From Streptomyces sp. NRRL B-1347 (lineage in GTDB: Bacteria; Actinomycetota; Actinomycetes; Streptomycetales; Streptomycetaceae), in contig NZ_JOJM01000003.1 of NCBI RefSeq assembly GCF_000720325.1, forward strand, positions 124,001-188,000: DNA of 64,000 nt, in the 5' to 3' direction. The notes beneath the pieces were generated by a model, which saw nothing but the letters and a program-made list of their open reading frames with translations, was not told where the DNA came from and did no database searches. Below are positions 1-64,000 of the stretch, one piece after another. The translations under genes and the position numbers were made by a program. Each line of letters starts with the position of its first letter. Position 1 is the stretch's first letter.

Positions 1-1794
1 GCGGCGGGCCCGCCGCCCGCTGCGGCCCTCGGCCCGTACGTCACCGTTGGCGTGCCGCAGCGTCCCGTCGTCGGCCAGGAGCAGCCGCCGCCCGCGCAGG
101 ACGGTGCCGTCGTCCTGGAAGAGGGCCGCCATGTCGTCGTACGCGTCGTCCCAGAGCTCGACCGTGTCGCCGGGCCCGGGCAGCGGGAGCGTGGCGATCA
201 TGCGCTCCACGTGTTCGGCGAGCGCTTCCGGAGCGGGCTCCCAGGGGCAGCCGAGCGCCTTGCAGACGGAGGCGAGGCGCTTGAGCCGCTCGCCGCCGAC
301 GCCCGGGTCCGCGACCACCGCGCCGGCGTCGTGGGCGCGCCGCGCGGTGAGGACGGCCAGGTCGTGCTCCGGCCACAGGACGGCGTGCCGGGGCGCGGCC
401 CAGGCGGTGTGCGGGGGCGCGCCGTCGGCGGCGAGCACGGGTACGAGCGGTACGTCGGCCAGTTCGCGGCCGTGCACGTGCCGGGCCGCCGTGACCAGGA
501 GGGCGGCCTTGCGCCTGCCGGTCTCCCAGCTCACCAGGTCCACGGCGAGGCGGCGAAGGTCTGGGGCAGGGGCGGCGCGCAGGCGCTCGGCCGCGGCGAG
601 GCAGGTCTCGGCGAGCGCGTCGAACAGCATGGCGTTCAGCGGGTGTTCGGCGTCGAGGCCGGTCCGGTCCATCTTGGTGAAGAACGGCGCGTTGACGTGG
701 GCCGCGAGGGGCGCGGACGCGCCGTCGCCCAGGGGCAGGAAGGTGTAGGTCTGGCCGCGGCGCGCCTTGCCCGCGGCGAGCGGGACGGCGACCTCGATGA
801 CGGCGGGTTCGCTCCACTTCAGCCAGGCGTCGTCGAGGAGACCGAGGCCGGTCGCCTCGGCGAGGGTGCGTCGCAGCCGCTCCGGTGCCACTTCACCGCG
901 GGCGACGAGGAACTCCCCGGTGCCGTCCAGGTCGACCTGGGCGAGGGTGACTTCGGTGCGGCCGGGAGGCCCGGCTTCTGCGGCCTCCCCCGTCGGGGCG
1001 GCGAACGGCTCCTCGGTGCGGGCGAGTTCATGGACCCGCCGCACCTCGCCGTCGGCCCGCCACTCCAGCGTCAGCCGGGCGATCCGGTCGAGGAACAGCA
1101 TGACCGGCGCCTTGGCCTCGGCGAGTTCCCGCAGACGCAGCCGCACCTCGTCGAGGGCGGCCGGGCCGCGCAGCGGAAGCCGTACCACGGTGACGTACCC
1201 GAGTGCGGCGAGCTCGGCGCAGCCGCCGGGCACGTCCGTGACGGGGAACGGGACCTGGAACGGCGGGAGTTCGTCCTGTGCCTTGCGTGCCGTGGCCTCG
1301 TTCTGGAGCAGTTCCGCGAGGTCGTCGCGCCGGGCGAAGCGGAAGCAGTAGCCGTCCAGCGGGCCGGGCCCCCGCCCCGCCGAAGCGGCGCTGTAGATCT
1401 CCGGCGCCCCGGTGATCTGCAGGACGCTGCGGAAGCCCACTCCCTTGTTGCCGATGCCCTCGCCGATCGCCTTGTCGCTGCGGGCGAACTTGCACACGGC
1501 CTCCACCCTGGACCAGGTGAACGGGGTGCCGCCGTTGGCGACGTAGAGCGTGCCCGCCTCCCCTTCGTCCTCGTCGAGCAGCACGTGCACCCGGCCGTCG
1601 CCGCGGTCCTTGGGGTGCGCGTCGTGGGCGTTCTGCAGCAGCTCCAGGAGGAAGCGGCCCGCGTAGTCGCGGGCGTTGCTCAACGACGCGGCGCGCAGTT
1701 GCAGACCGGGCTGCCAGGTCGGGGCCAGCTGCCACTCGTGCAGCACCTTGAGCGCGTAGTCCCGCAGTTGGGCCCCATACGCATGGTCAGTCAC
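1..1794 (-). CDS. Sacsin-like / HSP90-type ATPase protein, 3' part beyond window
   Basis: The reverse frame is open from a GTG at 1794, preceded by a GGGGGG run, to the left edge, so the C-terminus lies outside. The N-terminal 100 residues carry GHKL ATPase motifs: LLELLQNAHDAH (N-box, with the metal-binding Asn) and GIGNKGVGFRSVLQITGAPE (G1 box and lid). This is the arrangement of the sacsin N-terminal ATP-binding domain. The following ~480 residues contain no domain I recognise. Proteins of this type are large (often >1000 aa) and usually annotated only as sacsin N-terminal ATPase-like; some sit in defence neighbourhoods, but nothing beside it here supports that. Fold assignment is solid; the role is unknown. 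Confidence 0.8.
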   Translation of the reverse strand, partial: MTDHAYGAQLRDYALKVLHEWQLAPTWQPGLQLRAASLSNARDYAGRFLLELLQNAHDAHPKDRGDGRVHVLLDEDEGEAGTLYVANGGTPFTWSRVEAVCKFARSDKAIGEGIGNKGVGFRSVLQITGAPEIYSAASAGRGPGPLDGYCFRFARRDDLAELLQNEATARKAQDELPPFQVPFPVTDVPGGCAELAALGYVTVVRLPLRGPAALDEVRLRLRELAEAKAPVMLFLDRIARLTLEWRADGEVRRVHELARTEEPFAAPTGEAAEAGPPGRTEVTLAQVDLDGTGEFLVARGEVAPERLRRTLAEATGLGLLDDAWLKWSEPAVIEVAVPLAAGKARRGQTYTFLPLGDGASAPLAAHVNAPFFTKMDRTGLDAEHPLNAMLFDALAETCLAAAERLRAAPAPDLRRLAVDLVSWETGRRKAALLVTAARHVHGRELADVPLVPVLAADGAPPHTAWAAPRHAVLWPEHDLAVLTARRAHDAGAVVADPGVGGERLKRLASVCKALGCPWEPAPEALAEHVERMIATLPLPGPGDTVELWDDAYDDMAALFQDDGTVLRGRRLLLADDGTLRHANGDVRAEGRSGRRARR

Positions 1795-1956
1795 GGTCCC
1801 CCCAAGGGCCTGTCCGGATGCTCGGCGCCACGGTAGCGAGGCGCGCGGACGCCCGTGGCCGAGGTCCGCGTGGTCGCGCCGCTCGACCCGGACATCACGT
1901 CCACGGACCTGCTCGCCCTGTCGAACCGAGACCTCGCCTCAGGGCCCGTCCGGGGC

Positions 1957-2505
1957 TCAACGGCGTGCGTGGCGGACCTTCAGCCGTCCGAACCCCATGG
2001 CCCCGCTGATCCGGATCGTCGGCCCGGCGGGGCCGGAGGTGCGGCGCGGGACCTTGTAGAGCACGTCCTTCCATCCGGCGTGCAGCCGCTCGACGTCGAC
2101 GATCGCGTCGTGCGGCACCGTGATCCGGGCCCTGCCGGTTCCGAGCTGCAGCTCGATGTCCACCACCGCGTGCTCGATGACCGCCCGGGACAGGTCGAGC
2201 CGCACCCTTCCGTACGCGGACTGCACCTTGAGGGTGCGCGGTACGCGCCACGCGCCGCGCCGGACGATCCGTCCACCGGCGGCGGCGATCGTGGCCGGGT
2301 CCTCCTCCTGCGGCTCCGGCAGCGAGGCCAGCGCCGACGCGAGCTCCTCCCGCGTCGTGGCGGAGAGCGCGCGGTGGAGGCGGGCGTCCATCTCCTCGTG
2401 CGAGAGGTATCCGCCTGCGTACGCCTCCTGCAGGCGCCGCGCGGCCGTTTCGCGGTCGTCGTCGCCGATCAGTGTGGCCGGGTCGTCCGGGAAGGTGGGC
2501 ACCAC
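1957..2505 (-). CDS. DUF1707 (SHOCT-like) domain protein
   Basis: About 180 residues. The N-terminal third, GDDDRETAARRLQEAYAGGY then LSHEEMDARLHRALSATTREEL, is the DUF1707 pattern of actinobacterial proteins of unknown function. The C-terminal half is a DUF2154/LiaF-like beta-rich region (VDIELQLGTGRARITVPHDA). There is no membrane segment. The frame opens upstream at a GTG at 2544, but a TACAGT -10-like box at 2509-2514 lies 7 nt before GTG codons at 2505/2502, which suggests a leaderless transcript; I therefore use 2505. Cytosolic or membrane-associated; the function is not known for the family. Confidence 0.8.
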   Translation of the reverse strand: MVPTFPDDPATLIGDDDRETAARRLQEAYAGGYLSHEEMDARLHRALSATTREELASALASLPEPQEEDPATIAAAGGRIVRRGAWRVPRTLKVQSAYGRVRLDLSRAVIEHAVVDIELQLGTGRARITVPHDAIVDVERLHAGWKDVLYKVPRRTSGPAGPTIRISGAMGFGRLKVRHARR

Positions 2506-2618
2506 TTCACTGTAGTGCCGGGCCAGTTGACGGCGACGCCGCACCGGGCACCGGGATCTTCTCCGCCCGGCCCCGCATCCGCTTGCCCGGTGCGCGCGCC
2601 GGTGACAAGGTCACGACC

Positions 2619-3455
2619 ATGCCTACGTTCTCCTCGTACGACGGAACCAAGATCGCGTACCACGTGTCCGGCGACGGAACACCGCTGGTCTGCCTGCCCG
2701 GCGGCATGCGCGACTCCGTCTACCTCGGCGACCTCGGCGGCCTGTCCGCGCACCGCCGTCTGATCATGCTCGACCTGCGCGGAACGGGCCGCTCCGAGAT
2801 CCCGGCGGACCTCGGCACCTGCCGCTCCGACCGGCTCGTCGCCGACGTCGAGGCGCTGCGCGAGCACCTCGGCCTGGAGAGCATGGACCTGCTCGCGCAC
2901 TGCGCGGGCGCGAACGTGGCGGTCCAGTACGCGGGCGAACACCCGGACCGCGTCGGCACCCTCACCCTCGTCACGCCGAGCGTCCTGGCCGTCGGCATCG
3001 AGATCAGCGCGGACGTACGCCGCAGGACCGCGCGGCTGCGCGCCGACGAGCCCTGGTTCCCGGAGGCGTACGCGGCCCTGGAAGCGATCACGGCGGGCCG
3101 CGCGACGGACGGTTCCTGGGAGGCCGTCGCCCCCTTCCTGCACGGCCGTTGGGACGAGGTCGCGCAGGCCCTCCAGGCCGCCGACGCGGAGCAGAAGAAC
3201 AGCGAGGTCGTCCGGGCCTTCGGCGCGGAGGGCGCCTTCAGCCCGGCCGAGACCCGCGCGGCGCTCGCCCGCTTCACCGCGCCGGTCCTGCTGCTCGCCG
3301 GGGAGGTCGACCTCAACTCCCCGCCGCCCGCCGTGGCCGAATTCGCCGCCCTGTTCCCGCGCGCCGAGCTGGTGACGCAGCCGGGCGCCGGACACCACCC
3401 GTGGCTCGACGACCCCCAGCGCTTCGTGACCGCGGTGACGTCGTTCCTGGACTGA
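2619..3455 (+). CDS. Alpha/beta hydrolase with Cys at the nucleophile position
   Basis: 278 aa with the alpha/beta-hydrolase core: an oxyanion-hole region LVCLPGGM, a strand-turn-helix nucleophile elbow AHCAGA, Asp231 in LAGEVD and His259/260 in GAGHHPW. The usual G-x-S-x-G is A-H-C-A-G, so Cys95 replaces the catalytic Ser. Dienelactone hydrolases use Cys productively, so it may still be active; the substrate is unknown. ATG at 2619 has AAGG 9 nt upstream. It is followed by a GNAT gene with its own promoter. The closest generic name would be proline-iminopeptidase or lactonase-like hydrolase. Confidence 0.88.
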   Translation: MPTFSSYDGTKIAYHVSGDGTPLVCLPGGMRDSVYLGDLGGLSAHRRLIMLDLRGTGRSEIPADLGTCRSDRLVADVEALREHLGLESMDLLAHCAGANVAVQYAGEHPDRVGTLTLVTPSVLAVGIEISADVRRRTARLRADEPWFPEAYAALEAITAGRATDGSWEAVAPFLHGRWDEVAQALQAADAEQKNSEVVRAFGAEGAFSPAETRAALARFTAPVLLLAGEVDLNSPPPAVAEFAALFPRAELVTQPGAGHHPWLDDPQRFVTAVTSFLD

Positions 3456-3487
3456 TCCACCGCCGGCCCCGGCAGCGGCACCATCCC

Positions 3488-3517
3488 TTGCCGTAAGAGT
3501 TACTGGCGCCATAGGGT
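3488..3517 (+). promoter_or_regulatory. Probable promoter of a leaderless mRNA for the GNAT gene
   Basis: TTGCCG at 3488-3493, an 18-nt spacer and TAGGGT at 3512-3517 form a Streptomyces-type -35/-10 pair. The -10 ends 6 nt before the ATG at 3524, which puts the predicted transcription start on the start codon. Confidence 0.55.
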
Positions 3518-3523
3518 CATTAC

Positions 3524-3994
3524 ATGTCGCGTATACGTCAGGCAGTGCAGGACGACGTCCCGGAGCTCGTGCGCCTGCGGGCGCTGCTGTTCGAGGACCT
3601 CGGTGGCGAGTTCTTCAACCCCGCGTCGGGGGACGAGGGGTGGCGGCACGAGCTCGCCACGGTCCTCAAGGCGCAGCTGGGCTCGGACGCCGTGCGCGTC
3701 CTGGTCGTGGACGGCGGCGACGGGCTCGCCGCCTGCGGCATCGGCACCATCGAGCAGCGGCTGCCGGGCCCGCATCTGCGCAACGGCCGGATCGGGCTCG
3801 TCGTCGGCGTGGTCACCGACCCCGCGCACCGGCGGCGCGGCCACAGCCGCGCGATCATGCACGGCCTGCTCGACTGGTTCCGCGAGCAGGGGGCCGCCCG
3901 TGTCGATCTGCACACCTCCCACGACGGCGAGCCCCTGTACCGCGCCCTCGGGTTCACCGACCACCCCGACCCCGCCCTCTACTGGCGGCCGTGA
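3524..3994 (+). CDS. GNAT-family N-acetyltransferase
   Basis: 156 aa, a complete single GNAT domain. Motif A is visible as VVTDPAHRRRGHSRAIMHGL (pyrophosphate-binding RRRGHS), followed by motif B with the typical LYRALGF near residue 143. It transfers an acyl group from acyl-CoA to an unknown amine, in the cytosol. There is no Shine-Dalgarno sequence; the start is set by the TAGGGT promoter 7 nt upstream (leaderless). Confidence 0.92.
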   Translation: MSRIRQAVQDDVPELVRLRALLFEDLGGEFFNPASGDEGWRHELATVLKAQLGSDAVRVLVVDGGDGLAACGIGTIEQRLPGPHLRNGRIGLVVGVVTDPAHRRRGHSRAIMHGLLDWFREQGAARVDLHTSHDGEPLYRALGFTDHPDPALYWRP

Positions 3995-4139
3995 CGCGGC
4001 CTCGCCCCGGCGGGACGGCCCGCGCGGCTCCGGCACCACCGGCCGCCGGTGTCGCACACCCCACGCCCGCGCACCGGTGACCGTGCGGAAAAGCCGGGTA
4101 CGCGTTCATCCGGAACGTGGCCGAGACGCGGAGGGTGGC

Positions 4140-4826
4140 ATGGACTGGGCCCGGTTCGCACAGCAGATGGCGTCGATGGCGCGGGACCTCCTGGCGCAGG
4201 CGTCGGTGGACGCGACCCTGCGGCGTGTCACCGCGTCGGCGACCGAACTGGTGGAGGGCTGCGACGCGGCGGGCGTCCTCGTCCTGCACGGCAGAGGCGT
4301 GCAGACGCTCGCCGCCACCGACCAACTGGTCGTCGACAGCGACCAACTCCAGGAGCGGGTGCGGGAAGGCCCCTGCTTCGACGCCGCCCGCAGCTCCCTG
4401 GGCGCCCGGGTCTTCCGCATCGCCGACCTCAGCCGGGAGCAGCCGCGCTGGCCCGCCTACGCCCCGCGGGCCCACCGGCTCGGCGTGGGCAGCATGATGG
4501 GCTTCCTGCTGTTCACCGAGGACGCGGAACTCGGCGCGCTGAACCTCTACTCCCGCAGGGTCGGCGCCTTCACCGAGGCCAGCGAGCTGGCCGGCTGGCT
4601 GTTCGCCTCGCACGCCGCGGTCGCCTTCTCCAGCGCCCGCACCCACGCGCAGATGGAGCAGGCCGTCGCCACCCGCCACCTCATCGGCGAGGCCATGGGC
4701 ATCCTCATGGGAAGCCACCGCCTCACCGAGGACCAGGCCTTCGCCGTGCTGCGCCGCTATTCCCAGGAGAACAACGTCAAGCTCCGCGACGTCGCCCGCC
4801 GCGTCTGCGAGAAGGGCGGCCTGTGA
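4140..4826 (+). CDS. GAF-ANTAR transcription antiterminator
   Basis: 228 aa. Residues ~20-165 form a GAF sensor domain (VEGCDAAGVLVLHG, EGPCFDAARS, GVGSMMGFLLF). Residues ~172-225 form an ANTAR RNA-binding domain, with the helices HLIGEAMGILMGSH and AFAVLRRYSQENNVKLRDVA. ANTAR proteins bind paired hairpins in mRNA leaders and block termination; the GAF domain would sense a small ligand or redox state. The start has GGAGGG 6 nt upstream. This is one of two ANTAR genes here (the other is at 30320). No kinase partner is adjacent. Confidence 0.92.
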   Translation: MDWARFAQQMASMARDLLAQASVDATLRRVTASATELVEGCDAAGVLVLHGRGVQTLAATDQLVVDSDQLQERVREGPCFDAARSSLGARVFRIADLSREQPRWPAYAPRAHRLGVGSMMGFLLFTEDAELGALNLYSRRVGAFTEASELAGWLFASHAAVAFSSARTHAQMEQAVATRHLIGEAMGILMGSHRLTEDQAFAVLRRYSQENNVKLRDVARRVCEKGGL

Positions 4827-5426
4827 CGCTCCGCCGTGCCCGGCTCGCCCGCTCGTACACGGATCGACGACGGCGCGGCATGGCCGTCGCGGCGCCGGGT
4901 ACCCGCAGCGGGCGAGGAGCCTCCGGGTACCGACCCCAGCAGGGAATCCACGCCCCCTGGGTACCCGTGGAGGAGTGCGTCCGCAGGTCGAGTGCGCCTG
5001 CGGACGCACGCGGCCGCCACCACCCCCGGTGACGACCGCCGTCCCGTCGGCATCGCCTCCGTCCGGGACGCCCCCGGGCAACAGCCGTCGGAGGCCTCGA
5101 GGGAGCCGTGGCCTCGGGCGGTGCTGCCGGCCTCGGTCGCACACCGCGCTATGCCTCCGGTCTACTCCACCGCGCCCGGAGGCGACAGGGGCCGACCGGC
5201 CCTCGGCCGTTCCGGAGCGGCTCCGGGCGGCGCGGCGAACGGGGCCGCCGCTGGTCGGCGCCGTCGTCGTACTCCCCTGACGAGCCCGGTCTCCGTCTCG
5301 CTGCCCGCGGCGGCGACGGGCCGGTCATTCGAAGGACGTACCCGAATGTCGTCCCCGGCGCCGATCCGACGCCCCGACCGTCGGCCGAGCATGAAAGTGA
5401 TCCCCCAGACAAGGCGGTGACCCCTC
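4827..5426. other. 600-bp intergenic region, no convincing gene
   Basis: Open frames occur on both strands but none has a good start, a conserved-looking protein or consistent codon bias. The first 180 nt hold three GGGTACC(C) motifs (near 4898, 4925 and 4950) and a strong hairpin. The last 20 nt carry AAGGCGG, the ribosome site of the Rieske gene. Confidence 0.6.
4975..5009. terminator. 13-bp perfect hairpin downstream of the ANTAR gene
   Basis: GTGCGTCCGCAGG at 4975-4987 is exactly complementary to CCTGCGGACGCAC at 4997-5009, with a 9-nt loop. It lies ~150 nt after the ANTAR stop and has no T-run, as is common for Streptomyces terminators. It could also be an ANTAR target hairpin. Confidence 0.5.
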
Positions 5427-6620
5427 ATGCTGCACGACGGACTTCCCTCCCTCCTCGACGAAGTGGCCCGCGTCGCGACGCTTCCGCTGGAGCGCGGCGA
5501 GACGCTCCCGGCCCGGGCCTACACCAGCGAGCCCTTCCACGACCTCGAGCAGGAGCGCGTCTTCCGCGGCGACTGGCTGTGCGTCGGCCACGTCAGCCAG
5601 GTCGCCGGGCCCGGTGACTACCTGCGTACGGACGTCCTCGGCGAACCCCTGGTGATCACGCGGGACGAGAGCGGCGGCCTGCACGCGCTCTCGCGGGTGT
5701 GCCGCCACCGCTTCATGGACGTGCTGCCGCCCGAGACCACGCCCGAGCAGGGCACGCTGAAGCGGCTCACCTGCCCGTACCACACGTGGACGTACCGGCT
5801 GAACGGCGAGTACGCTGGGCAGCTGGCCGGTGCGCCCCTGATGAGCCAGGTCGACTTCGACCGCGCCGCGTGCCGGCTGCCCCGCCACCGCCTGGAGGTG
5901 TGGAACGGGCTGCTCATGGTCAGTGCCGACCCCGCCGCACCGGCGCTGGGCCCGCAGCTCACCCGGCTCGACGCCGCGCTCGCGCCGTACCGCCTCGCGG
6001 ATCTCGTCGTCGCGTTCACGGCACGCTGGGAGAACGTCCCGGCGAACTGGAAGGTGGCCTTCGAGAACGCCTCGGAGAACTACCACCACATGGGCACGCA
6101 CGCGGCCACCCTGGAGCCGGTCCTGCCCGGCAAGGACACCGTCGTCGAGGAGTGCGACGGGCGCGGCTTCAGCATGTTCACGCCGTTCGCCGCCGATCCG
6201 CCCCTGGAGCCGGACGCGGACGGCGCCCCGCCGGTCGGCACGCTCATCCCCGGCCTCGGCGCGCGGCAGCTGTCCGGGATGACGGTCGTGGGCGTCTTCC
6301 CGAACCTGACCCTCGCGCTCGTGCCGGACAGCGTCACGTATGTGCGCTGGATCCCCACCGGGCCGACCACCCATGACGCGCTCGTGACCGTCCTCGTCCC
6401 GGCCGACGCCGTCGACCAGCCGGACTACGAGGCGTACGTGGCCGCGTCGCGGCAGCAGCTTGAGCTCATCCAGGAGGAGGACCTGGTGGCCATCCGCGGC
6501 GTACAGCGCGGCCTGACCACCGAACCGGCCCCGTCCGGCGGACGGTTCTCCCACCTGGAGCGCCCGCTGTGGCAGTTCCAGCGCTACTTGGCCGACCGGC
6601 TGGCGGGCGGAAGGCAGTAG
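5427..6620 (+). CDS. Rieske non-haem iron oxygenase, alpha subunit type
   Basis: 397 aa. The Rieske [2Fe-2S] site is C92-x-H94 (CRHRF) with C116-x2-H119 (CPYHTW). The catalytic iron site is the H-x4-H pair H220/H225 in ENYHHMGTH. The C-terminal catalytic domain is of normal length. Enzymes of this family hydroxylate aromatic rings or demethylate quaternary amines using electrons from a separate reductase. No ferredoxin or reductase gene is adjacent, so electrons must come from elsewhere. ATG 5427 has AAGGCGG upstream. The substrate cannot be read from the sequence. Confidence 0.92.
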   Translation: MLHDGLPSLLDEVARVATLPLERGETLPARAYTSEPFHDLEQERVFRGDWLCVGHVSQVAGPGDYLRTDVLGEPLVITRDESGGLHALSRVCRHRFMDVLPPETTPEQGTLKRLTCPYHTWTYRLNGEYAGQLAGAPLMSQVDFDRAACRLPRHRLEVWNGLLMVSADPAAPALGPQLTRLDAALAPYRLADLVVAFTARWENVPANWKVAFENASENYHHMGTHAATLEPVLPGKDTVVEECDGRGFSMFTPFAADPPLEPDADGAPPVGTLIPGLGARQLSGMTVVGVFPNLTLALVPDSVTYVRWIPTGPTTHDALVTVLVPADAVDQPDYEAYVAASRQQLELIQEEDLVAIRGVQRGLTTEPAPSGGRFSHLERPLWQFQRYLADRLAGGRQ

Positions 6621-6633
6621 CCACGTCGTGGCG

Positions 6634-6664
6634 GCGGCCCGGCTCCCCCGTGGAGCCGGGCCGC
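6634..6664. terminator. Bidirectional terminator hairpin
   Basis: A 13-bp perfect inverted repeat (6634-6646 and 6652-6664, 5-nt loop) lies between the convergent Rieske and DUF6299 genes. Confidence 0.75.
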
Positions 6665-6678
6665 GGTCATGACGCCGG

Positions 6679-7101
6679 TCAGTTCAGCTCGACCCGGGCC
6701 TCCTCGTGGGCGAGCGGCTGCGGCATCGGCAGGCCGCTCTTCGTGGACAGCTTCATCAGGTGGGCCCGCACGGTGGCCGCACCGGGCTCGTAGCGGGAAC
6801 CGGTGCCCTTGCTGGTGTTGGTCCACTCGCGGACCTGGCCGTCGCAGACCGCGGCGGTGCCGCCGATGCCGGTGGACTCGTCGCCCTGGACGAGGGTGCT
6901 GCTGACGAACACCGGGCCGGGGGTGCCGTCGGGCAGACAGCGGTACGTACCGGAGAGCTCGATGGTGCCGTCGGCGGCGACCGTGCCGGTGCCGTTGACG
7001 GTCAGGTCGTCGAACCGGCCCGCGTGGGCGGGAGCGGCGGCGGCGAGGCCCGCGATGAGCAGGGTGTTCGCGGCGGCACCGAGGGCGAGGCGGACGCGCA
7101 T
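6679..7101 (-). CDS. Secreted DUF6299-like protein
   Basis: 140 aa. The N-terminus MRVRLALGAAANTLLIAGLA plus AAPAHA is a Sec signal peptide with likely cleavage after residue ~27. The mature part is a small beta-rich domain with Cys pairs (SGTYRCLPDG, AAVCDGQV), similar to secreted Streptomyces proteins annotated DUF6299. No catalytic residues are evident. ATG 7101 has AAAGG at proper spacing. Confidence 0.8.
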   Translation of the reverse strand: MRVRLALGAAANTLLIAGLAAAAPAHAGRFDDLTVNGTGTVAADGTIELSGTYRCLPDGTPGPVFVSSTLVQGDESTGIGGTAAVCDGQVREWTNTSKGTGSRYEPGAATVRAHLMKLSTKSGLPMPQPLAHEEARVELN

Positions 7102-7306
7102 GGCTGGCCTTTCGGGAGGTGAGGGGCGGTATTGCCGCCGCCAGGCATACCGGAAGGCACCATGGGTGGCTCGCAACCTCACTCGTTCGGGGACGAGTTG
7201 CGGGCCCGGGGGACGGATCCGCGGGGACGGGGGGTCCGTGGGGGCGCGTTCGGCCGGGGGGGTGGCGAACGCGCCCGCACGGAGGCTCAGGTCACCCGCT
7301 CGCGGC

Positions 7307-7954
7307 CTACCAGTCGGTGCGGCGCAGACGGAGCTCCAGCTGGCAGCCGCCGGGGCGGTTGTCGGCGTCGACGCTCACCGTCACGGGCTTGCCCTCGGTC
7401 GCCGAGCGGTACTGGCCGCGCGGCAGGTGGCCGGGGCACTGACCGCCGTCGCCGTCGGCCCAGTACTGCACGTCGAGCGCGATGTCGGTGCGTCCGGCGA
7501 GGGCGAAGGTGAGGTTGCACCAGCCCCCGCGGCCGTCGGTGTCGACGCGGATGTTCGGACCGGTGGCCCGGAACCGGGTGATGGGCAGGGCGTACGTCCC
7601 CTGGTTGCCGCACTGGCCCGCGTCCGAGCCCGGCTCCACCTGCCAGGAGTAGCTGGCGGACAGGCCGGACAGGACGTTGGACGCGTCGTGGATGCCGAAG
7701 GACAGCTGGCAGCCGCCCCCGCGGCTGTCGGTGTCGAAGCGGATCGGGGTCGTCCAGTCCGGGGCGGCCGTCCACTGCTGCTGCGGCCCTGAGCACTGTC
7801 CGGGGTCACCGTCGGGGTAGAACTGGACGCCCATCTCGGGCGCGGTCTGCTCGCTTCCGGCCGAGGCGCTCGCCGCACCCGCCACCAGCATCGTCGCCGC
7901 TGCGACGGCGCAGGCCAGCGCCTTGAGTCCGGCGCGGGGCACCGACGTTCTCAT
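7307..7954 (-). CDS. Secreted protein of three Cys-paired repeats
   Basis: 215 aa with a signal peptide ending near ASASA at residue ~32. The mature protein consists of three homologous units of about 45-50 aa at ~42-87, 101-151 and 160-210. Each has an aromatic strand, a (D/S)xGQC motif, then a strand ending (F/V)DTDxRGG-x-C-(Q/N)-L. The Cys pairs 54/82, 115/146 and 173/204 suggest one disulfide per unit. I do not recognise a named family. It faces the DUF6299 gene's upstream side and runs in the same direction; the two could be co-expressed. Probably an extracellular structural or binding protein. Confidence 0.85.
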   Translation of the reverse strand: MRTSVPRAGLKALACAVAAATMLVAGAASASAGSEQTAPEMGVQFYPDGDPGQCSGPQQQWTAAPDWTTPIRFDTDSRGGGCQLSFGIHDASNVLSGLSASYSWQVEPGSDAGQCGNQGTYALPITRFRATGPNIRVDTDGRGGWCNLTFALAGRTDIALDVQYWADGDGGQCPGHLPRGQYRSATEGKPVTVSVDADNRPGGCQLELRLRRTDW

Positions 7955-8199
7955 GGCTCACTCCCAGGTCTGGTCGCGGACGGGGGTGACACGTGGACGT
8001 GCTGAAGCCACACCACTGAGTGTGAAGTGCATGTGACCGAAGTGAGGTCAACTGGTGACGGCGACTGCCGGGGACCACCCTGCACCGTCGGCGGGCGGTG
8101 TGAAAGGTGCGGATTCGGCCGCGTGTGGCGGCCGCCGCGGGGCCGCCCGCCGCCTACCGGCATAGCCTGAAGGCCACACGTGAGGGACGGGAGGCCGAG

Positions 8200-8895
8200 G
8201 TGGGCGGGACGACACCGACCGGGGCGACGGTCGCCGAGGTGATGGCCGAACTCGCCGCACTCGACGACCCGAAGACGCGCGCGGTGAACGAGAGGCACGG
8301 CGACGATCACGGCGTGAACCTCAGCAAGCTCCGCGCCCTCGCCAAGCGACTCAAGACCCAGCAGGAACTCGCGTCCCGACTCTGGGCCACGGAGGACACC
8401 GCGGCGCGGCTGCTCGCGCTCCTGATCTGCCGCCCGAAGGCGTTCGCACGCGACGAGCTGGACTCGATGCTGCGCGCGGCGCGCACGCCCAAGGTGCACG
8501 ACTGGCTCGTGAACTACGTGGTGAAGAAGAGCCCGCACGCCGAAGAGCTGCGCCTGGCCTGGTCCGCCGATCCCGACCCCGTGGTCGCGAGCGCCGGCTG
8601 GGCGCTGACCACCGAACGCGTGGCGAAGCGGCCCGAGGGCCTCGACCTCGCGGGGCTCCTCGACACCGTCGAGGCGGAGATGAAGGACGCCCCCGAGCGC
8701 CTGCAGTGGGCGATGAACCACTGCCTGGCCCGGATCGGCATCGAGCACCCCGAGCACCGCACCCGCGCGATCGCCATCGGTGAGCGCCTGGAAGTGCTCA
8801 AGGACTACCCGACGCCACCGGGCTGCACCTCGCCGTTCGCGCCCGTCTGGATCGCCGAGATGGTGCGACGGCAGCAGGGCCCCGCCGGCGCCTAG
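8200..8895 (+). CDS. AlkD-like / HEAT-like alkylation repair family protein
   Basis: 231 aa, all alpha-helical. It resembles the DNA alkylation repair (AlkD-type) helical-repeat proteins: KLRALAKRLKTQQELASRLW, a following CRPKAFARDELDSML, and a C-terminal MNHCLARIGIEHPEHRTRAI. Start GTG 8200 is chosen because GGGAGG lies 6 nt upstream; the frame is open further up to 8107 without a ribosome site. The known AlkD Asp/Trp base-excision pocket cannot be confirmed by eye, so glycosylase activity is uncertain. The stop overlaps the stop of the convergent gene. Confidence 0.75.
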   Translation: MGGTTPTGATVAEVMAELAALDDPKTRAVNERHGDDHGVNLSKLRALAKRLKTQQELASRLWATEDTAARLLALLICRPKAFARDELDSMLRAARTPKVHDWLVNYVVKKSPHAEELRLAWSADPDPVVASAGWALTTERVAKRPEGLDLAGLLDTVEAEMKDAPERLQWAMNHCLARIGIEHPEHRTRAIAIGERLEVLKDYPTPPGCTSPFAPVWIAEMVRRQQGPAGA

Positions 8896-9803
8896 TCGGC
8901 GGCGGTCCACTGGGGCGCCGGGGTGGGACCGGGCCGCGCGGTGATCGCCCCGCCCTTCGCCCAGTCCCGGTACTCCACGCGGAAGGCGTCGGCACCGGAC
9001 CCCGAGGGCACCTCGGTCCGCAGGGACTCGGGCAGATCGCGCGAGGTCACCACGAGCGTGAAGCGGACGGCGCCGTCACGGCCGTCGGCCGCGTACGGGC
9101 GGTAGAGGCGGCCGACGGCCGGATCCGCGGCGAGCGTGCGCAACGGCGTGCTGCCGGTGAGGGTGCGGACGCCGCCCGCCCGCCGCGTGCTCAGTTCGGT
9201 GGCGCCGTCGAGGAGCGCCACGAGATGCGCGGGCTGGGCCAGCCACCGGGCCTCCAGGGCGTTGCGCACCGCGATGTCGTCGGCTGCCGCGGCGGTCGCG
9301 TCGGACTCGGTGCGGTACGAGCCCTGCGGGCCGTACTCGGGGCCGGTCATCTCCTGGTGGGGAGTGATGACGGCGCGGTTGCCGATCAGCACGATCTCCG
9401 GCGGGTACCAGGGATGACCCTCGCCCATGTCGTACAGGACGTGGGTCGCGGCCCGGACGGTGGTGCCGTCGCGCAGGTCGAGGCGGGCCTGGCCGGTGAA
9501 GAAGTCGGGGTCGCCGCCCTTGCGTGCGACGACGCCGACGCCGACCTGCCGCTGGGCCACCATCGCGGCCCGGACGGGCTCGGCCCTGGGACCGGCCGTG
9601 GCGACCGCCGACGGCTTCGCCCGGCCGTCGCCACGGGAGCCGCCGGAGCCGCTGGAGCCACCGGAGTCGTCGGTGTCTCCGGGCCACAGCACATGTGCGC
9701 CCAGTCCCCCGGCTCCGCCCAGCACCAGGCCGACCGTCACAGCCACCGCCACCGCCCGGCGGCGCGGCCTCACGGGCCTCGGAGAGAACTCTTGGTCACG
9801 CAC
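8892..9803 (-). CDS. Membrane-anchored extracytoplasmic protein, unknown function
   Basis: About 303 aa. A basic cytosolic stub (RPRRR) precedes one membrane segment (AVAVAVTVGLVLGGAGGLGA), then a Ser/Gly-rich linker (SGGSSGSGGS) and a ~200-residue exported domain. GTG 9803 is favoured over the upstream ATG 9833 because AAGGGG lies just before it. No family was recognised. Its end overlaps the convergent AlkD-like gene by 4 nt (8892-8895). Confidence 0.75.
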   Translation of the reverse strand: MRDQEFSPRPVRPRRRAVAVAVTVGLVLGGAGGLGAHVLWPGDTDDSGGSSGSGGSRGDGRAKPSAVATAGPRAEPVRAAMVAQRQVGVGVVARKGGDPDFFTGQARLDLRDGTTVRAATHVLYDMGEGHPWYPPEIVLIGNRAVITPHQEMTGPEYGPQGSYRTESDATAAAADDIAVRNALEARWLAQPAHLVALLDGATELSTRRAGGVRTLTGSTPLRTLAADPAVGRLYRPYAADGRDGAVRFTLVVTSRDLPESLRTEVPSGSGADAFRVEYRDWAKGGAITARPGPTPAPQWTAAD

Positions 9804-10511
9804 GGCCCAGCCCCTTCCGCACCGCCCCGGCACGCCGACGCGCCCCCACCGGCGAGAGGTCTACACGGTAGGGCCGTGCGCGACGGGCGTACCGCGCTTC
9901 CCCGGATTCCCTGCCGAACGGGGTGAACGGCCGCTCCCCCGCGCCGAGGTCGTCCGTATCGCGCCCCCTCGGTCGAGTGCCGCACCCGGGGACGGAATGA
10001 CCGATTCGAGCCGGGTGCCACTCTCCATCGCCAAATACGGAATATCTCCTTCTTATCTCCCCATGAAGGTGACCGTGTTGTACGCTCGCCGTGAGCCTGA
10101 CGTCCGACCGAGGGGTGGCATCTCGGGTGCGACGGCGGCGCTCACGCGCATGGCCGATTTTCCCCGTTGGCCATGGCGAAGCCGGAGCGGCCCGCACGGC
10201 GGGATACCGGCACGAAAACTCAGATCAGCGCGAGGCGCGAGGCGGACAACCCGCGCTCAGTCCTTCGCTGTGGCGCTTCGCACTTGCTCAGCACCGGTTC
10301 AGCATTGATCGCCCCGATGCCGTGAAGAACTGCGCTATGCCGACGGTTCATGGAAATGGCCCGCATTGCCGCTTTTCTCACCGAAAACAACGGCAATTGC
10401 GACTCATGGGCAGGTCGGCACCAGCTGACCTTACTCGATCTTGTGGCCGTATCTGACGCCCGGCCTCCACAGAGGTCCCAGACGGTCATACGGGGGAAAA
10501 GGACGCCGCAC
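9804..10511. other. 708-bp intergenic region, partly AT-rich
   Basis: No gene is supported. The segments around 10025-10085 and 10300-10460 are clearly richer in A/T than the surroundings and likely contain promoters. The last 20 nt have GGGGGAAAAGG, the ribosome site of the LuxR gene. The LuxR frame is open back to an ATG at 10350, but no ribosome site supports that start. Confidence 0.55.
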
Positions 10512-11216
10512 ATGGCTCAGATTCGACTGCTGATCGCCGATGACCGCATCGTGACCCGATCCGGCCTCGTGGCGATGAGCAGGGAGGCTCCCGGACTCGA
10601 CGTGATCGGCGTGACCCAGGACGTGGCCGGCGTCCTGACCGCCGTCGACTGCCTGGACCCCGATGTCGTCCTGCTCAATCTCCGCAAACTCTCCGGGGAC
10701 AGCCTGCGCCGCCTCGCCCAGCTCATCGGCGCCCACGTCTCGATCATCGTCCTGTGGTGCCACGACTCCGCCGTCACCGTCCAGGACGCGTTACGGGCCA
10801 AGGTCGCCGGATTCATGGCCCTTGAGATCCTGCAGGAGGAATTCGCAAGCGTGATCGCCCTGGTCGACCGCGGCTGCGCCGCATATCTCTTCCCGCGCGA
10901 ACGGATCCGCGATATCAGCGACGGCTTTCCGACGACGGCGCCGGTGACCTCGGGAGCGATGTCGACCCTCACCTCACGGGAGAGCGACGTACTGCATCTC
11001 CTGGCCGGCGGCATGACGAACAAACAGATCGGGTCGGCCCTGCATATCGCCGAGAACACGGTGAAGAAACACGTCCATCGTGCGATGAACAAGTTATCGG
11101 CCTCCAGCCGGGTGGAAGCGGCACTCCTCGTTTCCCGCCTCGGCCCGCGGGAGTTGACGGCGCACGGCCGCACCGCCCGGGGTCAGCAGAGGAGCGATCT
11201 GAGCAGCACCTCATAG
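10512..11216 (+). CDS. Atypical NarL/LuxR response regulator, TTA codons (bldA-dependent)
   Basis: 234 aa. A receiver-like domain (1-~125) is followed by a LuxR HTH (~155-215: LTSRESDVLHLLAGGMTNKQ and IAENTVKKHVHRAMNKL). The acidic pair D10/D11 is kept, but the phospho-acceptor is Asn56 (VVLLNLRKL instead of VVLLDxR) and the strand-5 Lys is also lost. The protein should therefore not be switched by a kinase, as for RedZ/JadR1-type regulators. Two Leu codons are TTA, at 10791 (codon 94) and 11094 (codon 195), so translation should need the bldA tRNA. It heads the diiron/dehydrogenase region and is a candidate cluster-situated activator. Confidence 0.9.
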   Translation: MAQIRLLIADDRIVTRSGLVAMSREAPGLDVIGVTQDVAGVLTAVDCLDPDVVLLNLRKLSGDSLRRLAQLIGAHVSIIVLWCHDSAVTVQDALRAKVAGFMALEILQEEFASVIALVDRGCAAYLFPRERIRDISDGFPTTAPVTSGAMSTLTSRESDVLHLLAGGMTNKQIGSALHIAENTVKKHVHRAMNKLSASSRVEAALLVSRLGPRELTAHGRTARGQQRSDLSSTS

Positions 11217-11803
11217 GTCCGCCCCGCGTCGGCGACCGTCGCGGCGCCCGTCATCGCGACCTCATGGCCGAGATACGTCAGGGCGCCGAGCAGCGCGAGC
11301 GCGAGCCGTCGGGATCCGGCGGCGCCCGCGTCCGCCGCGCCGAGGCCGGACGCTCCGCGCGCGGAGCGCGCCCGCTCCACGAGGCGGACCGTCGACGACA
11401 GCCACCACTGCTCGTCGATCCGGCGCCAGCGCTCGTAGCCGAGGACCGCGGGCGCGTCGAGCAGGAGCAGCCGGGCGACGGCAGGGTCGGCGCAGAACCC
11501 GAGGAACTCCAGGCCGGACCGCAGGAGAAGAGGCACCGGCTCGCCCTCGGCGCCACGGTCCGCCCCGGCGGCCCGGACCCGCACGGCGAGCTCCCGGTGG
11601 ATGTCGTGCACCACGTCCACGAGCAGCGCCTCCTTGCCCGGCCAGTGGTGGTAGAGCGCACCGGTCGTGAGCCCCGCGCCCCCGGCGATCTCCGCGATGG
11701 TCGTCGCGGAGTACCCGTGCTCACCGAACAACTGGCGTGCGGTACGGATGAGTTGGGCCCGGGTGGCCTCGGTCCGCTCTGCGTTGGATCTGCGCGGCGA
11801 CAT
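11183..11803 (-). CDS. TetR-family repressor
   Basis: 206 aa. The N-terminal HTH is clear: AQLIRTARQLFGEHGYSATT, IAEIAGGAGLTTGALYHHWP. The C-terminal ligand domain is of normal size. It is divergent from the thioesterase gene with only 24 bp between the starts, so it probably controls that gene and itself through GAAC-N8-GTTC near 11807. Its 3' end overlaps the convergent LuxR gene by 34 bp. Confidence 0.93.
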   Translation of the reverse strand: MSPRRSNAERTEATRAQLIRTARQLFGEHGYSATTIAEIAGGAGLTTGALYHHWPGKEALLVDVVHDIHRELAVRVRAAGADRGAEGEPVPLLLRSGLEFLGFCADPAVARLLLLDAPAVLGYERWRRIDEQWWLSSTVRLVERARSARGASGLGAADAGAAGSRRLALALLGALTYLGHEVAMTGAATVADAGRTYEVLLRSLLC

Positions 11804-11827
11804 ACCGAACGATGCTATGTTCCTTCG

Positions 11828-12241
11828 ATGATGGATGTCGACGCGGCCCAAGCTGTCCTCGATAACAGCCCCTTCGGCCCCTGGTGGGGATTCAAGGTGG
11901 AAGCCGTCACCAAGGGGCACGCCAAGGTCTCGCTGCCGCAGCGCCCCGAGCTCTTCCGCCCCGGCGGCGTCCTGCAGGGCGGCTGCGCCATGACGCTCGC
12001 CGACGTGACCTGCTGGATCGCGATCATGTCGCTCTTCGGCGCGGACGATCCGTCCGTCACCCAGCAGATGACGACGAGCTTCCTCGGCCCGGCCCGCACC
12101 GATCTGCTCTGCGAGTCCACCATCGTCAGGCCCGGCCGCCTCATCGTCTACGGCACCGCCGAGACGACCGACACCGCGGGCAAGCTCGTCTCCCACCACA
12201 CCCTCACCTACATCCGGCCGCCGCAGCGGGCCGGAGCCTGA
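11828..12241 (+). CDS. PaaI-type hotdog thioesterase
   Basis: 137 aa, a single hotdog domain with the family signature FRPGGVLQGGCAMTLADVTC (helix with the acidic residue after HGG-like loop). It probably hydrolyses an acyl-CoA or aryl-CoA thioester as a tetramer. The Met-Met start has no strong ribosome site. It may be the first gene of the following operon or belong only to the TetR pair; 183 bp separate it from the diiron gene. Confidence 0.88.
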   Translation: MMDVDAAQAVLDNSPFGPWWGFKVEAVTKGHAKVSLPQRPELFRPGGVLQGGCAMTLADVTCWIAIMSLFGADDPSVTQQMTTSFLGPARTDLLCESTIVRPGRLIVYGTAETTDTAGKLVSHHTLTYIRPPQRAGA

Positions 12242-12327
12242 GGCCGGGCGCCCGGCGCGGAGCCGGGTCGCGGAATGCCGCACCCCGCGCACCACCGACG
12301 CGTACCACCAAAGAGCCATCGGAATAC

Positions 12328-12370
12328 CCCCATCGAGCCCTGCCGATATGGCCCCATCGTGGCCTGTCGA
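12328..12370. repeat. Two 19-bp direct repeats upstream of the diiron operon
   Basis: CCCCATCGAGCCCTGCCGA (12328-12346) and CCCCATCGTGGCCTGTCGA (12352-12370) match at 16 of 19 positions, with starts 24 bp apart, 55 bp before the ATG at 12425. They are a plausible tandem site for an activator such as the LuxR protein at 10512. Confidence 0.5.
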
Positions 12371-12424
12371 CCTCGCGAGTCGGCCGGATAGTCTCCATTT
12401 CTCGGCTACCCGGAGGAGATTCGT

Positions 12425-13162
12425 ATGGGAGACGTCTTTTCGGAGACTGTAAACCTGGAGAGTGTCGGTGAACTCCCCGAGGAATACCACGAGGTACTGA
12501 CGCATCAGATGCTCGCCAATGGCGAGGGCGAGCTGAGTGCAGGCGACACCTACGTCGATTCGTTCTACCCCCTCGCACCCAATGCCGACGAACGCTATGT
12601 GTGCCTCAAGTTCGGCATGGAAGAGGTGGACCATTTCCGGCGCTTCGCCAAACTCCTGACGCCGCTCGGCATCGACACCTCGCACATGGTGAACCAGGCC
12701 GTGGCGGACCGGCGTTACTTCCCCGCCGAGAGCATGACCACACAGATCACCGTGTGGGAGGAGCGCGCCGCGTTCAGCTTCCTCTGCGAGCTCGAAGGCC
12801 ACTTCCAGATCAAGGAAATGACCACGAGCACGTACGGGCCGCTGCGCGTCGAGGCCGACGCGATCCTCAAGGAGGAGGCCCGGCACTTCGGCTACGGAAA
12901 GCGCCTGATGCAGGAGGCGTACGACGCGGGCGGCCAGTCCCGCGACCGGGCGCAGAAAGCGCTCGACAAGTTCTACCCGATGGCGCTCGACATGTTCGGG
13001 CGGCCCGACTCCCGCCGCGGCCGCCTCGCCGTGAAGTGGGGGCTGCGCCGGCACGACAACGGCGAGCTGCGCGAGCTCTACAAGACCGCGATCGCGCAGC
13101 ACATCGAGAAGATCGGCTTCTCCGTACCCAAGATCGACCCCTCCCAGCTGCAGTTCGCCTGA
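12425..13162 (+). CDS. PaaA-like ferritin-fold diiron oxygenase
   Basis: 245 aa, four-helix ferritin-like protein related to the phenylacetate-CoA oxygenase (PaaA/PaaC) family. Iron ligands are arranged as expected: E34/E36, then E67-x2-H70 (GMEEVDHF), E122/E124, and E151-x2-H154 (ILKEEARHFG). With both ExxH motifs intact it is likely a working dinuclear iron or Fe/Mn oxygenase. PaaBCDE partners are absent, so it is not phenylacetate catabolism. GGAGGAGA precedes the ATG. It opens an operon with a second diiron-type protein, an amino-acid dehydrogenase and a nitroreductase. Confidence 0.82.
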   Translation: MGDVFSETVNLESVGELPEEYHEVLTHQMLANGEGELSAGDTYVDSFYPLAPNADERYVCLKFGMEEVDHFRRFAKLLTPLGIDTSHMVNQAVADRRYFPAESMTTQITVWEERAAFSFLCELEGHFQIKEMTTSTYGPLRVEADAILKEEARHFGYGKRLMQEAYDAGGQSRDRAQKALDKFYPMALDMFGRPDSRRGRLAVKWGLRRHDNGELRELYKTAIAQHIEKIGFSVPKIDPSQLQFA

Positions 13163-13240
13163 GCGGCGTCGGCCCGCTCCCTCCCCCGGCGTGAACCGCT
13201 TCCCCCCGGGGCCCCGTCCACCTCACCGGAGTAGGAATCG

Positions 13241-14035
13241 ATGACGACGACCGACACGCTGATCGACCGGATCAAGACGCACCGCGTCTTCCACCACCCC
13301 CTCTACGACCACTGGGCCGCGCGGCCCCCGTCCGCCGAGGTCTCGGGCGCGCTCTTCCACCAGGTGCAGTCGTTCTGCGCCTCCACCCGCCCCGGCGGCG
13401 ACTTCCCGACCGCCCTGCGCGGCATCGGCTGGGACGAGCAGGCCGTCCTCATCGAGGAGATCGTCGACAGCGAGTCCGGACACGGCCCCGAACTCGCGAC
13501 CATGGCGGGCCACATCGTCAACCGCACCGGCGCCCCGGTCTTCGACGACGTGTACGACACCGAGCGGGTCGAGGCCTGGCTCAAGACCTCGTCGGACCGG
13601 CTGCTGGCCACGCTGCCCGGGTACGACCGGGAGACCGGTCTGACCGCGCAGGCGGCGGCCGCCATCGCGGTGTTCGAGCGCCGGTTCTCCACCGACGCCG
13701 ACACCACGGTCCGCAATCTGGGCACGGCGCTCGCGCTGGAGATCATCTCCAACCAGTCCCTGATCCCCGGCGAGAAGCGCGCCCTCATCGACTCCGGTCA
13801 CTACAAGACCGATCTCGAAGAGCCGGAAATGCACTACATGGCGGAGCACTGGGGCGACTCCGGTGCCGAGCAGCAGCACGAAGCGAATGTGATCCAGGCC
13901 GTCTCCTCCGTCATGGACGCATCGAACAGCGACCAGATCGCCCAGGGCGTGGAGGACTTCCTGGAATCACTGTGCGCGTTGTGGGACGTCCTGGACGCCG
14001 CGCTGCTCTCGTCCGGAGTGCAGCCGGCCGAATAA
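13241..14035 (+). CDS. Haem-oxygenase-like diiron (iron-containing redox) protein
   Basis: 264 aa, all-helical, of the TenA/PqqC/haem-oxygenase-like superfamily often annotated iron-containing redox enzyme. Possible ligands are E84-x6-H91 (ELATMAGH) and, late in the protein, H198/H203 with E210-x2-H213 (AEQQHEAN). The canonical H-x3-D-x2-H motif is not matched exactly. Enzymes with this fold make N-oxygenated or cleaved amino acids (for example SznF, BesC, RohS). 78 bp after the PaaA-like gene, same strand. Family call moderate, activity inferred. Confidence 0.7.
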   Translation: MTTTDTLIDRIKTHRVFHHPLYDHWAARPPSAEVSGALFHQVQSFCASTRPGGDFPTALRGIGWDEQAVLIEEIVDSESGHGPELATMAGHIVNRTGAPVFDDVYDTERVEAWLKTSSDRLLATLPGYDRETGLTAQAAAAIAVFERRFSTDADTTVRNLGTALALEIISNQSLIPGEKRALIDSGHYKTDLEEPEMHYMAEHWGDSGAEQQHEANVIQAVSSVMDASNSDQIAQGVEDFLESLCALWDVLDAALLSSGVQPAE

Positions 14036-14119
14036 TTCGCTGCCGGACGGGCCGGCGGTTCACGCCTGACGGCGGGGCCGCCGGTCCGGCCGTCACTGGA
14101 CGGGATTCTGGGGTGGGTC

Positions 14120-15196
14120 ATGAGCGTATTCGACGAAATCGACGGCCACGAGCAGGTGCTTTTCAGTACGGGCCCCGGCGGGCTCAGATGCGTCATCGCC
14201 ATTCATTCGACGCTGCTGGGCCCCGCGCTCGGCGGCGTCCGCTTTCTTCCCTACCGCGACGAGGACCAGGCGATCAGCGACGCGTTGCGCCTCTCCCGCG
14301 CCATGACGTACAAAGCGGCCTGCGCGGGACTCGACATCGGGGGCGGAAAGGCCGTCGTCTTCGGGGGCGCGGGCGTGGAGAAGTCGGAGCCGCTGCTCCG
14401 CGCGTTCGGGCAGGCTGTCGAGAGCCTTTCCGGCCGGTTCATCGCCGCCTGCGACATGGGCATCACCACCGCCGACCTCCGGGTGATGCGGAAGGAGTCC
14501 CAGTGGATCCGCGGCCTCGACGCCGAGGAGGGCGGCTCCGGCGAGTCCGGCGCGATGACCGCGTACGGCGTGAGCCTCGGCATCCGGGCGTGTCTGCGGC
14601 ACCTCGACGACAGCGAGAGCCTGGAGGGCCGCCACGTCGCCATCGACGGCGTCGGCAAGGTGGGGGCCCGGCTCGCCACGCTCCTGGCGGAGGACGGCGC
14701 CCGCCTCTGGGTGGCCGACGTCGACCAGGAGAAGGCCGAACGGGTGGCCCGAGCGTGCGGGGCGGAGGTCGTCAGCCGGGAGAAGCTCTACCTGCTCGAC
14801 GTGGACGTCCTCAGCCCCAACGCGATCGGCAACGTCATCGACGCCGACCTCGTGGACCGGCTCCGCTGCCGGATCGTCGCGGGCGGGGCCAACAACCAGC
14901 TCACCGCGCCGACGGTCGCGGACCGGCTCGCGGCACGCGGCATCCTCTACGCGCCGGACTTCGTCATCAACGCCCTCGGTCTGATCCAGGTGGTCGACGA
15001 ACTGCACCCCGCGGGCCACGACATGAACCGGGTCAGACAGCGCGCCGAACTCATCCCGGAGCGGCTCGGCGAGATCTTCAACCGGTCCCAGCACCTGCGC
15101 ATCAGCACGGCCGCCGCCGCGATCAGCATGGCCAGGGACCGGCTCGCGGCGGTGCGGACGGTGCGGTCGTTCTGGCTGCCGCCGCGGTGCGCCTGA
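14120..15196 (+). CDS. Leu/Val/Phe-type NAD-dependent amino-acid dehydrogenase
   Basis: 358 aa. It shows the Glu/Leu/Phe/Val dehydrogenase pattern: LGPALGGVRFLPY, then AMTYKAACAGLDIGGGKAVV with both active-site lysines, ACDMGI with the catalytic Asp, and a Rossmann segment VAIDGVGKVGARLA. It would interconvert a hydrophobic amino acid and its 2-oxo acid with NH3 and NAD(H). Compared with the valine dehydrogenase known from Streptomyces it is similar in length but diverged. Its place behind two diiron genes suggests it supplies or removes the amine of a pathway intermediate. Confidence 0.9.
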   Translation: MSVFDEIDGHEQVLFSTGPGGLRCVIAIHSTLLGPALGGVRFLPYRDEDQAISDALRLSRAMTYKAACAGLDIGGGKAVVFGGAGVEKSEPLLRAFGQAVESLSGRFIAACDMGITTADLRVMRKESQWIRGLDAEEGGSGESGAMTAYGVSLGIRACLRHLDDSESLEGRHVAIDGVGKVGARLATLLAEDGARLWVADVDQEKAERVARACGAEVVSREKLYLLDVDVLSPNAIGNVIDADLVDRLRCRIVAGGANNQLTAPTVADRLAARGILYAPDFVINALGLIQVVDELHPAGHDMNRVRQRAELIPERLGEIFNRSQHLRISTAAAAISMARDRLAAVRTVRSFWLPPRCA

Positions 15197-15232
15197 GCCG
15201 CCGCCCGTACGGCAGGCACGGCCCGGGGCCCC

Positions 15233-15262
15233 GCCACCGCCACCGCCACCGCCACCGCCACC
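15233..15262 (+). repeat. Hexanucleotide repeat (GCCACC)5
   Basis: Five perfect copies of GCCACC in the 105-bp gap between the dehydrogenase and nitroreductase genes. Copy number could vary by slippage and alter operon spacing. Confidence 0.9.
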
Positions 15263-15301
15263 GACGAAGGGACGCCGAACCGCGATGAGGAGCGACCGCT
15301 G

Positions 15302-15910
15302 ATGGAGTTGGAAGCCGCGATACGCACGCGCCGCAGCCAGCACCGACTGATCGACCCCGCCCCGAGCGACGAGGAGTTCGTCGATCTGCTCGGCTGGGCC
15401 GCGACCGCGCCCGATCACGGCCACCTCCGCCCCTGGCGGTGGATCCTCGTACGCGGCGACAGCCGGACGGCCCTCGGCGCGGCCCTCGCGTCCGGCGCCG
15501 CCGACGCGGAGGCGGTCCGGCGCGAGGCGCGCAAACCCCTGCGCGCCCCGCTCCTCGCCACCCTGGTCCTCGTCCCCCAGCGCAACCACCGCGTGCCGGA
15601 CTGGGAGCAACTGGCCGCCAGCAGCGCGATGGTCAACTCCCTGATGCTCCTCCTCCACGACCGCGGCTTCGGCAGCATGTGGCGCACCGGCCCGTCGGTC
15701 GACTCCGCGGGAGCCCGCCTCCTGCTGCGCCTCGCACCCCACGAACGCATCATCGGCTGGCTCTACGTGGGCACCCCGGACCCCACCCGCCGCACCGTCC
15801 CGCGCACCCCGGTCGCGGTCGGCCACCGCGTCTCCCGGTTCACGCCGCCTCCTGAGACCGTCCCGGGGCGGATGCACGAGGCGCGGGGCCTCACCAGCCC
15901 CGTCCCGTAG
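15302..15910 (+). CDS. Compact nitroreductase family flavoprotein
   Basis: 202 aa. It is similar to the small YdjA-type nitroreductases: [13 protein letters not shown] with the FMN-phosphate Arg-Ser pair, [19 protein letters not shown], and [20 protein letters not shown]. It probably binds FMN as a homodimer and reduces a nitro, quinone or C=C group with NAD(P)H. GAGGAG lies 9 nt before the ATG. It is the last gene of the diiron operon. The stop lies in a 20-bp tandem repeat. Confidence 0.9.
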
Positions 15911-15937
15911 GCGGCAGCCCCGTCCCATAGGCGGCAG
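15898..15937. repeat. 20-bp tandem duplication over the nitroreductase stop
   Basis: 15898-15917 and 15918-15937 are the same 20-mer with one difference (CCCGTAGG versus CCCATAGG). The first copy contains the stop codon of the nitroreductase gene. Confidence 0.85.
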
Positions 15938-15989
15938 TCGGCAGAAAATGACTCGCCGCACCAACTGCGCGGCTGGCAGGGTGCGGCGC

Positions 15990-16559
15990 ATGTCATCCCT
16001 CTATCAGATCCGTGCCGACCACGACGCCCGCACGATCGTCGTCTACCAGGCGTACTCGCCCGCCATCGCCGACGCGGCGCTGCGGGCGGGCCGCTTCGTC
16101 GCGCCGTTCTCGTTCCACCGGATGACGTGGATCAAGCCCTCGTTCCTGTGGCTGATGCACCGCAGCAACTGGGCCCGCAAATCGGGTCAGGAGCGCGTTC
16201 TGGCCGTGCGGATCAGCCGGGAGGGCTGGGAGGAGGCCCTCTCCCAGGCCGTCCTGACGACCTCGGACCCGGCGGCCGTGGCGAAGGCGAGCGTGCACGT
16301 CCAGTGGGACCCGGAGCGCTCGGCGCGCGGAGCGGCGCTGAACCACTACAGCATCCAGGTCGGCATCGGCCGCCAGCTGATCCGCACGTTCACCGACGAG
16401 TGGACCGTCGGTCTCACCGACGTGACGCCGCAGGTCCGCAAGGCCGCCGCGCTCGTGCAGAGCGGGCACGCCGCCAAGGCCCAGCGGCTGTTCCCCGCGG
16501 AGCGGGTCTACCCACTGCCCCGGACGCTGGAGGACCGCCTTTGCCCACGGAAGCCCTAG
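15990..16559 (+). CDS. DUF4291 family protein
   Basis: 189 aa. The start region [20 protein letters not shown], followed by [20 protein letters not shown], is characteristic of DUF4291. The biochemical function of the family is unknown. ATG 15990 is the conventional family start; upstream in-frame ATG 15948 is not supported. It lies 80 bp after the nitroreductase gene and could be read from it. Confidence 0.88.
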
Positions 16560-16586
16560 GAATCCCTGGGAAGCCCCCGGGAAGCC

Positions 16587-17135
16587 CTAACGGCGTCCCC
16601 CGAACTCCCAGTCGTGCACTTCGACGTCCGCGTACCGCCCCGGATCCAGGACCTCCCGAGCCGTCTCCGGGTCCGGGGACCGGACGAGGGCCGCCGTGCC
16701 GAGCCAGGCGGTGGCGTCGTCGGAGAGCAGCGGGCCGAAGGCGATCAGGTCGTCGTGCGCGGGCGCGGTGGCGGGGACCGGCGCGGGGGCGGGGCCCAGG
16801 CCGATGACCAGGTAGCGGTTGCCGCCGGTGGGGCCGCCGGGGTAGTCCCACATCGTGCGGCCCAGCAGGTTGCGCCAGCGGCGCAGCAGGACGTCGCGGT
16901 ACACGCCGGCCTGGTGGTTGGGCTCGTCGAAGGCGAAGGCGCGCGCGGCGGCGGGGTCGGGCAGGTCGACGATGTGGACGCTGCCGCTGGGCGTCTCGCC
17001 GTCGCTCGCGAAGGTCGGGCCGCGGGCGATCAGTTCCTTCTCGTACCGGTCCATGTAGGACCAGTGCTCCTCGACGAGCCGTTCGCGCAGGGCGCGGGAG
17101 CCGGTCCTGTCACGGTGGTAGCAGAAGAATTCCAT
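16587..17135 (-). CDS. YciI-like domain protein
   Basis: About 182 aa with two halves, each of the dimeric ferredoxin-like YciI type (MEFFCYHRDRTGSRALRERL at the N-terminus; a second unit from HDDLIAFGPLL). The family is small and mostly of unknown function. Start ATG 17135 gives the family N-terminus; a GTG at 17147 is possible, but its GGGGGAG would abut it. Divergent from the StyA-like gene. Confidence 0.8.
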   Translation of the reverse strand: MEFFCYHRDRTGSRALRERLVEEHWSYMDRYEKELIARGPTFASDGETPSGSVHIVDLPDPAAARAFAFDEPNHQAGVYRDVLLRRWRNLLGRTMWDYPGGPTGGNRYLVIGLGPAPAPVPATAPAHDDLIAFGPLLSDDATAWLGTAALVRSPDPETAREVLDPGRYADVEVHDWEFGGRR

Positions 17136-17247
17136 GGTCGCAGACACTCCCCCACCGCTCGCCGCTTCTCAACCGGCTTTCCCGGATACTCCCACGGGTA
17201 CGACTGAGCCGTGTCGGGCCGATCGGGCCGGAGGGCAGGAGGAACAG

Positions 17248-18492
17248 GTGCGCAGGATCGCGATCGTGGGAGCGGGGCAGGCCGGGCTGCAGCTCGGCCT
17301 CGGGCTCCTCGGGGCCGGGTACGACGTCACGCTCGTCGCCGAGCGGCGGCCGGACGAGGTGCGCGGCGGGCGGGTCACGTCGACCCAGCTCATGTTCGGG
17401 CCCACGCTGGCGATCGAGCGGGCGGCGGGCCTGGCCTTCTGGGACGACAGCGCGCCCGTGATGCCCGGCTTCGAGCTGAGCAACTGGGACCCGGAGGGCC
17501 AACCGGACGCTCCCGTGCGCCGGTTCAGCGCACCCTTCGACGCCGAAGTGCGCTCCGTGGACCAGCGCGTGAAGCTCGCGGCCTGGCTGGAGCTGTTCGA
17601 GGAGCGCGGCGGGCGCGTCGAGTACCGCTCCGCGGGCCCCGCCGAGGTGGCCGCGCTCGCCGCCGCGCACGAGCTGACCGTACTCGCCACCGGCCGGAGC
17701 GAGCTGTCCGCGCTCTTCGGCCGCGACGACGCCCGGTCCGTCTTCGACCGGCCGCAGCGCTCCCTCGCCTGCTTCTACGTGAGCGGCGGCAGCCACGACG
17801 CCGACGACCCGGCCGCCGCGTACGTACGCAACACGGGGGTGCCGCCGACCGGTGACGTGATCATGCTGCGGGCGCTCACGGTCGGCGGGCCCTGCGACAT
17901 CCTGCTGTTCGAGGGCCGGTGGGGCGGCGCCTACGACTGCTGGAGCGACCGGCCGGAACCGGCCGCCGGGCTGCGGCGGGCGCTCGACCTGCTGCGGACG
18001 TACGCGCCCTGGGAGTACGAGCGGTTCCGCGGGGCCGAGCCGACCGACCCGGGTGCCGCCCTGTACGGCGCGGTCACCCCGGTGGTGCGCCACCCGGTGG
18101 CCCGCGTGGACGGTGACCTGTGCGTCCTCGGCATGGCGGACGTGCTCGCCGTGCACGACCCCATCACCGGGCAGGGCTCCAACAACGCGGCGCGGGCGGC
18201 GGCCGGTTACCTCACCGCCATCGTCGAGCGGGGCGGGCGGCCGTTCGACGAGCCGTGGATGCGGGAGACGTTCGCCGCGTACTGGGAGAACGCCCGGCAC
18301 ACGCACGCCTTCACCGACCTGATGCTGCGGGACCCGCAGCCCGAGCACGTGCGACGCGCCGTCGGGGCCGCCTTCGACCACCCCGAGACCGCCCACCGCT
18401 TCGCCAACGGGTACGCCGATCCGCTCACTTACCGCGACTGGCTGATGGATCCGTCCGGCGCGCAGGCCTACCTCGACCGGCTCGACACGTAG
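17248..18492 (+). CDS. StyA-type styrene/indole monooxygenase (FAD)
   Basis: 414 aa, the usual StyA length. A Rossmann GxGxxG starts the protein (IAIVGAGQAGLQLGLGL), and the later FAD motif is GDLCVLGMADVLAVHDPI. GTG 17248 has AGGAGGAA directly upstream. StyA enzymes epoxidise styrene- or indole-like alkenes with FADH2 supplied by the reductase StyB; no StyB gene is in the window. The quinone reductase 1 kb downstream is a different fold. The 3' end overlaps the convergent XRE gene by 25 bp. Confidence 0.88.
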   Translation: MRRIAIVGAGQAGLQLGLGLLGAGYDVTLVAERRPDEVRGGRVTSTQLMFGPTLAIERAAGLAFWDDSAPVMPGFELSNWDPEGQPDAPVRRFSAPFDAEVRSVDQRVKLAAWLELFEERGGRVEYRSAGPAEVAALAAAHELTVLATGRSELSALFGRDDARSVFDRPQRSLACFYVSGGSHDADDPAAAYVRNTGVPPTGDVIMLRALTVGGPCDILLFEGRWGGAYDCWSDRPEPAAGLRRALDLLRTYAPWEYERFRGAEPTDPGAALYGAVTPVVRHPVARVDGDLCVLGMADVLAVHDPITGQGSNNAARAAAGYLTAIVERGGRPFDEPWMRETFAAYWENARHTHAFTDLMLRDPQPEHVRRAVGAAFDHPETAHRFANGYADPLTYRDWLMDPSGAQAYLDRLDT

Positions 18493-19388
18493 TCCCCGAG
18501 CCGGGTCAGGGCGGCCGCAGCATCCGGGTCGTCCCCGGCGCTGAACACGTGCACCACGATGCCCGTCTCCTCGGGAGCCGCCGGTACGTGCAGCGGCTCG
18601 AAGTCCAGGGTGACGAGGCCGGCCACCGGGTGCCGCAGCCGCTTGCGGCCCGCCCGGCACATGACGACCTCGCCGCTGTCCCAGATGCGCCGGAAGTCGT
18701 CGCTGCGCGCGGCCAGTTCGGCGATGAGCGCAACCAGTCCCGCGTCGTCGGGGTAGCGCCCCGCGGCGGCGCGCAGCTGGCCGACGGCCTCCGCGGCCCG
18801 CGGCTCCCAGTCGGGGAAGACGTCGCGGGACGCGGGGTCGAAGAAGAGGAACCGCGCGTTGTTCGGGTCGCGACGGCCCGGTTCGGCGAGCCCGCCGAGC
18901 AGTTCGGCGCCCAGCGCGTTCCAGGCGACCACGTCCAGGCGGGGGTTGGTCGCGAAGGCCGGGAAGCGCGCGAGGGAGTCGAGGACGCCGCGCAGCAGGG
19001 GGCTGGCCCGGATGCTGGGCGCGGGGCCGCGCCGGGCGTCGGCCAGGGTGACGAGGTGGGTGCGCTCGGCCGCGTCGAGCCCGAGGGCGCGGGCGAGCGC
19101 GTCGAGCACCTCGGGGGACGGCTGGGTGGCGCGGCCCTGTTCGAGGCGGACGTAGTAGTCCACACTGATGCCCGCGAGCTGGGCCAGCTCCTCGCGGCGA
19201 AGGCCCCGCACGCGCCGCCGCCGCCCGCCGGTGAGGCCGACGTGCTCCGGCGCGACGCGCCCTCGCCGGGCCCGCAGGAAGCCGCCGAGGGCCCGCCCGG
19301 GGTCACCGACCAGGTCCGTCCGGTGGTCCGCCGGTTCGCCGCCGGTGCCCGTGGTGCTCACGCGCTCGATCTGGTTCACGCCGCTCAT
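18468..19388 (-). CDS. XRE-type regulator with MmyB-like ligand domain
   Basis: 306 aa. The HTH is near 60-110 (VRGLRREELAQLAGISVDYY, then VRLEQGRATQPSPEVLDALA). The C-terminal half carries the MmyB-like PAS-type domain (WNALGAEL, DPNNARFLFFDP). These Streptomyces regulators usually repress a divergent redox enzyme. Here the divergent neighbour is the NAD(P)H:quinone oxidoreductase 98 bp away, its likely target. Confidence 0.92.
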   Translation of the reverse strand: MSGVNQIERVSTTGTGGEPADHRTDLVGDPGRALGGFLRARRGRVAPEHVGLTGGRRRRVRGLRREELAQLAGISVDYYVRLEQGRATQPSPEVLDALARALGLDAAERTHLVTLADARRGPAPSIRASPLLRGVLDSLARFPAFATNPRLDVVAWNALGAELLGGLAEPGRRDPNNARFLFFDPASRDVFPDWEPRAAEAVGQLRAAAGRYPDDAGLVALIAELAARSDDFRRIWDSGEVVMCRAGRKRLRHPVAGLVTLDFEPLHVPAAPEETGIVVHVFSAGDDPDAAAALTRLGDYVSSRSR

Positions 19389-19486
19389 GCGCTCCAGTAT
19401 GCGTGGCCCTGCCAGTACCAGGATCAGCGATCCACCGGTTGAACAGGGTGCTGGCTGCCCGCGGCGGTCCGTACGAACGTAGGGGC

Positions 19487-20287
19487 ATGAACACGATCAC
19501 CGCGCAGCGGCCCAAGAAGATCCTCGTCGTCAGCGCCCACCCGGAGTCCCGGTCCCTCAACGCGTCGCTCACCTCCTTCGCGGTGGAGCACCTGCGGGCC
19601 GCGGGCCACGAGGTGCGGGTGTCGGACCTGTACGCGATGAAGTGGAAGGCGACCGTCGACGCCGACGACTTCCCGGAGCACGGCCCGGACGAGCGCCTGC
19701 ACGTCATGGACGTCTCCGAGGAGGCCACGCTCGCGGGCCGCCTGTCCGCGGACGTCGCGGCCGAGCAGGAGAAGCTGCTGTGGTCGGACGCGGTGATCCT
19801 GCAGTTCCCGATGTGGTGGTTCTCGGCGCCCGCGATCCTCAAGGGCTGGATCGACCGGGTGTTCACCGCCGGGTTCGCCTACGGCCCCAAGGTGGCGCCG
19901 CCCTACAGCGAGGGCCCCCTCGCCGGCCGGCGCGCCCTGCTGTCGGTGACGGCCGGGGCCCGCGAGACCTCGTTCTCCGACCGGGGCATCCACGGCCGCC
20001 TCGAAGACGTCCTGCACCCGCTGCAGCACGGTCTGTTCTGGTTCACCGGCGTCCAGCCGCTCGACCCGTTCGCGGTGCACGGCTCGAACGCCATGTCCGA
20101 CGAGCAGTTCGCCGCGGTGCGCCGGGCGTACGGGCAGCGCCTCGACGGGCTCTTCACGGACGAGCCGGTCCCGTACCGCACGCTGGTCGGCGGCGACTAC
20201 GACCACGACATGCGGCTCCTTCCCGGTGTCGAGGCTGCGGGCACCAGCGGCCTCGACCTGCACGTGCGCCCGCGGACCGGCCGGTAG
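19487..20287 (+). CDS. NAD(P)H:quinone oxidoreductase, flavodoxin fold
   Basis: 266 aa. It matches the NQO1/MdaB-like family: KKILVVSAHPESRSLNASL (FMN/FAD phosphate loop), DAVILQFPMWWFSAPAILKG, and WIDRVFTAGFAYG. It carries out two-electron reduction of quinones with NAD(P)H. ATG 19487 has AGGGG close upstream. Divergent from, and probably controlled by, the XRE/MmyB regulator. Confidence 0.93.
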   Translation: MNTITAQRPKKILVVSAHPESRSLNASLTSFAVEHLRAAGHEVRVSDLYAMKWKATVDADDFPEHGPDERLHVMDVSEEATLAGRLSADVAAEQEKLLWSDAVILQFPMWWFSAPAILKGWIDRVFTAGFAYGPKVAPPYSEGPLAGRRALLSVTAGARETSFSDRGIHGRLEDVLHPLQHGLFWFTGVQPLDPFAVHGSNAMSDEQFAAVRRAYGQRLDGLFTDEPVPYRTLVGGDYDHDMRLLPGVEAAGTSGLDLHVRPRTGR

Positions 20288-20459
20288 GCCGCACCCGCCG
20301 CGCACCGGACCGTTCACCGGTTTCCACTCAACCCCTCCGGCACTGTCCGCGGTCTCGGTACACGAGCGGCCCTTCCGCACCACGGTCAGTGGCACACCGC
20401 GGTTGCCTCCCGGGCCGTCGGAGTACGGCCCTGCGCAGACGACCGTGAGGAGTACGGAA

Positions 20460-21620
20460 ATGGCGTTACGGAAGAGCACGAAGGCCGGCGTGGTGGGAAT
20501 CGCGGCGGCCGCCCTCGCAGCCACCGCCTTCGTGGCGCCCGCAGGGGCGGCGGACACGGGCTCGGGGCACCGGGCCACGCAGCGCGCGCTGGACGCGGCG
20601 GTGAAGGCGGGCATCCCCGGCATCACCGCCCAGGCCCGCGACGGCGACGGCGTGTGGAAGGCGGCCTCGGGCGTCGGCGACCTGACGTCGGGCGCGCCGC
20701 GCGGCAAGAACGACAAGTTCCGCGTCGGCAGCATCACCAAGACGTTCGTGGCGACCGTCCTGCTCCAACTGGAGTCCGAGGGGAGACTCGACCTCGACGA
20801 CACCGTGGAGCGCCACCTCCCCGGCCTCGTGCGCGGCAACGGCAACGACGGCCGCAAGATCACCGTCCGGCGGCTGCTCAACCACACCAGCGGCCTGTTC
20901 GACTACCTGGACGACCCCGAGTACAGCCGGACGTACATGGAAGGCGACGGCTACCTCAAGCACCGCTACGACACCCTGCCGCCCCGGAAGCACGTGCGTG
21001 TGGCGCTCTCCCACGAGCCGCTGTTCGAGCCCGGCGCCAAGCACTCGTACTCCAACACCAACTACATCCTGGCCGGGCTGATCGTCGAGAAGGTCTCCGG
21101 CAGGACGTACGAGCGCGAGGTCCGCGACCGCATCATCAAGCCGCTGGGTCTGAAGCACACCTCCAACCCCGGCAACAGCGTCCACCTGCCGCGGCCGAGC
21201 AGCCGCGGCTACTCCAAGCTGTTCAGGTCGGCGCCCGACCGGATCGACGACATCACCGAGATGAACGGGTCGCAGGGCTGGGCCGACGGCGACATCATCT
21301 CCACCGCGGGCGACCTGACGCGGTTCTACGGCGCCCTGCTGCGCGGCAAGCTCCTGCCGCCGAAGCAGTTGAAGGCGATGAAGACCACCGTCGCCACCCC
21401 CAGTTCCTCGGGCACGAGGTACGGGCTCGGCATCACGCGGCTCAGGACGAGCTGCGGCACGACGCTGTGGGGTCACGGCGGCGGCATGATCGGCTGGCTG
21501 TCCATGGCCGTGACCACGGAGGACGGCCGCCACCAGCTCGCCTACAACTACAACGGCGACTGGGACGGTTCGCACATGCCCAAGATCGTCGACGCCGAGT
21601 ACTGCAAGACGTCGCGCTGA
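20460..21620 (+). CDS. Secreted beta-lactamase-like serine hydrolase, TTA codon 3
   Basis: 386 aa with a Sec signal peptide (cleavage near APAGAA, residue ~31). Penicillin-binding motifs are present: S91-I-T-K94, Y197-S-N199 and HGGG near residue 340. It resembles extracellular D-alanyl-D-alanine carboxypeptidases/esterases of class C type. The third codon (20466-20468) is TTA, so synthesis should depend on bldA and occur late in development. GAGGAG precedes the ATG. Confidence 0.92.
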   Translation: MALRKSTKAGVVGIAAAALAATAFVAPAGAADTGSGHRATQRALDAAVKAGIPGITAQARDGDGVWKAASGVGDLTSGAPRGKNDKFRVGSITKTFVATVLLQLESEGRLDLDDTVERHLPGLVRGNGNDGRKITVRRLLNHTSGLFDYLDDPEYSRTYMEGDGYLKHRYDTLPPRKHVRVALSHEPLFEPGAKHSYSNTNYILAGLIVEKVSGRTYEREVRDRIIKPLGLKHTSNPGNSVHLPRPSSRGYSKLFRSAPDRIDDITEMNGSQGWADGDIISTAGDLTRFYGALLRGKLLPPKQLKAMKTTVATPSSSGTRYGLGITRLRTSCGTTLWGHGGGMIGWLSMAVTTEDGRHQLAYNYNGDWDGSHMPKIVDAEYCKTSR

Positions 21621-21643
21621 GGCGCCCGGTGTGCCGCGCGCTG

Positions 21644-22542
21644 TCATGACTTCGCCTTGGGCCGGAGCCAGTTGAAGGTGACCGACACCGTGGTCAGGAC
21701 GGTGAAGAGGATGAGGACCACAGGCCAGTCGCCCCTTCCGTCGGCCCATGCCTGCAGGAGGAAGCCGGCCCCGCCCGCCGCCACCGCGACGAGCGGCAGC
21801 CACAGTGCGTGCCCCCGGCCCTGAACACCGGCCCAGAGGAGGGCGGACGCGGCGGCCAGCATCGTGCCACCCACGATCAGCTGCCGCGTCACCTCAGTCA
21901 CGTCGCTGGTGACATGGCCCGGATTCTCGTCGAGTACGAGGACGGCCGGAAGCCAGACGAACGGCTTGAGCACCCACATCACGCCCCTCGCCAGGGACGC
22001 CTTCCACCGGTTCCCGCTGGGCTGGAGCGCAGGCCAGGCGAGCAGGCCGAGGCGGACCGCCGCCCGCCGGGGGTCCCGCGCGCGGAGCAGTGCGGGCACG
22101 CTCTCCTCGCCGATGCGGCGGAACTCCCGGAAGGCGGTGTCGAAGGGGACCGCGGGCGTCTCGGTCGGGACCACGGACGGGTTGCCGTCGCCTCGCTGCT
22201 TGCGCAGGGCGCGCGGGGACATGAAGAAGGTCCTGACCAGCCGCCGAAGTGCTCCTGGGGCCGCTGCGCCCCGACCCGCTGGCCGAGCCGACGGCGGTAG
22301 AGCAGGTGGCAGGAGAGCAGCACGCCGTTGAGGCCGCCCGCGCTCGTCCCGGCCAGCACGTCGACGGTGACGTCCGTGTACCCGCACCGGCTCAGCAGCT
22401 GGCCGTAGACCCCGCTCTTCCTGCGCAGGGCGGCGGCCTCGCAGCAGGACCCGCCCATCCACACGGCGAGGCTCACTCCGCCCCGCATGGCCAGGGCGAG
22501 CCGGAGTTCCGCGGGCCGGGGGCCGGGCTCCTGTGCGCTCAT
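21644..22542 (-). pseudogene. Remnant of a patatin-like (DUF3376) lipase gene
   Basis: Two pieces of one protein remain in different frames. From the ATG at 22542 the frame reads LRLALAMRGGVSLAVWMGGS and VDVLAGTSAGGLNG, the oxyanion loop and GxSxG of patatin-like DUF3376 proteins, for ~100 aa. After ~22250 a second frame continues with a C-terminal part (EFRRIGEESVPALLRARDP, then LARGVMWVLKPFVWLPAVLV and further membrane-like helices) to 21644. Intact relatives are far longer (I recall 800+ aa), so the middle, including the catalytic Asp, appears deleted with a frame change. Confidence 0.75.
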
Positions 22543-22722
22543 GACCCCAGCGTCCTCGCCGACGGCCGAAAGGCGCACGGCGCGCTGGGCCGTTCGAGCG
22601 GGCAGGGAGCCTTCGACGCGATGCCGACGGCGGTCTCGGCCCGTCGCGACCGGCCCCCCGGCGCTGTCGGGTGGCCGTCGCGGGAGTGGAGAGGCGGGGT
22701 GGTCGATCGTCGGCGGCGCCGA

Positions 22723-22728
22723 TAGCGT
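22723..22728 (+). promoter_or_regulatory. -10 box of a leaderless methyltransferase mRNA
   Basis: TAGCGT ends 6 nt before the ATG at 22735, and there is no Shine-Dalgarno sequence. A weak TGGTCG lies 17 nt upstream. Confidence 0.4.
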
Positions 22729-22734
22729 CACCGC

Positions 22735-23514
22735 ATGGATCACAACGAGCGGTTACGTCACTCCTCGTCGTTCGGCGCGGCTGCGGTCGCGTACGCCGAG
22801 CACCGGCCGGACTACGCGCAGGACGCGGTGCGATGGGCGCTCGGGTCCGCGCCCGGCCCGCGCGTGCTCGACCTCGGCGCCGGAACGGGCAAGCTGACCG
22901 CCACCCTGGCCGCGCTGGGTGCCGACGTCACCGCGGTCGAGCCCGACGCGGCGATGCTGACCGAGCTGCGCCGCTCGCTGCCGGCCGTCCGTGCCCTGCC
23001 GGGCAGCGCCGAGTCGATCCCGCTGCCGGACGCGTCCGTCGACGCCGTGCTGGCGGGCAACGCCATGCACTGGTTCGACATGGCCGTCGCGGGCCCCGAG
23101 ATCGCCAGGGTCCTCGCGCCGGGCGGCATCCTGGCGGGGCTGTGGAACGTCCTTGACGACGGGGTCGAGTGGGTCGCCGGGCTCGCCCGGGTCAGTGGGA
23201 GCGCGGCCATCGGCCCGCGCGACACGCCCGCCGGCTGGCGCGCCGAGACGGCCGACATGCACCTGCCGAAGACGGACGCGCCCGCGCGGTTCGGCGGCCC
23301 GGAGCAGGCCGAGTTCCCGCACGGGCAGGACCGCACCGCCGAATCCCTCGTCTCGACCCTCGCGACGCGCGCGGGCATGCTGGTCATGCCGGAGCGGGAG
23401 CGACAGGCCGCCCTCGGCCGGATCCGCGGTTTCCTCGACGGGCGGCCGGAGACCGCGCACGGCGAGTTCACCCTGCCGATGCGGACCGGCGTGCTGCGTG
23501 TCCGGCGGCTGTGA
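22735..23514 (+). CDS. Class I SAM-dependent methyltransferase, TTA codon 7
   Basis: 259 aa. It shows SAM motif I VLDLGAGTGKLTATLAALGA, the acidic VEPD at the end of strand 2, and DAVLAGNAMHWF (motif II region), as in small-molecule methyltransferases of the Methyltransf_11 type. Codon 7 (22753-22755) is TTA, a bldA mark. It starts 192 bp from the patatin remnant on the other strand. The substrate is unknown. Confidence 0.9.
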   Translation: MDHNERLRHSSSFGAAAVAYAEHRPDYAQDAVRWALGSAPGPRVLDLGAGTGKLTATLAALGADVTAVEPDAAMLTELRRSLPAVRALPGSAESIPLPDASVDAVLAGNAMHWFDMAVAGPEIARVLAPGGILAGLWNVLDDGVEWVAGLARVSGSAAIGPRDTPAGWRAETADMHLPKTDAPARFGGPEQAEFPHGQDRTAESLVSTLATRAGMLVMPERERQAALGRIRGFLDGRPETAHGEFTLPMRTGVLRVRRL

Positions 23515-23524
23515 GGCGTCCCGT

Positions 23525-23776
23525 TCAGGCCGGGGTGTCGGCGGGCTCGAAGCAGGCACCTGCCCGGTGGGTCCGTTCGAGCAACCCGGCCAGGAAGGTG
23601 ACTTGACGCAGCTCCAGCTCGACGACGACCCGGCTGCCGAGCCGGTCGCCGGACGGGCCGACGCCCAGCTCCGCCAGAGCCTCGTGGATCCGCCGCTGCG
23701 GCGGCACGGGATCGTGCGCGCCCGGCTGCGGGAACAGCTCGTCGGGGCCGGGCATCTCAACGGTGTACAGGGCCAT
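23525..23776 (-). CDS. Small hypothetical protein
   Basis: 83 aa with good Streptomyces codon bias. The MALYTVEMPGPDELFPQPGA start and VVVELELRQVTFLAGLLERT core look like a real protein, but I recognise no family. It lies 11 bp beyond the convergent methyltransferase stop and 35 bp downstream of the MerR-HEAT gene, with which it could be co-transcribed. Confidence 0.6.
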   Translation of the reverse strand: MALYTVEMPGPDELFPQPGAHDPVPPQRRIHEALAELGVGPSGDRLGSRVVVELELRQVTFLAGLLERTHRAGACFEPADTPA

Positions 23777-23811
23777 GACCCGTCAACGGGCCCGACCGGT
23801 ACGGGTGACGG

Positions 23812-24897
23812 TCACTCACACGGCGAGCCCGCGTGCTGCTCCGACTGGTCCAACCGTGCCTCGCGCAGCTGGAGGAGGTAGGCCGCAGTCAGCGCGACGG
23901 CACGGTCCCCGTCGTGCGACAGCTCCACCAGGGCGCGTGACGCCGTGGGCCCCGGGATGTCCGCGAGGGCCTGGGTCAGCCGTCCGCGTGCGGGTGCTCC
24001 CGGGGTGTGCGCGGGTGCTCCCGCGGCGTGGGCGGGTGCTCCCGCGGTGTCGGGGGCGAGGCGGTCGACGAGCCCGGTCGCGATCCGGTCCGCCGCCGCG
24101 GCGTCGCTCGCGAGGACGCTCAGCGCGTCGGCCGCGTCGGTGTCGTTCCTGCCCTCCACGATCATGTCGATGAGCGTCGGGATCGCGTCGGCCTCTCCGC
24201 GGGCCCCGAGCGCCAGCGCCGCGTGCCCGCGGACCGTGGCGTCGGGGTGCGCGAGGGCGTCCCGCAGCTGTGCGGCGGCCTCGTCGCCCGGCATCTCGGC
24301 GAGGGCCTGGACGGCACGTTCCCGCACCGCGGCCGCCGGTGCGCCGAGGCCCTCCGCGAGCAGGGCCGGGCCGCCGTCGCCCGACCGTGCCAGGGCCCAC
24401 CGCAGGGCTCCGGCGACGTTGGTGTCCGTCTCGCTCAGCGCCGCCTCGACCAGCGCCTCCACCGGTACCGGGACCTCGTCGGCCGTGGCGAGGGCAGCGC
24501 GCTGGCGCGCGTCGGCGCTCTTCGACCCGAGCGCCTGGAGGAGGACGACGACCTGGAGGACGTCCTCCCAGGCCGCGGGTTCCGCGGCGTCGATCCGGCG
24601 GAGCCGCGTGAGCAGTTCGGTCTCGGCCGCGAGGCGTTCGCGCGTCCGGCGGATGAGGTCGTCGACGAGCGTCGAGGGCGTGAAGCCGGGGTCGTCGAGC
24701 GCGCGCCCGATCTCCCGCAGGGAAAGGCCCAGCGACCGCAGGCTCTCGATGTGGAAGATCCGCCGGATGTCGTCGCCGGAGTACTCCCGGTAGCCGGAGC
24801 CCGTACGGCCCGAGGGCCGTACCAGGCCCAGCGACTCGTAGTGCCTGAGCATGCGGGCACTGACCCCGGAGCGTCGCGCCACCTCACCGATCAACAC
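23812..24897 (-). CDS. MerR regulator fused to HEAT repeats
   Basis: 361 aa. Residues 1-~75 are a MerR winged HTH (LIGEVARRSGVSARMLRHYE, GYREYSGDDIRR), then a coiled-coil dimer helix (~80-115). The C-terminal ~230 residues are HEAT-like helical pairs (AAAVRERAVQALAEMPGDEA, HPDATVRGHAALALGARGEA). A linker of three imperfect 21-bp repeats (AGAPAHAAGAPAHTPGAPA, near 23990-24050) splits the repeat domain. The helical array replaces the usual small ligand pocket and may bind a protein. It follows a second HEAT gene by 15 bp in one operon. Confidence 0.88.
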   Translation of the reverse strand: MLIGEVARRSGVSARMLRHYESLGLVRPSGRTGSGYREYSGDDIRRIFHIESLRSLGLSLREIGRALDDPGFTPSTLVDDLIRRTRERLAAETELLTRLRRIDAAEPAAWEDVLQVVVLLQALGSKSADARQRAALATADEVPVPVEALVEAALSETDTNVAGALRWALARSGDGGPALLAEGLGAPAAAVRERAVQALAEMPGDEAAAQLRDALAHPDATVRGHAALALGARGEADAIPTLIDMIVEGRNDTDAADALSVLASDAAAADRIATGLVDRLAPDTAGAPAHAAGAPAHTPGAPARGRLTQALADIPGPTASRALVELSHDGDRAVALTAAYLLQLREARLDQSEQHAGSPCE

Positions 24898-24912
24898 GTG
24901 CTGTCGTCCTTC

Positions 24913-25572
24913 CTAGCCGGAACCGCCGAGGGCCAGGATGCGCTTCGCCTCGTCGATCGCGAACTCGAAGCCGGCGTCCGGGTCGCGCAGAAGCCGCTCG
25001 GTGGCGAGCGCGTGCGTACGTACACCCAGGTCAGGGGCCGTCATCGCGGGGCGCAGCACCGGCAGCGCGACGTCACCCAGCGCGACCAGCGCCCGACTGA
25101 GGCTCAGCTGCGTCTCCCGCCCGCCGCGGCCGAGCTGCGTCGCGAGGACCTCGGCCAGGGCGGGCTCCTCGCCGGGCGGCACGAGCACGACCGCGGTCCG
25201 CCAGGCGCTCCGCGCCACCTCGTCGTCGGCGTCGCACAGGAGCGCCCGTGTGATCGCCGGCCACGCCTGCCGGTCGCCGATCTTGGACAGGGTGTGCAGC
25301 GCCTGGCTCCGTGCCTGCGTACCCTCCGAGCGGACCTCACGCAGCAGCTCGGGGAGCGTCACGGACACCGGGTGGCGGGTGAGTGCCCAGGTCAGCATGT
25401 CGCGGACGAAGAACTCCGGCTCGATGGCGCACCGCTCGACGAGCGTGTCGACGAAGCGCGGGTCGGGCGTCGTGCCGACCGCCAGAGCCGCCCGCAGCCG
25501 CACGGACGAGCGGTCGTCCGCCAGCCCCTGAAGCACCCGCATCGCATCCTCGTCCTGCCCCGTCATGGTCAT
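24913..25572 (-). CDS. HEAT-repeat protein, operon partner of MerR-HEAT
   Basis: 219 aa composed of about five HEAT-type helix pairs (DRSSVRLRAALAVGTTPDPR, GTQARSQALHTLSKIGDRQA, DDEVARSAWRTAVVLVPPGE). No catalytic motif or signal peptide is present. ATG 25572 has GAGGAGGTGG upstream; a GTG at 25611 would place the MerR dyad over the start. First gene of the pair with the MerR-HEAT regulator, which suggests a direct partner or decoy for its HEAT domain. Confidence 0.85.
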   Translation of the reverse strand: MTMTGQDEDAMRVLQGLADDRSSVRLRAALAVGTTPDPRFVDTLVERCAIEPEFFVRDMLTWALTRHPVSVTLPELLREVRSEGTQARSQALHTLSKIGDRQAWPAITRALLCDADDEVARSAWRTAVVLVPPGEEPALAEVLATQLGRGGRETQLSLSRALVALGDVALPVLRPAMTAPDLGVRTHALATERLLRDPDAGFEFAIDEAKRILALGGSG

Positions 25573-25602
25573 CGGGACCACCTCCTCGGCAAGCAGTGAA
25601 GG

Positions 25603-25621
25603 CCTTGTCACCGTGTCAAGG
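25603..25621. promoter_or_regulatory. MerR-type operator
   Basis: CCTTGTCACCGTGTCAAGG is a 19-bp dyad with one mismatch, typical of MerR sites between -35 and -10. Immediately outside it, GGTCAA is repeated three times (25620-25637); on the reverse strand this supplies repeated TTGACC, a -35-like box reading into the HEAT/MerR operon. Confidence 0.65.
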
Positions 25622-25643
25622 TCAAGGTCAAGGTCAAGCGGGT

Positions 25644-25670
25644 GTCAGCGAGACGTCAGCGAGACGCAAG
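25644..25670. repeat. Direct repeat GTCAGCG spaced by 11 bp (copy A)
   Basis: GTCAGCG at 25644 and 25655 lie one helical turn apart, with a trailing GAGACGCAAG. A closely matching element (23 of 27 positions) occurs at 58509. Confidence 0.6.
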
Positions 25671-25772
25671 TGCCCTCTGTGACCGTGGTGACGCACACAG
25701 CAGCCGCGCCCGCCCCGTATTCCGTACGTGACCGGGGCGAGCGCGCAGTACGTCGAAAGCAGGAGTGACCGC

Positions 25773-26699
25773 ATGACCGTCCCCCACCACCGTGGTACCG
25801 CCCCGACCGGTCTCTCCCGGAGGTCGGTGCTCACCGCCGCCGGTCTGACGGCCGCGGGCGTGGCGTTCCAAGGGTCCCTGGGCGCCACGGGCGCCTCGGC
25901 GGCGACGGCCCCCGCGATCTTCTACTCGCCGCACCAGGACGACGAGGCCATCGGGATGGCCGGCTCCATACTGGAGCACAAGGCCGCGGGACGGCCGGTC
26001 TACCTGGTGCTCGTGTCCAAGGGTGAGAACGGCGGCATCGCGGAGTACCTCAACCGGACGCCGTGCTTCCTGGGCGACAAGTGCTCGGCCCCCGGGCACT
26101 ACCACGAGCTGGGGTGGCAGGAGAAGGGGGCGACGCCCGAGGTGGTCTCGGCCCGTACGTCCGAGTTCCTCCTGTCCGCCAAGGCCCTGGGCGTCGACAA
26201 GGTCATCAACTTCAAGCTCTCCGACACCGCCTACGGCACCGACAGCGAGTACGACGCCTTCGTCAAGCAGATCATGGGCAAGGTACGCGCACTCGCCCAG
26301 AAGTACCCGGGCGCCTCGCACAAGTTCACCGCGGGGTGGCTGGACACGACCAACCCGGCGTGGCCCACGAACGCCACGCACAAGGCGTGCAGCGACGCCG
26401 CGTACTGGCTGATCAAGAACGGCGAGCTGAAGGACGTCCGCTTCAACCACATCTACACGTACGAGGCGTTCAGCCGCGACCAGCGCGACCGCGGCGCGGA
26501 CTACGTGCTCCACATCCCGTCCTCGCACATGGCGAAGAAGCGGGCCGCGATCCTCGCGTACAACACATGGGACCCGAAGCGGAACCTCTACACCACGGGC
26601 TACCACAGCGTGCCCACCATGCTGGAGGAGGCGTACAGCGACCCGCGGGAGTTCGTGTACGGCCTGCCGTCCGGCTACAAGCCCGGCCGGGGGAAGTGA
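25773..26699 (+). CDS. Tat-exported PIG-L family deacetylase
   Basis: 308 aa. A twin-Arg signal (SRRSVLTAAGLTAAG, residues 15-29, cleavage near ASA at ~43) directs folded export. The zinc-binding PIG-L motif is P-H53-Q-D-D56-E (SPHQDDEA), with Gln in place of the usual Pro. The family removes acetyl from N-acetylglucosamine-type sugars. AGGAG lies before the ATG. The next gene is a lectin-like propeller, so the pair may act on an extracellular glycan. Confidence 0.9.
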   Translation: MTVPHHRGTAPTGLSRRSVLTAAGLTAAGVAFQGSLGATGASAATAPAIFYSPHQDDEAIGMAGSILEHKAAGRPVYLVLVSKGENGGIAEYLNRTPCFLGDKCSAPGHYHELGWQEKGATPEVVSARTSEFLLSAKALGVDKVINFKLSDTAYGTDSEYDAFVKQIMGKVRALAQKYPGASHKFTAGWLDTTNPAWPTNATHKACSDAAYWLIKNGELKDVRFNHIYTYEAFSRDQRDRGADYVLHIPSSHMAKKRAAILAYNTWDPKRNLYTTGYHSVPTMLEEAYSDPREFVYGLPSGYKPGRGK

Positions 26700-26929
26700 G
26701 CGGCCACCGCGCGCAGCGTGAACGCGACGGCCGACGCCGGGGTCCGGACCGGTTTCGCGCCCCTCGCGGCCGTGCGTCAGCCCTCCTGGGCAGGCACCAC
26801 GTTGGGGTGGGTATCCGGAATGGGGTTACTAATCAGACATTCTTCCGCAGAGGTGATCCGGGATGGGGCCCACCGCAGCTACCGTCCACCACGGCACGAC
26901 TCCGACCGGCTTCTGCGCAGGGAGTTCTC

Positions 26930-27976
26930 GTGGCACCTTCAACTACGCCCGGCTACACCTGGAAGGACGACTTCGGCCTGGGCGGGGGCATCGTCGACGA
27001 CCCCGGCATGGCCCCCAACGCCGACGACCGGCTTGAGTTCTTCGTCCGTGGCGGCGGCAGCGACCTCTACCACAAGTGGCAGAACTTCGACTGGAGCTGG
27101 AACAAGGACTGGCACCAGTTCCCCAACACCGCCGGTACGGTCGACGGCAGCCCCGTCGCCCTGCGCAGCCCCAACGGGCACATCCACGTCTTCTGGCGGG
27201 GCCCGGACCACAGCATCTGGCACCTGCGCCAGCAAGTCGTCAACGGCGGCTGGGGCAGCCCGGCGAAGATCGCTTCGGGCTCGGCCAGCGACCCGGCGGC
27301 CGCGCTCAACGCGGACGGCCGGATCTCCGTCTTCTACAACGGCACCGACGGCGCCCTGTGGCACGTCGACCAGACCCAGGTGAGCTACGCGGGCTTCAAC
27401 CAGCCCGACAGCCTCGCCGGGGACACCGTCGCCAACAAGCACCTGGCCCCCACCGTCGCGCGCAACGGCGAGGGCCGCCTGGAGGTCTTCGTCCACGGCG
27501 CCGCCGACGAGGTCTGGGGCATCGCCCAGAAGGCCGCCGACGCCACCACCAGCTGGAGCGCCTACTTCCGCATCTCGGACCAGAACGCCGGCGTCGTCGG
27601 GAGCCCCTTCGCCGTCACCGACGCCGACCAGCGCATCCGCGTCTTCTGGCGCCAGGACACCACCGGCTACCACGCGGTCCACCAGCCCGGATACACCAGT
27701 TGGAAGACTCCCCAGCCGCTGTCGGGGAAGATCGTGGAGACGCCGAGGGCGATCCTCGCCATGGACGGCCGCCTGGAGGTCTTCGTCGTCGCCTCCGACC
27801 GCAGCCTGTACGTCACCGAGCAGCAGCAGCCCAACGAGGACGCGTTCACCCAGGTCGACCGCCTCGGCGGCAACCTGCCCGGCCTGCCCGTCCCCGCGAG
27901 GTTCCACGACAACCGCGTCCTGGTCCCGCACCGCGGATCCGACAACGCGCTCTGGTCCTTCCAGCAAGCGCGCTGA
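26930..27976 (+). CDS. PLL-type beta-propeller lectin-like protein
   Basis: 348 aa built from seven related blades. Each has a strand of the type R-(L/I)-x-V-F-(V/W) followed ~10 residues later by (L/I)-W/Y-H: examples are RLEFFVRGGGSDLYHKWQ, HIHVFWRGPDHSIWHLRQ and RISVFYNGTDGALWHVDQ, the last near the C-terminus being DNALWSFQQ. This is the pattern of the fucose-binding PLL lectins of Photorhabdus. No signal peptide follows the GTG at 26930 (AGGGAG upstream). 230 bp after the PIG-L gene, with an AT-rich stretch at ~26815-26845 that may be its promoter. Confidence 0.82.
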   Translation: MAPSTTPGYTWKDDFGLGGGIVDDPGMAPNADDRLEFFVRGGGSDLYHKWQNFDWSWNKDWHQFPNTAGTVDGSPVALRSPNGHIHVFWRGPDHSIWHLRQQVVNGGWGSPAKIASGSASDPAAALNADGRISVFYNGTDGALWHVDQTQVSYAGFNQPDSLAGDTVANKHLAPTVARNGEGRLEVFVHGAADEVWGIAQKAADATTSWSAYFRISDQNAGVVGSPFAVTDADQRIRVFWRQDTTGYHAVHQPGYTSWKTPQPLSGKIVETPRAILAMDGRLEVFVVASDRSLYVTEQQQPNEDAFTQVDRLGGNLPGLPVPARFHDNRVLVPHRGSDNALWSFQQAR

Positions 27977-28006
27977 CGAGGTCCGGTCGTACCCGGGCGC
28001 CGGGTC

Positions 28007-28558
28007 TCACCCCGCCGGGCCGCCGGTCTTGCCCAGGGCGTCCGTCAGAGCGCGGCAGAAGGCCGGGAGGTCGTCCGGCTTGCGGCTGGTGACGAGGACG
28101 TTGGGGCCCGCGGTGCACACCTGCACCTCCTGGTCGACCCACGTACCGCCCGCGTTGCGGATGTCGGTGCGCAGGCTGGGCCAGGAGGTGAGGGTGCGGC
28201 CGCGCACCACGTCGGCCTCGACGAGCGTCCACGGGGCGTGGCAGATCGCCGCGACCGGCTTGCCCGCGGTGAAGAAGTCCTTGACGAACCCCACCGCCCG
28301 CTCGTCCATGCGCAGGGCGTCGGGGTTGGCGACGCCGCCGGGCAGGACCAGGGCCTCGAAGCCGGCGGCGGACGCCTCGGCCACGACCTGGTCGACCGGG
28401 AAGGAGTCGGCCTTGTCGAGGTGGTCGAATCCCTGGACGCGGCCGGGCTCGGTCGACAGCAGGACGGGCTCGGCCCCGGCGGCCTCGACGGCTCGCCACG
28501 GCTCGGTCAGTTCGATCTGCTCCACGCCTTCGGGCGCGGTGAGAAAGGCGATGCGCAC
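28007..28558 (-). CDS. DJ-1/PfpI family protein
   Basis: 183 aa, a class I glutamine-amidotransferase-like fold. The nucleophile elbow is AAICHAPW (Cys ~101 followed by His), with an upstream Glu in the IAFLTAPEGVEQIEL segment. The family includes intracellular proteases, chaperones and deglycases induced by stress. GTG 28558 is chosen because AGGAGAGGAG precedes it. Adjacent to the Dps gene on the same strand, which fits a stress unit. Confidence 0.92.
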   Translation of the reverse strand: MRIAFLTAPEGVEQIELTEPWRAVEAAGAEPVLLSTEPGRVQGFDHLDKADSFPVDQVVAEASAAGFEALVLPGGVANPDALRMDERAVGFVKDFFTAGKPVAAICHAPWTLVEADVVRGRTLTSWPSLRTDIRNAGGTWVDQEVQVCTAGPNVLVTSRKPDDLPAFCRALTDALGKTGGPAG

Positions 28559-28637
28559 GGCGGCTCCTCTCCTGGTAAGGGGTGATGTGCTGCTGCGAGT
28601 TCTCGTACGCGTGGTCTTCGTGGTCCTCGTGGTGCGG

Positions 28638-29198
28638 TCAGCCGTTCCGGGCGGCTTCCGCGGCCTCGCGCTCCGTGGCCTTTCCACCGGTGGCGAGGGT
28701 GCCCTGGGCGCTCTCCAGATGGGCCCGGACGAACCACTGGAACTGGTCCAGGTCCCGCACCTGTTCGATGAGGATGTCCTCGGTGGCCGGGTCGAGCTTG
28801 CCGACCTCGTCGATGGCGGCGCGGTAGGCCTCGATCACACCGGTGTACACGAGGTCGAGCGCGCCCAGGTGGGCGATGGCGTCGGCCCGGCCGATGCTGT
28901 AGTCGTCCCAGGTGCGCTCGGACACCAGGGTGCCCGGGGTGCCCTGCGGCACGCCGCCGAGGGCCGAGATGCGCTCGGCGACGTCGTCGGCCATGGCGCG
29001 GACGCGGTCGACCTGCGGGTCCAGCATCTCGTGCACGGCGATGAAGTGCGGGCCGACGACGTTCCAGTGCACGTGCTTGAGCGTGAGGTGCAGATCGTTC
29101 AGCGCGTGCAGACGCATGCCGAGCGCCGCTATGAGCTTGCCGCCGTCCTCGACGCTGATGCCGGGGACGGTGTAGCGCGGAGTGGTGGTACGGGTCAT
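28638..29198 (-). CDS. dps: Dps-family iron-storage / DNA-protection protein
   Basis: 186 aa, ferritin-like dodecamer-forming family. The intersubunit ferroxidase ligands are visible in LKHVHWNVVGPHFIAVHEML (His, His, then Glu/Asp). A flexible C-terminal tail (ATGGKATEREAAEAARNG) extends beyond the core. It oxidises Fe(II) with H2O2 and protects DNA. It is upstream of the PfpI gene in the same direction, 79 bp apart. Confidence 0.93.
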   Translation of the reverse strand: MTRTTTPRYTVPGISVEDGGKLIAALGMRLHALNDLHLTLKHVHWNVVGPHFIAVHEMLDPQVDRVRAMADDVAERISALGGVPQGTPGTLVSERTWDDYSIGRADAIAHLGALDLVYTGVIEAYRAAIDEVGKLDPATEDILIEQVRDLDQFQWFVRAHLESAQGTLATGGKATEREAAEAARNG

Positions 29199-29413
29199 GG
29201 TGCGCTCTCCTCACAAGGGTCGGGTCTCGACGCCCCGGCGCGGGCCGCGGCATCGATGCCGGAACAACGGGTACTGGGACGACCGACGCGTCGTCCCCCT
29301 CTGGCACGCCTTCCCCCGAGCGGCACGGCATAACGTGTGAAATAGCTTAAAGGCCACATATAGCGATGCCGACGGGGCAGACGCGGGGCACATCAGAAGA
29401 AGGGGTGGACACC

Positions 29414-29716
29414 GTGTTGATGCCGGATCCCAAGGCACTGAGAGTCCTGCTCGCCCGCTACGCCGAGCTGCGCATCGCGGCGCCGCCGACCGAGGCGACC
29501 CGGCGCGCGCTGGCGGACGTGAGCTACACGCTCTGCGTACTGACCGGGGTGAACAGGGTCGACGACGCGCTCGACGTCGCCGACACGCTGCTCGCGGTGC
29601 CCGGAGGCGGCGAGGGGCGGGGGCGTGCCGCATCGGTTCCCGCCGAGGCACCGGGGGTGCCCGCCGCGCGCCGGACGGCTCCGACTCCGACCCCGGCTCC
29701 GACCCCGGCCAGTTGA
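29414..29716 (+). CDS. DUF5133 domain protein
   Basis: 100 aa. The start MLMPDPKALRVLLARYAELR and the core DVSYTLCVLTGVNRVDDALD are typical of the actinobacterial DUF5133 family, whose function is unknown. GTG 29414 gives the usual family N-terminus and has GAAGGGG upstream. The C-terminus is a Pro/Thr-rich tail (TPTPAPTPAS). Followed after 23 bp by the SRPBCC gene, so probably one transcript. The upstream AT-rich stretch at 29338-29362 likely holds the promoter. Confidence 0.82.
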   Translation: MLMPDPKALRVLLARYAELRIAAPPTEATRRALADVSYTLCVLTGVNRVDDALDVADTLLAVPGGGEGRGRAASVPAEAPGVPAARRTAPTPTPAPTPAS

Positions 29717-29739
29717 TTGACAGAAGCAGAGGAGGACGT

Positions 29740-30261
29740 ATGAGCACCATCAAGGAAACCGTGGACGTACAGGTACCGATCCGCACGGCGTACGACCAAT
29801 GGACGCAGTTCGAGGAGTTCCCGACGTTCATGGAAGGCGTCGACGAGGTCCGGCAGATCGACGACGTGCACAACCACTGGACCACGAGCATCGGCGGCAT
29901 ACGCCGCGAGTTCGACACGGAGATCGTCGACCAGTTCCCGGACGACCGGATCACCTGGCGGACCATCGGCGGCGACACCCGCCAGCAGGGCTCCGTCCGC
30001 TTCCGGCAGCTCGACGCGGCGCGGACCCGGGTGGAGCTGGTCATGGACATCGAGCCCACCGGCGTCGCGGAGAAGGGCGCGGACGCGCTGGGCGTGATCG
30101 AGCGGCGCGTGAAGGGCGATCTGCGCCGGTTCAAGGACCGTGTCGAGCACACCGGTGCGAGCGGCGCCTGGCGCGGCCGCATCCGGCCGGGCGAATCCGG
30201 CTCGACTCCGCCGGGCACATCCGGCTCGATCCCGCAGGGTGACTCCGGCTCGCCCCTCTGA
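29740..30261 (+). CDS. SRPBCC (cyclase/dehydrase-type) protein
   Basis: 173 aa. The START-like fold of the polyketide cyclase family is seen as VDVQVPIRTAYDQWTQFEEF, PTFMEGVDEV, and DRITWRTIGGDTRQQGSV. In this setting such proteins are general lipid or stress proteins rather than polyketide cyclases. GAGGAGG precedes the ATG. The C-terminal tail has three short degenerate repeats (ESGSTPPGTSGSIPQGDSGS). Downstream partner of DUF5133. Confidence 0.88.
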   Translation: MSTIKETVDVQVPIRTAYDQWTQFEEFPTFMEGVDEVRQIDDVHNHWTTSIGGIRREFDTEIVDQFPDDRITWRTIGGDTRQQGSVRFRQLDAARTRVELVMDIEPTGVAEKGADALGVIERRVKGDLRRFKDRVEHTGASGAWRGRIRPGESGSTPPGTSGSIPQGDSGSPL

Positions 30262-30276
30262 CCTCGCCTCCCCCAC

Positions 30277-30300
30277 GGCGCCGCCACCCTGGGCGGCGCC
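30277..30300. terminator. Bidirectional terminator hairpin
   Basis: GGCGCCGCC (30277-30285) pairs with GGCGGCGCC (30292-30300) across a 6-nt loop between the convergent SRPBCC and ANTAR genes. Confidence 0.6.
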
Positions 30301-30319
30301 CGCACCACCCCCCGGCGAC

Positions 30320-30697
30320 TCAGCGCGGAACGCACGCGCTGGTCTCCCGCGCCCCTTCCCGTAGCTCCTCCCGCAGTTCTTGGCGCAGCCCGACGCGCCT
30401 CCCGGTCGGCTCCCGGCGTCTGACCGCCGCGGCCATCGCGCGGCCCACGTCCTCGGGCAGCCCTCCACAGCGGGGCCACCGCACGACGTGCTCCGCGATC
30501 TCCCGCAGCTTGGTGTTGGTGTTCTGGGAGACCTCCCGCAGCAGTTCCCAGGCGGTCTCCGGGCGCACTCCGCTACAGGCCACCACGACACCGATGGCCT
30601 GATCCACGACCGCGTGCGAGACAACCGCGCGCTGGAGCTGCGCGATCTCCTCCTGGAGAGCGACGACCCGGCCGGCGTGTTCTTCGTCTTCAGGCAT
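30320..30697 (-). CDS. Short ANTAR-domain protein
   Basis: 125 aa. A coiled-coil start (VVALQEEIAQLQRAVVSHAV) leads into an ANTAR domain (VDQAIGVVVACSGVRPETAW, then LLREVSQNTNTKLREIAEHV). There is no sensor domain, so it may need a partner or be constitutive. Expected to bind RNA hairpins and antiterminate. Its basic tail (RRREPTGRRVGLRQ) may add RNA affinity. Confidence 0.9.
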   Translation of the reverse strand: MPEDEEHAGRVVALQEEIAQLQRAVVSHAVVDQAIGVVVACSGVRPETAWELLREVSQNTNTKLREIAEHVVRWPRCGGLPEDVGRAMAAAVRRREPTGRRVGLRQELREELREGARETSACVPR

Positions 30698-30981
30698 CGT
30701 GAGGGGAACTCCCTGGTGAGACGGCCATGACGGTCACTGTCCCGCCTGCCCTCGATCGCCGCCGGTGAGAGCGCGCACAGCGAACACTTGCCGCCCCGGC
30801 TGTCCAGAAAGCGCAATGAGCACGGCGGCATGGCCTTCGGACCCCCCGCGGGGCACGTAACGTCGGCTGAGCAGCCCGGTCTCACCGCGTGCCCCTCTCG
30901 CCCGAGCGCGGCCGACGGGCGACGACCGACAGGGAGCGCGGCCGCCCGTCCCCGCCCGCTCCCCCACCAGGAGGTGACGCC

Positions 30982-31938
30982 GTGAGTTCGCTGACGTTCG
31001 AGAGCGACGACCTAGAAGTGACGGAGGACTTCCTCTGCCGCGCCTACGCCAAGATGCGCATCGGCAGCGGAACACCCGAGTCCAGCCACGCGCGCATCCA
31101 CCGCGACAGCACCCCGGCGATCAGCGTGGACGAGCTGGACCTCGACTTCGACATGTCCTACTCCGTGACCCCGCTGGGCAGGATCTGCCTGTGCGTCGTG
31201 CACGAAGGCACCATCCAGGACCACGCCTTCCACGGCGTCCGGGACGACTTCGGCCCCGGCGACGTCGTGATGTTCGCCCCCCATGACCTGCCGTACGCGG
31301 GACGCATCTGCAGCGCCCGCTACAACATCACGATGCTCGACCCCGGGCTGCTCGACCAGGTCGCGGCCACCGCGGGAAGGCCCCTCCACGAGCCCGTGCG
31401 GCTGACCCGGCACAGACCCTCGTCCCCCGGCGCCGCCGACTACCTCAAGAAGGCGATCGTTCATCTGCGCGACCACGTCCTGGCCGACCCGGCCGTCGCG
31501 GCGCAGCCCCTCATCGTGTCGGCCAGCAGTCAGCTCCTGGCCGCGAGCGTCCTCGCCGCGTTCCCCAACACCGCGCGCACCGACCCCACCGCCCAGGACC
31601 GCACCGACGCCCACTCCACCACCCTGCGGCGCGCCGTCGCCTACATCGACGACCACGCGGACCGGCCCATCACCGTCGCCGACATCGCCGCCGCTGCCCA
31701 CGTGACGATCCGCACCCTTCAGTACGCCTTCCGCCGTCACCTCGACACGACGCCGCTGGCCCATCTGCGCCGGGCCCGGCTCGCGCACGCGCACCGCGAC
31801 CTGCTGAACGCCCCGCCGCGGGGCGACGCCACCGTCGCGGGCATCGCCGCGCGCTGGGGCTTCGCCCACCCGGGCCGCTTCGCCGCGCTCTACCGGTCGG
31901 TGTACGGCACCAGTCCGTCGCGCACCCTGCGCACCTGA
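30982..31938 (+). CDS. AraC-family transcriptional activator
   Basis: 318 aa. The N-terminal half is an AraC-binding-like domain (residues ~40-180). The C-terminal double HTH covers ~215-315: ITVADIAAAAHVTIRTLQYA with FRRHLDTTPLAHLRRARLAH, then AGIAARWGFAHPGRFAALYR. GTG 30982 has GGAGGTGA upstream. No obvious target lies next to it. Confidence 0.92.
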   Translation: MSSLTFESDDLEVTEDFLCRAYAKMRIGSGTPESSHARIHRDSTPAISVDELDLDFDMSYSVTPLGRICLCVVHEGTIQDHAFHGVRDDFGPGDVVMFAPHDLPYAGRICSARYNITMLDPGLLDQVAATAGRPLHEPVRLTRHRPSSPGAADYLKKAIVHLRDHVLADPAVAAQPLIVSASSQLLAASVLAAFPNTARTDPTAQDRTDAHSTTLRRAVAYIDDHADRPITVADIAAAAHVTIRTLQYAFRRHLDTTPLAHLRRARLAHAHRDLLNAPPRGDATVAGIAARWGFAHPGRFAALYRSVYGTSPSRTLRT

Positions 31939-31954
31939 CGGCGTCGCACGCGTC

Positions 31955-31985
31955 GGCCCCCGTCGGCGGGTCGCCGACGGGGGCC
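31955..31985. terminator. Strong bidirectional terminator
   Basis: A 14-bp perfect inverted repeat (31955-31968 and 31972-31985) with a 3-nt loop lies between the convergent AraC gene and the secreted-protein gene. Confidence 0.85.
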
Positions 31986-31998
31986 GTGGAGGCGGGGA

Positions 31999-32619
31999 TC
32001 AGTAGAGCTTGTTCACGGCCGTCCTGGTCGTGGCCTTGAAGCCGCTGACCGGCGCGTCCGACAGCTTGCCCAGCTGGCCCCAGCGGACGAGCGTCACGGT
32101 GCGCCCGTCACGGCCGACCGCGAACAGGTTGGCGTCCGAGGCCCCCCAGTTCCACTTGGTGTGCAGGCCGTAGACGTGGGCGCCCTCCTCGACGTCCAGC
32201 TTGCCGTAGTACTTCTGCTTGGCATCGACGTCCGGGTGCTCCCGCTCCAGGCGTGCGGCGCAGCCGTCGAGCTTCTTGCGCAGGAGCCCGGCGAACTCCT
32301 TGGCCCGCTGGGTGCTCCGCTCCACCACGGTCACCTGTACGGCGTTGGTGTCGAGGTCGGTCCAGAAGGTGCGGTGCACCGACGTCGACGGCAGCGCCTC
32401 GCCCACGCACACCGGCAGGGCTTCGGGCTGGCCCGCGGTCACCCGCCCGGCGTGCCACGCCGACGTCGGGTGCGGCGGCAGCTCACGGGCGCTGAGGAAA
32501 CGCGGTTCCCCGCCACCGGCCGGGGCCGCGGCGGCGGGCGCCGCGACGGCCGCGGCCGTGGCCGCCACGCACAAGCCGACCGTCGTCGCGGCCAGGGCAC
32601 CTCGGTTACGCATGCTCAC
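31999..32619 (-). CDS. Secreted protein, PknH-sensor-like size, unknown function
   Basis: 206 aa with a long Ala-rich Sec signal peptide (VGLCVAATAAAVAAPAAAAP). The mature domain has two Cys (PVCVGE and LDGCAARL) likely forming a disulfide, and a VTVVERSTQRAKEFAGLLRK segment that recalls the sensor domains of mycobacterial PknH-type proteins. Family uncertain. GTG 32619 is preferred because GGGGGAG is at correct spacing; ATG 32613 is an alternative. Confidence 0.75.
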   Translation of the reverse strand: MSMRNRGALAATTVGLCVAATAAAVAAPAAAAPAGGGEPRFLSARELPPHPTSAWHAGRVTAGQPEALPVCVGEALPSTSVHRTFWTDLDTNAVQVTVVERSTQRAKEFAGLLRKKLDGCAARLEREHPDVDAKQKYYGKLDVEEGAHVYGLHTKWNWGASDANLFAVGRDGRTVTLVRWGQLGKLSDAPVSGFKATTRTAVNKLY

Positions 32620-32788
32620 TTGTCTCCCCCAACTCCTGCTGGTTCCGTGCCGGTCGGCACTTCCACCCCGTTCGACCCACCGCGGCCGCGGGACGTTGCA
32701 CGGCTGATCGTCACAGCCTCGTCGCGTATGTCACCGATCGGAAACAGGAGTTCGGGCGCCGGTCGCCGGGCGCGGGTGGGGCCCTGGC

Positions 32789-33178
32789 TCAGGCGTCCTG
32801 CTCGTACCAGCGCAGTTCCACGGTGTTGCCGTCCGGGTCCTGCACGTAGAGGGAGAGCCCGGTGCCGCGGGCGCCGAAGCGCTTGCCGGGGCCGTCGAGG
32901 ACGGTGAACTGGCCGGAGTCGATGACCTCCTGCCAGTCGAGGGGCTCGACCGCCAGGCAGATGTGGTCGACGTTGCTCCCCCGCGACTCCGTGTCGGAGG
33001 CCGGGAAGAGGTCGATGATGGTGGAGGCGCTGACCCGCACGGACGGGAAGGAGACCTTGCCGGCCCGCCACTCCTCCACCCGTACCGGTTCGAGACCCAG
33101 CGGGCCGGTGTAGAAGGCGAGCGAACGCTCGACGTCGGCGACGTTGAGGACGATGTGGTCGAGGGCGATCACGCGCAT
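32789..33178 (-). CDS. VOC-family (glyoxalase/dioxygenase fold) protein
   Basis: 129 aa. Metal ligands of the vicinal oxygen chelate fold are in place: His in ALDHIVLNV, His in NVDHICLAVE and Glu in GNTVELRWYE. It could be a glyoxalase, an extradiol dioxygenase relative or a resistance protein. Divergent from a LysR gene that probably controls it. Confidence 0.92.
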   Translation of the reverse strand: MRVIALDHIVLNVADVERSLAFYTGPLGLEPVRVEEWRAGKVSFPSVRVSASTIIDLFPASDTESRGSNVDHICLAVEPLDWQEVIDSGQFTVLDGPGKRFGARGTGLSLYVQDPDGNTVELRWYEQDA

Positions 33179-33293
33179 GGCAGTCTCCGCGAGGTCGGGG
33201 GCGCGCCTGGGCGCCGGTCACCGACCGGTCGCCGACCACTGTGGTCCGCCGCTGACTTCATGATCACCCAGCACCCACTCATCAGTCCAACAC

Positions 33294-33310
33294 ATACTTT
33301 TCATGGGTAT
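33294..33310. promoter_or_regulatory. Candidate LysR operator
   Basis: ATAC-N9-GTAT in an AT-rich stretch just before the LysR start codon and within the VOC/LysR divergent region. Confidence 0.45.
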
Positions 33311-33333
33311 CGATCGTGATCCACGATGGATCC

Positions 33334-34206
33334 ATGGACCTCCAGCAGATGCGCTACGTCCTCGCGGTGGCGGAGACCGCCAGCTTCACCCGCGCCGCCG
33401 AGCGGTGCCACGTCGTCCAGTCCGCGCTCAGCCACCAAGTGGCGCGCCTGGAGAAGGAACTGGGCGCCCGGCTCTTCGAGCGGACCAGCCGCCGGGTGCG
33501 CCTCACCGCCGCGGGCGAGGCGTTCCTGCCCGCCGCGCGGCAGGCCCTGGACGCGGCCGAGCGGGCCCGCGCGGAGGTGGCGGCGGCCACCGGCGAGGTG
33601 CGGGGCAGGCTGACCGTGGGGGCGATTCCCACGGTGACGGCGGTGGACCTCCCCGCGGTGCTGCGGGACTACCGCAGGCGCTACCCGCAGGTGCGCATCA
33701 GCCTGCGCGCCGGTTCCAGCGAGCAGCTCGTCGAACGGGTACGCGAGGGGCAGTTGGACGCGGCGTTCATCGGTGTGCAGCCCGGCTTCCGGACGCAGGG
33801 CGTCCACGACCGGGAGCTCGCCCACGGGCAGCACGTCGCCGTGGTCGCCCCGGACCATCCGCTGGCCGCGCACCGGCAGGTGGACCTCCGCCTCCTCGCC
33901 GACCAGGCGTTCGTCGACTTCGCCGAGGGCAGCGCCGCCCGCGCCCAGTCCGATCGGGCCTTCGCGGCGGCCGGGCTGCGGCGCGAAGTGGCCTTCGAGG
34001 TGTCAGGGGTCGAGCTGATGTCCCGCATGGTCCGCCAGGGCCTCGGCGTCGCCCTGCTGCCCGCGTCGTTCGCGACCGAACTCCACGGCCTGCGGAGCGT
34101 GCCGATCACCGACGGACCGGTACGGGTGGAGCGCCTCGTCTGGAGCCGCGCCACCCCGCCGCCCGCCGCGTCCGCCTTCCTCGCCCTGCTGGACATCGCG
34201 GACTGA
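33334..34206 (+). CDS. LysR-family regulator
   Basis: 290 aa. The N-terminal HTH is MRYVLAVAETASFTRAAERC with HVVQSALSHQVARLEKELGA, followed by the periplasmic-binding-like effector domain (LTVGAIPTV, LSGVELMSRMV-like VSGVELMSRM). ATG 33334 matches the family N-terminus. Divergent from the VOC gene (155 bp), its likely target. Confidence 0.94.
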   Translation: MDLQQMRYVLAVAETASFTRAAERCHVVQSALSHQVARLEKELGARLFERTSRRVRLTAAGEAFLPAARQALDAAERARAEVAAATGEVRGRLTVGAIPTVTAVDLPAVLRDYRRRYPQVRISLRAGSSEQLVERVREGQLDAAFIGVQPGFRTQGVHDRELAHGQHVAVVAPDHPLAAHRQVDLRLLADQAFVDFAEGSAARAQSDRAFAAAGLRREVAFEVSGVELMSRMVRQGLGVALLPASFATELHGLRSVPITDGPVRVERLVWSRATPPPAASAFLALLDIAD

Positions 34207-34236
34207 GGGGCCGACCGCGTCAGCGCGGCACACCGG

Positions 34237-34824
34237 CTACCGGTCGAGGATTCCCTCGACGATCCTCAGCAGCCGGTCACCGGCCCGGTCGACGCTGCCG
34301 TTCTGCGTGGCGACCTGCGCGCCTTCGAGTACGAAGGTGATCTCCGCCGCGGCCTGTTCGGGGTCGGCGAGCCCGGCCGCCGCGCACATGCCGAGCAGCC
34401 TGCGCATCTGGTGGGCCTTGTGCTGCTCGATCACCTGCCGCGCGGGATGGGCGCGGTCGGGCAGCTCCGCGAGGGAGTTGACGAACGGGCAGCCCCGGTA
34501 CGAGAGCGTCGGCAGGCCCTCGGCGATGAAGCGGGCCAGGCCCAGGATCTGCTCCCGCGGCCGGTCCGGGTACTCGGCCCCGACCCGGTCGAAGGCCGCC
34601 CGGTAGTCGGCGGCGAGGATCCGCAGCCACTCCGCGACCAGCGCGTCCTTGGTCTCGAAGTGCCGGTAGATGGCCATCTTGGTGGTCCCGGCCCGCTCGG
34701 CGATCGCCTGTACGCCCACCCGCAGGATCCCCTCGCTCTGGAAGAGCTCCTCCGCCGCGTCGAGGATGCGCTCGCGCGGCGGCAGTTTCGCCACCCTGCC
34801 CGGCCTGCTGACGGTCGATGCCAT
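34237..34824 (-). CDS. TetR-family repressor of the amidase
   Basis: 195 aa. The HTH is RERILDAAEELFQSEGILRV with IAERAGTTKMAIYRHFETKD. The C-terminal domain has the RGCPFVNSLAEL loop common to one TetR_C subfamily, with a Cys that could sense electrophiles. Divergent from the amidase; a perfect 18-bp palindrome lies between them. Confidence 0.94.
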   Translation of the reverse strand: MASTVSRPGRVAKLPPRERILDAAEELFQSEGILRVGVQAIAERAGTTKMAIYRHFETKDALVAEWLRILAADYRAAFDRVGAEYPDRPREQILGLARFIAEGLPTLSYRGCPFVNSLAELPDRAHPARQVIEQHKAHQMRRLLGMCAAAGLADPEQAAAEITFVLEGAQVATQNGSVDRAGDRLLRIVEGILDR

Positions 34825-34892
34825 GACTGCTCCGTGACGTCCGATCGGCGGCGAGGTCCTCGCCTGCTGCTACGGTACCAACCAGTGCCAGA

Positions 34893-34910
34893 CGATACCG
34901 ATCGGTATCG
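34893..34910. promoter_or_regulatory. 18-bp perfect palindromic operator
   Basis: CGATACCGATCGGTATCG reads the same on both strands and sits in the 128-bp TetR/amidase gap. A GGTATT half-site follows at 34923. Confidence 0.8.
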
Positions 34911-34952
34911 CGCGGTACTCAACGGTATTTTCCTTTGCGCTGGGAGCGACAG

Positions 34953-36401
34953 ATGAGAGTTGCCGAGTACGTGGACCACGACGCGGTCGGGCTCGCGGAG
35001 CTCGTGGCCGCGGGCGAGGTCACCCCCGCCGAACTGGAGGCGGCCGCGCGCGAGGCCGCCGCAGCGGTCAACCCGCGGATCAACGCCGTCGTGGAGATGT
35101 GGCCGACCGATGACGAGCCCCGCCCGGGCGCGCCGCTGGCCGGGGTGCCCTTCCTGATCAAGGACCTCGGAGTCCCCATGGCCGGGCGGCGGATGGAGCT
35201 GGGCAGCCGCCTCGCGGCCGGCCACGTCGCCGGGGCCGACTCCTCGCTCATGCGGCGCTTCCGCCGTGCGGGGCTCGTGACGTTCGGGAGGAGCACGACG
35301 CCGGAGCTGGCGTACAGCATCGCGACCGAACCGGTGCTGTACGGCGCGACCCGCAACCCCTGGGACCCGGAGCTGAGCGCGGGCGGCTCCAGCGGGGGCG
35401 CGGGCGCGGCCGTCGCCGCGGGCGTGGTGCCGATCGCGCACGCCACCGACGCGGCGGGATCGCTGCGCATACCCGCCGCCCACAACGGCCTCTTCGGCCT
35501 CAAGCCCACCCGCGGCCGGGTCTCCATGGGCCCGGACGCCGACGAGATGTTCAACGGCCTGGTCGTGCACGGCGGCGTCAGCCGCACCGTGCGCGACAGC
35601 GCGGCCCTGCTCGACCAGATCCGCGGCCCGGAGCCGGGGGACCCCTACTTCGCGGCGGAGCCGTCCCGGCCCTACACGGAGGAAGTGGCCCGTCCCCCGG
35701 GCGTGCTGCGGATCGGCGTCCTCGCGCACGCGTGGGGCGGCCGCCGCACCACCGCGCCGGTGGCCGACGCCGTCTCCCGCACCGTGCTGCTGCTGGAGTC
35801 GCTCGGGCACGAGGTCGCGGAGGCCGAGGTCGGGCTCGGGGCGAGCTGGGAGGAGTTCGTCCTGGCCAACGCCCGTGTGGTCACGGCGAATCTCACGGTC
35901 CTGGTCGACGGGCTCGCCGCCGCGCTCGGCAGGCCCGTCGACTCCTCGACCCTCGAACCGGTGACCCTCGCCGGCTACCTCTACGGGCAGCGGGTCAGCG
36001 GCCCTCAGTTCGCCGCCGCCTTCGCGGTGCGCAACCAGGTCGCCCGCAGCCTGGGACGGTACTTCGACGCGTACGACGTGCTGCTCACGCCGACCCTGCC
36101 GGAGCTTCCCGCGCCGCTGGGGACCTTCGCCGAGGGCGCGGAGGCGCTGGACGGCCTCGGCTGGATGGAGCGCCTCAACGAACGCTCGCCGTTCACCATG
36201 CCGTTCAACGTCGCGGGCACGCCCGCCATGTCCGTACCGGTGACGGCCGACCCAGGGACGGGGCTCCCGGTCGGCATGCAGTTCGCCGCCGGGTACGGGC
36301 GCGAAGGGCTCCTCTTCCGGCTCGCCGGTCAGCTGGAACAGGCGAGCCCCTGGTCGGACCGCACCCCCGCGGTGTGGGCGGGGAACCACCCGGGCCGCTG
36401 A
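34953..36401 (+). CDS. Amidase-signature (AS) family amidase
   Basis: 482 aa. The Ser-cisSer-Lys triad is visible: K70 (VPFLIKDLG), the Gly/Ser loop SAGGSSGGAGAAVAAG with cis-Ser 146/147, and S170 in ATDAAGSLRIPA. It hydrolyses a carboxylic amide in the cytosol; the substrate is unknown. ATG 34953 has GGGAG upstream; TTG 34935 is in frame but unsupported. Expression is probably released when the TetR protein leaves the 34893 palindrome. Confidence 0.93.
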   Translation: MRVAEYVDHDAVGLAELVAAGEVTPAELEAAAREAAAAVNPRINAVVEMWPTDDEPRPGAPLAGVPFLIKDLGVPMAGRRMELGSRLAAGHVAGADSSLMRRFRRAGLVTFGRSTTPELAYSIATEPVLYGATRNPWDPELSAGGSSGGAGAAVAAGVVPIAHATDAAGSLRIPAAHNGLFGLKPTRGRVSMGPDADEMFNGLVVHGGVSRTVRDSAALLDQIRGPEPGDPYFAAEPSRPYTEEVARPPGVLRIGVLAHAWGGRRTTAPVADAVSRTVLLLESLGHEVAEAEVGLGASWEEFVLANARVVTANLTVLVDGLAAALGRPVDSSTLEPVTLAGYLYGQRVSGPQFAAAFAVRNQVARSLGRYFDAYDVLLTPTLPELPAPLGTFAEGAEALDGLGWMERLNERSPFTMPFNVAGTPAMSVPVTADPGTGLPVGMQFAAGYGREGLLFRLAGQLEQASPWSDRTPAVWAGNHPGR

Positions 36402-36429
36402 CACGCGTCCGCGGCCGGACCGACCGTGC

Positions 36430-37299
36430 TCACCAGCGGACGGCCGTGAAGTCGACCGGCTGCGGCCGCAGCAGGCGTACGCGCTCGGTGAGCAGGTGCA
36501 GCCGCCGGGACATCTCGTCGGCGTCGAGGCGGCGGCGGTCCCCGTGCCCCGGCAGCACCCACTCGAACCGCAGGCGTCCGGCCGTCCGGGCCAGGGAGGC
36601 CGCCAACTCCTCGATGGAGTACCAGGTCACGCTCTCCGCGACCTCCAGGTCACCCGTCGTACGGGACCAGTAGACGCTGTCGCCGCTGAAGCAGTACCGG
36701 TCGTCGGCGAGGTAGAGCACGCTGCCCCGGGTGTGACCGGGCAGCGGATGGGCGGTGACGCCCGGGCCGATCTCCACGGGTTCGAGGCCGCGGATCACCT
36801 GGTCCGCGTCCGGGGCCGCGTCGAGGTCGCCCTCGTGGATCCACAGCCGGGCGCCGAAGTGGTCGGCGTAGCGGCGGCCGTGCGCGGCGTGGTCGCGGTG
36901 GGTGAGCAGGACGTCGGTGACGGGCCCCGAGGCCGTGCAGCGCCGGGCCAGGTCACGGCTCCAGCGGGGGGTGTCGACCATCATGGCGGTGCCGGACGGC
37001 CGCCGCAGCAGATAGGAGTTGGCGCCCGCGGTGCGGGGCGAGTTGTGGCCGCAGATCAGGACGTTGTCGTCGAGCGGCAGCGGGAAGGGGTCGAGCGCCC
37101 GGTCCGGCCGCCCGGACGCCGGGCGGATCGACCGGGTGGGGCAGGCGAAGACGGCGGCGTGTAAGCGCCGGTTCTCCGCCTCGTCGCGCGGCGGCCGCAG
37201 GATCCGCGACTTGCCTCCGGCCTCGTCGATGAGGCCGGGTGCGAACTGCCGCGCGACATCGCAGTTGGTGCAGCGGTCGTCCACGTACCATCCGTCCAC
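36430..37299 (-). CDS. MBL-fold hydrolase with ferredoxin-like N-terminus, TTA codon 46
   Basis: 289 aa. A short N-terminal ferredoxin-like part (RCTNCDVARQFAP, later FACPTRSI) keeps only three Cys (C10, C13, C53), so it probably cannot hold a normal cluster. The metallo-beta-lactamase domain has H134-x-D-H137-x2-H140 (THRDHAAH), H189 (PLPGHTRGS) and D207 (FSGDSVYW). GTG 37299 has AAAGGAG upstream. Leu46 is encoded by TTA (37162-37164), implying bldA control. It converges with the amidase. Confidence 0.88.
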   Translation of the reverse strand: MDGWYVDDRCTNCDVARQFAPGLIDEAGGKSRILRPPRDEAENRRLHAAVFACPTRSIRPASGRPDRALDPFPLPLDDNVLICGHNSPRTAGANSYLLRRPSGTAMMVDTPRWSRDLARRCTASGPVTDVLLTHRDHAAHGRRYADHFGARLWIHEGDLDAAPDADQVIRGLEPVEIGPGVTAHPLPGHTRGSVLYLADDRYCFSGDSVYWSRTTGDLEVAESVTWYSIEELAASLARTAGRLRFEWVLPGHGDRRRLDADEMSRRLHLLTERVRLLRPQPVDFTAVRW

Positions 37300-37500
37300 G
37301 GCAGGGCTCCTTTGCGGAAGAGGGCCCGGGGAGAGGTTCCGTCCGGGGCTGTTCCAGGAATATCCCGCGCGGGGACGGAATCGGTAGGCCATGCCGACCT
37401 TGTGTTTCCCGGCAGGCGGCGCTCTCGCGGGTCGACAAATGCGGAGGAATCGCTCCACAGCGGACAGGCCTTTCCGCTGTGCCGGGGCGCGTCGGGGTCG

Positions 37501-38556
37501 TCAGTCGAGGTAGCCCGAGTCCCCTCCCTGGAACCACAGGTCCCGCTCGACCGTGCGCAGCGGGGCGCCGGTGCGGAAGCGCTCGACCAGGTCGGGGTTG
37601 CCCAGGTAGGCGCGGCCGTAGCTGACCAGGTCCGCGCCCCGGGACAGCCAGTGCTCGCCCTGCGCCAGGTCGCCCACCGTCTCGCCGATCTGGCCGCCGG
37701 GGTTCACGATGAAAGCGGTGGGCCAGCGCTTGCGCAGCTCCATGAGGACGTCATCGGACGCGGTCACCAGGACGTGGACGTAGGCCAGGCCGAGCGGGGC
37801 GAGAGCGTCGAACAGCGCGGCGTACAGGTCCGGCACGTCGTCCTCGACGATGTCCCAGACCTGGCCGCCGGGGGAGAGGCGGATGCCGACGCGCTCGGCG
37901 CCGACGGCGTCGGCGGTCGCCTCCGCGGCCTCGACGGCGAACCGGATGCGGCCCGCGACGGAGCCGCCGTAGGCGTCGGTGCGGAGATTGGCGTTGGAAG
38001 AGAGGAACTGCTGGATCAAGTAGCCGTTCGCGCCGTGCAGTTCGACGCCGTCGAAGCCCGCGGACACGGCGCGGCGTGCCGCGTCCGCGTACACCGCCAC
38101 CTCTCCCCCGACCTCCTTCGTCGACAGGGCGCGCGGCACGGGCGCGGGCAGGCGGCCGAAGTCGGCGCCGGCGAACACCTCGCCGCGCAGCGCGACCGCC
38201 GAGGGGCCCACGGGCCGCTGCCCGGCGACCTCCGGGTGCCCCACGCGGCCGCCGTGCATGATCTGGGCGAAGATGCGGCCGCCGTTGGTGTGCACCGCGG
38301 AGGTGACCGGCCGCCAGGCGGTGACCTGCGCGTCGTTGTACAGGCCGGGGGTGTTCGGGTTGGACTGGCCGACCAGGCTCGGCTGGACGCCTTCGCTGAC
38401 GATGAGTCCGGCGGTGGCGCGCCGCGCGTAGTGGGTGGCGGTCGACGCCGTCGGCAGCCCGTCCGTCCCTGCCCTCGCCCGGGTCATGGGGGCCATCACG
38501 ACCCGGTTCGGCAGGGCGAGTTCACCGAGGCGCAATCCCTCGAAAAGGCTGGTCAT
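37501..38556 (-). CDS. Old Yellow Enzyme family alkene reductase
   Basis: 351 aa. OYE motifs: LGELALPNRVVMAPMTRARA, QIMHGGRVGH (substrate His), GFDGVELHGANGYLIQQFLS and RTDAYGGS. It binds FMN and reduces activated C=C or nitro groups with NAD(P)H. Divergent from the MerR gene at 38673, whose operator lies between them; such pairs respond to electrophiles. Confidence 0.95.
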   Translation of the reverse strand: MTSLFEGLRLGELALPNRVVMAPMTRARAGTDGLPTASTATHYARRATAGLIVSEGVQPSLVGQSNPNTPGLYNDAQVTAWRPVTSAVHTNGGRIFAQIMHGGRVGHPEVAGQRPVGPSAVALRGEVFAGADFGRLPAPVPRALSTKEVGGEVAVYADAARRAVSAGFDGVELHGANGYLIQQFLSSNANLRTDAYGGSVAGRIRFAVEAAEATADAVGAERVGIRLSPGGQVWDIVEDDVPDLYAALFDALAPLGLAYVHVLVTASDDVLMELRKRWPTAFIVNPGGQIGETVGDLAQGEHWLSRGADLVSYGRAYLGNPDLVERFRTGAPLRTVERDLWFQGGDSGYLD

Positions 38557-38622
38557 GGTGGTGCCTCCCGGTAGCGGATGGGCGGGCCGGGGCTCCCGGC
38601 CCGTTCGTCGGCTACGCTAAAA

Positions 38623-38640
38623 CCTGACATGGACGTCAGG
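38623..38640. promoter_or_regulatory. MerR operator between OYE and MerR genes
   Basis: CCTGAC-N6-GTCAGG forms an 18-bp dyad in the 116-bp divergent region. Confidence 0.65.
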
Positions 38641-38672
38641 GGCAAGGTGAGAGAGGCCACAGGGGAGGCGGC

Positions 38673-39044
38673 ATGCGCATCGGCGAACTCGCGACCCGCA
38701 CCGGGGTGAGCGTGCGGTCACTGCGGTACTACGAGGAGCAGGGCCTGCTCGCTGCCGAGCGCAGCCCGAGCGGTCAACGGCACTACGGGGCCCGCGCCGT
38801 GGACCGCGTCCAGCGGATCCAGCAGCTGTACCGCGCGGGCCTGCCGAGCAGGTCGATCCGCGAACTCCTGCCGTGCGTGGCCACGGGCGAGGCGACGCCG
38901 GAGCTCATCACCTGGCTCGCGGGCGAGCGCGACCGCATCGACCGCCGGATCGACGACCTCAAGGACACCCGGAACCGCCTCGACGACATCATCACCACGG
39001 CGACCACCGCACTGCACACGGGACAGGCCTGCAAAGTGTCTTGA
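38673..39044 (+). CDS. MerR-family regulator
   Basis: 123 aa. It has a MerR HTH (IGELATRTGVSVRSLRYYEE), a recognition wing (SGQRHYGARAVDRVQRI) and a dimer helix ending in a short tail with Cys (TGQACKVS). The size fits small drug- or aldehyde-responsive MerR proteins. It probably activates the divergent OYE gene. Confidence 0.94.
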   Translation: MRIGELATRTGVSVRSLRYYEEQGLLAAERSPSGQRHYGARAVDRVQRIQQLYRAGLPSRSIRELLPCVATGEATPELITWLAGERDRIDRRIDDLKDTRNRLDDIITTATTALHTGQACKVS

Positions 39045-39077
39045 CGCCTCGTCAGGAAGTGTGTACGGACGGGGCGT

Positions 39078-40481
39078 TCAGCGCTGCTCGTCGGCCACCG
39101 GATAGGGGACGAACGTGCTGCTGTGCTGGTCGATGCGCAGGGAGCGGCCGAGCGGGGGTGCCGCGCGCTGGGGGCAGTCGAGGCGTTCGCAGACGCGGCA
39201 GCCCATGCCGATGGGGGTGACCGCGGTGTCGCTTTCGAGGTCGAGCCCTTCGGAGTAGACGACCCGGTGGGCGTGGCGGATCTCGCAGCCGAGGCCGATG
39301 GCGTACGTCCTGCCGGGCTCGCCCCAGCCGCCGCGGTGCCGGGTGATCGCCCTGGCGGTCCACAAGTAGCGCTGCCCGTCGGGCATTTCGGCGACCTGGA
39401 CGTGGATGCGGCCGGGCGCGGCGAAGGCCTCGTAGACGTTCCACAGCGGGCAGGTGCCGCCGGCCCGGGAGAAGTGGAAGGCGGTGGCGGACTGGCGCTT
39501 GGACATGTTGCCCGCGCGGTCGACGCGGACGAAGGAGAACGGGACGCCGCGGAGCCGGGGCCGCTGCAGGGTGCTCAGGCGGTGGCAGACGGTCTCGTAG
39601 CCGAGGCCGTAGCGGTCGGTGAGGCGTTCGATGTCGTAGCGGGCCTCCTCGGCCGCCTCGTGGAAGGCGGCGTACGGCAGGATCACGGCGGCGGCGAAGT
39701 AGTGGGCGATGCCGATCCGGGCCAGGGTGTGGGCGGGTGAGCCGGGCGTGAAGTCGTCGGCGGCCTGCCCGTCGAGTCCGTCGCCGTATTCGAGCAGGGC
39801 GAGCTGGGTGGCCATGCGGAAGGCGCGCTGGCCGGGCCGCAGCCGGGTGGAGAGGTGGAGGGTCCGGGTCGCCGCGTCGTAGTGGTGCAGATGGCCGCCG
39901 GCCCCGGCCGACAGGCGAACGCCGTGGGTGTCGGAGAGTCGGGCCGCCAGGGCTCGCAGGACCTCGCCGGGCCGGATGCCGATCTCCTCGGCGAGGCGCT
40001 CGGCGGCGAGGTCGGTGTCGTGCAGGTAGTTCTGGCGGCGGTAGAAGAAGTCGCGGATCTCCTCGTGGGGCGAGCGGGGCGCCTCGGCGGCGGCGCGCCC
40101 TTCGGCGGCCCCGGCGACGCGCTCGGACAGGAGCTGGTTGCGGCGGCCGAGGTCGAGGAGCACCCGCGCCACCTCCGGCATGCGGGTGGCGAGTTCGGCG
40201 AGGTCGGAGGTGGAGACCCGGGACGCGCCGATCTCCGCGGTCAGCGCCTCGCGCAGATCCGCGACCAGGCGGGTCGTGTCGCGCTCGGAGAAGAAGCCCG
40301 GGTCGACGCCGAAGGTCTCGGTGACCCGGAGCAGGACGGGGACGGTCAGCGGCCGGGAGTCGTGCTCCATCTGGTTCAGATAGCTCGGCGAGATGCCCAG
40401 GACGCGCGCGAGTTCCGCCTGGCTGAGGCGGCGCTCCTCGCGGAGCCTGCGCAGTCGTGCTCCCGCGTAGGTCTTGCTCAC
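39078..40481 (-). CDS. RamB/ScfR-type regulator of the glyoxylate bypass
   Basis: 467 aa. The N-terminal XRE HTH (RLRRLREERRLSQAELARVL, GISPSYLNQMEHDSRPL) is followed by a large ScfR/RamB-type domain with an IrrE-like region (QRAFRMATQLALLE) and a C-terminal Cys cluster (GMGCRVCERLDCPQR). In corynebacteria, RamB represses isocitrate lyase and malate synthase. The divergent aceA-aceB genes here make the same job very likely. GTG 40481 has GGAGGAG upstream. Confidence 0.92.
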   Translation of the reverse strand: MSKTYAGARLRRLREERRLSQAELARVLGISPSYLNQMEHDSRPLTVPVLLRVTETFGVDPGFFSERDTTRLVADLREALTAEIGASRVSTSDLAELATRMPEVARVLLDLGRRNQLLSERVAGAAEGRAAAEAPRSPHEEIRDFFYRRQNYLHDTDLAAERLAEEIGIRPGEVLRALAARLSDTHGVRLSAGAGGHLHHYDAATRTLHLSTRLRPGQRAFRMATQLALLEYGDGLDGQAADDFTPGSPAHTLARIGIAHYFAAAVILPYAAFHEAAEEARYDIERLTDRYGLGYETVCHRLSTLQRPRLRGVPFSFVRVDRAGNMSKRQSATAFHFSRAGGTCPLWNVYEAFAAPGRIHVQVAEMPDGQRYLWTARAITRHRGGWGEPGRTYAIGLGCEIRHAHRVVYSEGLDLESDTAVTPIGMGCRVCERLDCPQRAAPPLGRSLRIDQHSSTFVPYPVADEQR

Positions 40482-40532
40482 CGCGCGCTCCTCCGTGTCC
40501 GGGACGGATGGGATCGAGCCCCGGCCTGGTCC

Positions 40533-40581
40533 GGGGTCCGGGGTCCGGGGTCCGGGGTCCGGGGTCCGGGGTCCGGGGTCC
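40533..40581. repeat. Tandem heptamer (GGGGTCC)7
   Basis: Seven perfect head-to-tail copies of GGGGTCC (49 bp), 51 bp upstream of the RamB-type start. Heptamer periodicity rules out coding use; slippage could change promoter geometry. Confidence 0.95.
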
Positions 40582-40678
40582 GGGCCAGCGTAGGCGAAAC
40601 GGCGCCCGTCGCACCCTTCGCAAGCTTGGCAATCCGGAGCGGGAAGATGCGCAGAACTTGGCACGCCTCCATCATTGA

Positions 40679-40693
40679 TGGCACTCAGTGCCA
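40679..40693. promoter_or_regulatory. Inverted repeat TGGCAC-TCA-GTGCCA
   Basis: A perfect 6-bp dyad with a 3-bp centre, followed directly by another GTGCCA (40694-40699). Possible operator for the RamB-type protein. Confidence 0.5.
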
Positions 40694-40944
40694 GTGCCAG
40701 AGTCTCAGTGCGGCCCGCCGGACCCGGCAGGCGCCGCCCGGCACCGGGACTCAATTCACCGCCCTGACAGCGGAGTTCCCGATATCGGCGGCGGCTCGTA
40801 CCGGCAGCGTTGCTCACCTTCGCCCCACCGGGGTGACGGCGGGCCGCGCCTTCCGAACGTGCTTGATGAGACACGCAGTGCCAATCCCGGGCCGAGTGCG
40901 CGACGGAGTTGGCAGACGCCACAACCGAGGAGACGGTGACAGTC

Positions 40945-42225
<1,281 letters not shown>

Positions 42226-42232
42226 GCGCCCC

Positions 42233-42266
42233 GCGGACCGGCGCCGGGCGCCCGGCGCCGGTCCGC
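42233..42266. terminator. 34-bp perfect palindrome between aceA and aceB
   Basis: 17 bp on each side of the centre at 42249/42250 are exactly complementary (GCGGACCGGCGCCGGGC and its reverse complement). It starts 8 bp after the aceA stop and 41 bp before aceB. It could stop or reduce transcription into aceB or protect the aceA mRNA 3' end. Confidence 0.75.
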
Positions 42267-42306
42267 AGCTCGGCTCGGGAGAGTCCGTCCAGTACCGGAG
42301 AGTCCA

Positions 42307-43902
42307 ATGACCACCAGCACCCTCACCCATGACGTCCGCGTCCGCGCGCCCTTCGGCGAGCGCCACGACGAGATCCTCACGCCCGCCGCACTGGACTTCG
42401 TCGGCCGCCTCGCCGCCGCGTTCGGCCAGCGGCGGCAGGAGCTGCTCAAGGAGCGCCGCCGCCAGGCCCTGCGCCTGGCCGGCGGCTCCCCGCTCGACTT
42501 CCCCCTGGCCACCACCGCCGTCCGCGCCGACCCGACGTGGCGCGTGGCACCGCCCGCCCCGGGCCTCACCGACCGCCGCGTCGAGATCACCGGCCCGCCC
42601 GAACGCCGCGCGGCCGTCGACGCCCTCAACTCCGGTGCGCGGGTGTGGACAGCGGACTTCGCGGACGCCACATCCCCCACCTGGGACAACATCGTCGGCG
42701 GCCAGCTCGTCCTGCGTGACGTGGTCGAGCGGCGCATCGGCTTCGCCACGGCCGACGACGGCAAGGAGTACCGGCTCGCCGGGCGGCCCGCCACCCTCGT
42801 GGTCCGGCCGCGCGGCCTGCACCTGGACGAGGCGCACCTGGAGTACGCGGGCCGGTCCGTGCCCGCCGCGCTCGTCGACTTCGGCCTGTACTTCTTCCAC
42901 TGCGCGCGGCCGCAGCTCGACGCGGGCCACGGCCCGTACTTCTCCCTGCCCAAGCTGGAGAACCGCTACGAGGCCCGGCTGTGGAACGACGTGTTCCTGC
43001 TCGCCCAGGAACTCCTCGGCATCCCCCGGGGGACGGTCCGCGCCACCGTCCTGATCGAGACGATCACCGCCGCGTTCGAGATGGAGGAGATCCTCTACGA
43101 ACTGCGCGAGCACGCGGCCGGGCTCAACGCGGGCCGCTCGGACCATCTGTTCAGCCTGATCAAGACGTTCGGCCACCGCCCCGACTTCCTGCTGCCCGAC
43201 CGCGCCGAGGTCACCATGACCGCCCCGTTCCTGCGGGCGTACACCGATCTCCTGGTGCGCACCTGTCACCGGCGGGGCGCCCACGCCGTCGGCGGCATGG
43301 CGGCCCAGGTGCCGGACCGGGATCCGGCCGCCCGGGAGGCGGCCCTCGCCACCGTGCGCCTCGACAAGGAGCGGGAGGCCGAGGGCGGCTTCGACGGCTC
43401 CCGGGTCGCCCACCCCGGGCTCGTGTCCACGTGCCGCGCGGTGTTCGACGGCGTCCTCGGCGAGCGGCCGCACCAGATCGACCGCACGCGAGACGACGTG
43501 GCGGTCACCGCCGCCGACCTGCTCTCGGTGCGGCGCGTCAGCGGACCGCCCACGCCGGAGGGCGTGCGCACCAACATCGCTGTGGCGCTGCGGTACTTCG
43601 CCGCCTGGCTGCGCGGCCGGGGCGCCGTCGCCCTGTACGGCCTCATGGAGGACACGGCCACCGCCGAGCTCGCCCGGACGCAGGTCTGGCAGTGGCTGCG
43701 GCACCAGGTGATCGACAAGGAGACGGTGCTCCGGCTCCTCGACGACGAGGTCGCCGCGCTCGGCGGCGCGTACCCGTGGGCTCCCCTCGACGAGGTCCGC
43801 GCGCTCTTCGAACGGACCGCGCTGTCCGTCGAGTTGCCGCAGTTCTTCACTCCGGACGCGTACGCGCGGCACCTGGTGCGGCGGACGGGGGCCGGGGCGT
43901 GA
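42307..43902 (+). CDS. aceB: Malate synthase A
   Basis: 531 aa. Malate synthase motifs: LVVRPRGLHLDEAHLEY (catalytic Arg), PKLENRYEARLWNDVFLLAQ, TVLIETITAAFEMEEILYEL (Mg-binding Glu) and GLMEDTATAELARTQVWQW. It condenses glyoxylate with acetyl-CoA to malate. The segment NAGRSDHLFSLIKTF differs from the usual NAGRWDYIFS. The end overlaps the dehydrogenase start by 4 nt (GTGA), so the two are translationally coupled. Confidence 0.96.
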   Translation: MTTSTLTHDVRVRAPFGERHDEILTPAALDFVGRLAAAFGQRRQELLKERRRQALRLAGGSPLDFPLATTAVRADPTWRVAPPAPGLTDRRVEITGPPERRAAVDALNSGARVWTADFADATSPTWDNIVGGQLVLRDVVERRIGFATADDGKEYRLAGRPATLVVRPRGLHLDEAHLEYAGRSVPAALVDFGLYFFHCARPQLDAGHGPYFSLPKLENRYEARLWNDVFLLAQELLGIPRGTVRATVLIETITAAFEMEEILYELREHAAGLNAGRSDHLFSLIKTFGHRPDFLLPDRAEVTMTAPFLRAYTDLLVRTCHRRGAHAVGGMAAQVPDRDPAAREAALATVRLDKEREAEGGFDGSRVAHPGLVSTCRAVFDGVLGERPHQIDRTRDDVAVTAADLLSVRRVSGPPTPEGVRTNIAVALRYFAAWLRGRGAVALYGLMEDTATAELARTQVWQWLRHQVIDKETVLRLLDDEVAALGGAYPWAPLDEVRALFERTALSVELPQFFTPDAYARHLVRRTGAGA

Positions 43903-44768
43903 GCGGGGGCGTCCGGCGCGTCGGCGTGGTCGGCGGCGGGCAGATGGGGGCGGGCATCGCCGAGGTGTGCGCGCGGGCGGGCCTGGACACGGTGGTCTGC
44001 GAGGTGGACGCGGTCGCGGCCCGCGCCGCCCGGGACCGGGTCGCGGCGTCGCTCGACCGCGCGGTGCGGCGCGGCAAGCTGGAGCGCACGGCGGCGCGTG
44101 ACGCGCTCGACCGCACGGTGTTCACCGGCAGCCTGGAGGACCTGGCCGACCGGCAGCTGGTCGTCGAGGCCGTCGTGGAGAACCCGGACGCCAAGACCGA
44201 GGTCTTCGCCGCCCTCGACAAGATCGTCGAGGATCCGGCCGCCGTCCTCGCCACCAACACCTCGTCCCTGCCGGTCACGCGGCTCGGCATGGCGACCGCT
44301 CGTGCGGACCGGGTCGTGGGCCTGCACTTCTTCAACCCCGTACCCGTGCTGCCGCTGGTGGAGGTCGTGACCTCGCTGCACACCTCCGCCGCGACGGTCG
44401 CCGCGGCCGAGGACTTCGCGGCCCGCGCGCTCGGCAAGACGGTGATCCGCTCCAAGGACCGGGCGGGCTTCGTCGTCAACGCGCTGCTCATCCCCTATCT
44501 GCTGGCCGCGGTGCGGATGGCGGAGTCCGGCTTCGCCACGGCCGCGGACATCGACGCGGGCATGGAGCTGGGCTGCGCCCACCCCATGGGCCCGCTGAAG
44601 CTCGCGGACCTGATCGGCCTGGACACCGTGGCCTCGATCGCGGAGTCCCTCTACGACGAGTTCCGCGAGCCGCTGTACGCGCCGCCGCCGCTGCTCCAGC
44701 GCATGGTGGAGGCGGGCCTCCTCGGCCGGAAGTCCGGCCGCGGCTTCCACGTCCACGAGCGGGGCTGA
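43899..44768 (+). CDS. 3-hydroxybutyryl-CoA dehydrogenase
   Basis: 289 aa. It has the NAD-binding VGVVGGGQMGAGIAEVCARA, LATNTSSLPVTRL, GLHFFNPVPVLPLVEVV with the catalytic His, and a C-terminal GMELGCAHPMGPLKLADLIG helix region. It oxidises (S)-3-hydroxyacyl-CoA. Coupled to aceB by a 4-nt overlap, linking short fatty-acid oxidation to the glyoxylate bypass. The same gene order is, as I recall, found in S. coelicolor. Confidence 0.94.
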   Translation: MSGGVRRVGVVGGGQMGAGIAEVCARAGLDTVVCEVDAVAARAARDRVAASLDRAVRRGKLERTAARDALDRTVFTGSLEDLADRQLVVEAVVENPDAKTEVFAALDKIVEDPAAVLATNTSSLPVTRLGMATARADRVVGLHFFNPVPVLPLVEVVTSLHTSAATVAAAEDFAARALGKTVIRSKDRAGFVVNALLIPYLLAAVRMAESGFATAADIDAGMELGCAHPMGPLKLADLIGLDTVASIAESLYDEFREPLYAPPPLLQRMVEAGLLGRKSGRGFHVHERG

Positions 44769-44802
44769 GGAGGGCCCGCACGGTCGGCGCGGCCGCTCAG
44801 GC

Positions 44803-44830
44803 GGAGGTCTCCGCTCGGGCGGAGACCTCC
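44803..44830. terminator. Bidirectional terminator hairpin
   Basis: GGAGGTCTCCGC (44803-44814) pairs with GCGGAGACCTCC (44819-44830) across a 4-nt loop, ending exactly at the stop codon of the convergent SnoaL-like gene. Confidence 0.8.
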
Positions 44831-45202
44831 CTAGGTCGGCTTGATCTCGCCCGCGAAGACGATGATCTGGTCGATGAGGCTGCGGCGGAGGTGGACGACG
44901 TCCGTGCCCGCGAGCCGTGGGCCCTCGTCGGGTGTGGTGAACACCCACTGGTATCGCGCCCATTCGTCCGGCATGTCCACCGCCGAGCAGCGCACCATCG
45001 TGCCGGTGCCCGCCGGGTGCCTCCGGATGTCGAGGACGAACCGCTCGACCGCCTCGATCCCCTCGCTGCGGCCCAACGGCCCCCAGAACACCACGTCCGA
45101 GGTCAGGGCCTGGGCCAGCAGCGTGGTCACGTAACTGTCGTTCGAGGCGTTGAACGCGGAGATGAACGTGTCGATCGCGGACCGCGCGGTCTCTTCCTGC
45201 AT
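44831..45202 (-). CDS. SnoaL-like NTF2-fold protein
   Basis: 123 aa. It has the alpha+beta NTF2/SnoaL pattern: AIDTFISAFNASNDSYVTTL, VVFWGPLGRSEGIEAVERFV, then paired strands to the end. The family includes isomerases, cyclases and stress proteins, so the activity cannot be given. ATG 45202 is preceded by TATGAC ~10 nt upstream and lacks a ribosome site, suggesting a leaderless or near-leaderless mRNA. Confidence 0.82.
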   Translation of the reverse strand: MQEETARSAIDTFISAFNASNDSYVTTLLAQALTSDVVFWGPLGRSEGIEAVERFVLDIRRHPAGTGTMVRCSAVDMPDEWARYQWVFTTPDEGPRLAGTDVVHLRRSLIDQIIVFAGEIKPT

Positions 45203-45309
45203 GCACCAGTCATACCAGGCGCCTCCCGGAACGCGCCCGGGTGCCGACGTCATCGGACGCGGCGGCACCCGGTCCCCCTACGAGCGGCTTCGGCAGCTAC
45301 TGTCGCGGG

Positions 45310-46407
45310 ATGCCAGGACCGACCGCAGGAAGCGCCGTTCCCGGAGGGAAGGCCCGCACGCTCGCCCGGACGTACCGGCGCTTCGGCGAGGTCGAGGCCG
45401 CCGGGACGTCGCCGCTGTACGAGCGCGTCGCCCTCGCCCTGAGCGAGTCCGACGCGGCGCTGCGCGCCATCGGGGAGGCACCGGCGCGCAAGCGGCACCC
45501 CCGGGTGATCCTCGCCGCGCTGTACGACCTCGCCCTCGCCGGACGCGCTCCGGCGCTGGCCGCGGCCTATGCCGCGGCGGACGCCGACGCCGCCGCCCGC
45601 GCGGCGATCGACACGCTGCTGCACATGACCGACGCCGTCGTGGCCACCGCCGTACGCCGACGGACGCGGACCGACGAGGCCGGGCGCTGCGGCGTGCTGT
45701 ACCCGGCCGTCGCGGAGGCGGCGCGCCGGGCGGGCGCGGACGCGGTCGGCCTGATCGACGTGGGCTGTTCGGCCGGGCTCAATCTCAACGTCGATCGCGT
45801 GGGCATCACGTACAGCGACGGCACCTCGCTGGGCGACCCGTCGTCTCCCGTGCAGCTGTCGCCGTCCGTCGTGGGCGGCCGGCCGGTCCCCGCCTCGGCG
45901 ATGCCCGAGGTGGTCGCCCGCGTCGGCGTCGACCTCGATCCGTTCGACGTGACCGACGCGGATGACGCCCGCTGGTTGCGTGCCTGCCTGGGGCCGGATC
46001 AGCCGGAGCGGATCGCCCGGCTCGCGGCGGAGATGGCGTTGGCGGCGACGGCTCCTCCGCTGCTGCTGCGCGGCGACGCCGTCGACGTGCTGCCCGAGGC
46101 CGTCGCCGCGGTGCCCGCCGGTGCCCTCCCCGTCGTCACCACGACGTGGGCGCTGTCGGACTTCCCGGTGGAGAGCCGCCTGCGCTTCCTCCACCGCCTG
46201 CACGCGGCGGCGGTCGGCCGGGCGGTGGCGTGGGTGTCGGTGGAAGGGGTCGGAGTCGCACCGGCGGCCCCGACCCTCGGCGACCGCCCCGCCTCCGGCC
46301 ACAGCGTCATCGGCCTGACCGTGTTCCGCCACTCGACCCTCCACGCCGAGGCCCTGGGCCGCTGCTGGTCGCGGGGGCGCCTGCTGTCCTGGCTGGCGGC
46401 TCCCTAG
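45310..46407 (+). CDS. DUF2332 family protein
   Basis: 365 aa. It begins ARTLARTYRRFGEVEAAGTS and has LIDVGCSAGLNLNVDRVG, a methyltransferase-like motif I, and ends with LPVVTTTWALSDFPVESRLR. This is the actinobacterial DUF2332 family; a SAM-dependent fold is likely but no activity is established. A TACTGT -10-like box ends 6 nt before ATG 45310, so the mRNA is probably leaderless. The stop overlaps that of the convergent aminotransferase. Confidence 0.88.
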   Translation: MPGPTAGSAVPGGKARTLARTYRRFGEVEAAGTSPLYERVALALSESDAALRAIGEAPARKRHPRVILAALYDLALAGRAPALAAAYAAADADAAARAAIDTLLHMTDAVVATAVRRRTRTDEAGRCGVLYPAVAEAARRAGADAVGLIDVGCSAGLNLNVDRVGITYSDGTSLGDPSSPVQLSPSVVGGRPVPASAMPEVVARVGVDLDPFDVTDADDARWLRACLGPDQPERIARLAAEMALAATAPPLLLRGDAVDVLPEAVAAVPAGALPVVTTTWALSDFPVESRLRFLHRLHAAAVGRAVAWVSVEGVGVAPAAPTLGDRPASGHSVIGLTVFRHSTLHAEALGRCWSRGRLLSWLAAP

Positions 46408-47207
46408 GGACGCACCAGCGGCTCCGCCTCGTACGCCTTGTGCAGCAGGTCCAGGAAGTCCGGGGCCTCGGGGAGCGGGGTGGAGCCGATGCGATGGACC
46501 GGGACGCCGGGGGTCCAGGAGTTCATGACGACGGCCCCGGACAGCGACGGCAGGTCGGCGGGGGTGACCTCCCGCTCGTGCTGCGGGACGCCGAGGCGCT
46601 CCAGTTGGCGGCGGACGATGCTCATGGTGGTGCCCGTGAGGACGTCGGCGACGGGCCAGACCACGGCGGAGCCGTCCCAGAAGGCCAGGTTCCAGATGGT
46701 CGCCTCGCTGAGCCGGCCCCTGCGGTCGACGAAGGCGGCGTCGTCGAAGCCCTCGGCGACGGCCTGCCGCAGGAGGTGCGTCTTGGCGACCTCGCCCACG
46801 TGCTTCACGGCGGGGAGGTCCCGCTCGTGCTCGACGGCGGCGAGGGACAGCGGGTCTGCGGGGCCGGAGGACGCCGGTCCCGTGCGGACGAGGACGGCGG
46901 GCTCCGCGTCCGGCCCGGCGGCGGTGAACTCGCCCGCCCGCGAGTACAGCGTCGCCGTCAGCGAGTGGTTATCGGGACCGGCCTCGATCGCCGTCCGCAG
47001 CAGGGCGCGCACCCGGTCGTCGGGCAGCGCGCGGCCGAAGAGCTGCTCGGAGGCGAGCCGCAGTCGCCGCAGGTGGAGGTCGAGTCCGCGCACCCGGCCG
47101 GCGCGCACCTGCGCGGCGGTGAAGTGGGCGAAGCCCGCGAAGGCGAGCGGCGCCAGCTCTTCGGCGGTGGCCGGGCGGCCGTCGAGGTGGGTGACGAACG
47201 AGGTCAT
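46404..47207 (-). CDS. Class IV PLP aminotransferase-like protein
   Basis: 267 aa. It has the branched-chain/aminodeoxychorismate-lyase fold: RGLDLHLRRLRLASEQLFGR, the PLP Lys in LPAVKHVGEVAKTHLLR, and RLSEATIWNLAFWDG with the conserved Glu. The substrate is unknown. Divergent from the MerR gene at 47313, with an operator between. Confidence 0.92.
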   Translation of the reverse strand: MTSFVTHLDGRPATAEELAPLAFAGFAHFTAAQVRAGRVRGLDLHLRRLRLASEQLFGRALPDDRVRALLRTAIEAGPDNHSLTATLYSRAGEFTAAGPDAEPAVLVRTGPASSGPADPLSLAAVEHERDLPAVKHVGEVAKTHLLRQAVAEGFDDAAFVDRRGRLSEATIWNLAFWDGSAVVWPVADVLTGTTMSIVRRQLERLGVPQHEREVTPADLPSLSGAVVMNSWTPGVPVHRIGSTPLPEAPDFLDLLHKAYEAEPLVRP

Positions 47208-47268
47208 GCCGTGCTCCCGTGACGTGGATCGCCAGGCGTGGAATGCCTGGTCACGGGGTGACGTTAAG

Positions 47269-47288
47269 CCTTCACATCGGTGACAAGG
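47269..47288. promoter_or_regulatory. MerR-type operator
   Basis: CCTTCACATCGGTGACAAGG, a 20-bp imperfect dyad (CCTT/AAGG ends), similar to the site at 25603, within the aminotransferase/MerR gap. It is followed by GTCAAGG. Confidence 0.6.
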
Positions 47289-47312
47289 TCAAGGCGGACA
47301 GGGCGGGAGCGG

Positions 47313-47657
47313 ATGCTGATCGGGGAGTTGTCCCGGCGTACCGGGGTCAGCACGAGGCTGTTGCGGTACTACGAGGCCCAGGGCCTCCTTGAGGTGGAGC
47401 GCGGCTCCAACGGCTATCGCGAGTACGCCGAGGACGCGGTCGTGACCGTCCGCAAGGTGCGGGCCCTGCTCGACGCGGGTCTGACCACCGAGGTGATCCG
47501 CGTGGTGCTGCCCTGCACCCGGGGCGAGCAGCCAGGGTTCGACTGGTGCGCGGATCTGCGGGCGCTCCTGGACCGGGAGTTGGCGGTCATGGACGAGCGC
47601 ATCGACGACCTCCGGCGCAGCCGTGGTGCGCTCGCGGGCTATTTGGAGCAGCCCTGA
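47313..47657 (+). CDS. MerR-family regulator
   Basis: 114 aa. The HTH and wing are LIGELSRRTGVSTRLLRYYE and GSNGYREYAEDAVVTVRKVR, then a dimer helix (LRALLDRELAVMDERIDDLR). The segment VVLPCTRGEQPGFDWCADL has two Cys. GGGAGCGG precedes ATG 47313. Likely controls the divergent aminotransferase. Confidence 0.94.
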   Translation: MLIGELSRRTGVSTRLLRYYEAQGLLEVERGSNGYREYAEDAVVTVRKVRALLDAGLTTEVIRVVLPCTRGEQPGFDWCADLRALLDRELAVMDERIDDLRRSRGALAGYLEQP

Positions 47658-47673
47658 GCCCCGCCCCCGCGGG

Positions 47674-48531
47674 TCAGGTGGTGGCCAGCAGGAGGTCCTC
47701 TCCGGTCGACGGGCGGAGGCCGTCGGCGCGGCCCGCGAAGTAGCGCTCGGCGAGGGCGCCGCCGGAGATGTGCCGGGCGTCCCTGAAGCCGACCTGACAG
47801 GCCAGTTCGAGCAGGTCCTGCGGGGCGTAGAAGCTGATGAACGGCGTGCCGGACGCCCGCGCGCCCGCCGCGCTCGCCGCCAGGCCGGGCCGGTCGGACG
47901 CGTCGACGAGCTCGGTCGGCAGCATGAAGGTCATGGCGAGCGTGGAGCCGGGGGCGAGCCCGGCGATCTCGCGCAGGGTGGCGGTGGTGGTGTCCTTCGT
48001 GAGGTACATGCTGACGCCGGTGGAGACGACGACCGCAGGTCGCCCGGGGTCGAACCCGGCGGCGGCGAGGCGTTCGGGCCAGGACTCGCCGGACTCGAAG
48101 TCGACGGGCACCAGGTGCAGCCGGTCGGGGATGCCGTAGCCGAGTTCGGCCAGGCGGCGGCGCTTCCAGGCCTGGGTGCCGGGCTTGTCGACCTCGAAGA
48201 CGTGCAGCCGCGAGGCGAGTTCCGGCTCGCGCTGGGCGAAGGTGTCCAGGCCTGCCCCGAGGATGACGTACTGGGTGACGCCGCGGTCGGCCTGCTCGGC
48301 GACGAGGTCCTCGACGAAGCGGGCGCGGGCGACGATGGCCGCGCGGAAGCCGCGGGTGGTCCGCGGGTCCATGTCCGGCCGCTCGCGCCAGCCGTCGTCG
48401 GGGGCCGCGAGCCGCAGGCCGACCTCGTCCTTCACCACGTGCGGCGGCGCGTCGGCCTCAAGGTGCAGCGCCCGCCAGAGGGCCGTGCGCACCGCGGTGT
48501 TGTCCGGCGTCCCGGTCTGCTCGGCTGTCAT
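47674..48531 (-). CDS. SAM methyltransferase of the leucine-carboxyl (TIGR00027) type
   Basis: 285 aa. Motif I is VTQYVILGAGLDTFAQREPE, followed by HVFEVDKPGTQAWKRRRLAE and VVVSTGVSMYLTKDTTTATL, as in actinobacterial TIGR00027 putative methyltransferases. 66 bp downstream of the beta-lactamase-like gene in the same direction, so probably in one operon under the TetR at 50079. Confidence 0.92.
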   Translation of the reverse strand: MTAEQTGTPDNTAVRTALWRALHLEADAPPHVVKDEVGLRLAAPDDGWRERPDMDPRTTRGFRAAIVARARFVEDLVAEQADRGVTQYVILGAGLDTFAQREPELASRLHVFEVDKPGTQAWKRRRLAELGYGIPDRLHLVPVDFESGESWPERLAAAGFDPGRPAVVVSTGVSMYLTKDTTTATLREIAGLAPGSTLAMTFMLPTELVDASDRPGLAASAAGARASGTPFISFYAPQDLLELACQVGFRDARHISGGALAERYFAGRADGLRPSTGEDLLLATT

Positions 48532-48597
48532 GGTGCGCCTTCTCCTTCTGGGTTCGGTTCCCGGCCGGGGCCCGGAGGCCCCACAGCCGTCCGCCGG

Positions 48598-49974
48598 TCA
48601 GGGCTCCTGTCGCACCCGGTTGAAGAGGCGGCCGCCGAGGTCGATGCCGGTGATCGTGTCGTGGGGGTCGCGGGAGAAGTAGCCGCGCTCGCCCTTGAGG
48701 CCGCCTTCCAGGACGACGTATTCGTCGCCGTCGCCGGGGAGGAAGGCGATGGCCGCGGGCGGGTAGCCGGGGGGCATCTCCTCGTCCGAGGCCTCGCGGA
48801 TCTCCGGCTTGATCTCGACGGCCAGGGTGAGGCGGGTGCCGTCGGTGGCGACGTCGACGTTCATGGCGTCGATGTCGTAGCGGCCGGTGACCTGCCGGGC
48901 CAGCGTCTCGTCGTACGGGACCGGCTCCGGCTCCTTCTCGACGACGCCGAGGTAGTGCTCCAGGGCCCACTTCACCACGGACTGGTTGCAGGTGTAGCCG
49001 TCCGGGCCGAGGTTCGACAGGGCGACCACCGCGAAGTTCCGCTCCGGCACGATGAGCAGCTCGGCGAACTGCCCGGTGCCCGAGCCGCCGTGCCCGATCG
49101 CCTGGACGCCGTCCAGGTCGTGCAGGAACCAGCAGATGCCGAAGCCGTCGCCGAGCGAGCTGGAGCGCAGCTCGACCGTCCGCTCCCGCATCCGGTGCAG
49201 CGCATCGGCGGGCAACACGCCCTCGCCGTCGCCGAGTTGGAACCGGGCCCAGCGCAGCAGGTCGCTCGCCGACGAGGCGATGCCGCCGCCGGGGTTGTCG
49301 GCCCGGGCGCCCTCTTTGAAGGCTCCCCACGGCCGGGCGGGCCGCAGCGCGCCGTCGTCGTCGCGGTTGTAGCCGACCGCGAACTTGCGGACCATCACCT
49401 CGGCCAGGCCGTACACGGTGTCCGAGAGGCCGACGGGATCCAGCACGAGCGAGGCCACGGCCTGCTCGAAGGGAAGGTCCGTGACCTTCTCGATGATCCG
49501 CCCGACCAGGTTGTACCCGGCCTGGCTGTACGAGGCGCGGGTGCCGGGCGGCGCGATCAGGGGCAGTTCGTGCAGCTTCGCCACGAGCCCGGCCAGGGAG
49601 CGGTCGCCCCGGCCGTCGTCGATGAGGTTCCAGTCCAGGCCCGCGGTGTGGTTGAGCAGGTTCAGGACGGTGATCCGGCGCGCCGCGTCCTCGTCGGCGA
49701 GCCGCAGCTCGGGGACGTAGCGCCGCACCGGCGCGTCCAGGTCGACCTTCCCCTCGGCGACCAGGCGCATCAGCGCGGTCGCGGTGAACGTCTTGGACAC
49801 CGACGCCAGGTGGAACAGCGTCTTCTCGTCGACCGGCGTCGGGTTGCCGAGGCTCGTCACCCCGTGCGAGGCGAAGATCTCCTCGCCGTCCACCAGGACC
49901 CCGACGGACACCCCGGGCACCCCGAACTCCGTGGCCCGCGCCTCGACGGCTTCCGCCAGCTGCTGCTGCGACAT
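48598..49974 (-). CDS. Cytosolic beta-lactamase-family serine hydrolase
   Basis: 458 aa without signal peptide. It carries S58-V-S-K61 (HLASVSKTF), a Y-S-Q in place of Y-x-N (RASYSQAGYNL), and GHGGSGTGQ as the third motif. A ~100-residue C-terminal beta domain follows. Relatives include esterases and EstB-like enzymes rather than true beta-lactamases. ATG 49974 has GGGGGAG upstream; 49992 is an unsupported earlier start. Regulated, probably, by the triple operator just upstream. Confidence 0.9.
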   Translation of the reverse strand: MSQQQLAEAVEARATEFGVPGVSVGVLVDGEEIFASHGVTSLGNPTPVDEKTLFHLASVSKTFTATALMRLVAEGKVDLDAPVRRYVPELRLADEDAARRITVLNLLNHTAGLDWNLIDDGRGDRSLAGLVAKLHELPLIAPPGTRASYSQAGYNLVGRIIEKVTDLPFEQAVASLVLDPVGLSDTVYGLAEVMVRKFAVGYNRDDDGALRPARPWGAFKEGARADNPGGGIASSASDLLRWARFQLGDGEGVLPADALHRMRERTVELRSSSLGDGFGICWFLHDLDGVQAIGHGGSGTGQFAELLIVPERNFAVVALSNLGPDGYTCNQSVVKWALEHYLGVVEKEPEPVPYDETLARQVTGRYDIDAMNVDVATDGTRLTLAVEIKPEIREASDEEMPPGYPPAAIAFLPGDGDEYVVLEGGLKGERGYFSRDPHDTITGIDLGGRLFNRVRQEP

Positions 49975-49990
49975 CGCTCCCCCTTCGAGC

Positions 49991-50060
49991 ACTTGAACTA
50001 AGTACGAGTGCAGCGTAGACCGCCACTTGAACTAAGTGCAAGGGCAGGCATGAACTAAGT
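49991..50060. promoter_or_regulatory. Triple operator for the TetR regulator
   Basis: ACTTGAACTAAGT occurs at 49991-50003 and 50025-50037, and TGAACTAAGT again at 50051-50060. Each full copy has ACTT/AAGT ends in inverse orientation. They fill the 104-bp gap between the divergent hydrolase and TetR genes. Confidence 0.8.
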
Positions 50061-50078
50061 GCAAGTAGGGTGGTGGCC

Positions 50079-50774
50079 ATGCCGCGAGACACGCTCACCG
50101 CAGACCGGATCGTCCGTGCGGCCATCGAGCTGCTGGACGACGAGGGCCTGGACGGCCTGAACATGCGCAGCCTGGCCGGACGGCTCGGCTCGGCCGCCAC
50201 CGCCGTCTACTGGCACATCAAGACCAAGGACGAGCTGGTCCGGCTCGCCAGCGACGCGGTCTGGCTGGAGGTCGAGCTGCCCGACCTCGACGCCACGGAC
50301 TGGCGCACGGCCGCCGCCGCCCAGGCCACCGCCATGCACGCGATGCTCACCCGGCACCCCTGGCTCGGCCAGGCGTTCGGCAGCCACCTCATGCACGGCC
50401 CCGGCCAGGCGCGCTTCGACGACCTCAGCCTCGCCGTCTACGAGAAGGCGGGCTTCAGCCCCGCCGACGCGGACCGGGCCGCCGCCACGGTGTTCATCTT
50501 CGTCCTCGGCAGCGCGCTCGGCCCCGCCGCGGAGGTCTCCCTCAAGCGCCGCCTCGGCAAGAACGGGGCGAACGCCGAGCAGTTGATGGCCGACGCCATG
50601 ACCCAGGCCGCCGAGGTCGCCGAGGCGTACCCGCGGCTGCGCGCCCGCCTCGGCACGGTCTCCGCCGAGCAGTACGCCGCAGCGCCCGACGACAGCTTCG
50701 CGTTCGGCCTGCGGGCCATCCTCGACGGCTTCGAGGCCCGGCTCTCCGCGGAGCGTTCGCTCCAGGCGGAGTAG
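50079..50774 (+). CDS. TetR-family repressor (TetR_C_1 type)
   Basis: 231 aa. The HTH is ADRIVRAAIELLDDEGLDGL with LAGRLGSAATAVYWHIKTKD, followed by the larger TetR-proper C-terminal domain (RHPWLGQAFG, AAATVFIFVLGSALGPAAEV). ATG 50079 is chosen; GTG 50070/50073 are in frame. Divergent from the hydrolase/methyltransferase operon and expected to bind the 49991-50060 sites. Confidence 0.94.
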   Translation: MPRDTLTADRIVRAAIELLDDEGLDGLNMRSLAGRLGSAATAVYWHIKTKDELVRLASDAVWLEVELPDLDATDWRTAAAAQATAMHAMLTRHPWLGQAFGSHLMHGPGQARFDDLSLAVYEKAGFSPADADRAAATVFIFVLGSALGPAAEVSLKRRLGKNGANAEQLMADAMTQAAEVAEAYPRLRARLGTVSAEQYAAAPDDSFAFGLRAILDGFEARLSAERSLQAE

Positions 50775-50775
50775 C

Positions 50776-50807
50776 GCGGGGGTCCGGCTCTCAGCCGGTG
50801 CCCCCGC
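50776..50807. terminator. Terminator hairpin after TetR
   Basis: GCGGGGG-T-CCGGCT pairs with AGCCGG-TG-CCCCCGC (50776-50789 and 50793-50807), with a small internal bulge. It begins right after the TetR stop. Confidence 0.6.
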
Positions 50808-51251
50808 CGCCGGTCGGGCGGCCCTCCACGGCCAGTGCGAGCACCGCCGTCGGCTCCGCGCGCGTGCCGCGGCGGAAGTGCTGCTCGAAGGTCTCGTTGC
50901 CGATGGCGGTGCGTACGGTCCGCCAGCACCGCTCGCGGACCTGGCGGAGTTCGGGCATGCCCCGCTGACTATGTCCGACCGCGCGCCAGAGGGGCGCGCG
51001 TGCCGTGCGGCGCGTACGGGCCGGTCCCGACCCAGGGCGACCAGCGACAGCTGGTAGTCGCAGTACGCGCGCGTCGCGGCGAGCCGCTGCTCCGCCCGGC
51101 CGAAGCGGGTGGCGTCCTCCAGGCACCGGACGCCGAAGCCCCACTGGGCACGGGCGCGGGCGAGGCACTCCCCCACCGGCAGGGCGAGGAGCCGCTCCAA
51201 CTGCGCGCGGGCCTCGTGGAGATGGCCGCAGCAGGTCCGACGTGACACCAC
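50791..51251 (-). pseudogene. 3' remnant of a TPR/LuxR-type ATPase regulator gene
   Basis: Two reading frames with good codon bias abut. The first (51251 to ~51030) encodes helical TPR-like sequence (HEARAQLERLLALPVGECLA, RAEQRLAATRAYCDYQLSLV). The second (~50965 to 50791) encodes CWRTVRTAIGNETFEQHFRR with VLALAVEGR, reminiscent of the last helices of large LuxR/AfsR-like ATPases. No ATPase or HTH part remains. I read it as a frameshifted fragment of a much larger gene; the parent family is uncertain. Confidence 0.45.
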
Positions 51252-51283
51252 CGCGCCGGGACGGCCGCGCGACAGCCCCGCCC

Positions 51284-51326
51284 ATTTACTTGTATGCTCA
51301 CAATGATTTCACTAACACAAGTAAAT
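51284..51326. promoter_or_regulatory. MFS/MarR operon operator-promoter, 10-bp inverted repeat
   Basis: ATTTACTTGT (51284-51293) and ACAAGTAAAT (51317-51326) are perfect inverted copies 23 bp apart in an AT-rich island. A nested TTGT-N6-ACAA lies at 51290-51303. It sits directly before the MFS ribosome site. Confidence 0.7.
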
Positions 51327-51338
51327 CGGAGCTCCGTC

Positions 51339-52781
51339 ATGCCGGACGCCATCCCTCGACGGCCCTGGCTCGTGCTCGCCATCTGCTGCATGAGCCTGCT
51401 GATCGTCAGCCTCGACAACACGATCCTGAACGTCGCCCTGCCCTCCGTCCAGCGGGACCTGCACACTTCGGTGTCCGGCCTGCAGTGGACGGTCGACGCC
51501 TACACCCTGGTCCTCGCAAGCCTGTTGATGTTCTCCGGGTCGACCGCCGACCGCGTCGGCCGCCGCCGGGTCTTCCAGGTGGGGCTCGTCGTCTTCACCG
51601 CGGCGTCCCTGCTGTGCAGCCTCGCCCCCGGGCTCGGCTGGCTCGTCGTCGCGCGGATCCTCCAGGCCGTCGGCGGCTCGATGCTGAACCCCGTCGCCAT
51701 GTCGATCATCACCAACACCTTCACCGACGCCCGGCAGCGCGCCCGCGCCATCGGCGTGTGGAGCGCCGTCGTGGGCGTCAGCATGGCCGCGGGGCCGATC
51801 GTCGGCGGAGCCCTGGTGGAGTCGATCGGCTGGCGGTCGATCTTCTGGCTCAACGTGCCGATCGGCCTGGCCGCGCTGTCCCTGACCCGGCGGTACGTCC
51901 CGGAGTCACGGGCGTCGCGGGCCCGCCGGGCGGATCCGTTCGGCCAGGTCCTCATCGCCGTGCTCCTCGCCGCGCTCACGTACGCGATCATCGAGTCGCC
52001 CCACCTCGGCTGGGCCTCGCCCCTCGTCGTCGGCTGCGCGGCCGCGGCGCTGTGCGCGCTCCTCGGTCTGCTCTGGTACGAGCCGCGGCGCAGCGACCCC
52101 CTCATCGACCTGCGCTTCTTCCGCTCCGCACCGTTCTCGGGAGCCATCGCGATCGCGGTGGTCACGTTCGCCGCCCTCGGCGGCTTCCTGTTCGTCAGCT
52201 CCTTGTACCTGCAGAACGTGCGGCAGTACGACGCCCTGCACGCCGGGCTCTTCATGCTGCCCATGGCGGTCATGGCGATGCTGGCCGCGCCGGTGTCAGG
52301 CCGCCTCGTGGCCTCGCGGGGGCCGCGCACTCCGCTGCTGCTCGCGGGGGCGGCGCTGTGCGCGAGCGCCGTGCTCCAGGCGCTCACCTACTCCGAGCGT
52401 CTTCCGGTGGCCGTGCTCGTCGTCGCGTATCTGCTCTTCGGTACGGGCTTCGGCCTGGTCAACGCGCCCATCACCAACACCGCGGTGTCGGGGATGCCCC
52501 GCGAGCAGGCGGGGGTCGCGGCGGCCGTGGCCTCCACCAGCCGGCAGATCGGCCAGACCTTCGGGGTGGCCGTCATCGGCGCCCTCATGGCCGGTGCGGC
52601 CCGCACGGACACGGCGTCCTTCATCGACGCGGGCCGGACCGCGTGGTGGATCGTCGCCGGCTGCGGTGCCGCCGTGCTGATCATGGGTACGCTCACTACC
52701 GGCCGCTGGGGCCGGGCGACGGCGCGGCGCACAGCGCGGCAGTTCGCCGCGGAGGAGAGCAAGGAGCCACTGAACGTCTGA
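51339..52781 (+). CDS. MFS drug efflux transporter, DHA2 (14-TM) type
   Basis: 480 aa with about 14 membrane helices. DHA2 motifs: LDNTILNVALPSVQRDL (helix 1), TADRVGRRRVFQVGL (motif A) and ILQAVGGSMLNPVAMSII. It is a proton-coupled exporter of small toxic compounds. ATG 51339 has CGGAG upstream. Its stop overlaps the MarR start (TGATG), so the two are co-translated. Confidence 0.94.
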   Translation: MPDAIPRRPWLVLAICCMSLLIVSLDNTILNVALPSVQRDLHTSVSGLQWTVDAYTLVLASLLMFSGSTADRVGRRRVFQVGLVVFTAASLLCSLAPGLGWLVVARILQAVGGSMLNPVAMSIITNTFTDARQRARAIGVWSAVVGVSMAAGPIVGGALVESIGWRSIFWLNVPIGLAALSLTRRYVPESRASRARRADPFGQVLIAVLLAALTYAIIESPHLGWASPLVVGCAAAALCALLGLLWYEPRRSDPLIDLRFFRSAPFSGAIAIAVVTFAALGGFLFVSSLYLQNVRQYDALHAGLFMLPMAVMAMLAAPVSGRLVASRGPRTPLLLAGAALCASAVLQALTYSERLPVAVLVVAYLLFGTGFGLVNAPITNTAVSGMPREQAGVAAAVASTSRQIGQTFGVAVIGALMAGAARTDTASFIDAGRTAWWIVAGCGAAVLIMGTLTTGRWGRATARRTARQFAAEESKEPLNV

Positions 52782-53230
52782 TGGAGCACCACGCCGACAA
52801 GGCCCCCGCGGGGGACGACGACATCGCCAGGGCGGCAGCCCGTGCCTGGCAGGGGCTGAACACGCTCCTGCTGGAGCGCTACCAGCTCCGCAAGGCCGTC
52901 TCCGAGGCCCTCGGCATGAGCTTCAGCCGCGTCCGGGCGCTGCGCCGCCTCGCCCCGGGCCCGATCAGCCTGCGCGAACTGGCCGAGCGGATGGGCTCGG
53001 ACCCGCCCTACACCACGGTCATCGTCGACGACCTGGTGCGGCGGGGCCTGGCCGAGCGCATCACCAACCCCACCGACCGCCGCTCCAAGCTGGTCCACCT
53101 CACCGACGACGGGCAGGCGAAGGCCGACCTCGCCATCTCCATCCTCACCACCCCGCCCGACGACTTGCTCGCCCTGCCCCGCGAGGACATCGAGGCGCTC
53201 GACCGCATCGTGGCGAAGCTCCTGGACTGA
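52781..53230 (+). CDS. MarR-family regulator coupled to the MFS gene
   Basis: 149 aa. It has winged-helix MarR features: GPISLRELAERMGSDPPYTT, VIVDDLVRRGLAERITNPTD and RRSKLVHLTDDG. Overlapping the transporter stop, it probably represses the operon by binding the inverted repeat at 51284 and releases on the exported drug. Confidence 0.94.
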   Translation: MEHHADKAPAGDDDIARAAARAWQGLNTLLLERYQLRKAVSEALGMSFSRVRALRRLAPGPISLRELAERMGSDPPYTTVIVDDLVRRGLAERITNPTDRRSKLVHLTDDGQAKADLAISILTTPPDDLLALPREDIEALDRIVAKLLD

Positions 53231-53264
53231 GCATCCCCGGCGGGGCGTTCCCCGGCGGGCCCGC

Positions 53265-54365
53265 TCAGAAGGCGACGATCTGGAGGTACACGCCGGGGTC
53301 GTCGGCGTAGTTGGTGCCGGTGATGTACAGCGTCTCGCCGTCGGGGCCCACGGTCAGGCCCGACGCCCGTTCCACCGCGAAGCCGGTGACCGTCTCGTCG
53401 GTGACCTGGGTGTGGGTGGCCGTGTCGTAGGACAGCACCTTCGGCGCGGTCCTGTGGTCGTCCACGAGCACGTGGAAGCGGGTGCCGTCCCGGCTCACGG
53501 CCGGGCTCAGGACGGGTGAGAAGTCCGACCGGAAGTCGATGGTGGTCCGGACGCGGTCACGGGTGAGGTCGACCACGGCGGCGCGACCGTCCGGCTTGCT
53601 CAGCGCGTACAGGCGGCGGCCGTCGGGGGTGAGCGCCAGTTCGTCGGCGAAGCCGGTGGCCGCGATGGTGCGCACCACCTTCGGGACGCCCGTCGAGGTG
53701 TCCAGGTGGACCAGGCCGGCGTCGCCGCTGACGTATGCGTCCCTGCCGTTCGGCCGTACGACGATGTCGCGCGGGCTCTCGCCGGGCAGCGGCACGGTGG
53801 CGGTGAACGCGCGCCGCGCCGTGGAGAACACGAGGAGCCGGGAGGGGCCCGCGCTCGGGCCGTTGTCGTGCGGCCCGCTCTGGTCCAGGTAGACCGTCGT
53901 CCCGTCCGGGCTGATGGCCATGCGCGAGAGCGACCCCGGCCGGGTGCCCGGGGGCCGCGGCTGGTCGGGGACGGGGATGCTGGCGCGCAGGGTGTCGCTG
54001 GCCGTGTCGAACACGTTGAGGGTGCCTTCGGTGACCAGGTAGATGAGCCTGCCGCGGGCGCCGAACACCATGGGCCCGGCCCACCGTCCGGTGCTCGTGG
54101 GCACCTCCGCGGCGATCTCCCCGGTCTGGGTGTCGACGACGTACAGCTTGGTGCCGGTGGCCTCGTTCGCGCCGACGTACGCCGTGGTGCCGTCCGCGCT
54201 GACCAGCGGCGCACGCGCGGACGTGGCCGTCGGCAGGGGAATCAGGTGCTCGACGCCCGGGACCGGGTCCGGGTGCGCGACGGCGACGCCTCCGCCGGTG
54301 CACATCAGCACCCCGGCGGCCAACAGCGAGGCAAGCCAACGGGCTCTGGAACCAAGGGACTTCAT
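53265..54365 (-). CDS. Secreted YVTN-type beta-propeller
   Basis: 366 aa with a signal peptide (WLASLLAAGVLMCTGGGVAVAH region, Cys in the h-region but no clear lipobox). The rest is repeated 40-45-residue blades with the pattern SxDGTTxYV (SADGTTAYVGAN, SPDGTTVYLDQS, TPDGRRLYALSK, GPDGETLYITGT). It is probably an extracellular seven-bladed scaffold of unknown ligand. Confidence 0.88.
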   Translation of the reverse strand: MKSLGSRARWLASLLAAGVLMCTGGGVAVAHPDPVPGVEHLIPLPTATSARAPLVSADGTTAYVGANEATGTKLYVVDTQTGEIAAEVPTSTGRWAGPMVFGARGRLIYLVTEGTLNVFDTASDTLRASIPVPDQPRPPGTRPGSLSRMAISPDGTTVYLDQSGPHDNGPSAGPSRLLVFSTARRAFTATVPLPGESPRDIVVRPNGRDAYVSGDAGLVHLDTSTGVPKVVRTIAATGFADELALTPDGRRLYALSKPDGRAAVVDLTRDRVRTTIDFRSDFSPVLSPAVSRDGTRFHVLVDDHRTAPKVLSYDTATHTQVTDETVTGFAVERASGLTVGPDGETLYITGTNYADDPGVYLQIVAF

Positions 54366-54441
54366 GTCACCCTCCCCCACGGACACACCGCGTCCTCGCG
54401 ATGGCGGGGCCAGGCTACGCCGACACGCCCGGTCGGACACC

Positions 54442-56415
54442 CTAGGGTTTCCGGGGTCCGCCCACCGCCCGCAGGTTCGCGCCGTCCTTGGTGCGGCCGC
54501 GTACGGAGAGGGTCGCGTCCTCGGGGGCGCGGACGGCGAGGGTGGTGCCGTTCTCGGTGGCGCGGGCGTCTCCGGTGACGGTGAGCTCACGGATGTCCCT
54601 GCTGCCCGCCGCCAGCAGATAGCGGCGCCCGGAGGCCGTCGTCCAGTCGGTCCTCGCCACGATGTGCTGGCCGAAGCGGCTGCAGGCGGCGGTGGACCGG
54701 TCGCGGGCCACGAGGCGGGCGGGGCTTGTGGCGGAGCGCGCGGGCGGGCGCAGGTGCACCTGGATGTCGCCGGGCCCGGCCCATGTGGCGGCACGGGTGC
54801 AGGACCAGACGGCGCGGCCGCCGCGCTCGGGCAGGTCCTGCTCCGCGAAGTCCCACAGGTTCACCGCGCGGACGCCGTGGTCGCGCAGCCCGCGCAGGTC
54901 GCACGCAGTGCGGGCCCAGGCCGCGAGCGCGGCGGGGCCCGTGGCCTCGCGCGGCTGCCGCGCGGGGGCGCCGGTGTGCGGGGACGGGGTGTAGGTGAGG
55001 TGGGCGGGGGCGAGTCCGCCGAGGTCGGTGACGAGGAAGGCGTGCTTCTCCACGATCCGTACGGACGACCGGAGTTGGAGCACCGGCAAGCCTGCGCAGG
55101 CGCCGCCGGACGCGGGCGCGGCGACGGGGTCCGTGACGCCGTCCTTCGTGGTGGGCAGGGGGCGGCCGGGGGTGTCGGGGCGCAGCAGGTCCCGGGTCTG
55201 CGCGTCGGCGATCCAGGGCGCGGTGAGATAGCGCACGGTTCCGTCGTGGCGTGCGACGACGAGGGCGGCTGCGGTGGTGACTCCGGCGTCGTCGGTGCGG
55301 GCGACCTCCAGGGCCGGGCGGCCGGAGGAGGTGAGGGGTTCGCTGTACCGCACGACGCGGTCGCTGTCGTGGAGCAGGACCACGGCCCGGCCGTCGACGT
55401 CGCCCGCGTACAGCAGTTGGGCACCGCGCGTGGGCGGCACCAGGTCGGTGGCCCTCGCCCTCGTCACCGGGGTGCCGGGAGGTGGCGCGGCCCAGGTGTC
55501 CAGGGCCCGGGCGAGCAGCGCGCCGTCGTCCGTGCGCCCGCCCCTGGCGGGCCAGGCGGTGAAGTCGACGCGGGCGGTGTCGGCCCAGCTTTCGGAGGCG
55601 GTGCGGACGAGCTGGGCGGGGGTGACCTGCGCCGCCCGTACCGGGCGTGCCTGCGGGTCGTCGGGCGGGCCCGTCGGCGAGGAGGAGACGGTGAGGACCG
55701 TGCCGCACGCCGTCACCGCCGCGACGAGACCCGCGAGCCGTACGCGGCGCCTGCGGCGCAGCAGGTCGGTGGGCCGGGTGCGGACGGAGCAGGCGTCGAA
55801 CTCCGCGGACCGCAGCAGGGTCCGCGCGTCGGCTCCCGCGGGTGCGCGCAGGTCCTCGGCGGCGGCCAGGGCCGCGTCCGGGTCCTCCTCCCCCGCGGCC
55901 AGGAGCAGTTCGCGTACGCGCTCGTCCGGCATGTCGTCGACGCAGCGCAGCGCGAGGACGGCGCGCGCGGCGGGCGGGGCTTGGGCGAGCGCCCGGCTGA
56001 GCGCGATCTCCTCGGCGCCGCCCGCGTGCGGGGAGAGCCGCAGCCCCCATACCACCGGGAGGCGGGGGCGGAGTGCGCGCGGCGGTGGCACGCGTGCGGG
56101 CCAGCCACGCGGGCGCCGGTCGTAGGCGAGCGCCGACCGCAGGACGCGGGCGCGCAGCCAGTCCTCTTCGGCGGCCGTGCCGTCAGTGCGCTGCCGGGGC
56201 AGGAGCCCGCCCGCGGGTACGCGCGGCAGGTGCGGCAGCGCGCGCTGCACCAGCGCCTGTGCGGCAAGTACCTTGCGGTGCCTGCCGAGTTCGGGCGGGA
56301 GGGTGAGGTAGGCCAGGCGCACCAGGTGTGCGTACCGGTCGACCAGTGCGGCCTCGGTCCGTTCCAGGGTGCCCCTGGAGGGTGGTGCCGCCGTACGTCG
56401 CCGTGCTGAGGACAT
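54442..56415 (-). CDS. Sigma-like domain fused to a membrane-anchored exported domain
   Basis: 657 aa. Residues ~18-180 resemble a degenerate ECF sigma factor: ALVDRYAHLVRLAYLTLPPE (region 2-like) and LAQAPPAARAVLALRCVDDM (region 4 start). An Arg-rich stretch (LLRRRRRVRLAG) precedes one membrane helix (~226-246). About 400 exported residues follow, with Cys pairs but no known domain. The recognition helix of region 4 is not convincing, so it may not be a working sigma factor. ATG 56415 has a distant GGAAGG. The exported part could sense the envelope. Confidence 0.7.
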   Translation of the reverse strand: MSSARRRTAAPPSRGTLERTEAALVDRYAHLVRLAYLTLPPELGRHRKVLAAQALVQRALPHLPRVPAGGLLPRQRTDGTAAEEDWLRARVLRSALAYDRRPRGWPARVPPPRALRPRLPVVWGLRLSPHAGGAEEIALSRALAQAPPAARAVLALRCVDDMPDERVRELLLAAGEEDPDAALAAAEDLRAPAGADARTLLRSAEFDACSVRTRPTDLLRRRRRVRLAGLVAAVTACGTVLTVSSSPTGPPDDPQARPVRAAQVTPAQLVRTASESWADTARVDFTAWPARGGRTDDGALLARALDTWAAPPPGTPVTRARATDLVPPTRGAQLLYAGDVDGRAVVLLHDSDRVVRYSEPLTSSGRPALEVARTDDAGVTTAAALVVARHDGTVRYLTAPWIADAQTRDLLRPDTPGRPLPTTKDGVTDPVAAPASGGACAGLPVLQLRSSVRIVEKHAFLVTDLGGLAPAHLTYTPSPHTGAPARQPREATGPAALAAWARTACDLRGLRDHGVRAVNLWDFAEQDLPERGGRAVWSCTRAATWAGPGDIQVHLRPPARSATSPARLVARDRSTAACSRFGQHIVARTDWTTASGRRYLLAAGSRDIRELTVTGDARATENGTTLAVRAPEDATLSVRGRTKDGANLRAVGGPRKP

Positions 56416-56529
56416 TGATCACAAAGCCTTCCAACGGCTGTAGCCGAGCGGTTGTCACCCCCCTTCCAACGAGTGAATCTTGGGATGGTCACCACGGCGT
56501 TCACCTGGGGGGCGGGGCTCAGTAGGTGA

Positions 56530-57483
56530 TCACGGAGCAGTCGGCTGCGGTCCGCCGGGGTGCGTGGCATCGGCCCGGCGGCCCACCGCCGCTCGCGCCG
56601 CGGCCACGAACGCGGCGATCGCCGGATGGCTGCCGCCGCCCGCGCGGAAGGCGACCTTCGACCTGCGGAACAGCGGGAGTTCGGTCAGCAGCACGCCCGC
56701 GGGGCCGTGTGCCGTGGCCGTCTCCGGGACGAATCCGGCTCCCTGCCCGGCGGCGGCCAGGGCGAGGACCGTACGGAAGTCGTTGACCTGGTGGCGGATC
56801 CTCGGCTGGAACCCGGCCGCCTGGCAGGCGCGCACGGCCATGGCGTGTCCGGTGGTGCCGTCCCGCGCGGTGATCCACGGGACCTCGGCACAGGGCCCGA
56901 GCAGCTCCGCGAGCGTCGCGCCGCGGCCGGTGCCCCGGGCCGTGGCGCGGGCGTCGCCCATGACGAGGTACATCGGCTCGTCCACCAGGGGGATCTCGTC
57001 GACCGTGGAGTCCGGTGACGCCGGTACGAAGTCGTAGTCGTGGACGAGGGCCACGTCGAGTTCACCGGCCCGCAGGCCGTCGGAGACGCGCGCGGAGTCG
57101 ATCTCCCGCACCATCGGTTCCAGCGCGGGGTGGTGGCGGGCAAGCTCGGCGAGCGCCGCGGGCACGATGGTGTGCCCGCCGGAGGGGAAGGTCCCGATGC
57201 GCAGCGGCCCGCCGACGCCCTCGCGGGCGCTGGCCAGCTCGGAGACGGCCAGTTCGAGGCGTTGCAGGACGGCGTCGGCGTGGGTGACGAGGGTCCGGCC
57301 CGCGGGGGTGAGCACCACCCGCCTGCCGCTGCGTTCCAGCAGGGGCACGCCCGCCTCGCGTTCCAGCACGCCCAGTTGCTGGGAGACGGCGGACGCGGTG
57401 AAGGTCAGCGCCTCGGCCACGGCGGCGATGGTGCCCCGCCGGTCCAGTTCGCGCAGCAGGTGGAGACGGCGTACATCAAGCAT
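56530..57483 (-). CDS. LysR-family regulator
   Basis: 317 aa. The HTH is LHLLRELDRRGTIAAVAEAL with TFTASAVSQQLGVLEREAGV; an effector domain follows (LRIGTFPSGGHTIVPAALAE). It is of the type that usually controls an adjacent metabolic gene. Divergent from the DapA-like gene; the start codon overlaps the candidate operator TAAGTTCAGCTTA. Confidence 0.94.
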   Translation of the reverse strand: MLDVRRLHLLRELDRRGTIAAVAEALTFTASAVSQQLGVLEREAGVPLLERSGRRVVLTPAGRTLVTHADAVLQRLELAVSELASAREGVGGPLRIGTFPSGGHTIVPAALAELARHHPALEPMVREIDSARVSDGLRAGELDVALVHDYDFVPASPDSTVDEIPLVDEPMYLVMGDARATARGTGRGATLAELLGPCAEVPWITARDGTTGHAMAVRACQAAGFQPRIRHQVNDFRTVLALAAAGQGAGFVPETATAHGPAGVLLTELPLFRRSKVAFRAGGGSHPAIAAFVAAARAAVGRRADATHPGGPQPTAP

Positions 57484-57495
57484 AAGTTCAGCTTA
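57483..57495. promoter_or_regulatory. Candidate LysR site TAAGTTCAGCTTA
   Basis: TAAG and CTTA ends are inverted around a 5-bp centre, at the LysR start in the AT-richer 71-bp divergent region. Confidence 0.4.
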
Positions 57496-57554
57496 GGCAT
57501 AGGGATAGAAATCAGAAATGGATCTACTGGGTCGGTGTGGGTCAGGGTGGGGCC

Positions 57555-58469
57555 ATGAAGCCCGAACCGAACTTCAACGGCCTGTACGTCCCCTTGGTGA
57601 CTCCCTTCACCGACGACCTGCGCCTGGCCCCCGACGCGCTCGCCCGCCTCGCCGACGAGGCGCTCTCGGCCGGTGCCTCCGGGCTCGTCGCCCTCGGCAC
57701 GACCGCGGAGTCGGCCACGCTGACGGCGGCGGAGAAGCGGACCGTGGTGCGCGTCTGCGCCGCCGCCTGCCGGGCCCACGGCGCCCCGCTGATCGTCGGG
57801 GTCGGCACCGGTGACACCGCGGCGGCCATCACCTCGCTGCGCGAGCTCGCGGCCACCGGTGACGTGGCCGCGGCGCTGGTGCCCGCGCCGCCCTACGTCC
57901 GGCCCGGCGAGGCCGGGACGCTGGCGCACTTCACCGCCCTCGCCGAAGGCGGCGGCGTACCGCTCGTCGTGTACGACATCCCGTACCGCAGCGGGCAACC
58001 GCTCAGCGCGGACGCGCTCGCCGCGCTCGGCCGGCTGCCGGGGGTCGTCGGGGTGAAGCACGCGACCGGTGCGATCGACGCGACCACGGTGGAGCTGCTC
58101 GCCGATCCCGTGCCGGGCTTCGCCGTGCTCGGCGGCGACGACGTCGTCATCTCCCCGCTCGTCGCGGCGGGCGCGCACGGCGGCATCCTCGCGTCGGCCA
58201 ACCTCCGCACCGCCGACTACGCCGAACTCATCTCGCTGTGGCGGCGCGGTTCCGCCGCGCCCGCCCGCAGGCTCGGGGCCGACCTCGCCCGCTTCTCCGC
58301 CGCCCTGTTCGCCGAACCGAACCCGACCGTGATCAAGGGCGTGCTGCACGCTCAGGAGCGCATTCCCAGCCCTGCCGTCCGGTTGCCGCTGCTGCCCGCG
58401 TCCCCTGACGCGGTCCGCCGGGCGGCGCTGCTGGCCGACCGTCACGCGCTCCAGGCGTCACCGGCCTGA
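57555..58469 (+). CDS. DapA-like lyase (dihydrodipicolinate synthase / NAL family)
   Basis: 304 aa TIM barrel. It has the Schiff-base Lys in GVVGVKHATGAID and the proton-relay Tyr in VVYDIPYRSG; the (G)TTAES motif is LVALGTTAESATLT. It catalyses aldol condensation or cleavage with pyruvate. Divergence from LysR and lack of lysine genes suggests a catabolic or specialised lyase rather than lysine biosynthesis. ATG 57555 has AGGGTGGGG upstream. Confidence 0.92.
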   Translation: MKPEPNFNGLYVPLVTPFTDDLRLAPDALARLADEALSAGASGLVALGTTAESATLTAAEKRTVVRVCAAACRAHGAPLIVGVGTGDTAAAITSLRELAATGDVAAALVPAPPYVRPGEAGTLAHFTALAEGGGVPLVVYDIPYRSGQPLSADALAALGRLPGVVGVKHATGAIDATTVELLADPVPGFAVLGGDDVVISPLVAAGAHGGILASANLRTADYAELISLWRRGSAAPARRLGADLARFSAALFAEPNPTVIKGVLHAQERIPSPAVRLPLLPASPDAVRRAALLADRHALQASPA

Positions 58470-58508
58470 CACCACACCGGGGAACACTCCTCGCCCACGC
58501 CTCAGGAC

Positions 58509-58535
58509 GTCAGCGGAACGTCAGCGGGACGCGAG
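58509..58535. repeat. Direct repeat GTCAGCG spaced by 11 bp (copy B)
   Basis: GTCAGCG at 58509 and 58520 followed by GGACGCGAG, matching the element at 25644 at 23 of 27 positions. It lies in the 243-bp gap before the LuxR gene at 58713. Confidence 0.6.
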
Positions 58536-58712
58536 CGGCGGGCGCCAACCTGGTGCTCGACGACACGTGCCCGGTACTGAACGACACGTGGCGCCGCTTG
58601 GTCCGGATCAACGGCAGCTGCTTACCTGAGGGCGGAGGAACGAGCGGCGGGCCTGCGTGCCCGTCGCCGTCGAGCCTCTGGACCACCGTGGATGATGGAG
58701 GTGCTCTAGCCC

Positions 58713-59366
58713 ATGCAGCAGACCGTTGAGAGCGTTCTCACGACGCAGCCGGTGCCGGTGACCGTGCACGCATCGGATCCGATCTCGCAGGCCGGGGTGG
58801 TGAGCCAGCTCCGGCAGTGTGCGGGGATCACCGTGGCGGACGACGAGCGGCAGGGCCGCGGCCGGGTCGCCCTTCTCGTCGTCGGCACCGTGGACGGGAC
58901 GACGCTGGCGAGCCTGCGCAGACTCGTCCACGCCGAGAACGTGCGGGTGGTTCTGGTGGTGGACCGGATGCGCGGGGCGGACGTGCTGAACGTCGCGGGA
59001 TGCGGCGTCACCTCGATCGTGCGGCGGCACGAGGCCACTCCGGCGCGGCTGCTGCGGGCCGTCCTCGCGGCCCACCGGGGCCACGGTGACTTGCCGTCCG
59101 ACCTGTTGGGCAGGCTCATCACCCAGATGGGGCGGTGCCAGAGCCGCGCACCCGCTCCGGCGGGGCCGACCTCCGCGGAGATGACGCCGCGGGAGGTCGA
59201 CATCCTCCGGCTGGTGGCGGAGGGCTTCGACACCGCCGAGGTCGCCGCCAAACTCGCGTACTCCGAACGCACGGTGAAGAACGACCTGCAGAACCTGACC
59301 TCGCGCCTCCAGCTGCGCAACCGGACCCACGCGGTGGCGTACGCGTTGCGCGCGGGCTACATCTGA
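58713..59366 (+). CDS. LuxR-type regulator with phosphorylation-deficient receiver
   Basis: 217 aa. The N-terminal ~125 residues follow a receiver fold (VTVHASDPISQAGVVSQL), but the strand-3 position reads VALLVVGTVDG with no phospho-Asp. The C-terminal HTH is MTPREVDILRLVAEGFDTAE with YSERTVKNDLQNLTSRLQLR. GGAGG precedes the ATG. There is no kinase nearby, so it is probably an orphan, ligand- or level-controlled regulator. Confidence 0.9.
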   Translation: MQQTVESVLTTQPVPVTVHASDPISQAGVVSQLRQCAGITVADDERQGRGRVALLVVGTVDGTTLASLRRLVHAENVRVVLVVDRMRGADVLNVAGCGVTSIVRRHEATPARLLRAVLAAHRGHGDLPSDLLGRLITQMGRCQSRAPAPAGPTSAEMTPREVDILRLVAEGFDTAEVAAKLAYSERTVKNDLQNLTSRLQLRNRTHAVAYALRAGYI

Positions 59367-59399
59367 GGCCGCGACGGAGTTCCCGGCCCGGCGGCCGGC

Positions 59400-59969
59400 T
59401 CAGTCACCGCCACGCGCGTGCGGCCGCTCCATCCGGGAGAGCCACGTCGTCAGGACTGCTTCGAGCGAGGCGGCTTCGGCGGGGGTCAGGAGATCCACCA
59501 GCTGGCGCTCGCTGCGCATGTGGTCGGTGAACGCCTCGTCGATCAGCTCGCGTCCGGGCTCGGTGAGGGCGACGATCCGTCCGCGCTGGTCGTCGCCGGA
59601 GCGGCGCCGGGTGACGAGTCCGGCTCGCTCCAGCCGGTCGATGCGCTTCGTCATCGCGCCGGTGGTGACCATGGTGTGCGCGGCCAGCTCGCCGGGCGCC
59701 CGCTCGTACGGCGCTCCGGCACGGCGCAGCGCGCACAGCACGTCGAACTCGCCCTCGCCGAGGCCGTAGTGCCCATAGACGAGGCAGAGCCGCTCGGTGA
59801 GCAGCCCTGCCAGGCGGTGCAGCCGGCCGATCACTGCCTGCGGGGAGACGTCGACGTCGGGCCGCTCGCGGCGCCAGTCCGCCTGGATGCGGGCCACGCG
59901 GTCCAGTGACTGCGGGCCTTCCCTGCCCACCTCGCCCATACGCACCTCGTCCCTACGTACCTCGTCCAT
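59400..59969 (-). CDS. MarR-family regulator
   Basis: 189 aa. The winged helix includes GEGEFDVLCALRRAGAPYER, MVTTGAMTKRIDRLERAGLV and TRRRSGDDQRGRIVALTEPG. The N-terminus starts with a degenerate 15-bp repeat (DEVRRDEVRMGEV). Start candidates are GTG 59975, ATG 59969 and ATG 59939, the last with the best GAGG spacing. Divergent from the EamA gene and likely bound to the paired 18-bp palindromes between them. Confidence 0.92.
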   Translation of the reverse strand: MDEVRRDEVRMGEVGREGPQSLDRVARIQADWRRERPDVDVSPQAVIGRLHRLAGLLTERLCLVYGHYGLGEGEFDVLCALRRAGAPYERAPGELAAHTMVTTGAMTKRIDRLERAGLVTRRRSGDDQRGRIVALTEPGRELIDEAFTDHMRSERQLVDLLTPAEAASLEAVLTTWLSRMERPHARGGD

Positions 59970-59979
59970 GCGCACATGC

Positions 59980-60018
59980 TAGCTTCCCGGGAAGCTATAT
60001 TATCTTCCATGGAAGGTA
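59980..60018. promoter_or_regulatory. Two 18-bp MarR operators over the EamA promoter and start
   Basis: TAGCTTCCCGGGAAGCTA (59980-59997) is a perfect palindrome. TATCTTCCATGGAAGGTA (60001-60018) is the same element with one mismatched pair, 21 bp further. The second contains the EamA ATG (60009). A TATATT -10 box (59996-60001) ends 7 nt before that ATG, so the mRNA is leaderless and a bound repressor would cover its start. Confidence 0.85.
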
Positions 60019-60980
60019 ATGCGCGATGGGTGGCACTGACCGCGGTCGCCCCGGTGGCCTGGGGCACCAACTACTTCGTCACGCACGCCTACCTGCCCGC
60101 GGACCGACCGCTGTGGGGAGCCGCACTGCGTGCGCTGCCCGCCGGGCTGCTGCTCCTCGCCGTGCGCCGACAGCGGCCACGCGGCGCGTGGTGGTGGCGC
60201 TCCGCGGTGCTCGGCCTGCTGAACGTGAGCGTGTTCTTCGTCCTCGTCTACGTCGCCTCGCAGCTCCTGCCGACGAGCGTCGCCTCCACGGTCATGGCCG
60301 TGGCCCCGCTGACGATGATGCTGATCGCCTGGCTCCTGGTGTCCGAACGCCCCAGCGCCAGGCACCTGGCGGGCGCGGTCGTCGGCCTCGCGGGAGTGTG
60401 CCTGATGCTGCTCACGGGAGTGGAAGGGGTGAGCGTGCCGGGCGTCGTGGCCTCGGCCGTCGCCATGCTGATGTCGTCCTTCGGCTACATCCTGGCCAAA
60501 CGCTGGAGCTGGGACGTCGACGTGCTCGCCTCGACCGCCTGGCAGCTCACCGCCGGAGGCCTCTTCCTGCTCCCGGCCGCCGCTGTCGCGGAGGGCCCGC
60601 CCACCGCGCCCTCCCCGTCGGAGGCCCTCGCGTTCGCCTATGTCGCCCTGGTCGCCACCGCGCTGGCCTTCGCCGCCTGGTTCACGGGCCTCCGCCGTCT
60701 GCCCGCGGGGACGGTGGGTCTGATCGGACTGCTCAACCCGTTCACGGGTGTGCTGCTCGGCACGGTGGTCGCCGCGGAGGTGCTGACCGGGCAGCAACTG
60801 TGCGGCCTCGCGCTGGTGTTGGCGGGGGTCGCGCTCGGCAGGCCCGCACGGCGCGGCGGCGACCAGGCACGCGCGCGTGCCGTCACCGATGAGGAGCCCG
60901 CCCAGGGGCCCTCCCCCGACGGGGATCCCGTCTCCGGCGGGGATCCCGCGCGGGAGGCTTCCCCGTGCGGCCCCAGGTGA
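60009..60980 (+). CDS. EamA/DMT-family transporter
   Basis: 323 aa with ten membrane helices in two EamA repeats (WVALTAVAPVAWGTNYFVTH, VASTVMAVAPLTMMLIAWLL; AYVALVATALAFAAWFTGLR, VGLIGLLNPFTGVLLGTVVA). It exports amino acids, metabolites or drugs. ATG 60009 is fixed by the leaderless promoter. The cytosolic C-terminal tail (~40 aa) has a DGDPVSGGDPA duplication. Confidence 0.92.
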   Translation: MEGNARWVALTAVAPVAWGTNYFVTHAYLPADRPLWGAALRALPAGLLLLAVRRQRPRGAWWWRSAVLGLLNVSVFFVLVYVASQLLPTSVASTVMAVAPLTMMLIAWLLVSERPSARHLAGAVVGLAGVCLMLLTGVEGVSVPGVVASAVAMLMSSFGYILAKRWSWDVDVLASTAWQLTAGGLFLLPAAAVAEGPPTAPSPSEALAFAYVALVATALAFAAWFTGLRRLPAGTVGLIGLLNPFTGVLLGTVVAAEVLTGQQLCGLALVLAGVALGRPARRGGDQARARAVTDEEPAQGPSPDGDPVSGGDPAREASPCGPR

Positions 60981-61017
60981 GGGCCGCGCCGGAGCTTCCG
61001 TGGCCGGGAAGGGCGGG

Positions 61018-61377
61018 TCAGGCGCTCTTCTGGGCGGCGGCCCTGCGCTGCCGCTTGCCGAGCGGCGCCTGCGAGAGGTCCTCGGCCTGGGAGCGGAGGC
61101 TCTTGTAGCCGTAGCCGCGCTGTGTCAGCCACGCCTTCGCCGCCTCTTCAGCGCGCTCGGTCGCCTCCAGGATGTCCTCCTCTTCCTCCCCCTCCGCCCG
61201 GAAGCGGAAGGTGAAGGCGGGCCGCGCGGCGATGTCGTAGCTGAGGTGCCCCTCGGGGGTGAAGGCGGCCCGCAGCACGTCGTGCTCGGCGGCCCGGGCC
61301 AGGAGCTCGGCCCGCTGGTCGGGCGTGAGCGCGTCGAAGACGCCGCGCACGGTGACGCGGAAGGTACGAGTGGTCAT
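61018..61377 (-). CDS. DUF6204-like small protein
   Basis: 119 aa. RTFRVTVRGVFDALTPDQRA, FTPEGHLSYDIAARPAFTFR and an acidic AEGEEEEDILEATERAEEAA helix resemble the actinobacterial DUF6204 family. Basic tail GKRQRRAAAQKS. Function unknown, cytosolic. Confidence 0.82.
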   Translation of the reverse strand: MTTRTFRVTVRGVFDALTPDQRAELLARAAEHDVLRAAFTPEGHLSYDIAARPAFTFRFRAEGEEEEDILEATERAEEAAKAWLTQRGYGYKSLRSQAEDLSQAPLGKRQRRAAAQKSA

Positions 61378-61472
61378 CCGGCGACCCTAACCAGCGAGAG
61401 CGGAGGGACTCCACCGCGTTTTCGCGGCGTCACCGGCCCACGGGCCCCGCGCGACCGAGGCACTCCCGGCGG

Positions 61473-62135
61473 TCACGCGTCGCCGGACTCCCCCGCCTCC
61501 ATCCGACGGCGCACCTGGTCCTCCTGGGCGAGCCGCCGCAGGAGTTCGAGTACGGGACCGGAGAGGGCGAGGACGATCACCGCCTGCTCGGCGAGCGCGG
61601 GCGAGTCGTCGAAGTCCGCCGCACGTTCGAGGTCGAGGCGGGCGATCGACCGGGCAAGATCGCCGTACGCGGCCAGGCGGTCGAGGCGGTAGTTGGCGTC
61701 GAGGCGCCTGAGCTCCCGCAGCACCGTCGTCAGGCCCTGGACGTGCGGAGAGTCATCGGGGACCTGCCAGTCCATGGCCGCGATCAGGTCCGCCGCGTCC
61801 GCCGCCGCGGCCGCTTCGTCCTCTGTCTCCCGCCCCGCGTCACCGGCCGGGGCCTGTGCGACGGGCACCGGAAGGGCGTAGCTGATCGCCTTGAGGGTGC
61901 CGTCGGTGCTATCGGCCTGGTCGACCGCCGCGAGGACGTCCCGGGTCGCGGCGATGGACAGACCGCCGAGCGTCGTCAGCGCCTTGATCAGACGCAGCCG
62001 CTGCACGTGCTCGTCGCCGTACTCGGCGAGCGTGGCGGCCGTCGCGCGGCCCGCGGGGAGCAGCCCCTGGCGCCGGAAGTACTTGATGCTGGCGACCGGT
62101 ACGCCGGTCTTCTGGCTGAGCTCGGAGATCTTCAC
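61473..62135 (-). CDS. MerR-family regulator of the YhgE/Pip-type gene
   Basis: 220 aa. The HTH is KISELSQKTGVPVASIKYFR with RQGLLPAGRATAATLAEYGD; an extended helical C-terminal domain follows (DLARSIARLDLERAADFDDS). GTG 62135 has GAGGAAG upstream. Divergent from the membrane protein at 62272. Confidence 0.92.
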   Translation of the reverse strand: MKISELSQKTGVPVASIKYFRRQGLLPAGRATAATLAEYGDEHVQRLRLIKALTTLGGLSIAATRDVLAAVDQADSTDGTLKAISYALPVPVAQAPAGDAGRETEDEAAAAADAADLIAAMDWQVPDDSPHVQGLTTVLRELRRLDANYRLDRLAAYGDLARSIARLDLERAADFDDSPALAEQAVIVLALSGPVLELLRRLAQEDQVRRRMEAGESGDA

Positions 62136-62212
62136 GCGGCTTCCTCGACGACGGGGGCCGCGTCCCGGCAGCCCCTCACGGCAATTGGACACCACCAACT
62201 CGATACTGTCAC

Positions 62213-62242
62213 TATCTAGAGCTGGATACCTTAAGTATCTAG
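62213..62242. promoter_or_regulatory. AT-rich operator region with TATCTAG repeats
   Basis: TATCTAG at 62213 and 62236 (23 bp apart) and the dyad GATAC-CTTAA-GTATC (62225-62239) sit between the MerR and membrane-protein genes, where a MerR protein would act. Confidence 0.6.
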
Positions 62243-62271
62243 TCACGTAGCGTCATCGCTTTGGAGCGTCC

Positions 62272-63591
62272 ATGCCTTCCCCTCAGCCCTCGTCCGCGCT
62301 CCGCAGCCCCCGGCTGTGGATCGGCACGGGCATCATCGTCGCGGTGGTCTCCACCTTGTTCGCCCTGCTCTATGTGGGCGGCAACGTGAACCCCAAGGGC
62401 AATCTGCGCGACCTCCCCGTCGCGCTGGTCAACAACGACCGCGGCGCGGGCACGGGTGACAAGCACGTCAACATCGGCGACCAGGTCGTCTCCGGCATCA
62501 AGAAGGCCGCGGCGGACAACGACAGCATCGACTGGCAGGTCCTCAGCCAGGCCGAGGCCGACGAGCGCCTCGGCCAGGGCAAGCTCTACGGCGCCCTCGT
62601 CGTGCCGCAGGACTTCAGCGCCACGGTCGGCGGGCTCACCGCAGCGCAGCAGAAGGACCCCGCCGCGCCGACCCTGAAGGTGCTGACCAACCAGGCGGCC
62701 GGCAGCTTCGGCTCGTCCATGGCGAGCCAGGCCACGCAGAAGGCCGCCCACGGCGCCTCCGCCCAGCTCGGCAAGGAGCTGCTCAGCCGCGCGAGCGAGC
62801 AGAAGCAGAAGGCGCCGCTCGCCCCCGCCGCGCAGCTGATGCTCACCGACCCCGTGACCGTCCAGGTCGCCGACGGCCACCCGCTTGAGACGCACAGCGC
62901 GATGGGCCTGAGCGCGTTCTACTACGCCCTGGTCCTCCTGGTCTCGGGCATGCTCGCCGCCAACGTGATCCACTCCCAGGTCGACACGGCGCTCGGCTAT
63001 CTGCACTCCGACTTCGGCCCGTTCCGTCAGCGCAACCCGCTGCGCCACACCAGCCGGGTGCGCACCCTTGCCGTCAACTCGGTCCTGATGCTGGGCCTTT
63101 CGGTGGTCATGGGCTCCCTCGTCGAGCTCGCCACGGTCGGCGTCCTCGGCATGGACGCGTCCCACCTCGGCCTGCTCTGGCTCTACTCCGTGGGCACCAT
63201 CGCCGTCGTCGGACTGAGCGCCCTGGCGCTGCTCGCCGTCTTCGGCACCCCCGGCATGCTGCTGTCCACCATCGTCTTCGTCGCCATGGCCGTCCCGTCC
63301 TCCGGCGCCACCGTGCCGCTGGAGGCGCTGCCCGGGTTCTTCCGCGCGCTCGCCGAGTTCGAGCCGCTGCGCCAGCTCACCGGGGGCCTGCGCGCCATCC
63401 TGTACTTCGGCGCCCAGGGCGACGCGGGACTGACCCGCGCCTGGGCCTCCATGGGCATCGCCCTGGTCGTCTCGCTGCTGTTCGGCTTCGGCATGACCCG
63501 CCTCTACGACCGCAAGGGCCTGCACCGGGTCCCCCGGCCCGCCGAGGCCACCGCGACCGCCGAGGCCGCGCCGGAGCCCGCGTCGGCCTGA
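62272..63591 (+). CDS. YhgE/Pip-type (ABC-2-like) membrane protein
   Basis: 439 aa. One N-terminal helix (GTGIIVAVVSTLFALLYVGG), a ~170-residue extracytoplasmic domain (LPVALVNNDRGAGTGDKHVN), then five helices. This is the YhgE/Pip (DUF3533) pattern found in phage-infection-protein-like exporters and ABC-2 permeases. No ATPase is paired with it. GGAG precedes the ATG. Export of a drug or lipid is plausible and induction would be through the divergent MerR protein. Confidence 0.88.
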   Translation: MPSPQPSSALRSPRLWIGTGIIVAVVSTLFALLYVGGNVNPKGNLRDLPVALVNNDRGAGTGDKHVNIGDQVVSGIKKAAADNDSIDWQVLSQAEADERLGQGKLYGALVVPQDFSATVGGLTAAQQKDPAAPTLKVLTNQAAGSFGSSMASQATQKAAHGASAQLGKELLSRASEQKQKAPLAPAAQLMLTDPVTVQVADGHPLETHSAMGLSAFYYALVLLVSGMLAANVIHSQVDTALGYLHSDFGPFRQRNPLRHTSRVRTLAVNSVLMLGLSVVMGSLVELATVGVLGMDASHLGLLWLYSVGTIAVVGLSALALLAVFGTPGMLLSTIVFVAMAVPSSGATVPLEALPGFFRALAEFEPLRQLTGGLRAILYFGAQGDAGLTRAWASMGIALVVSLLFGFGMTRLYDRKGLHRVPRPAEATATAEAAPEPASA

Positions 63592-63616
63592 CGCGCGCTC
63601 CGACGAGACCTCGCCC

Positions 63617-63658
63617 GCGGCCGGGCCGCAACGGCATCCACCGTTGCGGCCCGGCCGC
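63617..63658. terminator. 18-bp perfect bidirectional terminator
   Basis: 63617-63634 and 63641-63658 are exact inverse complements with a 6-nt loop (CATCCA), placed between the two convergent stops. Confidence 0.93.
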
Positions 63659-63660
63659 CG

Positions 63661-64000
63661 TCATTCCCCGCCCTCCCCGGCTGTCCCGACCTCAAGCCGC
63701 GGCCAGTCCGCGAGGTCCCGCAGCAACTGCCGGTCGTGCGTGGCGACGACGACGGCCGCGCTCGTGCCGCGGATCGCCTCGGTCAACTCGTCGACCAGCG
63801 CCGACGACAGGTGGTTCGTCGGCTCGTCGAGCAGGATCAGGCCGGGCCGCCCGGCCAGCGCGAGGGCCAGGTCCAGACGCCGCCGCTGGCCCTGCGACAT
63901 CCGCCCCACCGGGGTGCGCAGCGCCTCGGAGTCCAGCAGGCCGAGGGCTCCGAGCGGGACCGCTTCGGCGTCGCGGAGGGCCCCGCCCGCCACGAGCCGC
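63661..64000 (-). CDS. ABC-F type ATP-binding protein, 5' part beyond window
   Basis: The last ~112 residues of an ABC ATPase. Visible are the signature helix MSQGQRRRLDLALALAGRPG, Walker B LILLDEPTNHLS and the switch His in VVVATHDRQLL. The EPTNHL sequence is typical of ABC-F proteins (ribosome protection, antibiotic resistance) and there is no membrane part. The first ABC domain is outside the window. Confidence 0.88.
   Translation of the reverse strand, partial: RLVAGGALRDAEAVPLGALGLLDSEALRTPVGRMSQGQRRRLDLALALAGRPGLILLDEPTNHLSSALVDELTEAIRGTSAAVVVATHDRQLLRDLADWPRLEVGTAGEGGE

Follow-up and report, generated by a model that had tools for sequence, protein, structure and literature searches.

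We report a conserved unit of seven genes in Streptomyces sp. NRRL B-1347 that has the appearance of an undescribed biosynthetic pathway leading to a small natural product. The unit lies within a stretch of 64,000 nucleotides of contig NZ_JOJM01000003.1 (hereafter, the window). An earlier reading of the sequence alone had singled out four same-strand genes at 12425, 13241, 14120, and 15302, all of which were found at these places on the plus strand, and had known of no pathway with this set; likewise, no described pathway with this gene set was found in the literature (titles and abstracts). The features of the unit are as follows:

10512–11216, plus strand: LuxR gene (GerE, 68.6 bits)
11183–11803, minus strand: TetR gene (TetR_N, 60.9 bits)
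11799–11821: conserved 23-bp element, identical in 6/6 aligned genomes (G758 not aligned)
11828–12241, plus strand: hotdog thioesterase gene (4HBT, 37.7 bits)
12334–12424, plus strand: conserved block directly 5' of the PaaA-like gene (alignment of six genomes)
12425–13162, plus strand: gene of a PaaA-like diiron protein (PaaA_PaaC, 66.4 bits)
13241–14035, plus strand: gene of a haem-oxygenase-like dimetal (HDO) protein (predicted structure; no Pfam family by sequence)
14120–15196, plus strand: Leu/Val-type dehydrogenase gene (both ELFV domains)
15302–15910, plus strand: nitroreductase gene (Nitroreductase PF00881, 69.9 bits; cut-off 23.5)

Conservation of the Unit

Six of the seven genes have the same order in all seven genomes compared, including that of the window, and the nitroreductase gene is present in six of them. 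The co-occurrence anticipated by the sequence-only reading is thus observed, and the genes are more than chance neighbors. The outer flanks are of three kinds: AlkD, DUF4291, and StyA-like genes are shared by the window genome and its near relative G758, and other genes flank the unit in the L004–L006 group and in the L007–L008 group, with the order inside it unchanged. The LuxR–TetR interval is about 1 kb longer in L004 and L005. All seven genes are under purifying selection, with dN/dS of 0.05–0.34 across 41 pairwise comparisons. The five plus-strand genes from the thioesterase onward are separated by gaps of 78–183 bp and do not overlap. The seven genes form one conserved, separately regulated unit.

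No NRPS was found among the scanned ORFs around the unit, and no ORF longer than 639 aa is listed for positions 7000–22000. None of the seven genes encodes a transporter, a resistance function, an acyl-CoA ligase, or a branched-chain oxo-acid dehydrogenase. Of all loci compared, only L007 and L008 have branched-chain amino-acid transporter genes near the unit, separated from it by a chitinase gene; given this intervening gene and the restriction to two loci, the transporters were set aside as a clue to the substrate. A role in defense was rejected, as PADLOC gave no match for three of the four core proteins, and its matches for the dehydrogenase were weak and non-specific.

Regulators and Regulatory DNA

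Matches to 4HBT, TetR_N, and GerE agree with the thioesterase, TetR, and bldA-type LuxR regulator that the sequence-only reading had placed upstream of the core. The "bldA-type" label is right, since the LuxR gene has TTA at codons 94 and 195; at least one TTA codon is present in this gene in 7/7 genomes, and bldA dependence is expected. The protein is a probable NarL/LuxR-type, response-regulator-like pathway activator, its Response_reg match (24.5 bits) being under the cut-off of 30.2.

The TetR gene is divergent from the thioesterase gene and present in 7/7 genomes, window included. The N-terminal part of its product resembles ScbR-type receptors (ScbR_bind_reg, 62.7 of 150 bits, below the cut-off). 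The 23-bp element overlaps the TetR start codon and has 5-bp inverted arms (ACATA/TATGT), a pair not listed by a repeat search with a minimum arm of 7; it is likely a TetR operator, as judged from sequence. The conserved block at 12334–12424 is a possible promoter or regulatory region of the four-gene core.

Two Predicted Dimetal Proteins and a Thioesterase

The PaaA-like protein (245 aa) is stand-alone and modeled as a ferritin fold (pLDDT 95.1), for which Foldseek ranks PaaA best and SSO1313 second. Its ligand positions E36, E67-x2-H70, E122, and E151-x2-H154, including two E-x2-H motifs, hold a carboxylate or His in 30/30 cases, with E122 replaced by Asp in four. The domain match and the model place the protein among the PaaA-like ferritin-fold diiron proteins in the broad sense, as the sequence-only reading had it. 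Two narrower identities were rejected. For the phenylacetyl-CoA epoxidase complex, the match to the PaaA equivalog TIGR02156 is 51.6 of 280 bits and no PaaB/C/D/E was found among ten ORFs scanned in 8107–18492 (two other ORFs there were left out); for an AurF-type N-oxygenase, AurF gives only 14.9 of 29.6 bits. The window genome carries a separate, more typical PaaA-family gene. Viral contigs yielded no relative of the PaaA-like protein, and a plasmid collection has only PaaA-family genes at less than 60% identity, in 177 records. Three relatives (P0140, P0145, P0149) come from Chromobacterium.

The HDO protein (264 aa) is predicted to have the haem-oxygenase-type helical fold (pLDDT 93) that had been proposed for it. 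Its nearest folds are HrmI, CADD, and BesC, the latter two within approximately 1.4 Z units of HrmI; PolF is also among the best, and UndA ranks below these four. By sequence the family is remote: the Pfam model PF14518 does not match the window protein and, with E values of 1 or less admitted, matches 3/40 aligned relatives, the best at 4.6e-5; profile–profile comparison with 30 PF14518 proteins gave no match, and among PDB chains the family profile finds only BesC (E 0.86). The predicted structure places the protein among the haem-oxygenase-like dimetal proteins, as a divergent subfamily. As to the metal site ascribed to it, the candidate ligands E78-x2-H81, E167, H203, and E210-x2-H213 are invariant in 40/40 relatives. 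The E-x2-H spacing equals that of MboA, the spacing on the third helix differs, and D/E206 (D206 in the window protein) could replace H203. Compared with the 3H/3C (or 3H/4C) set of HDOs, the ligands may be 3H/3C with a shifted histidine or an unusual 2H/4C.

The HDO family occurs in 4/392 and 2/295 sampled genomes of the genus, the samples overlapping and the window genome being in both; it has no relative in the plasmid collection. The window genome encodes two HDO paralogues.

The thioesterase is a single-hotdog protein (TIGR00369, 37.9 bits; cut-off 36.6) with orthologues 92–94% identical. It has QGG in 6/6 aligned genomes, which we take to be the HGG motif position with Gln replacing the usual His, and the Asp of LAD is kept. 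Together with the PaaA-like protein, the thioesterase points to a CoA or carrier thioester stage, absent from the sequence-only reading.

Dehydrogenase and Nitroreductase

Both ELFV domains and the PF00881 match uphold the earlier assignment of a Leu/Val-type dehydrogenase and a small nitroreductase. The nearest solved structures to the dehydrogenase (358 aa) are ELFV/leucine dehydrogenases (286–287 bits) and tryptophan dehydrogenase (265.5 bits). K65, K77, and D112 align as the catalytic Lys/Lys/Asp, presumably equivalent to K68/K80/D115 of leucine dehydrogenase, and the protein is predicted to be a Leu/Val-type ELFV L-amino-acid dehydrogenase. Residue 286, presumably next to the side-chain pocket, has changed from Gly to Leu in this lineage, giving an NALG motif found in 7/121 aligned dehydrogenases, all at least 83% identical to that of the window; the motif is also present in L004–L008. 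The ScyB/tryptophan route was rejected, as the protein is under the ScyB equivalog cut-off (321.8 of 600 bits). The genome has a second dehydrogenase of the same family (49% identity) elsewhere.

The nearest PDB chains to the nitroreductase (202 aa) are YdjA-type, and its match to the YdjA equivalog PRK10828 (112 of 183 bits) is below the cut-off; from family membership we infer an FMN flavoprotein. At E 1e-6, the window genome has two nitroreductase relatives, each beside one of the two HDO paralogues. In eight further HDO-bearing genomes five relatives were found, all in cassettes; these nine genomes were all chosen for carrying this HDO family. In WM6378 the nitroreductase is missing. In both NRPS-type clusters (G140/G724) a fused electron-transfer flavoprotein (ETF) adjoins the HDO in place of a nitroreductase. 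The nitroreductase beside each paralogue and the ETF in the NRPS-type setting suggest a flavoprotein partner of the HDO, and electron delivery fits this pattern at least as well as nitro or oxime reduction. The nitroreductase may be the private redox partner of the HDO.

Co-occurrence Beyond the Seven Genomes

In more distant genomes, a shared contig was deduced from the equal size of the longest contigs, not from the contigs themselves. By this measure, 11 of the 39 clusters of PaaA-like proteins at at least 56% identity (P0121–P0159; P0142 has no listed contig, and the 138-residue piece P0162 was excluded) share an apparent contig with one of the best 120 of 332 HDO proteins. Similarly, seven of the nine best dehydrogenases (from the best 120 of 7690) apparently share a contig with an HDO or PaaA match, and dehydrogenases at 60–65% identity are on contigs apparently shared with both.

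The HDO tree, midpoint-rooted for drawing only, has 122 rows: 119 of the best 120 of 332 (one 177-residue piece was dropped) and three of our own. One branch, with support of 100/95, sets apart 29 rows. It holds 10 of the 11 HDOs with an apparent shared PaaA-like contig, P0066 being on the other side, and all 13 "cassette" rows, a label given by at least 83% identity to the window protein and not by the gene content of each genome.

Proposed Pathway and Alternatives

Our preferred reading, to which we give even chances, is an operon free of NRPS and PKS, developmentally switched, that makes a small metabolite with two dimetal oxygenases, the nitroreductase being the electron donor of the HDO. 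The substrate would derive from an aliphatic (Val/Leu/Ile-like) amino acid, whose skeleton the dehydrogenase would interconvert with the 2-oxo acid. The HDO and the PaaA-like protein would work successively as O2-dependent dimetal oxygenases or oxidases; the former would accept an amino-acid-type substrate, as supported by the amino-acid-acting HrmI, BesC, and PolF among its best folds, and the latter would handle a thioester stage with the hotdog thioesterase. The YdjA-type nitroreductase would serve as NAD(P)H-dependent flavin electron donor, a role supported by MboA/MboB, where an HDO has a dedicated redox partner of its own. TetR would repress via the operator over its own start, and the TTA-containing LuxR protein would activate. 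We infer the step order, substrate class, electron-donor and regulator roles, and product. For the HDO reaction, N-oxygenation and desaturation are the likeliest, neither preferred.

A bolder version is advanced tentatively, with clearly lower confidence: a new divergent HDO clade with unusual ligands (possibly 2H/4C) and its own YdjA-type electron donor, one branch of which joined a PaaA-like oxygenase and a re-tuned valine-type dehydrogenase for NRPS-free conversion of a branched-chain amino acid into a small signal or antimetabolite under developmental control.

N-oxidation chemistry is plausible for the unit. The full scheme of N-oxidation and back-reduction, in which the HDO and/or the PaaA-like protein installs a nitro, nitroso, oxime, or N-hydroxy group on an amino acid, the nitroreductase reduces the N group, and the dehydrogenase keeps the amine and the oxo acid in equilibrium, is possible but doubtful: CADD and BesC are nearly as close to the HDO structure as HrmI, the PaaA-like protein is not AurF-type, the HDO neighbor in G140/G724 is an ETF instead of a nitroreductase, and WM6378 dispenses with the latter.

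Alternatively, the thioesterase could free an acyl group, the HDO decarboxylate or desaturate it in a UndA-like manner, and the PaaA-like protein hydroxylate or epoxidize an acyl-CoA, with the dehydrogenase only supplying branched 2-oxo acids. We consider this unlikely, as both an acyl-CoA ligase and a branched-chain oxo-acid dehydrogenase are missing from the unit and UndA trails HrmI, CADD, BesC, and PolF in the structural ranking.

A catabolic or protective operon, for amino-acid use or detoxification of nitro compounds, would accord with the common catabolic look of TetR, dehydrogenase, and nitroreductase and with seven genes devoid of transporter or resistance functions; yet the rarity of the HDO family in the sampled genomes, the TTA codon of the activator in every genome compared, and the second dehydrogenase elsewhere make it improbable. 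Finally, accidental neighborhood, in spite of the loose spacing of the plus-strand genes and the flanks kept in G758, is scarcely credible given the order retained amid other flanks, the selection on all seven genes, and the apparent shared contigs (matched by size) that persist at 60–73% identity.

Comparison with Known Systems

HrmI/BelK, which convert lysine to 6-nitronorleucine, have 15% identity to the HDO of the unit, and UndA, a decarboxylase of medium-chain fatty acids, resembles it in structure only. The phenylacetyl-CoA epoxidase subunit PaaA has the fold and diiron ligand positions of the PaaA-like protein, which differs in its sub-equivalog score and in the lack of PaaB/C/D/E among the ten scanned ORFs. 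Known leucine, valine, and tryptophan dehydrogenases share domains and the positions of catalytic Lys and Asp with the enzyme of the unit, whereas the latter is below the ScyB cut-off and has the NALG motif, seen in only 7/121 rows.

The nearest logic is that of the ham/pvf diazeniumdiolate clusters (valdiazen, fragin); we take mgo/leudiazen to be of the same kind. HamA is haem-oxygenase-like by the title of PDB 9vwb. Like the unit, these clusters combine one HDO with one second diiron protein, AurF-like in ham and PaaA-like here. HamA and the AurF-like diiron N-oxygenase HamC act on a branched-chain amino acid, valine, to give a small signalling-type product, according to the accessible part of the description (PMC11659414). 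The same part has valine loaded on the NRPS HamD, whereas no NRPS was found among the ORFs scanned here, and for ham/pvf it names none of three enzymes present in the unit: an amino-acid dehydrogenase, a nitroreductase, and a hotdog thioesterase.

In the mangotoxin system, the HDO MboA is encoded alongside a dedicated NAD(P)H reductase, MboB, in what the accessible text calls perhaps the first dedicated HDO–reductase pair (PMC13185094). On the first ligand helix, both MboA and our HDO carry an E-x2-H pair. According to the same text, MboB contains flavin and Fe2S2 and MboA acts on a tripeptide from ATP-grasp ligases (PMC13185094), whereas the candidate partner here belongs to the nitroreductase family and no such ligase is among the cassette genes. 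About a dozen HDOs are functionally validated, as stated in the accessible part of a 2026 review (PMC13108848). The unit adds a second candidate HDO–reductase pair after MboA/MboB and an example of a PaaA-like diiron protein that stands apart from the phenylacetate complex, in a gene set small enough for rebuilding in one laboratory host.

Gene content and conservation of the cassette

The undescribed amino-acid-tailoring cassette proposed by the sequence-only reading is well supported as a unit. It comprises seven genes, all of them real and correctly placed in that reading:

10512–11216, NarL/LuxR-type regulator
11803–11183, TetR regulator, on the strand opposite to LuxR
11828–12241, hotdog thioesterase
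12425–13162, PaaA-like protein
13241–14035, haem-oxygenase-like dimetal protein (HDO)
14120–15196, Leu/Val-type dehydrogenase
15302–15910, small nitroreductase

The HDO itself had no Pfam or NCBIfam family match at E 0.1. A locus scan that detects only close relatives, run over 84,980 species genomes, identified five HDO loci (L004–L008), all in Streptomyces. The first six genes follow in identical order in all five, and the nitroreductase is present in four. A sixth genome, G758, carries all seven genes; with the window included, six genes are found in 7/7 genomes and the nitroreductase in 6/7. The LuxR–TetR interval is about 1 kb longer in L004 and L005. Three kinds of outer flank were observed: a penicillin-binding protein and an alpha/beta hydrolase in L004–L006, a transporter and a chitinase in L007–L008, and AlkD, DUF4291 and StyA-like genes in the window and G758. 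The StyA-like gene (17134–18492), downstream of the cassette, encodes a styrene-monooxygenase-A-like flavoprotein (StyA score, 182 of 550 bits) with 90% identity in G758. The cassette genes show dN/dS of 0.05–0.34 (41 comparisons), the PaaA-like gene being among the most constrained (0.06–0.08).

Spread of the family

In protein searches, 332 of 4545 candidates proved to be HDO relatives; for the PaaA-like protein the yield was 45 of 399, including Chromobacterium proteins (P0140, P0145, P0149) at 63–68% identity. Relatives at 60–73% identity to the window proteins lie on contigs of equal size (e.g., 14,769 and 4,956 bases), and in Streptomyces sp. MST-110588 the HDO, PaaA-like protein and dehydrogenase are all on a matching contig size. 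In the HDO tree (122 rows), a branch with 100/95 support sets apart 29 rows. Of the 11 rows whose contig size equals that of a PaaA-like protein, 10 are in this set, as is each of the 13 rows given a cassette label for at least 83% identity to the window protein. On the other side fall P0111, the window genome's second HDO paralogue, and the copies from two genomes with an NRPS-type cluster, G140 and G724. Few genomes of the genus carry the family (2/295 and 4/392 genomes in overlapping samples, both including the window genome), and in a phylum-wide sample of 396 genomes it was found only in the window genome itself.

Nitroreductase–HDO pairing

At E 1e-6, the window genome contains only two relatives of the nitroreductase. 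One is the cassette copy; the other, on contig 10, lies immediately upstream of the second HDO paralogue, which has 57% identity to the window protein. Four genes stand in a row there (L009, 9084–12494): LysR, a YdjA-type nitroreductase, the HDO and, downstream, a double-hotdog acyl-CoA thioesterase. The pairing was assessed in the window genome and eight further genomes, every one bearing this HDO family; in the eight, five nitroreductases were found, all inside cassettes. The gene is absent from three of them, G140, G724 and Streptomyces sp. WM6378 (L006). In G140 and G724 a fused electron-transfer flavoprotein directly adjoins the HDO; in WM6378 the cassette lacks a nitroreductase gene. A flavoprotein neighbour, nitroreductase or electron-transfer flavoprotein, is hence the rule in the genomes examined, with this one exception. 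By analogy with MboA/MboB, the mangotoxin HDO and its dedicated reductase, we read the nitroreductase as a putative electron donor of the HDO. Alternatively, it may act on a nitro or oxime product.

The NRPS-type cluster is conserved in two genomes of the genus (L010, 7065–17443; L074, 1891–11427). It comprises a lysine/ornithine N-monooxygenase, a PhyH oxygenase, an adenylation protein, a thioesterase, LuxR, a member of this HDO family and, adjacent to it, the fused ETF-like flavoprotein. In WM6378 (L006, 7387–7550) the next gene, a 97% match to the penicillin-binding protein gene of L004, begins at most 163 bp after the dehydrogenase.

PaaA-like protein and dehydrogenase

PaaA and SSO1313 of Sulfolobus are structural matches to the model of the PaaA-like protein (pLDDT 95.1). 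The iron-binding residues of E. coli PaaA align with E36, E67-x2-H70, E122 and E151-x2-H154; these diiron positions are kept in 30/30 sequences, E122 being Asp in four. The protein is not PaaA itself: its equivalog score is 51.6 of 280 bits, PaaB–E are absent among the ten ORFs scanned around the gene, and the window genome has a separate PaaA-family match whose score is in the range found for most of 41 genomes. Another type of stand-alone PaaA-like protein occurs at L034 (5059–8484) and L035 (4521–8017). Its neighbours are a radical SAM protein, a ketosynthase (both assigned by Pfam, on L034 only) and, judged by eye, a small carrier-like protein.

The solved structures nearest to the cassette dehydrogenase are those of ELFV and leucine dehydrogenases; tryptophan dehydrogenase ranks fifth. 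In the protein database, the relatives that follow after those of cassette type are in many cases named valine dehydrogenase. Since a second family member (49% identity) is encoded elsewhere in the window genome, the cassette copy probably serves the unit specifically. At position 286, Leu is found in 7/121 aligned sequences, the window protein and others with at least 83% identity to it, and Gly in the other 114. Leu286 also occurs in L004–L008, and the deeper relatives P0171, P0173 and P0174 retain Gly. The substitution suggests retuning of the substrate pocket within the Streptomyces branch.

Regulation

The LuxR gene has two TTA codons in the window and at least one in 7/7 genomes. For the remaining six genes, the aligned portions contain TTA only in the L004 and L006 dehydrogenases. 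A 23-bp sequence spanning the start codon of TetR, with ACATA/TATGT arms, is identical in 6/6 aligned genomes. Both features fit a specialised-metabolite switch.

Proposed pathway and comparison with known systems

Inferring throughout, we propose, as the likeliest function, that an aliphatic amino-acid skeleton is processed by a short oxidative pathway. The dehydrogenase would interconvert amino acid and 2-oxo acid, the HDO with its flavoprotein partner would perform the first O2-dependent step, and the PaaA-like protein and thioesterase would act at a thioester stage. N-oxidation, as in the sequence-only reading, is one among three or more possible chemistries. Searches of open-access literature listed no paper whose title and abstract describe this gene set. 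The closest described logic is that of the ham/pvf diazeniumdiolate clusters, where an HDO and an AurF-type N-oxygenase act on valine (PMC11659414); as described there, ham/pvf uses an NRPS and the AurF-type enzyme, whereas the cassette has neither.
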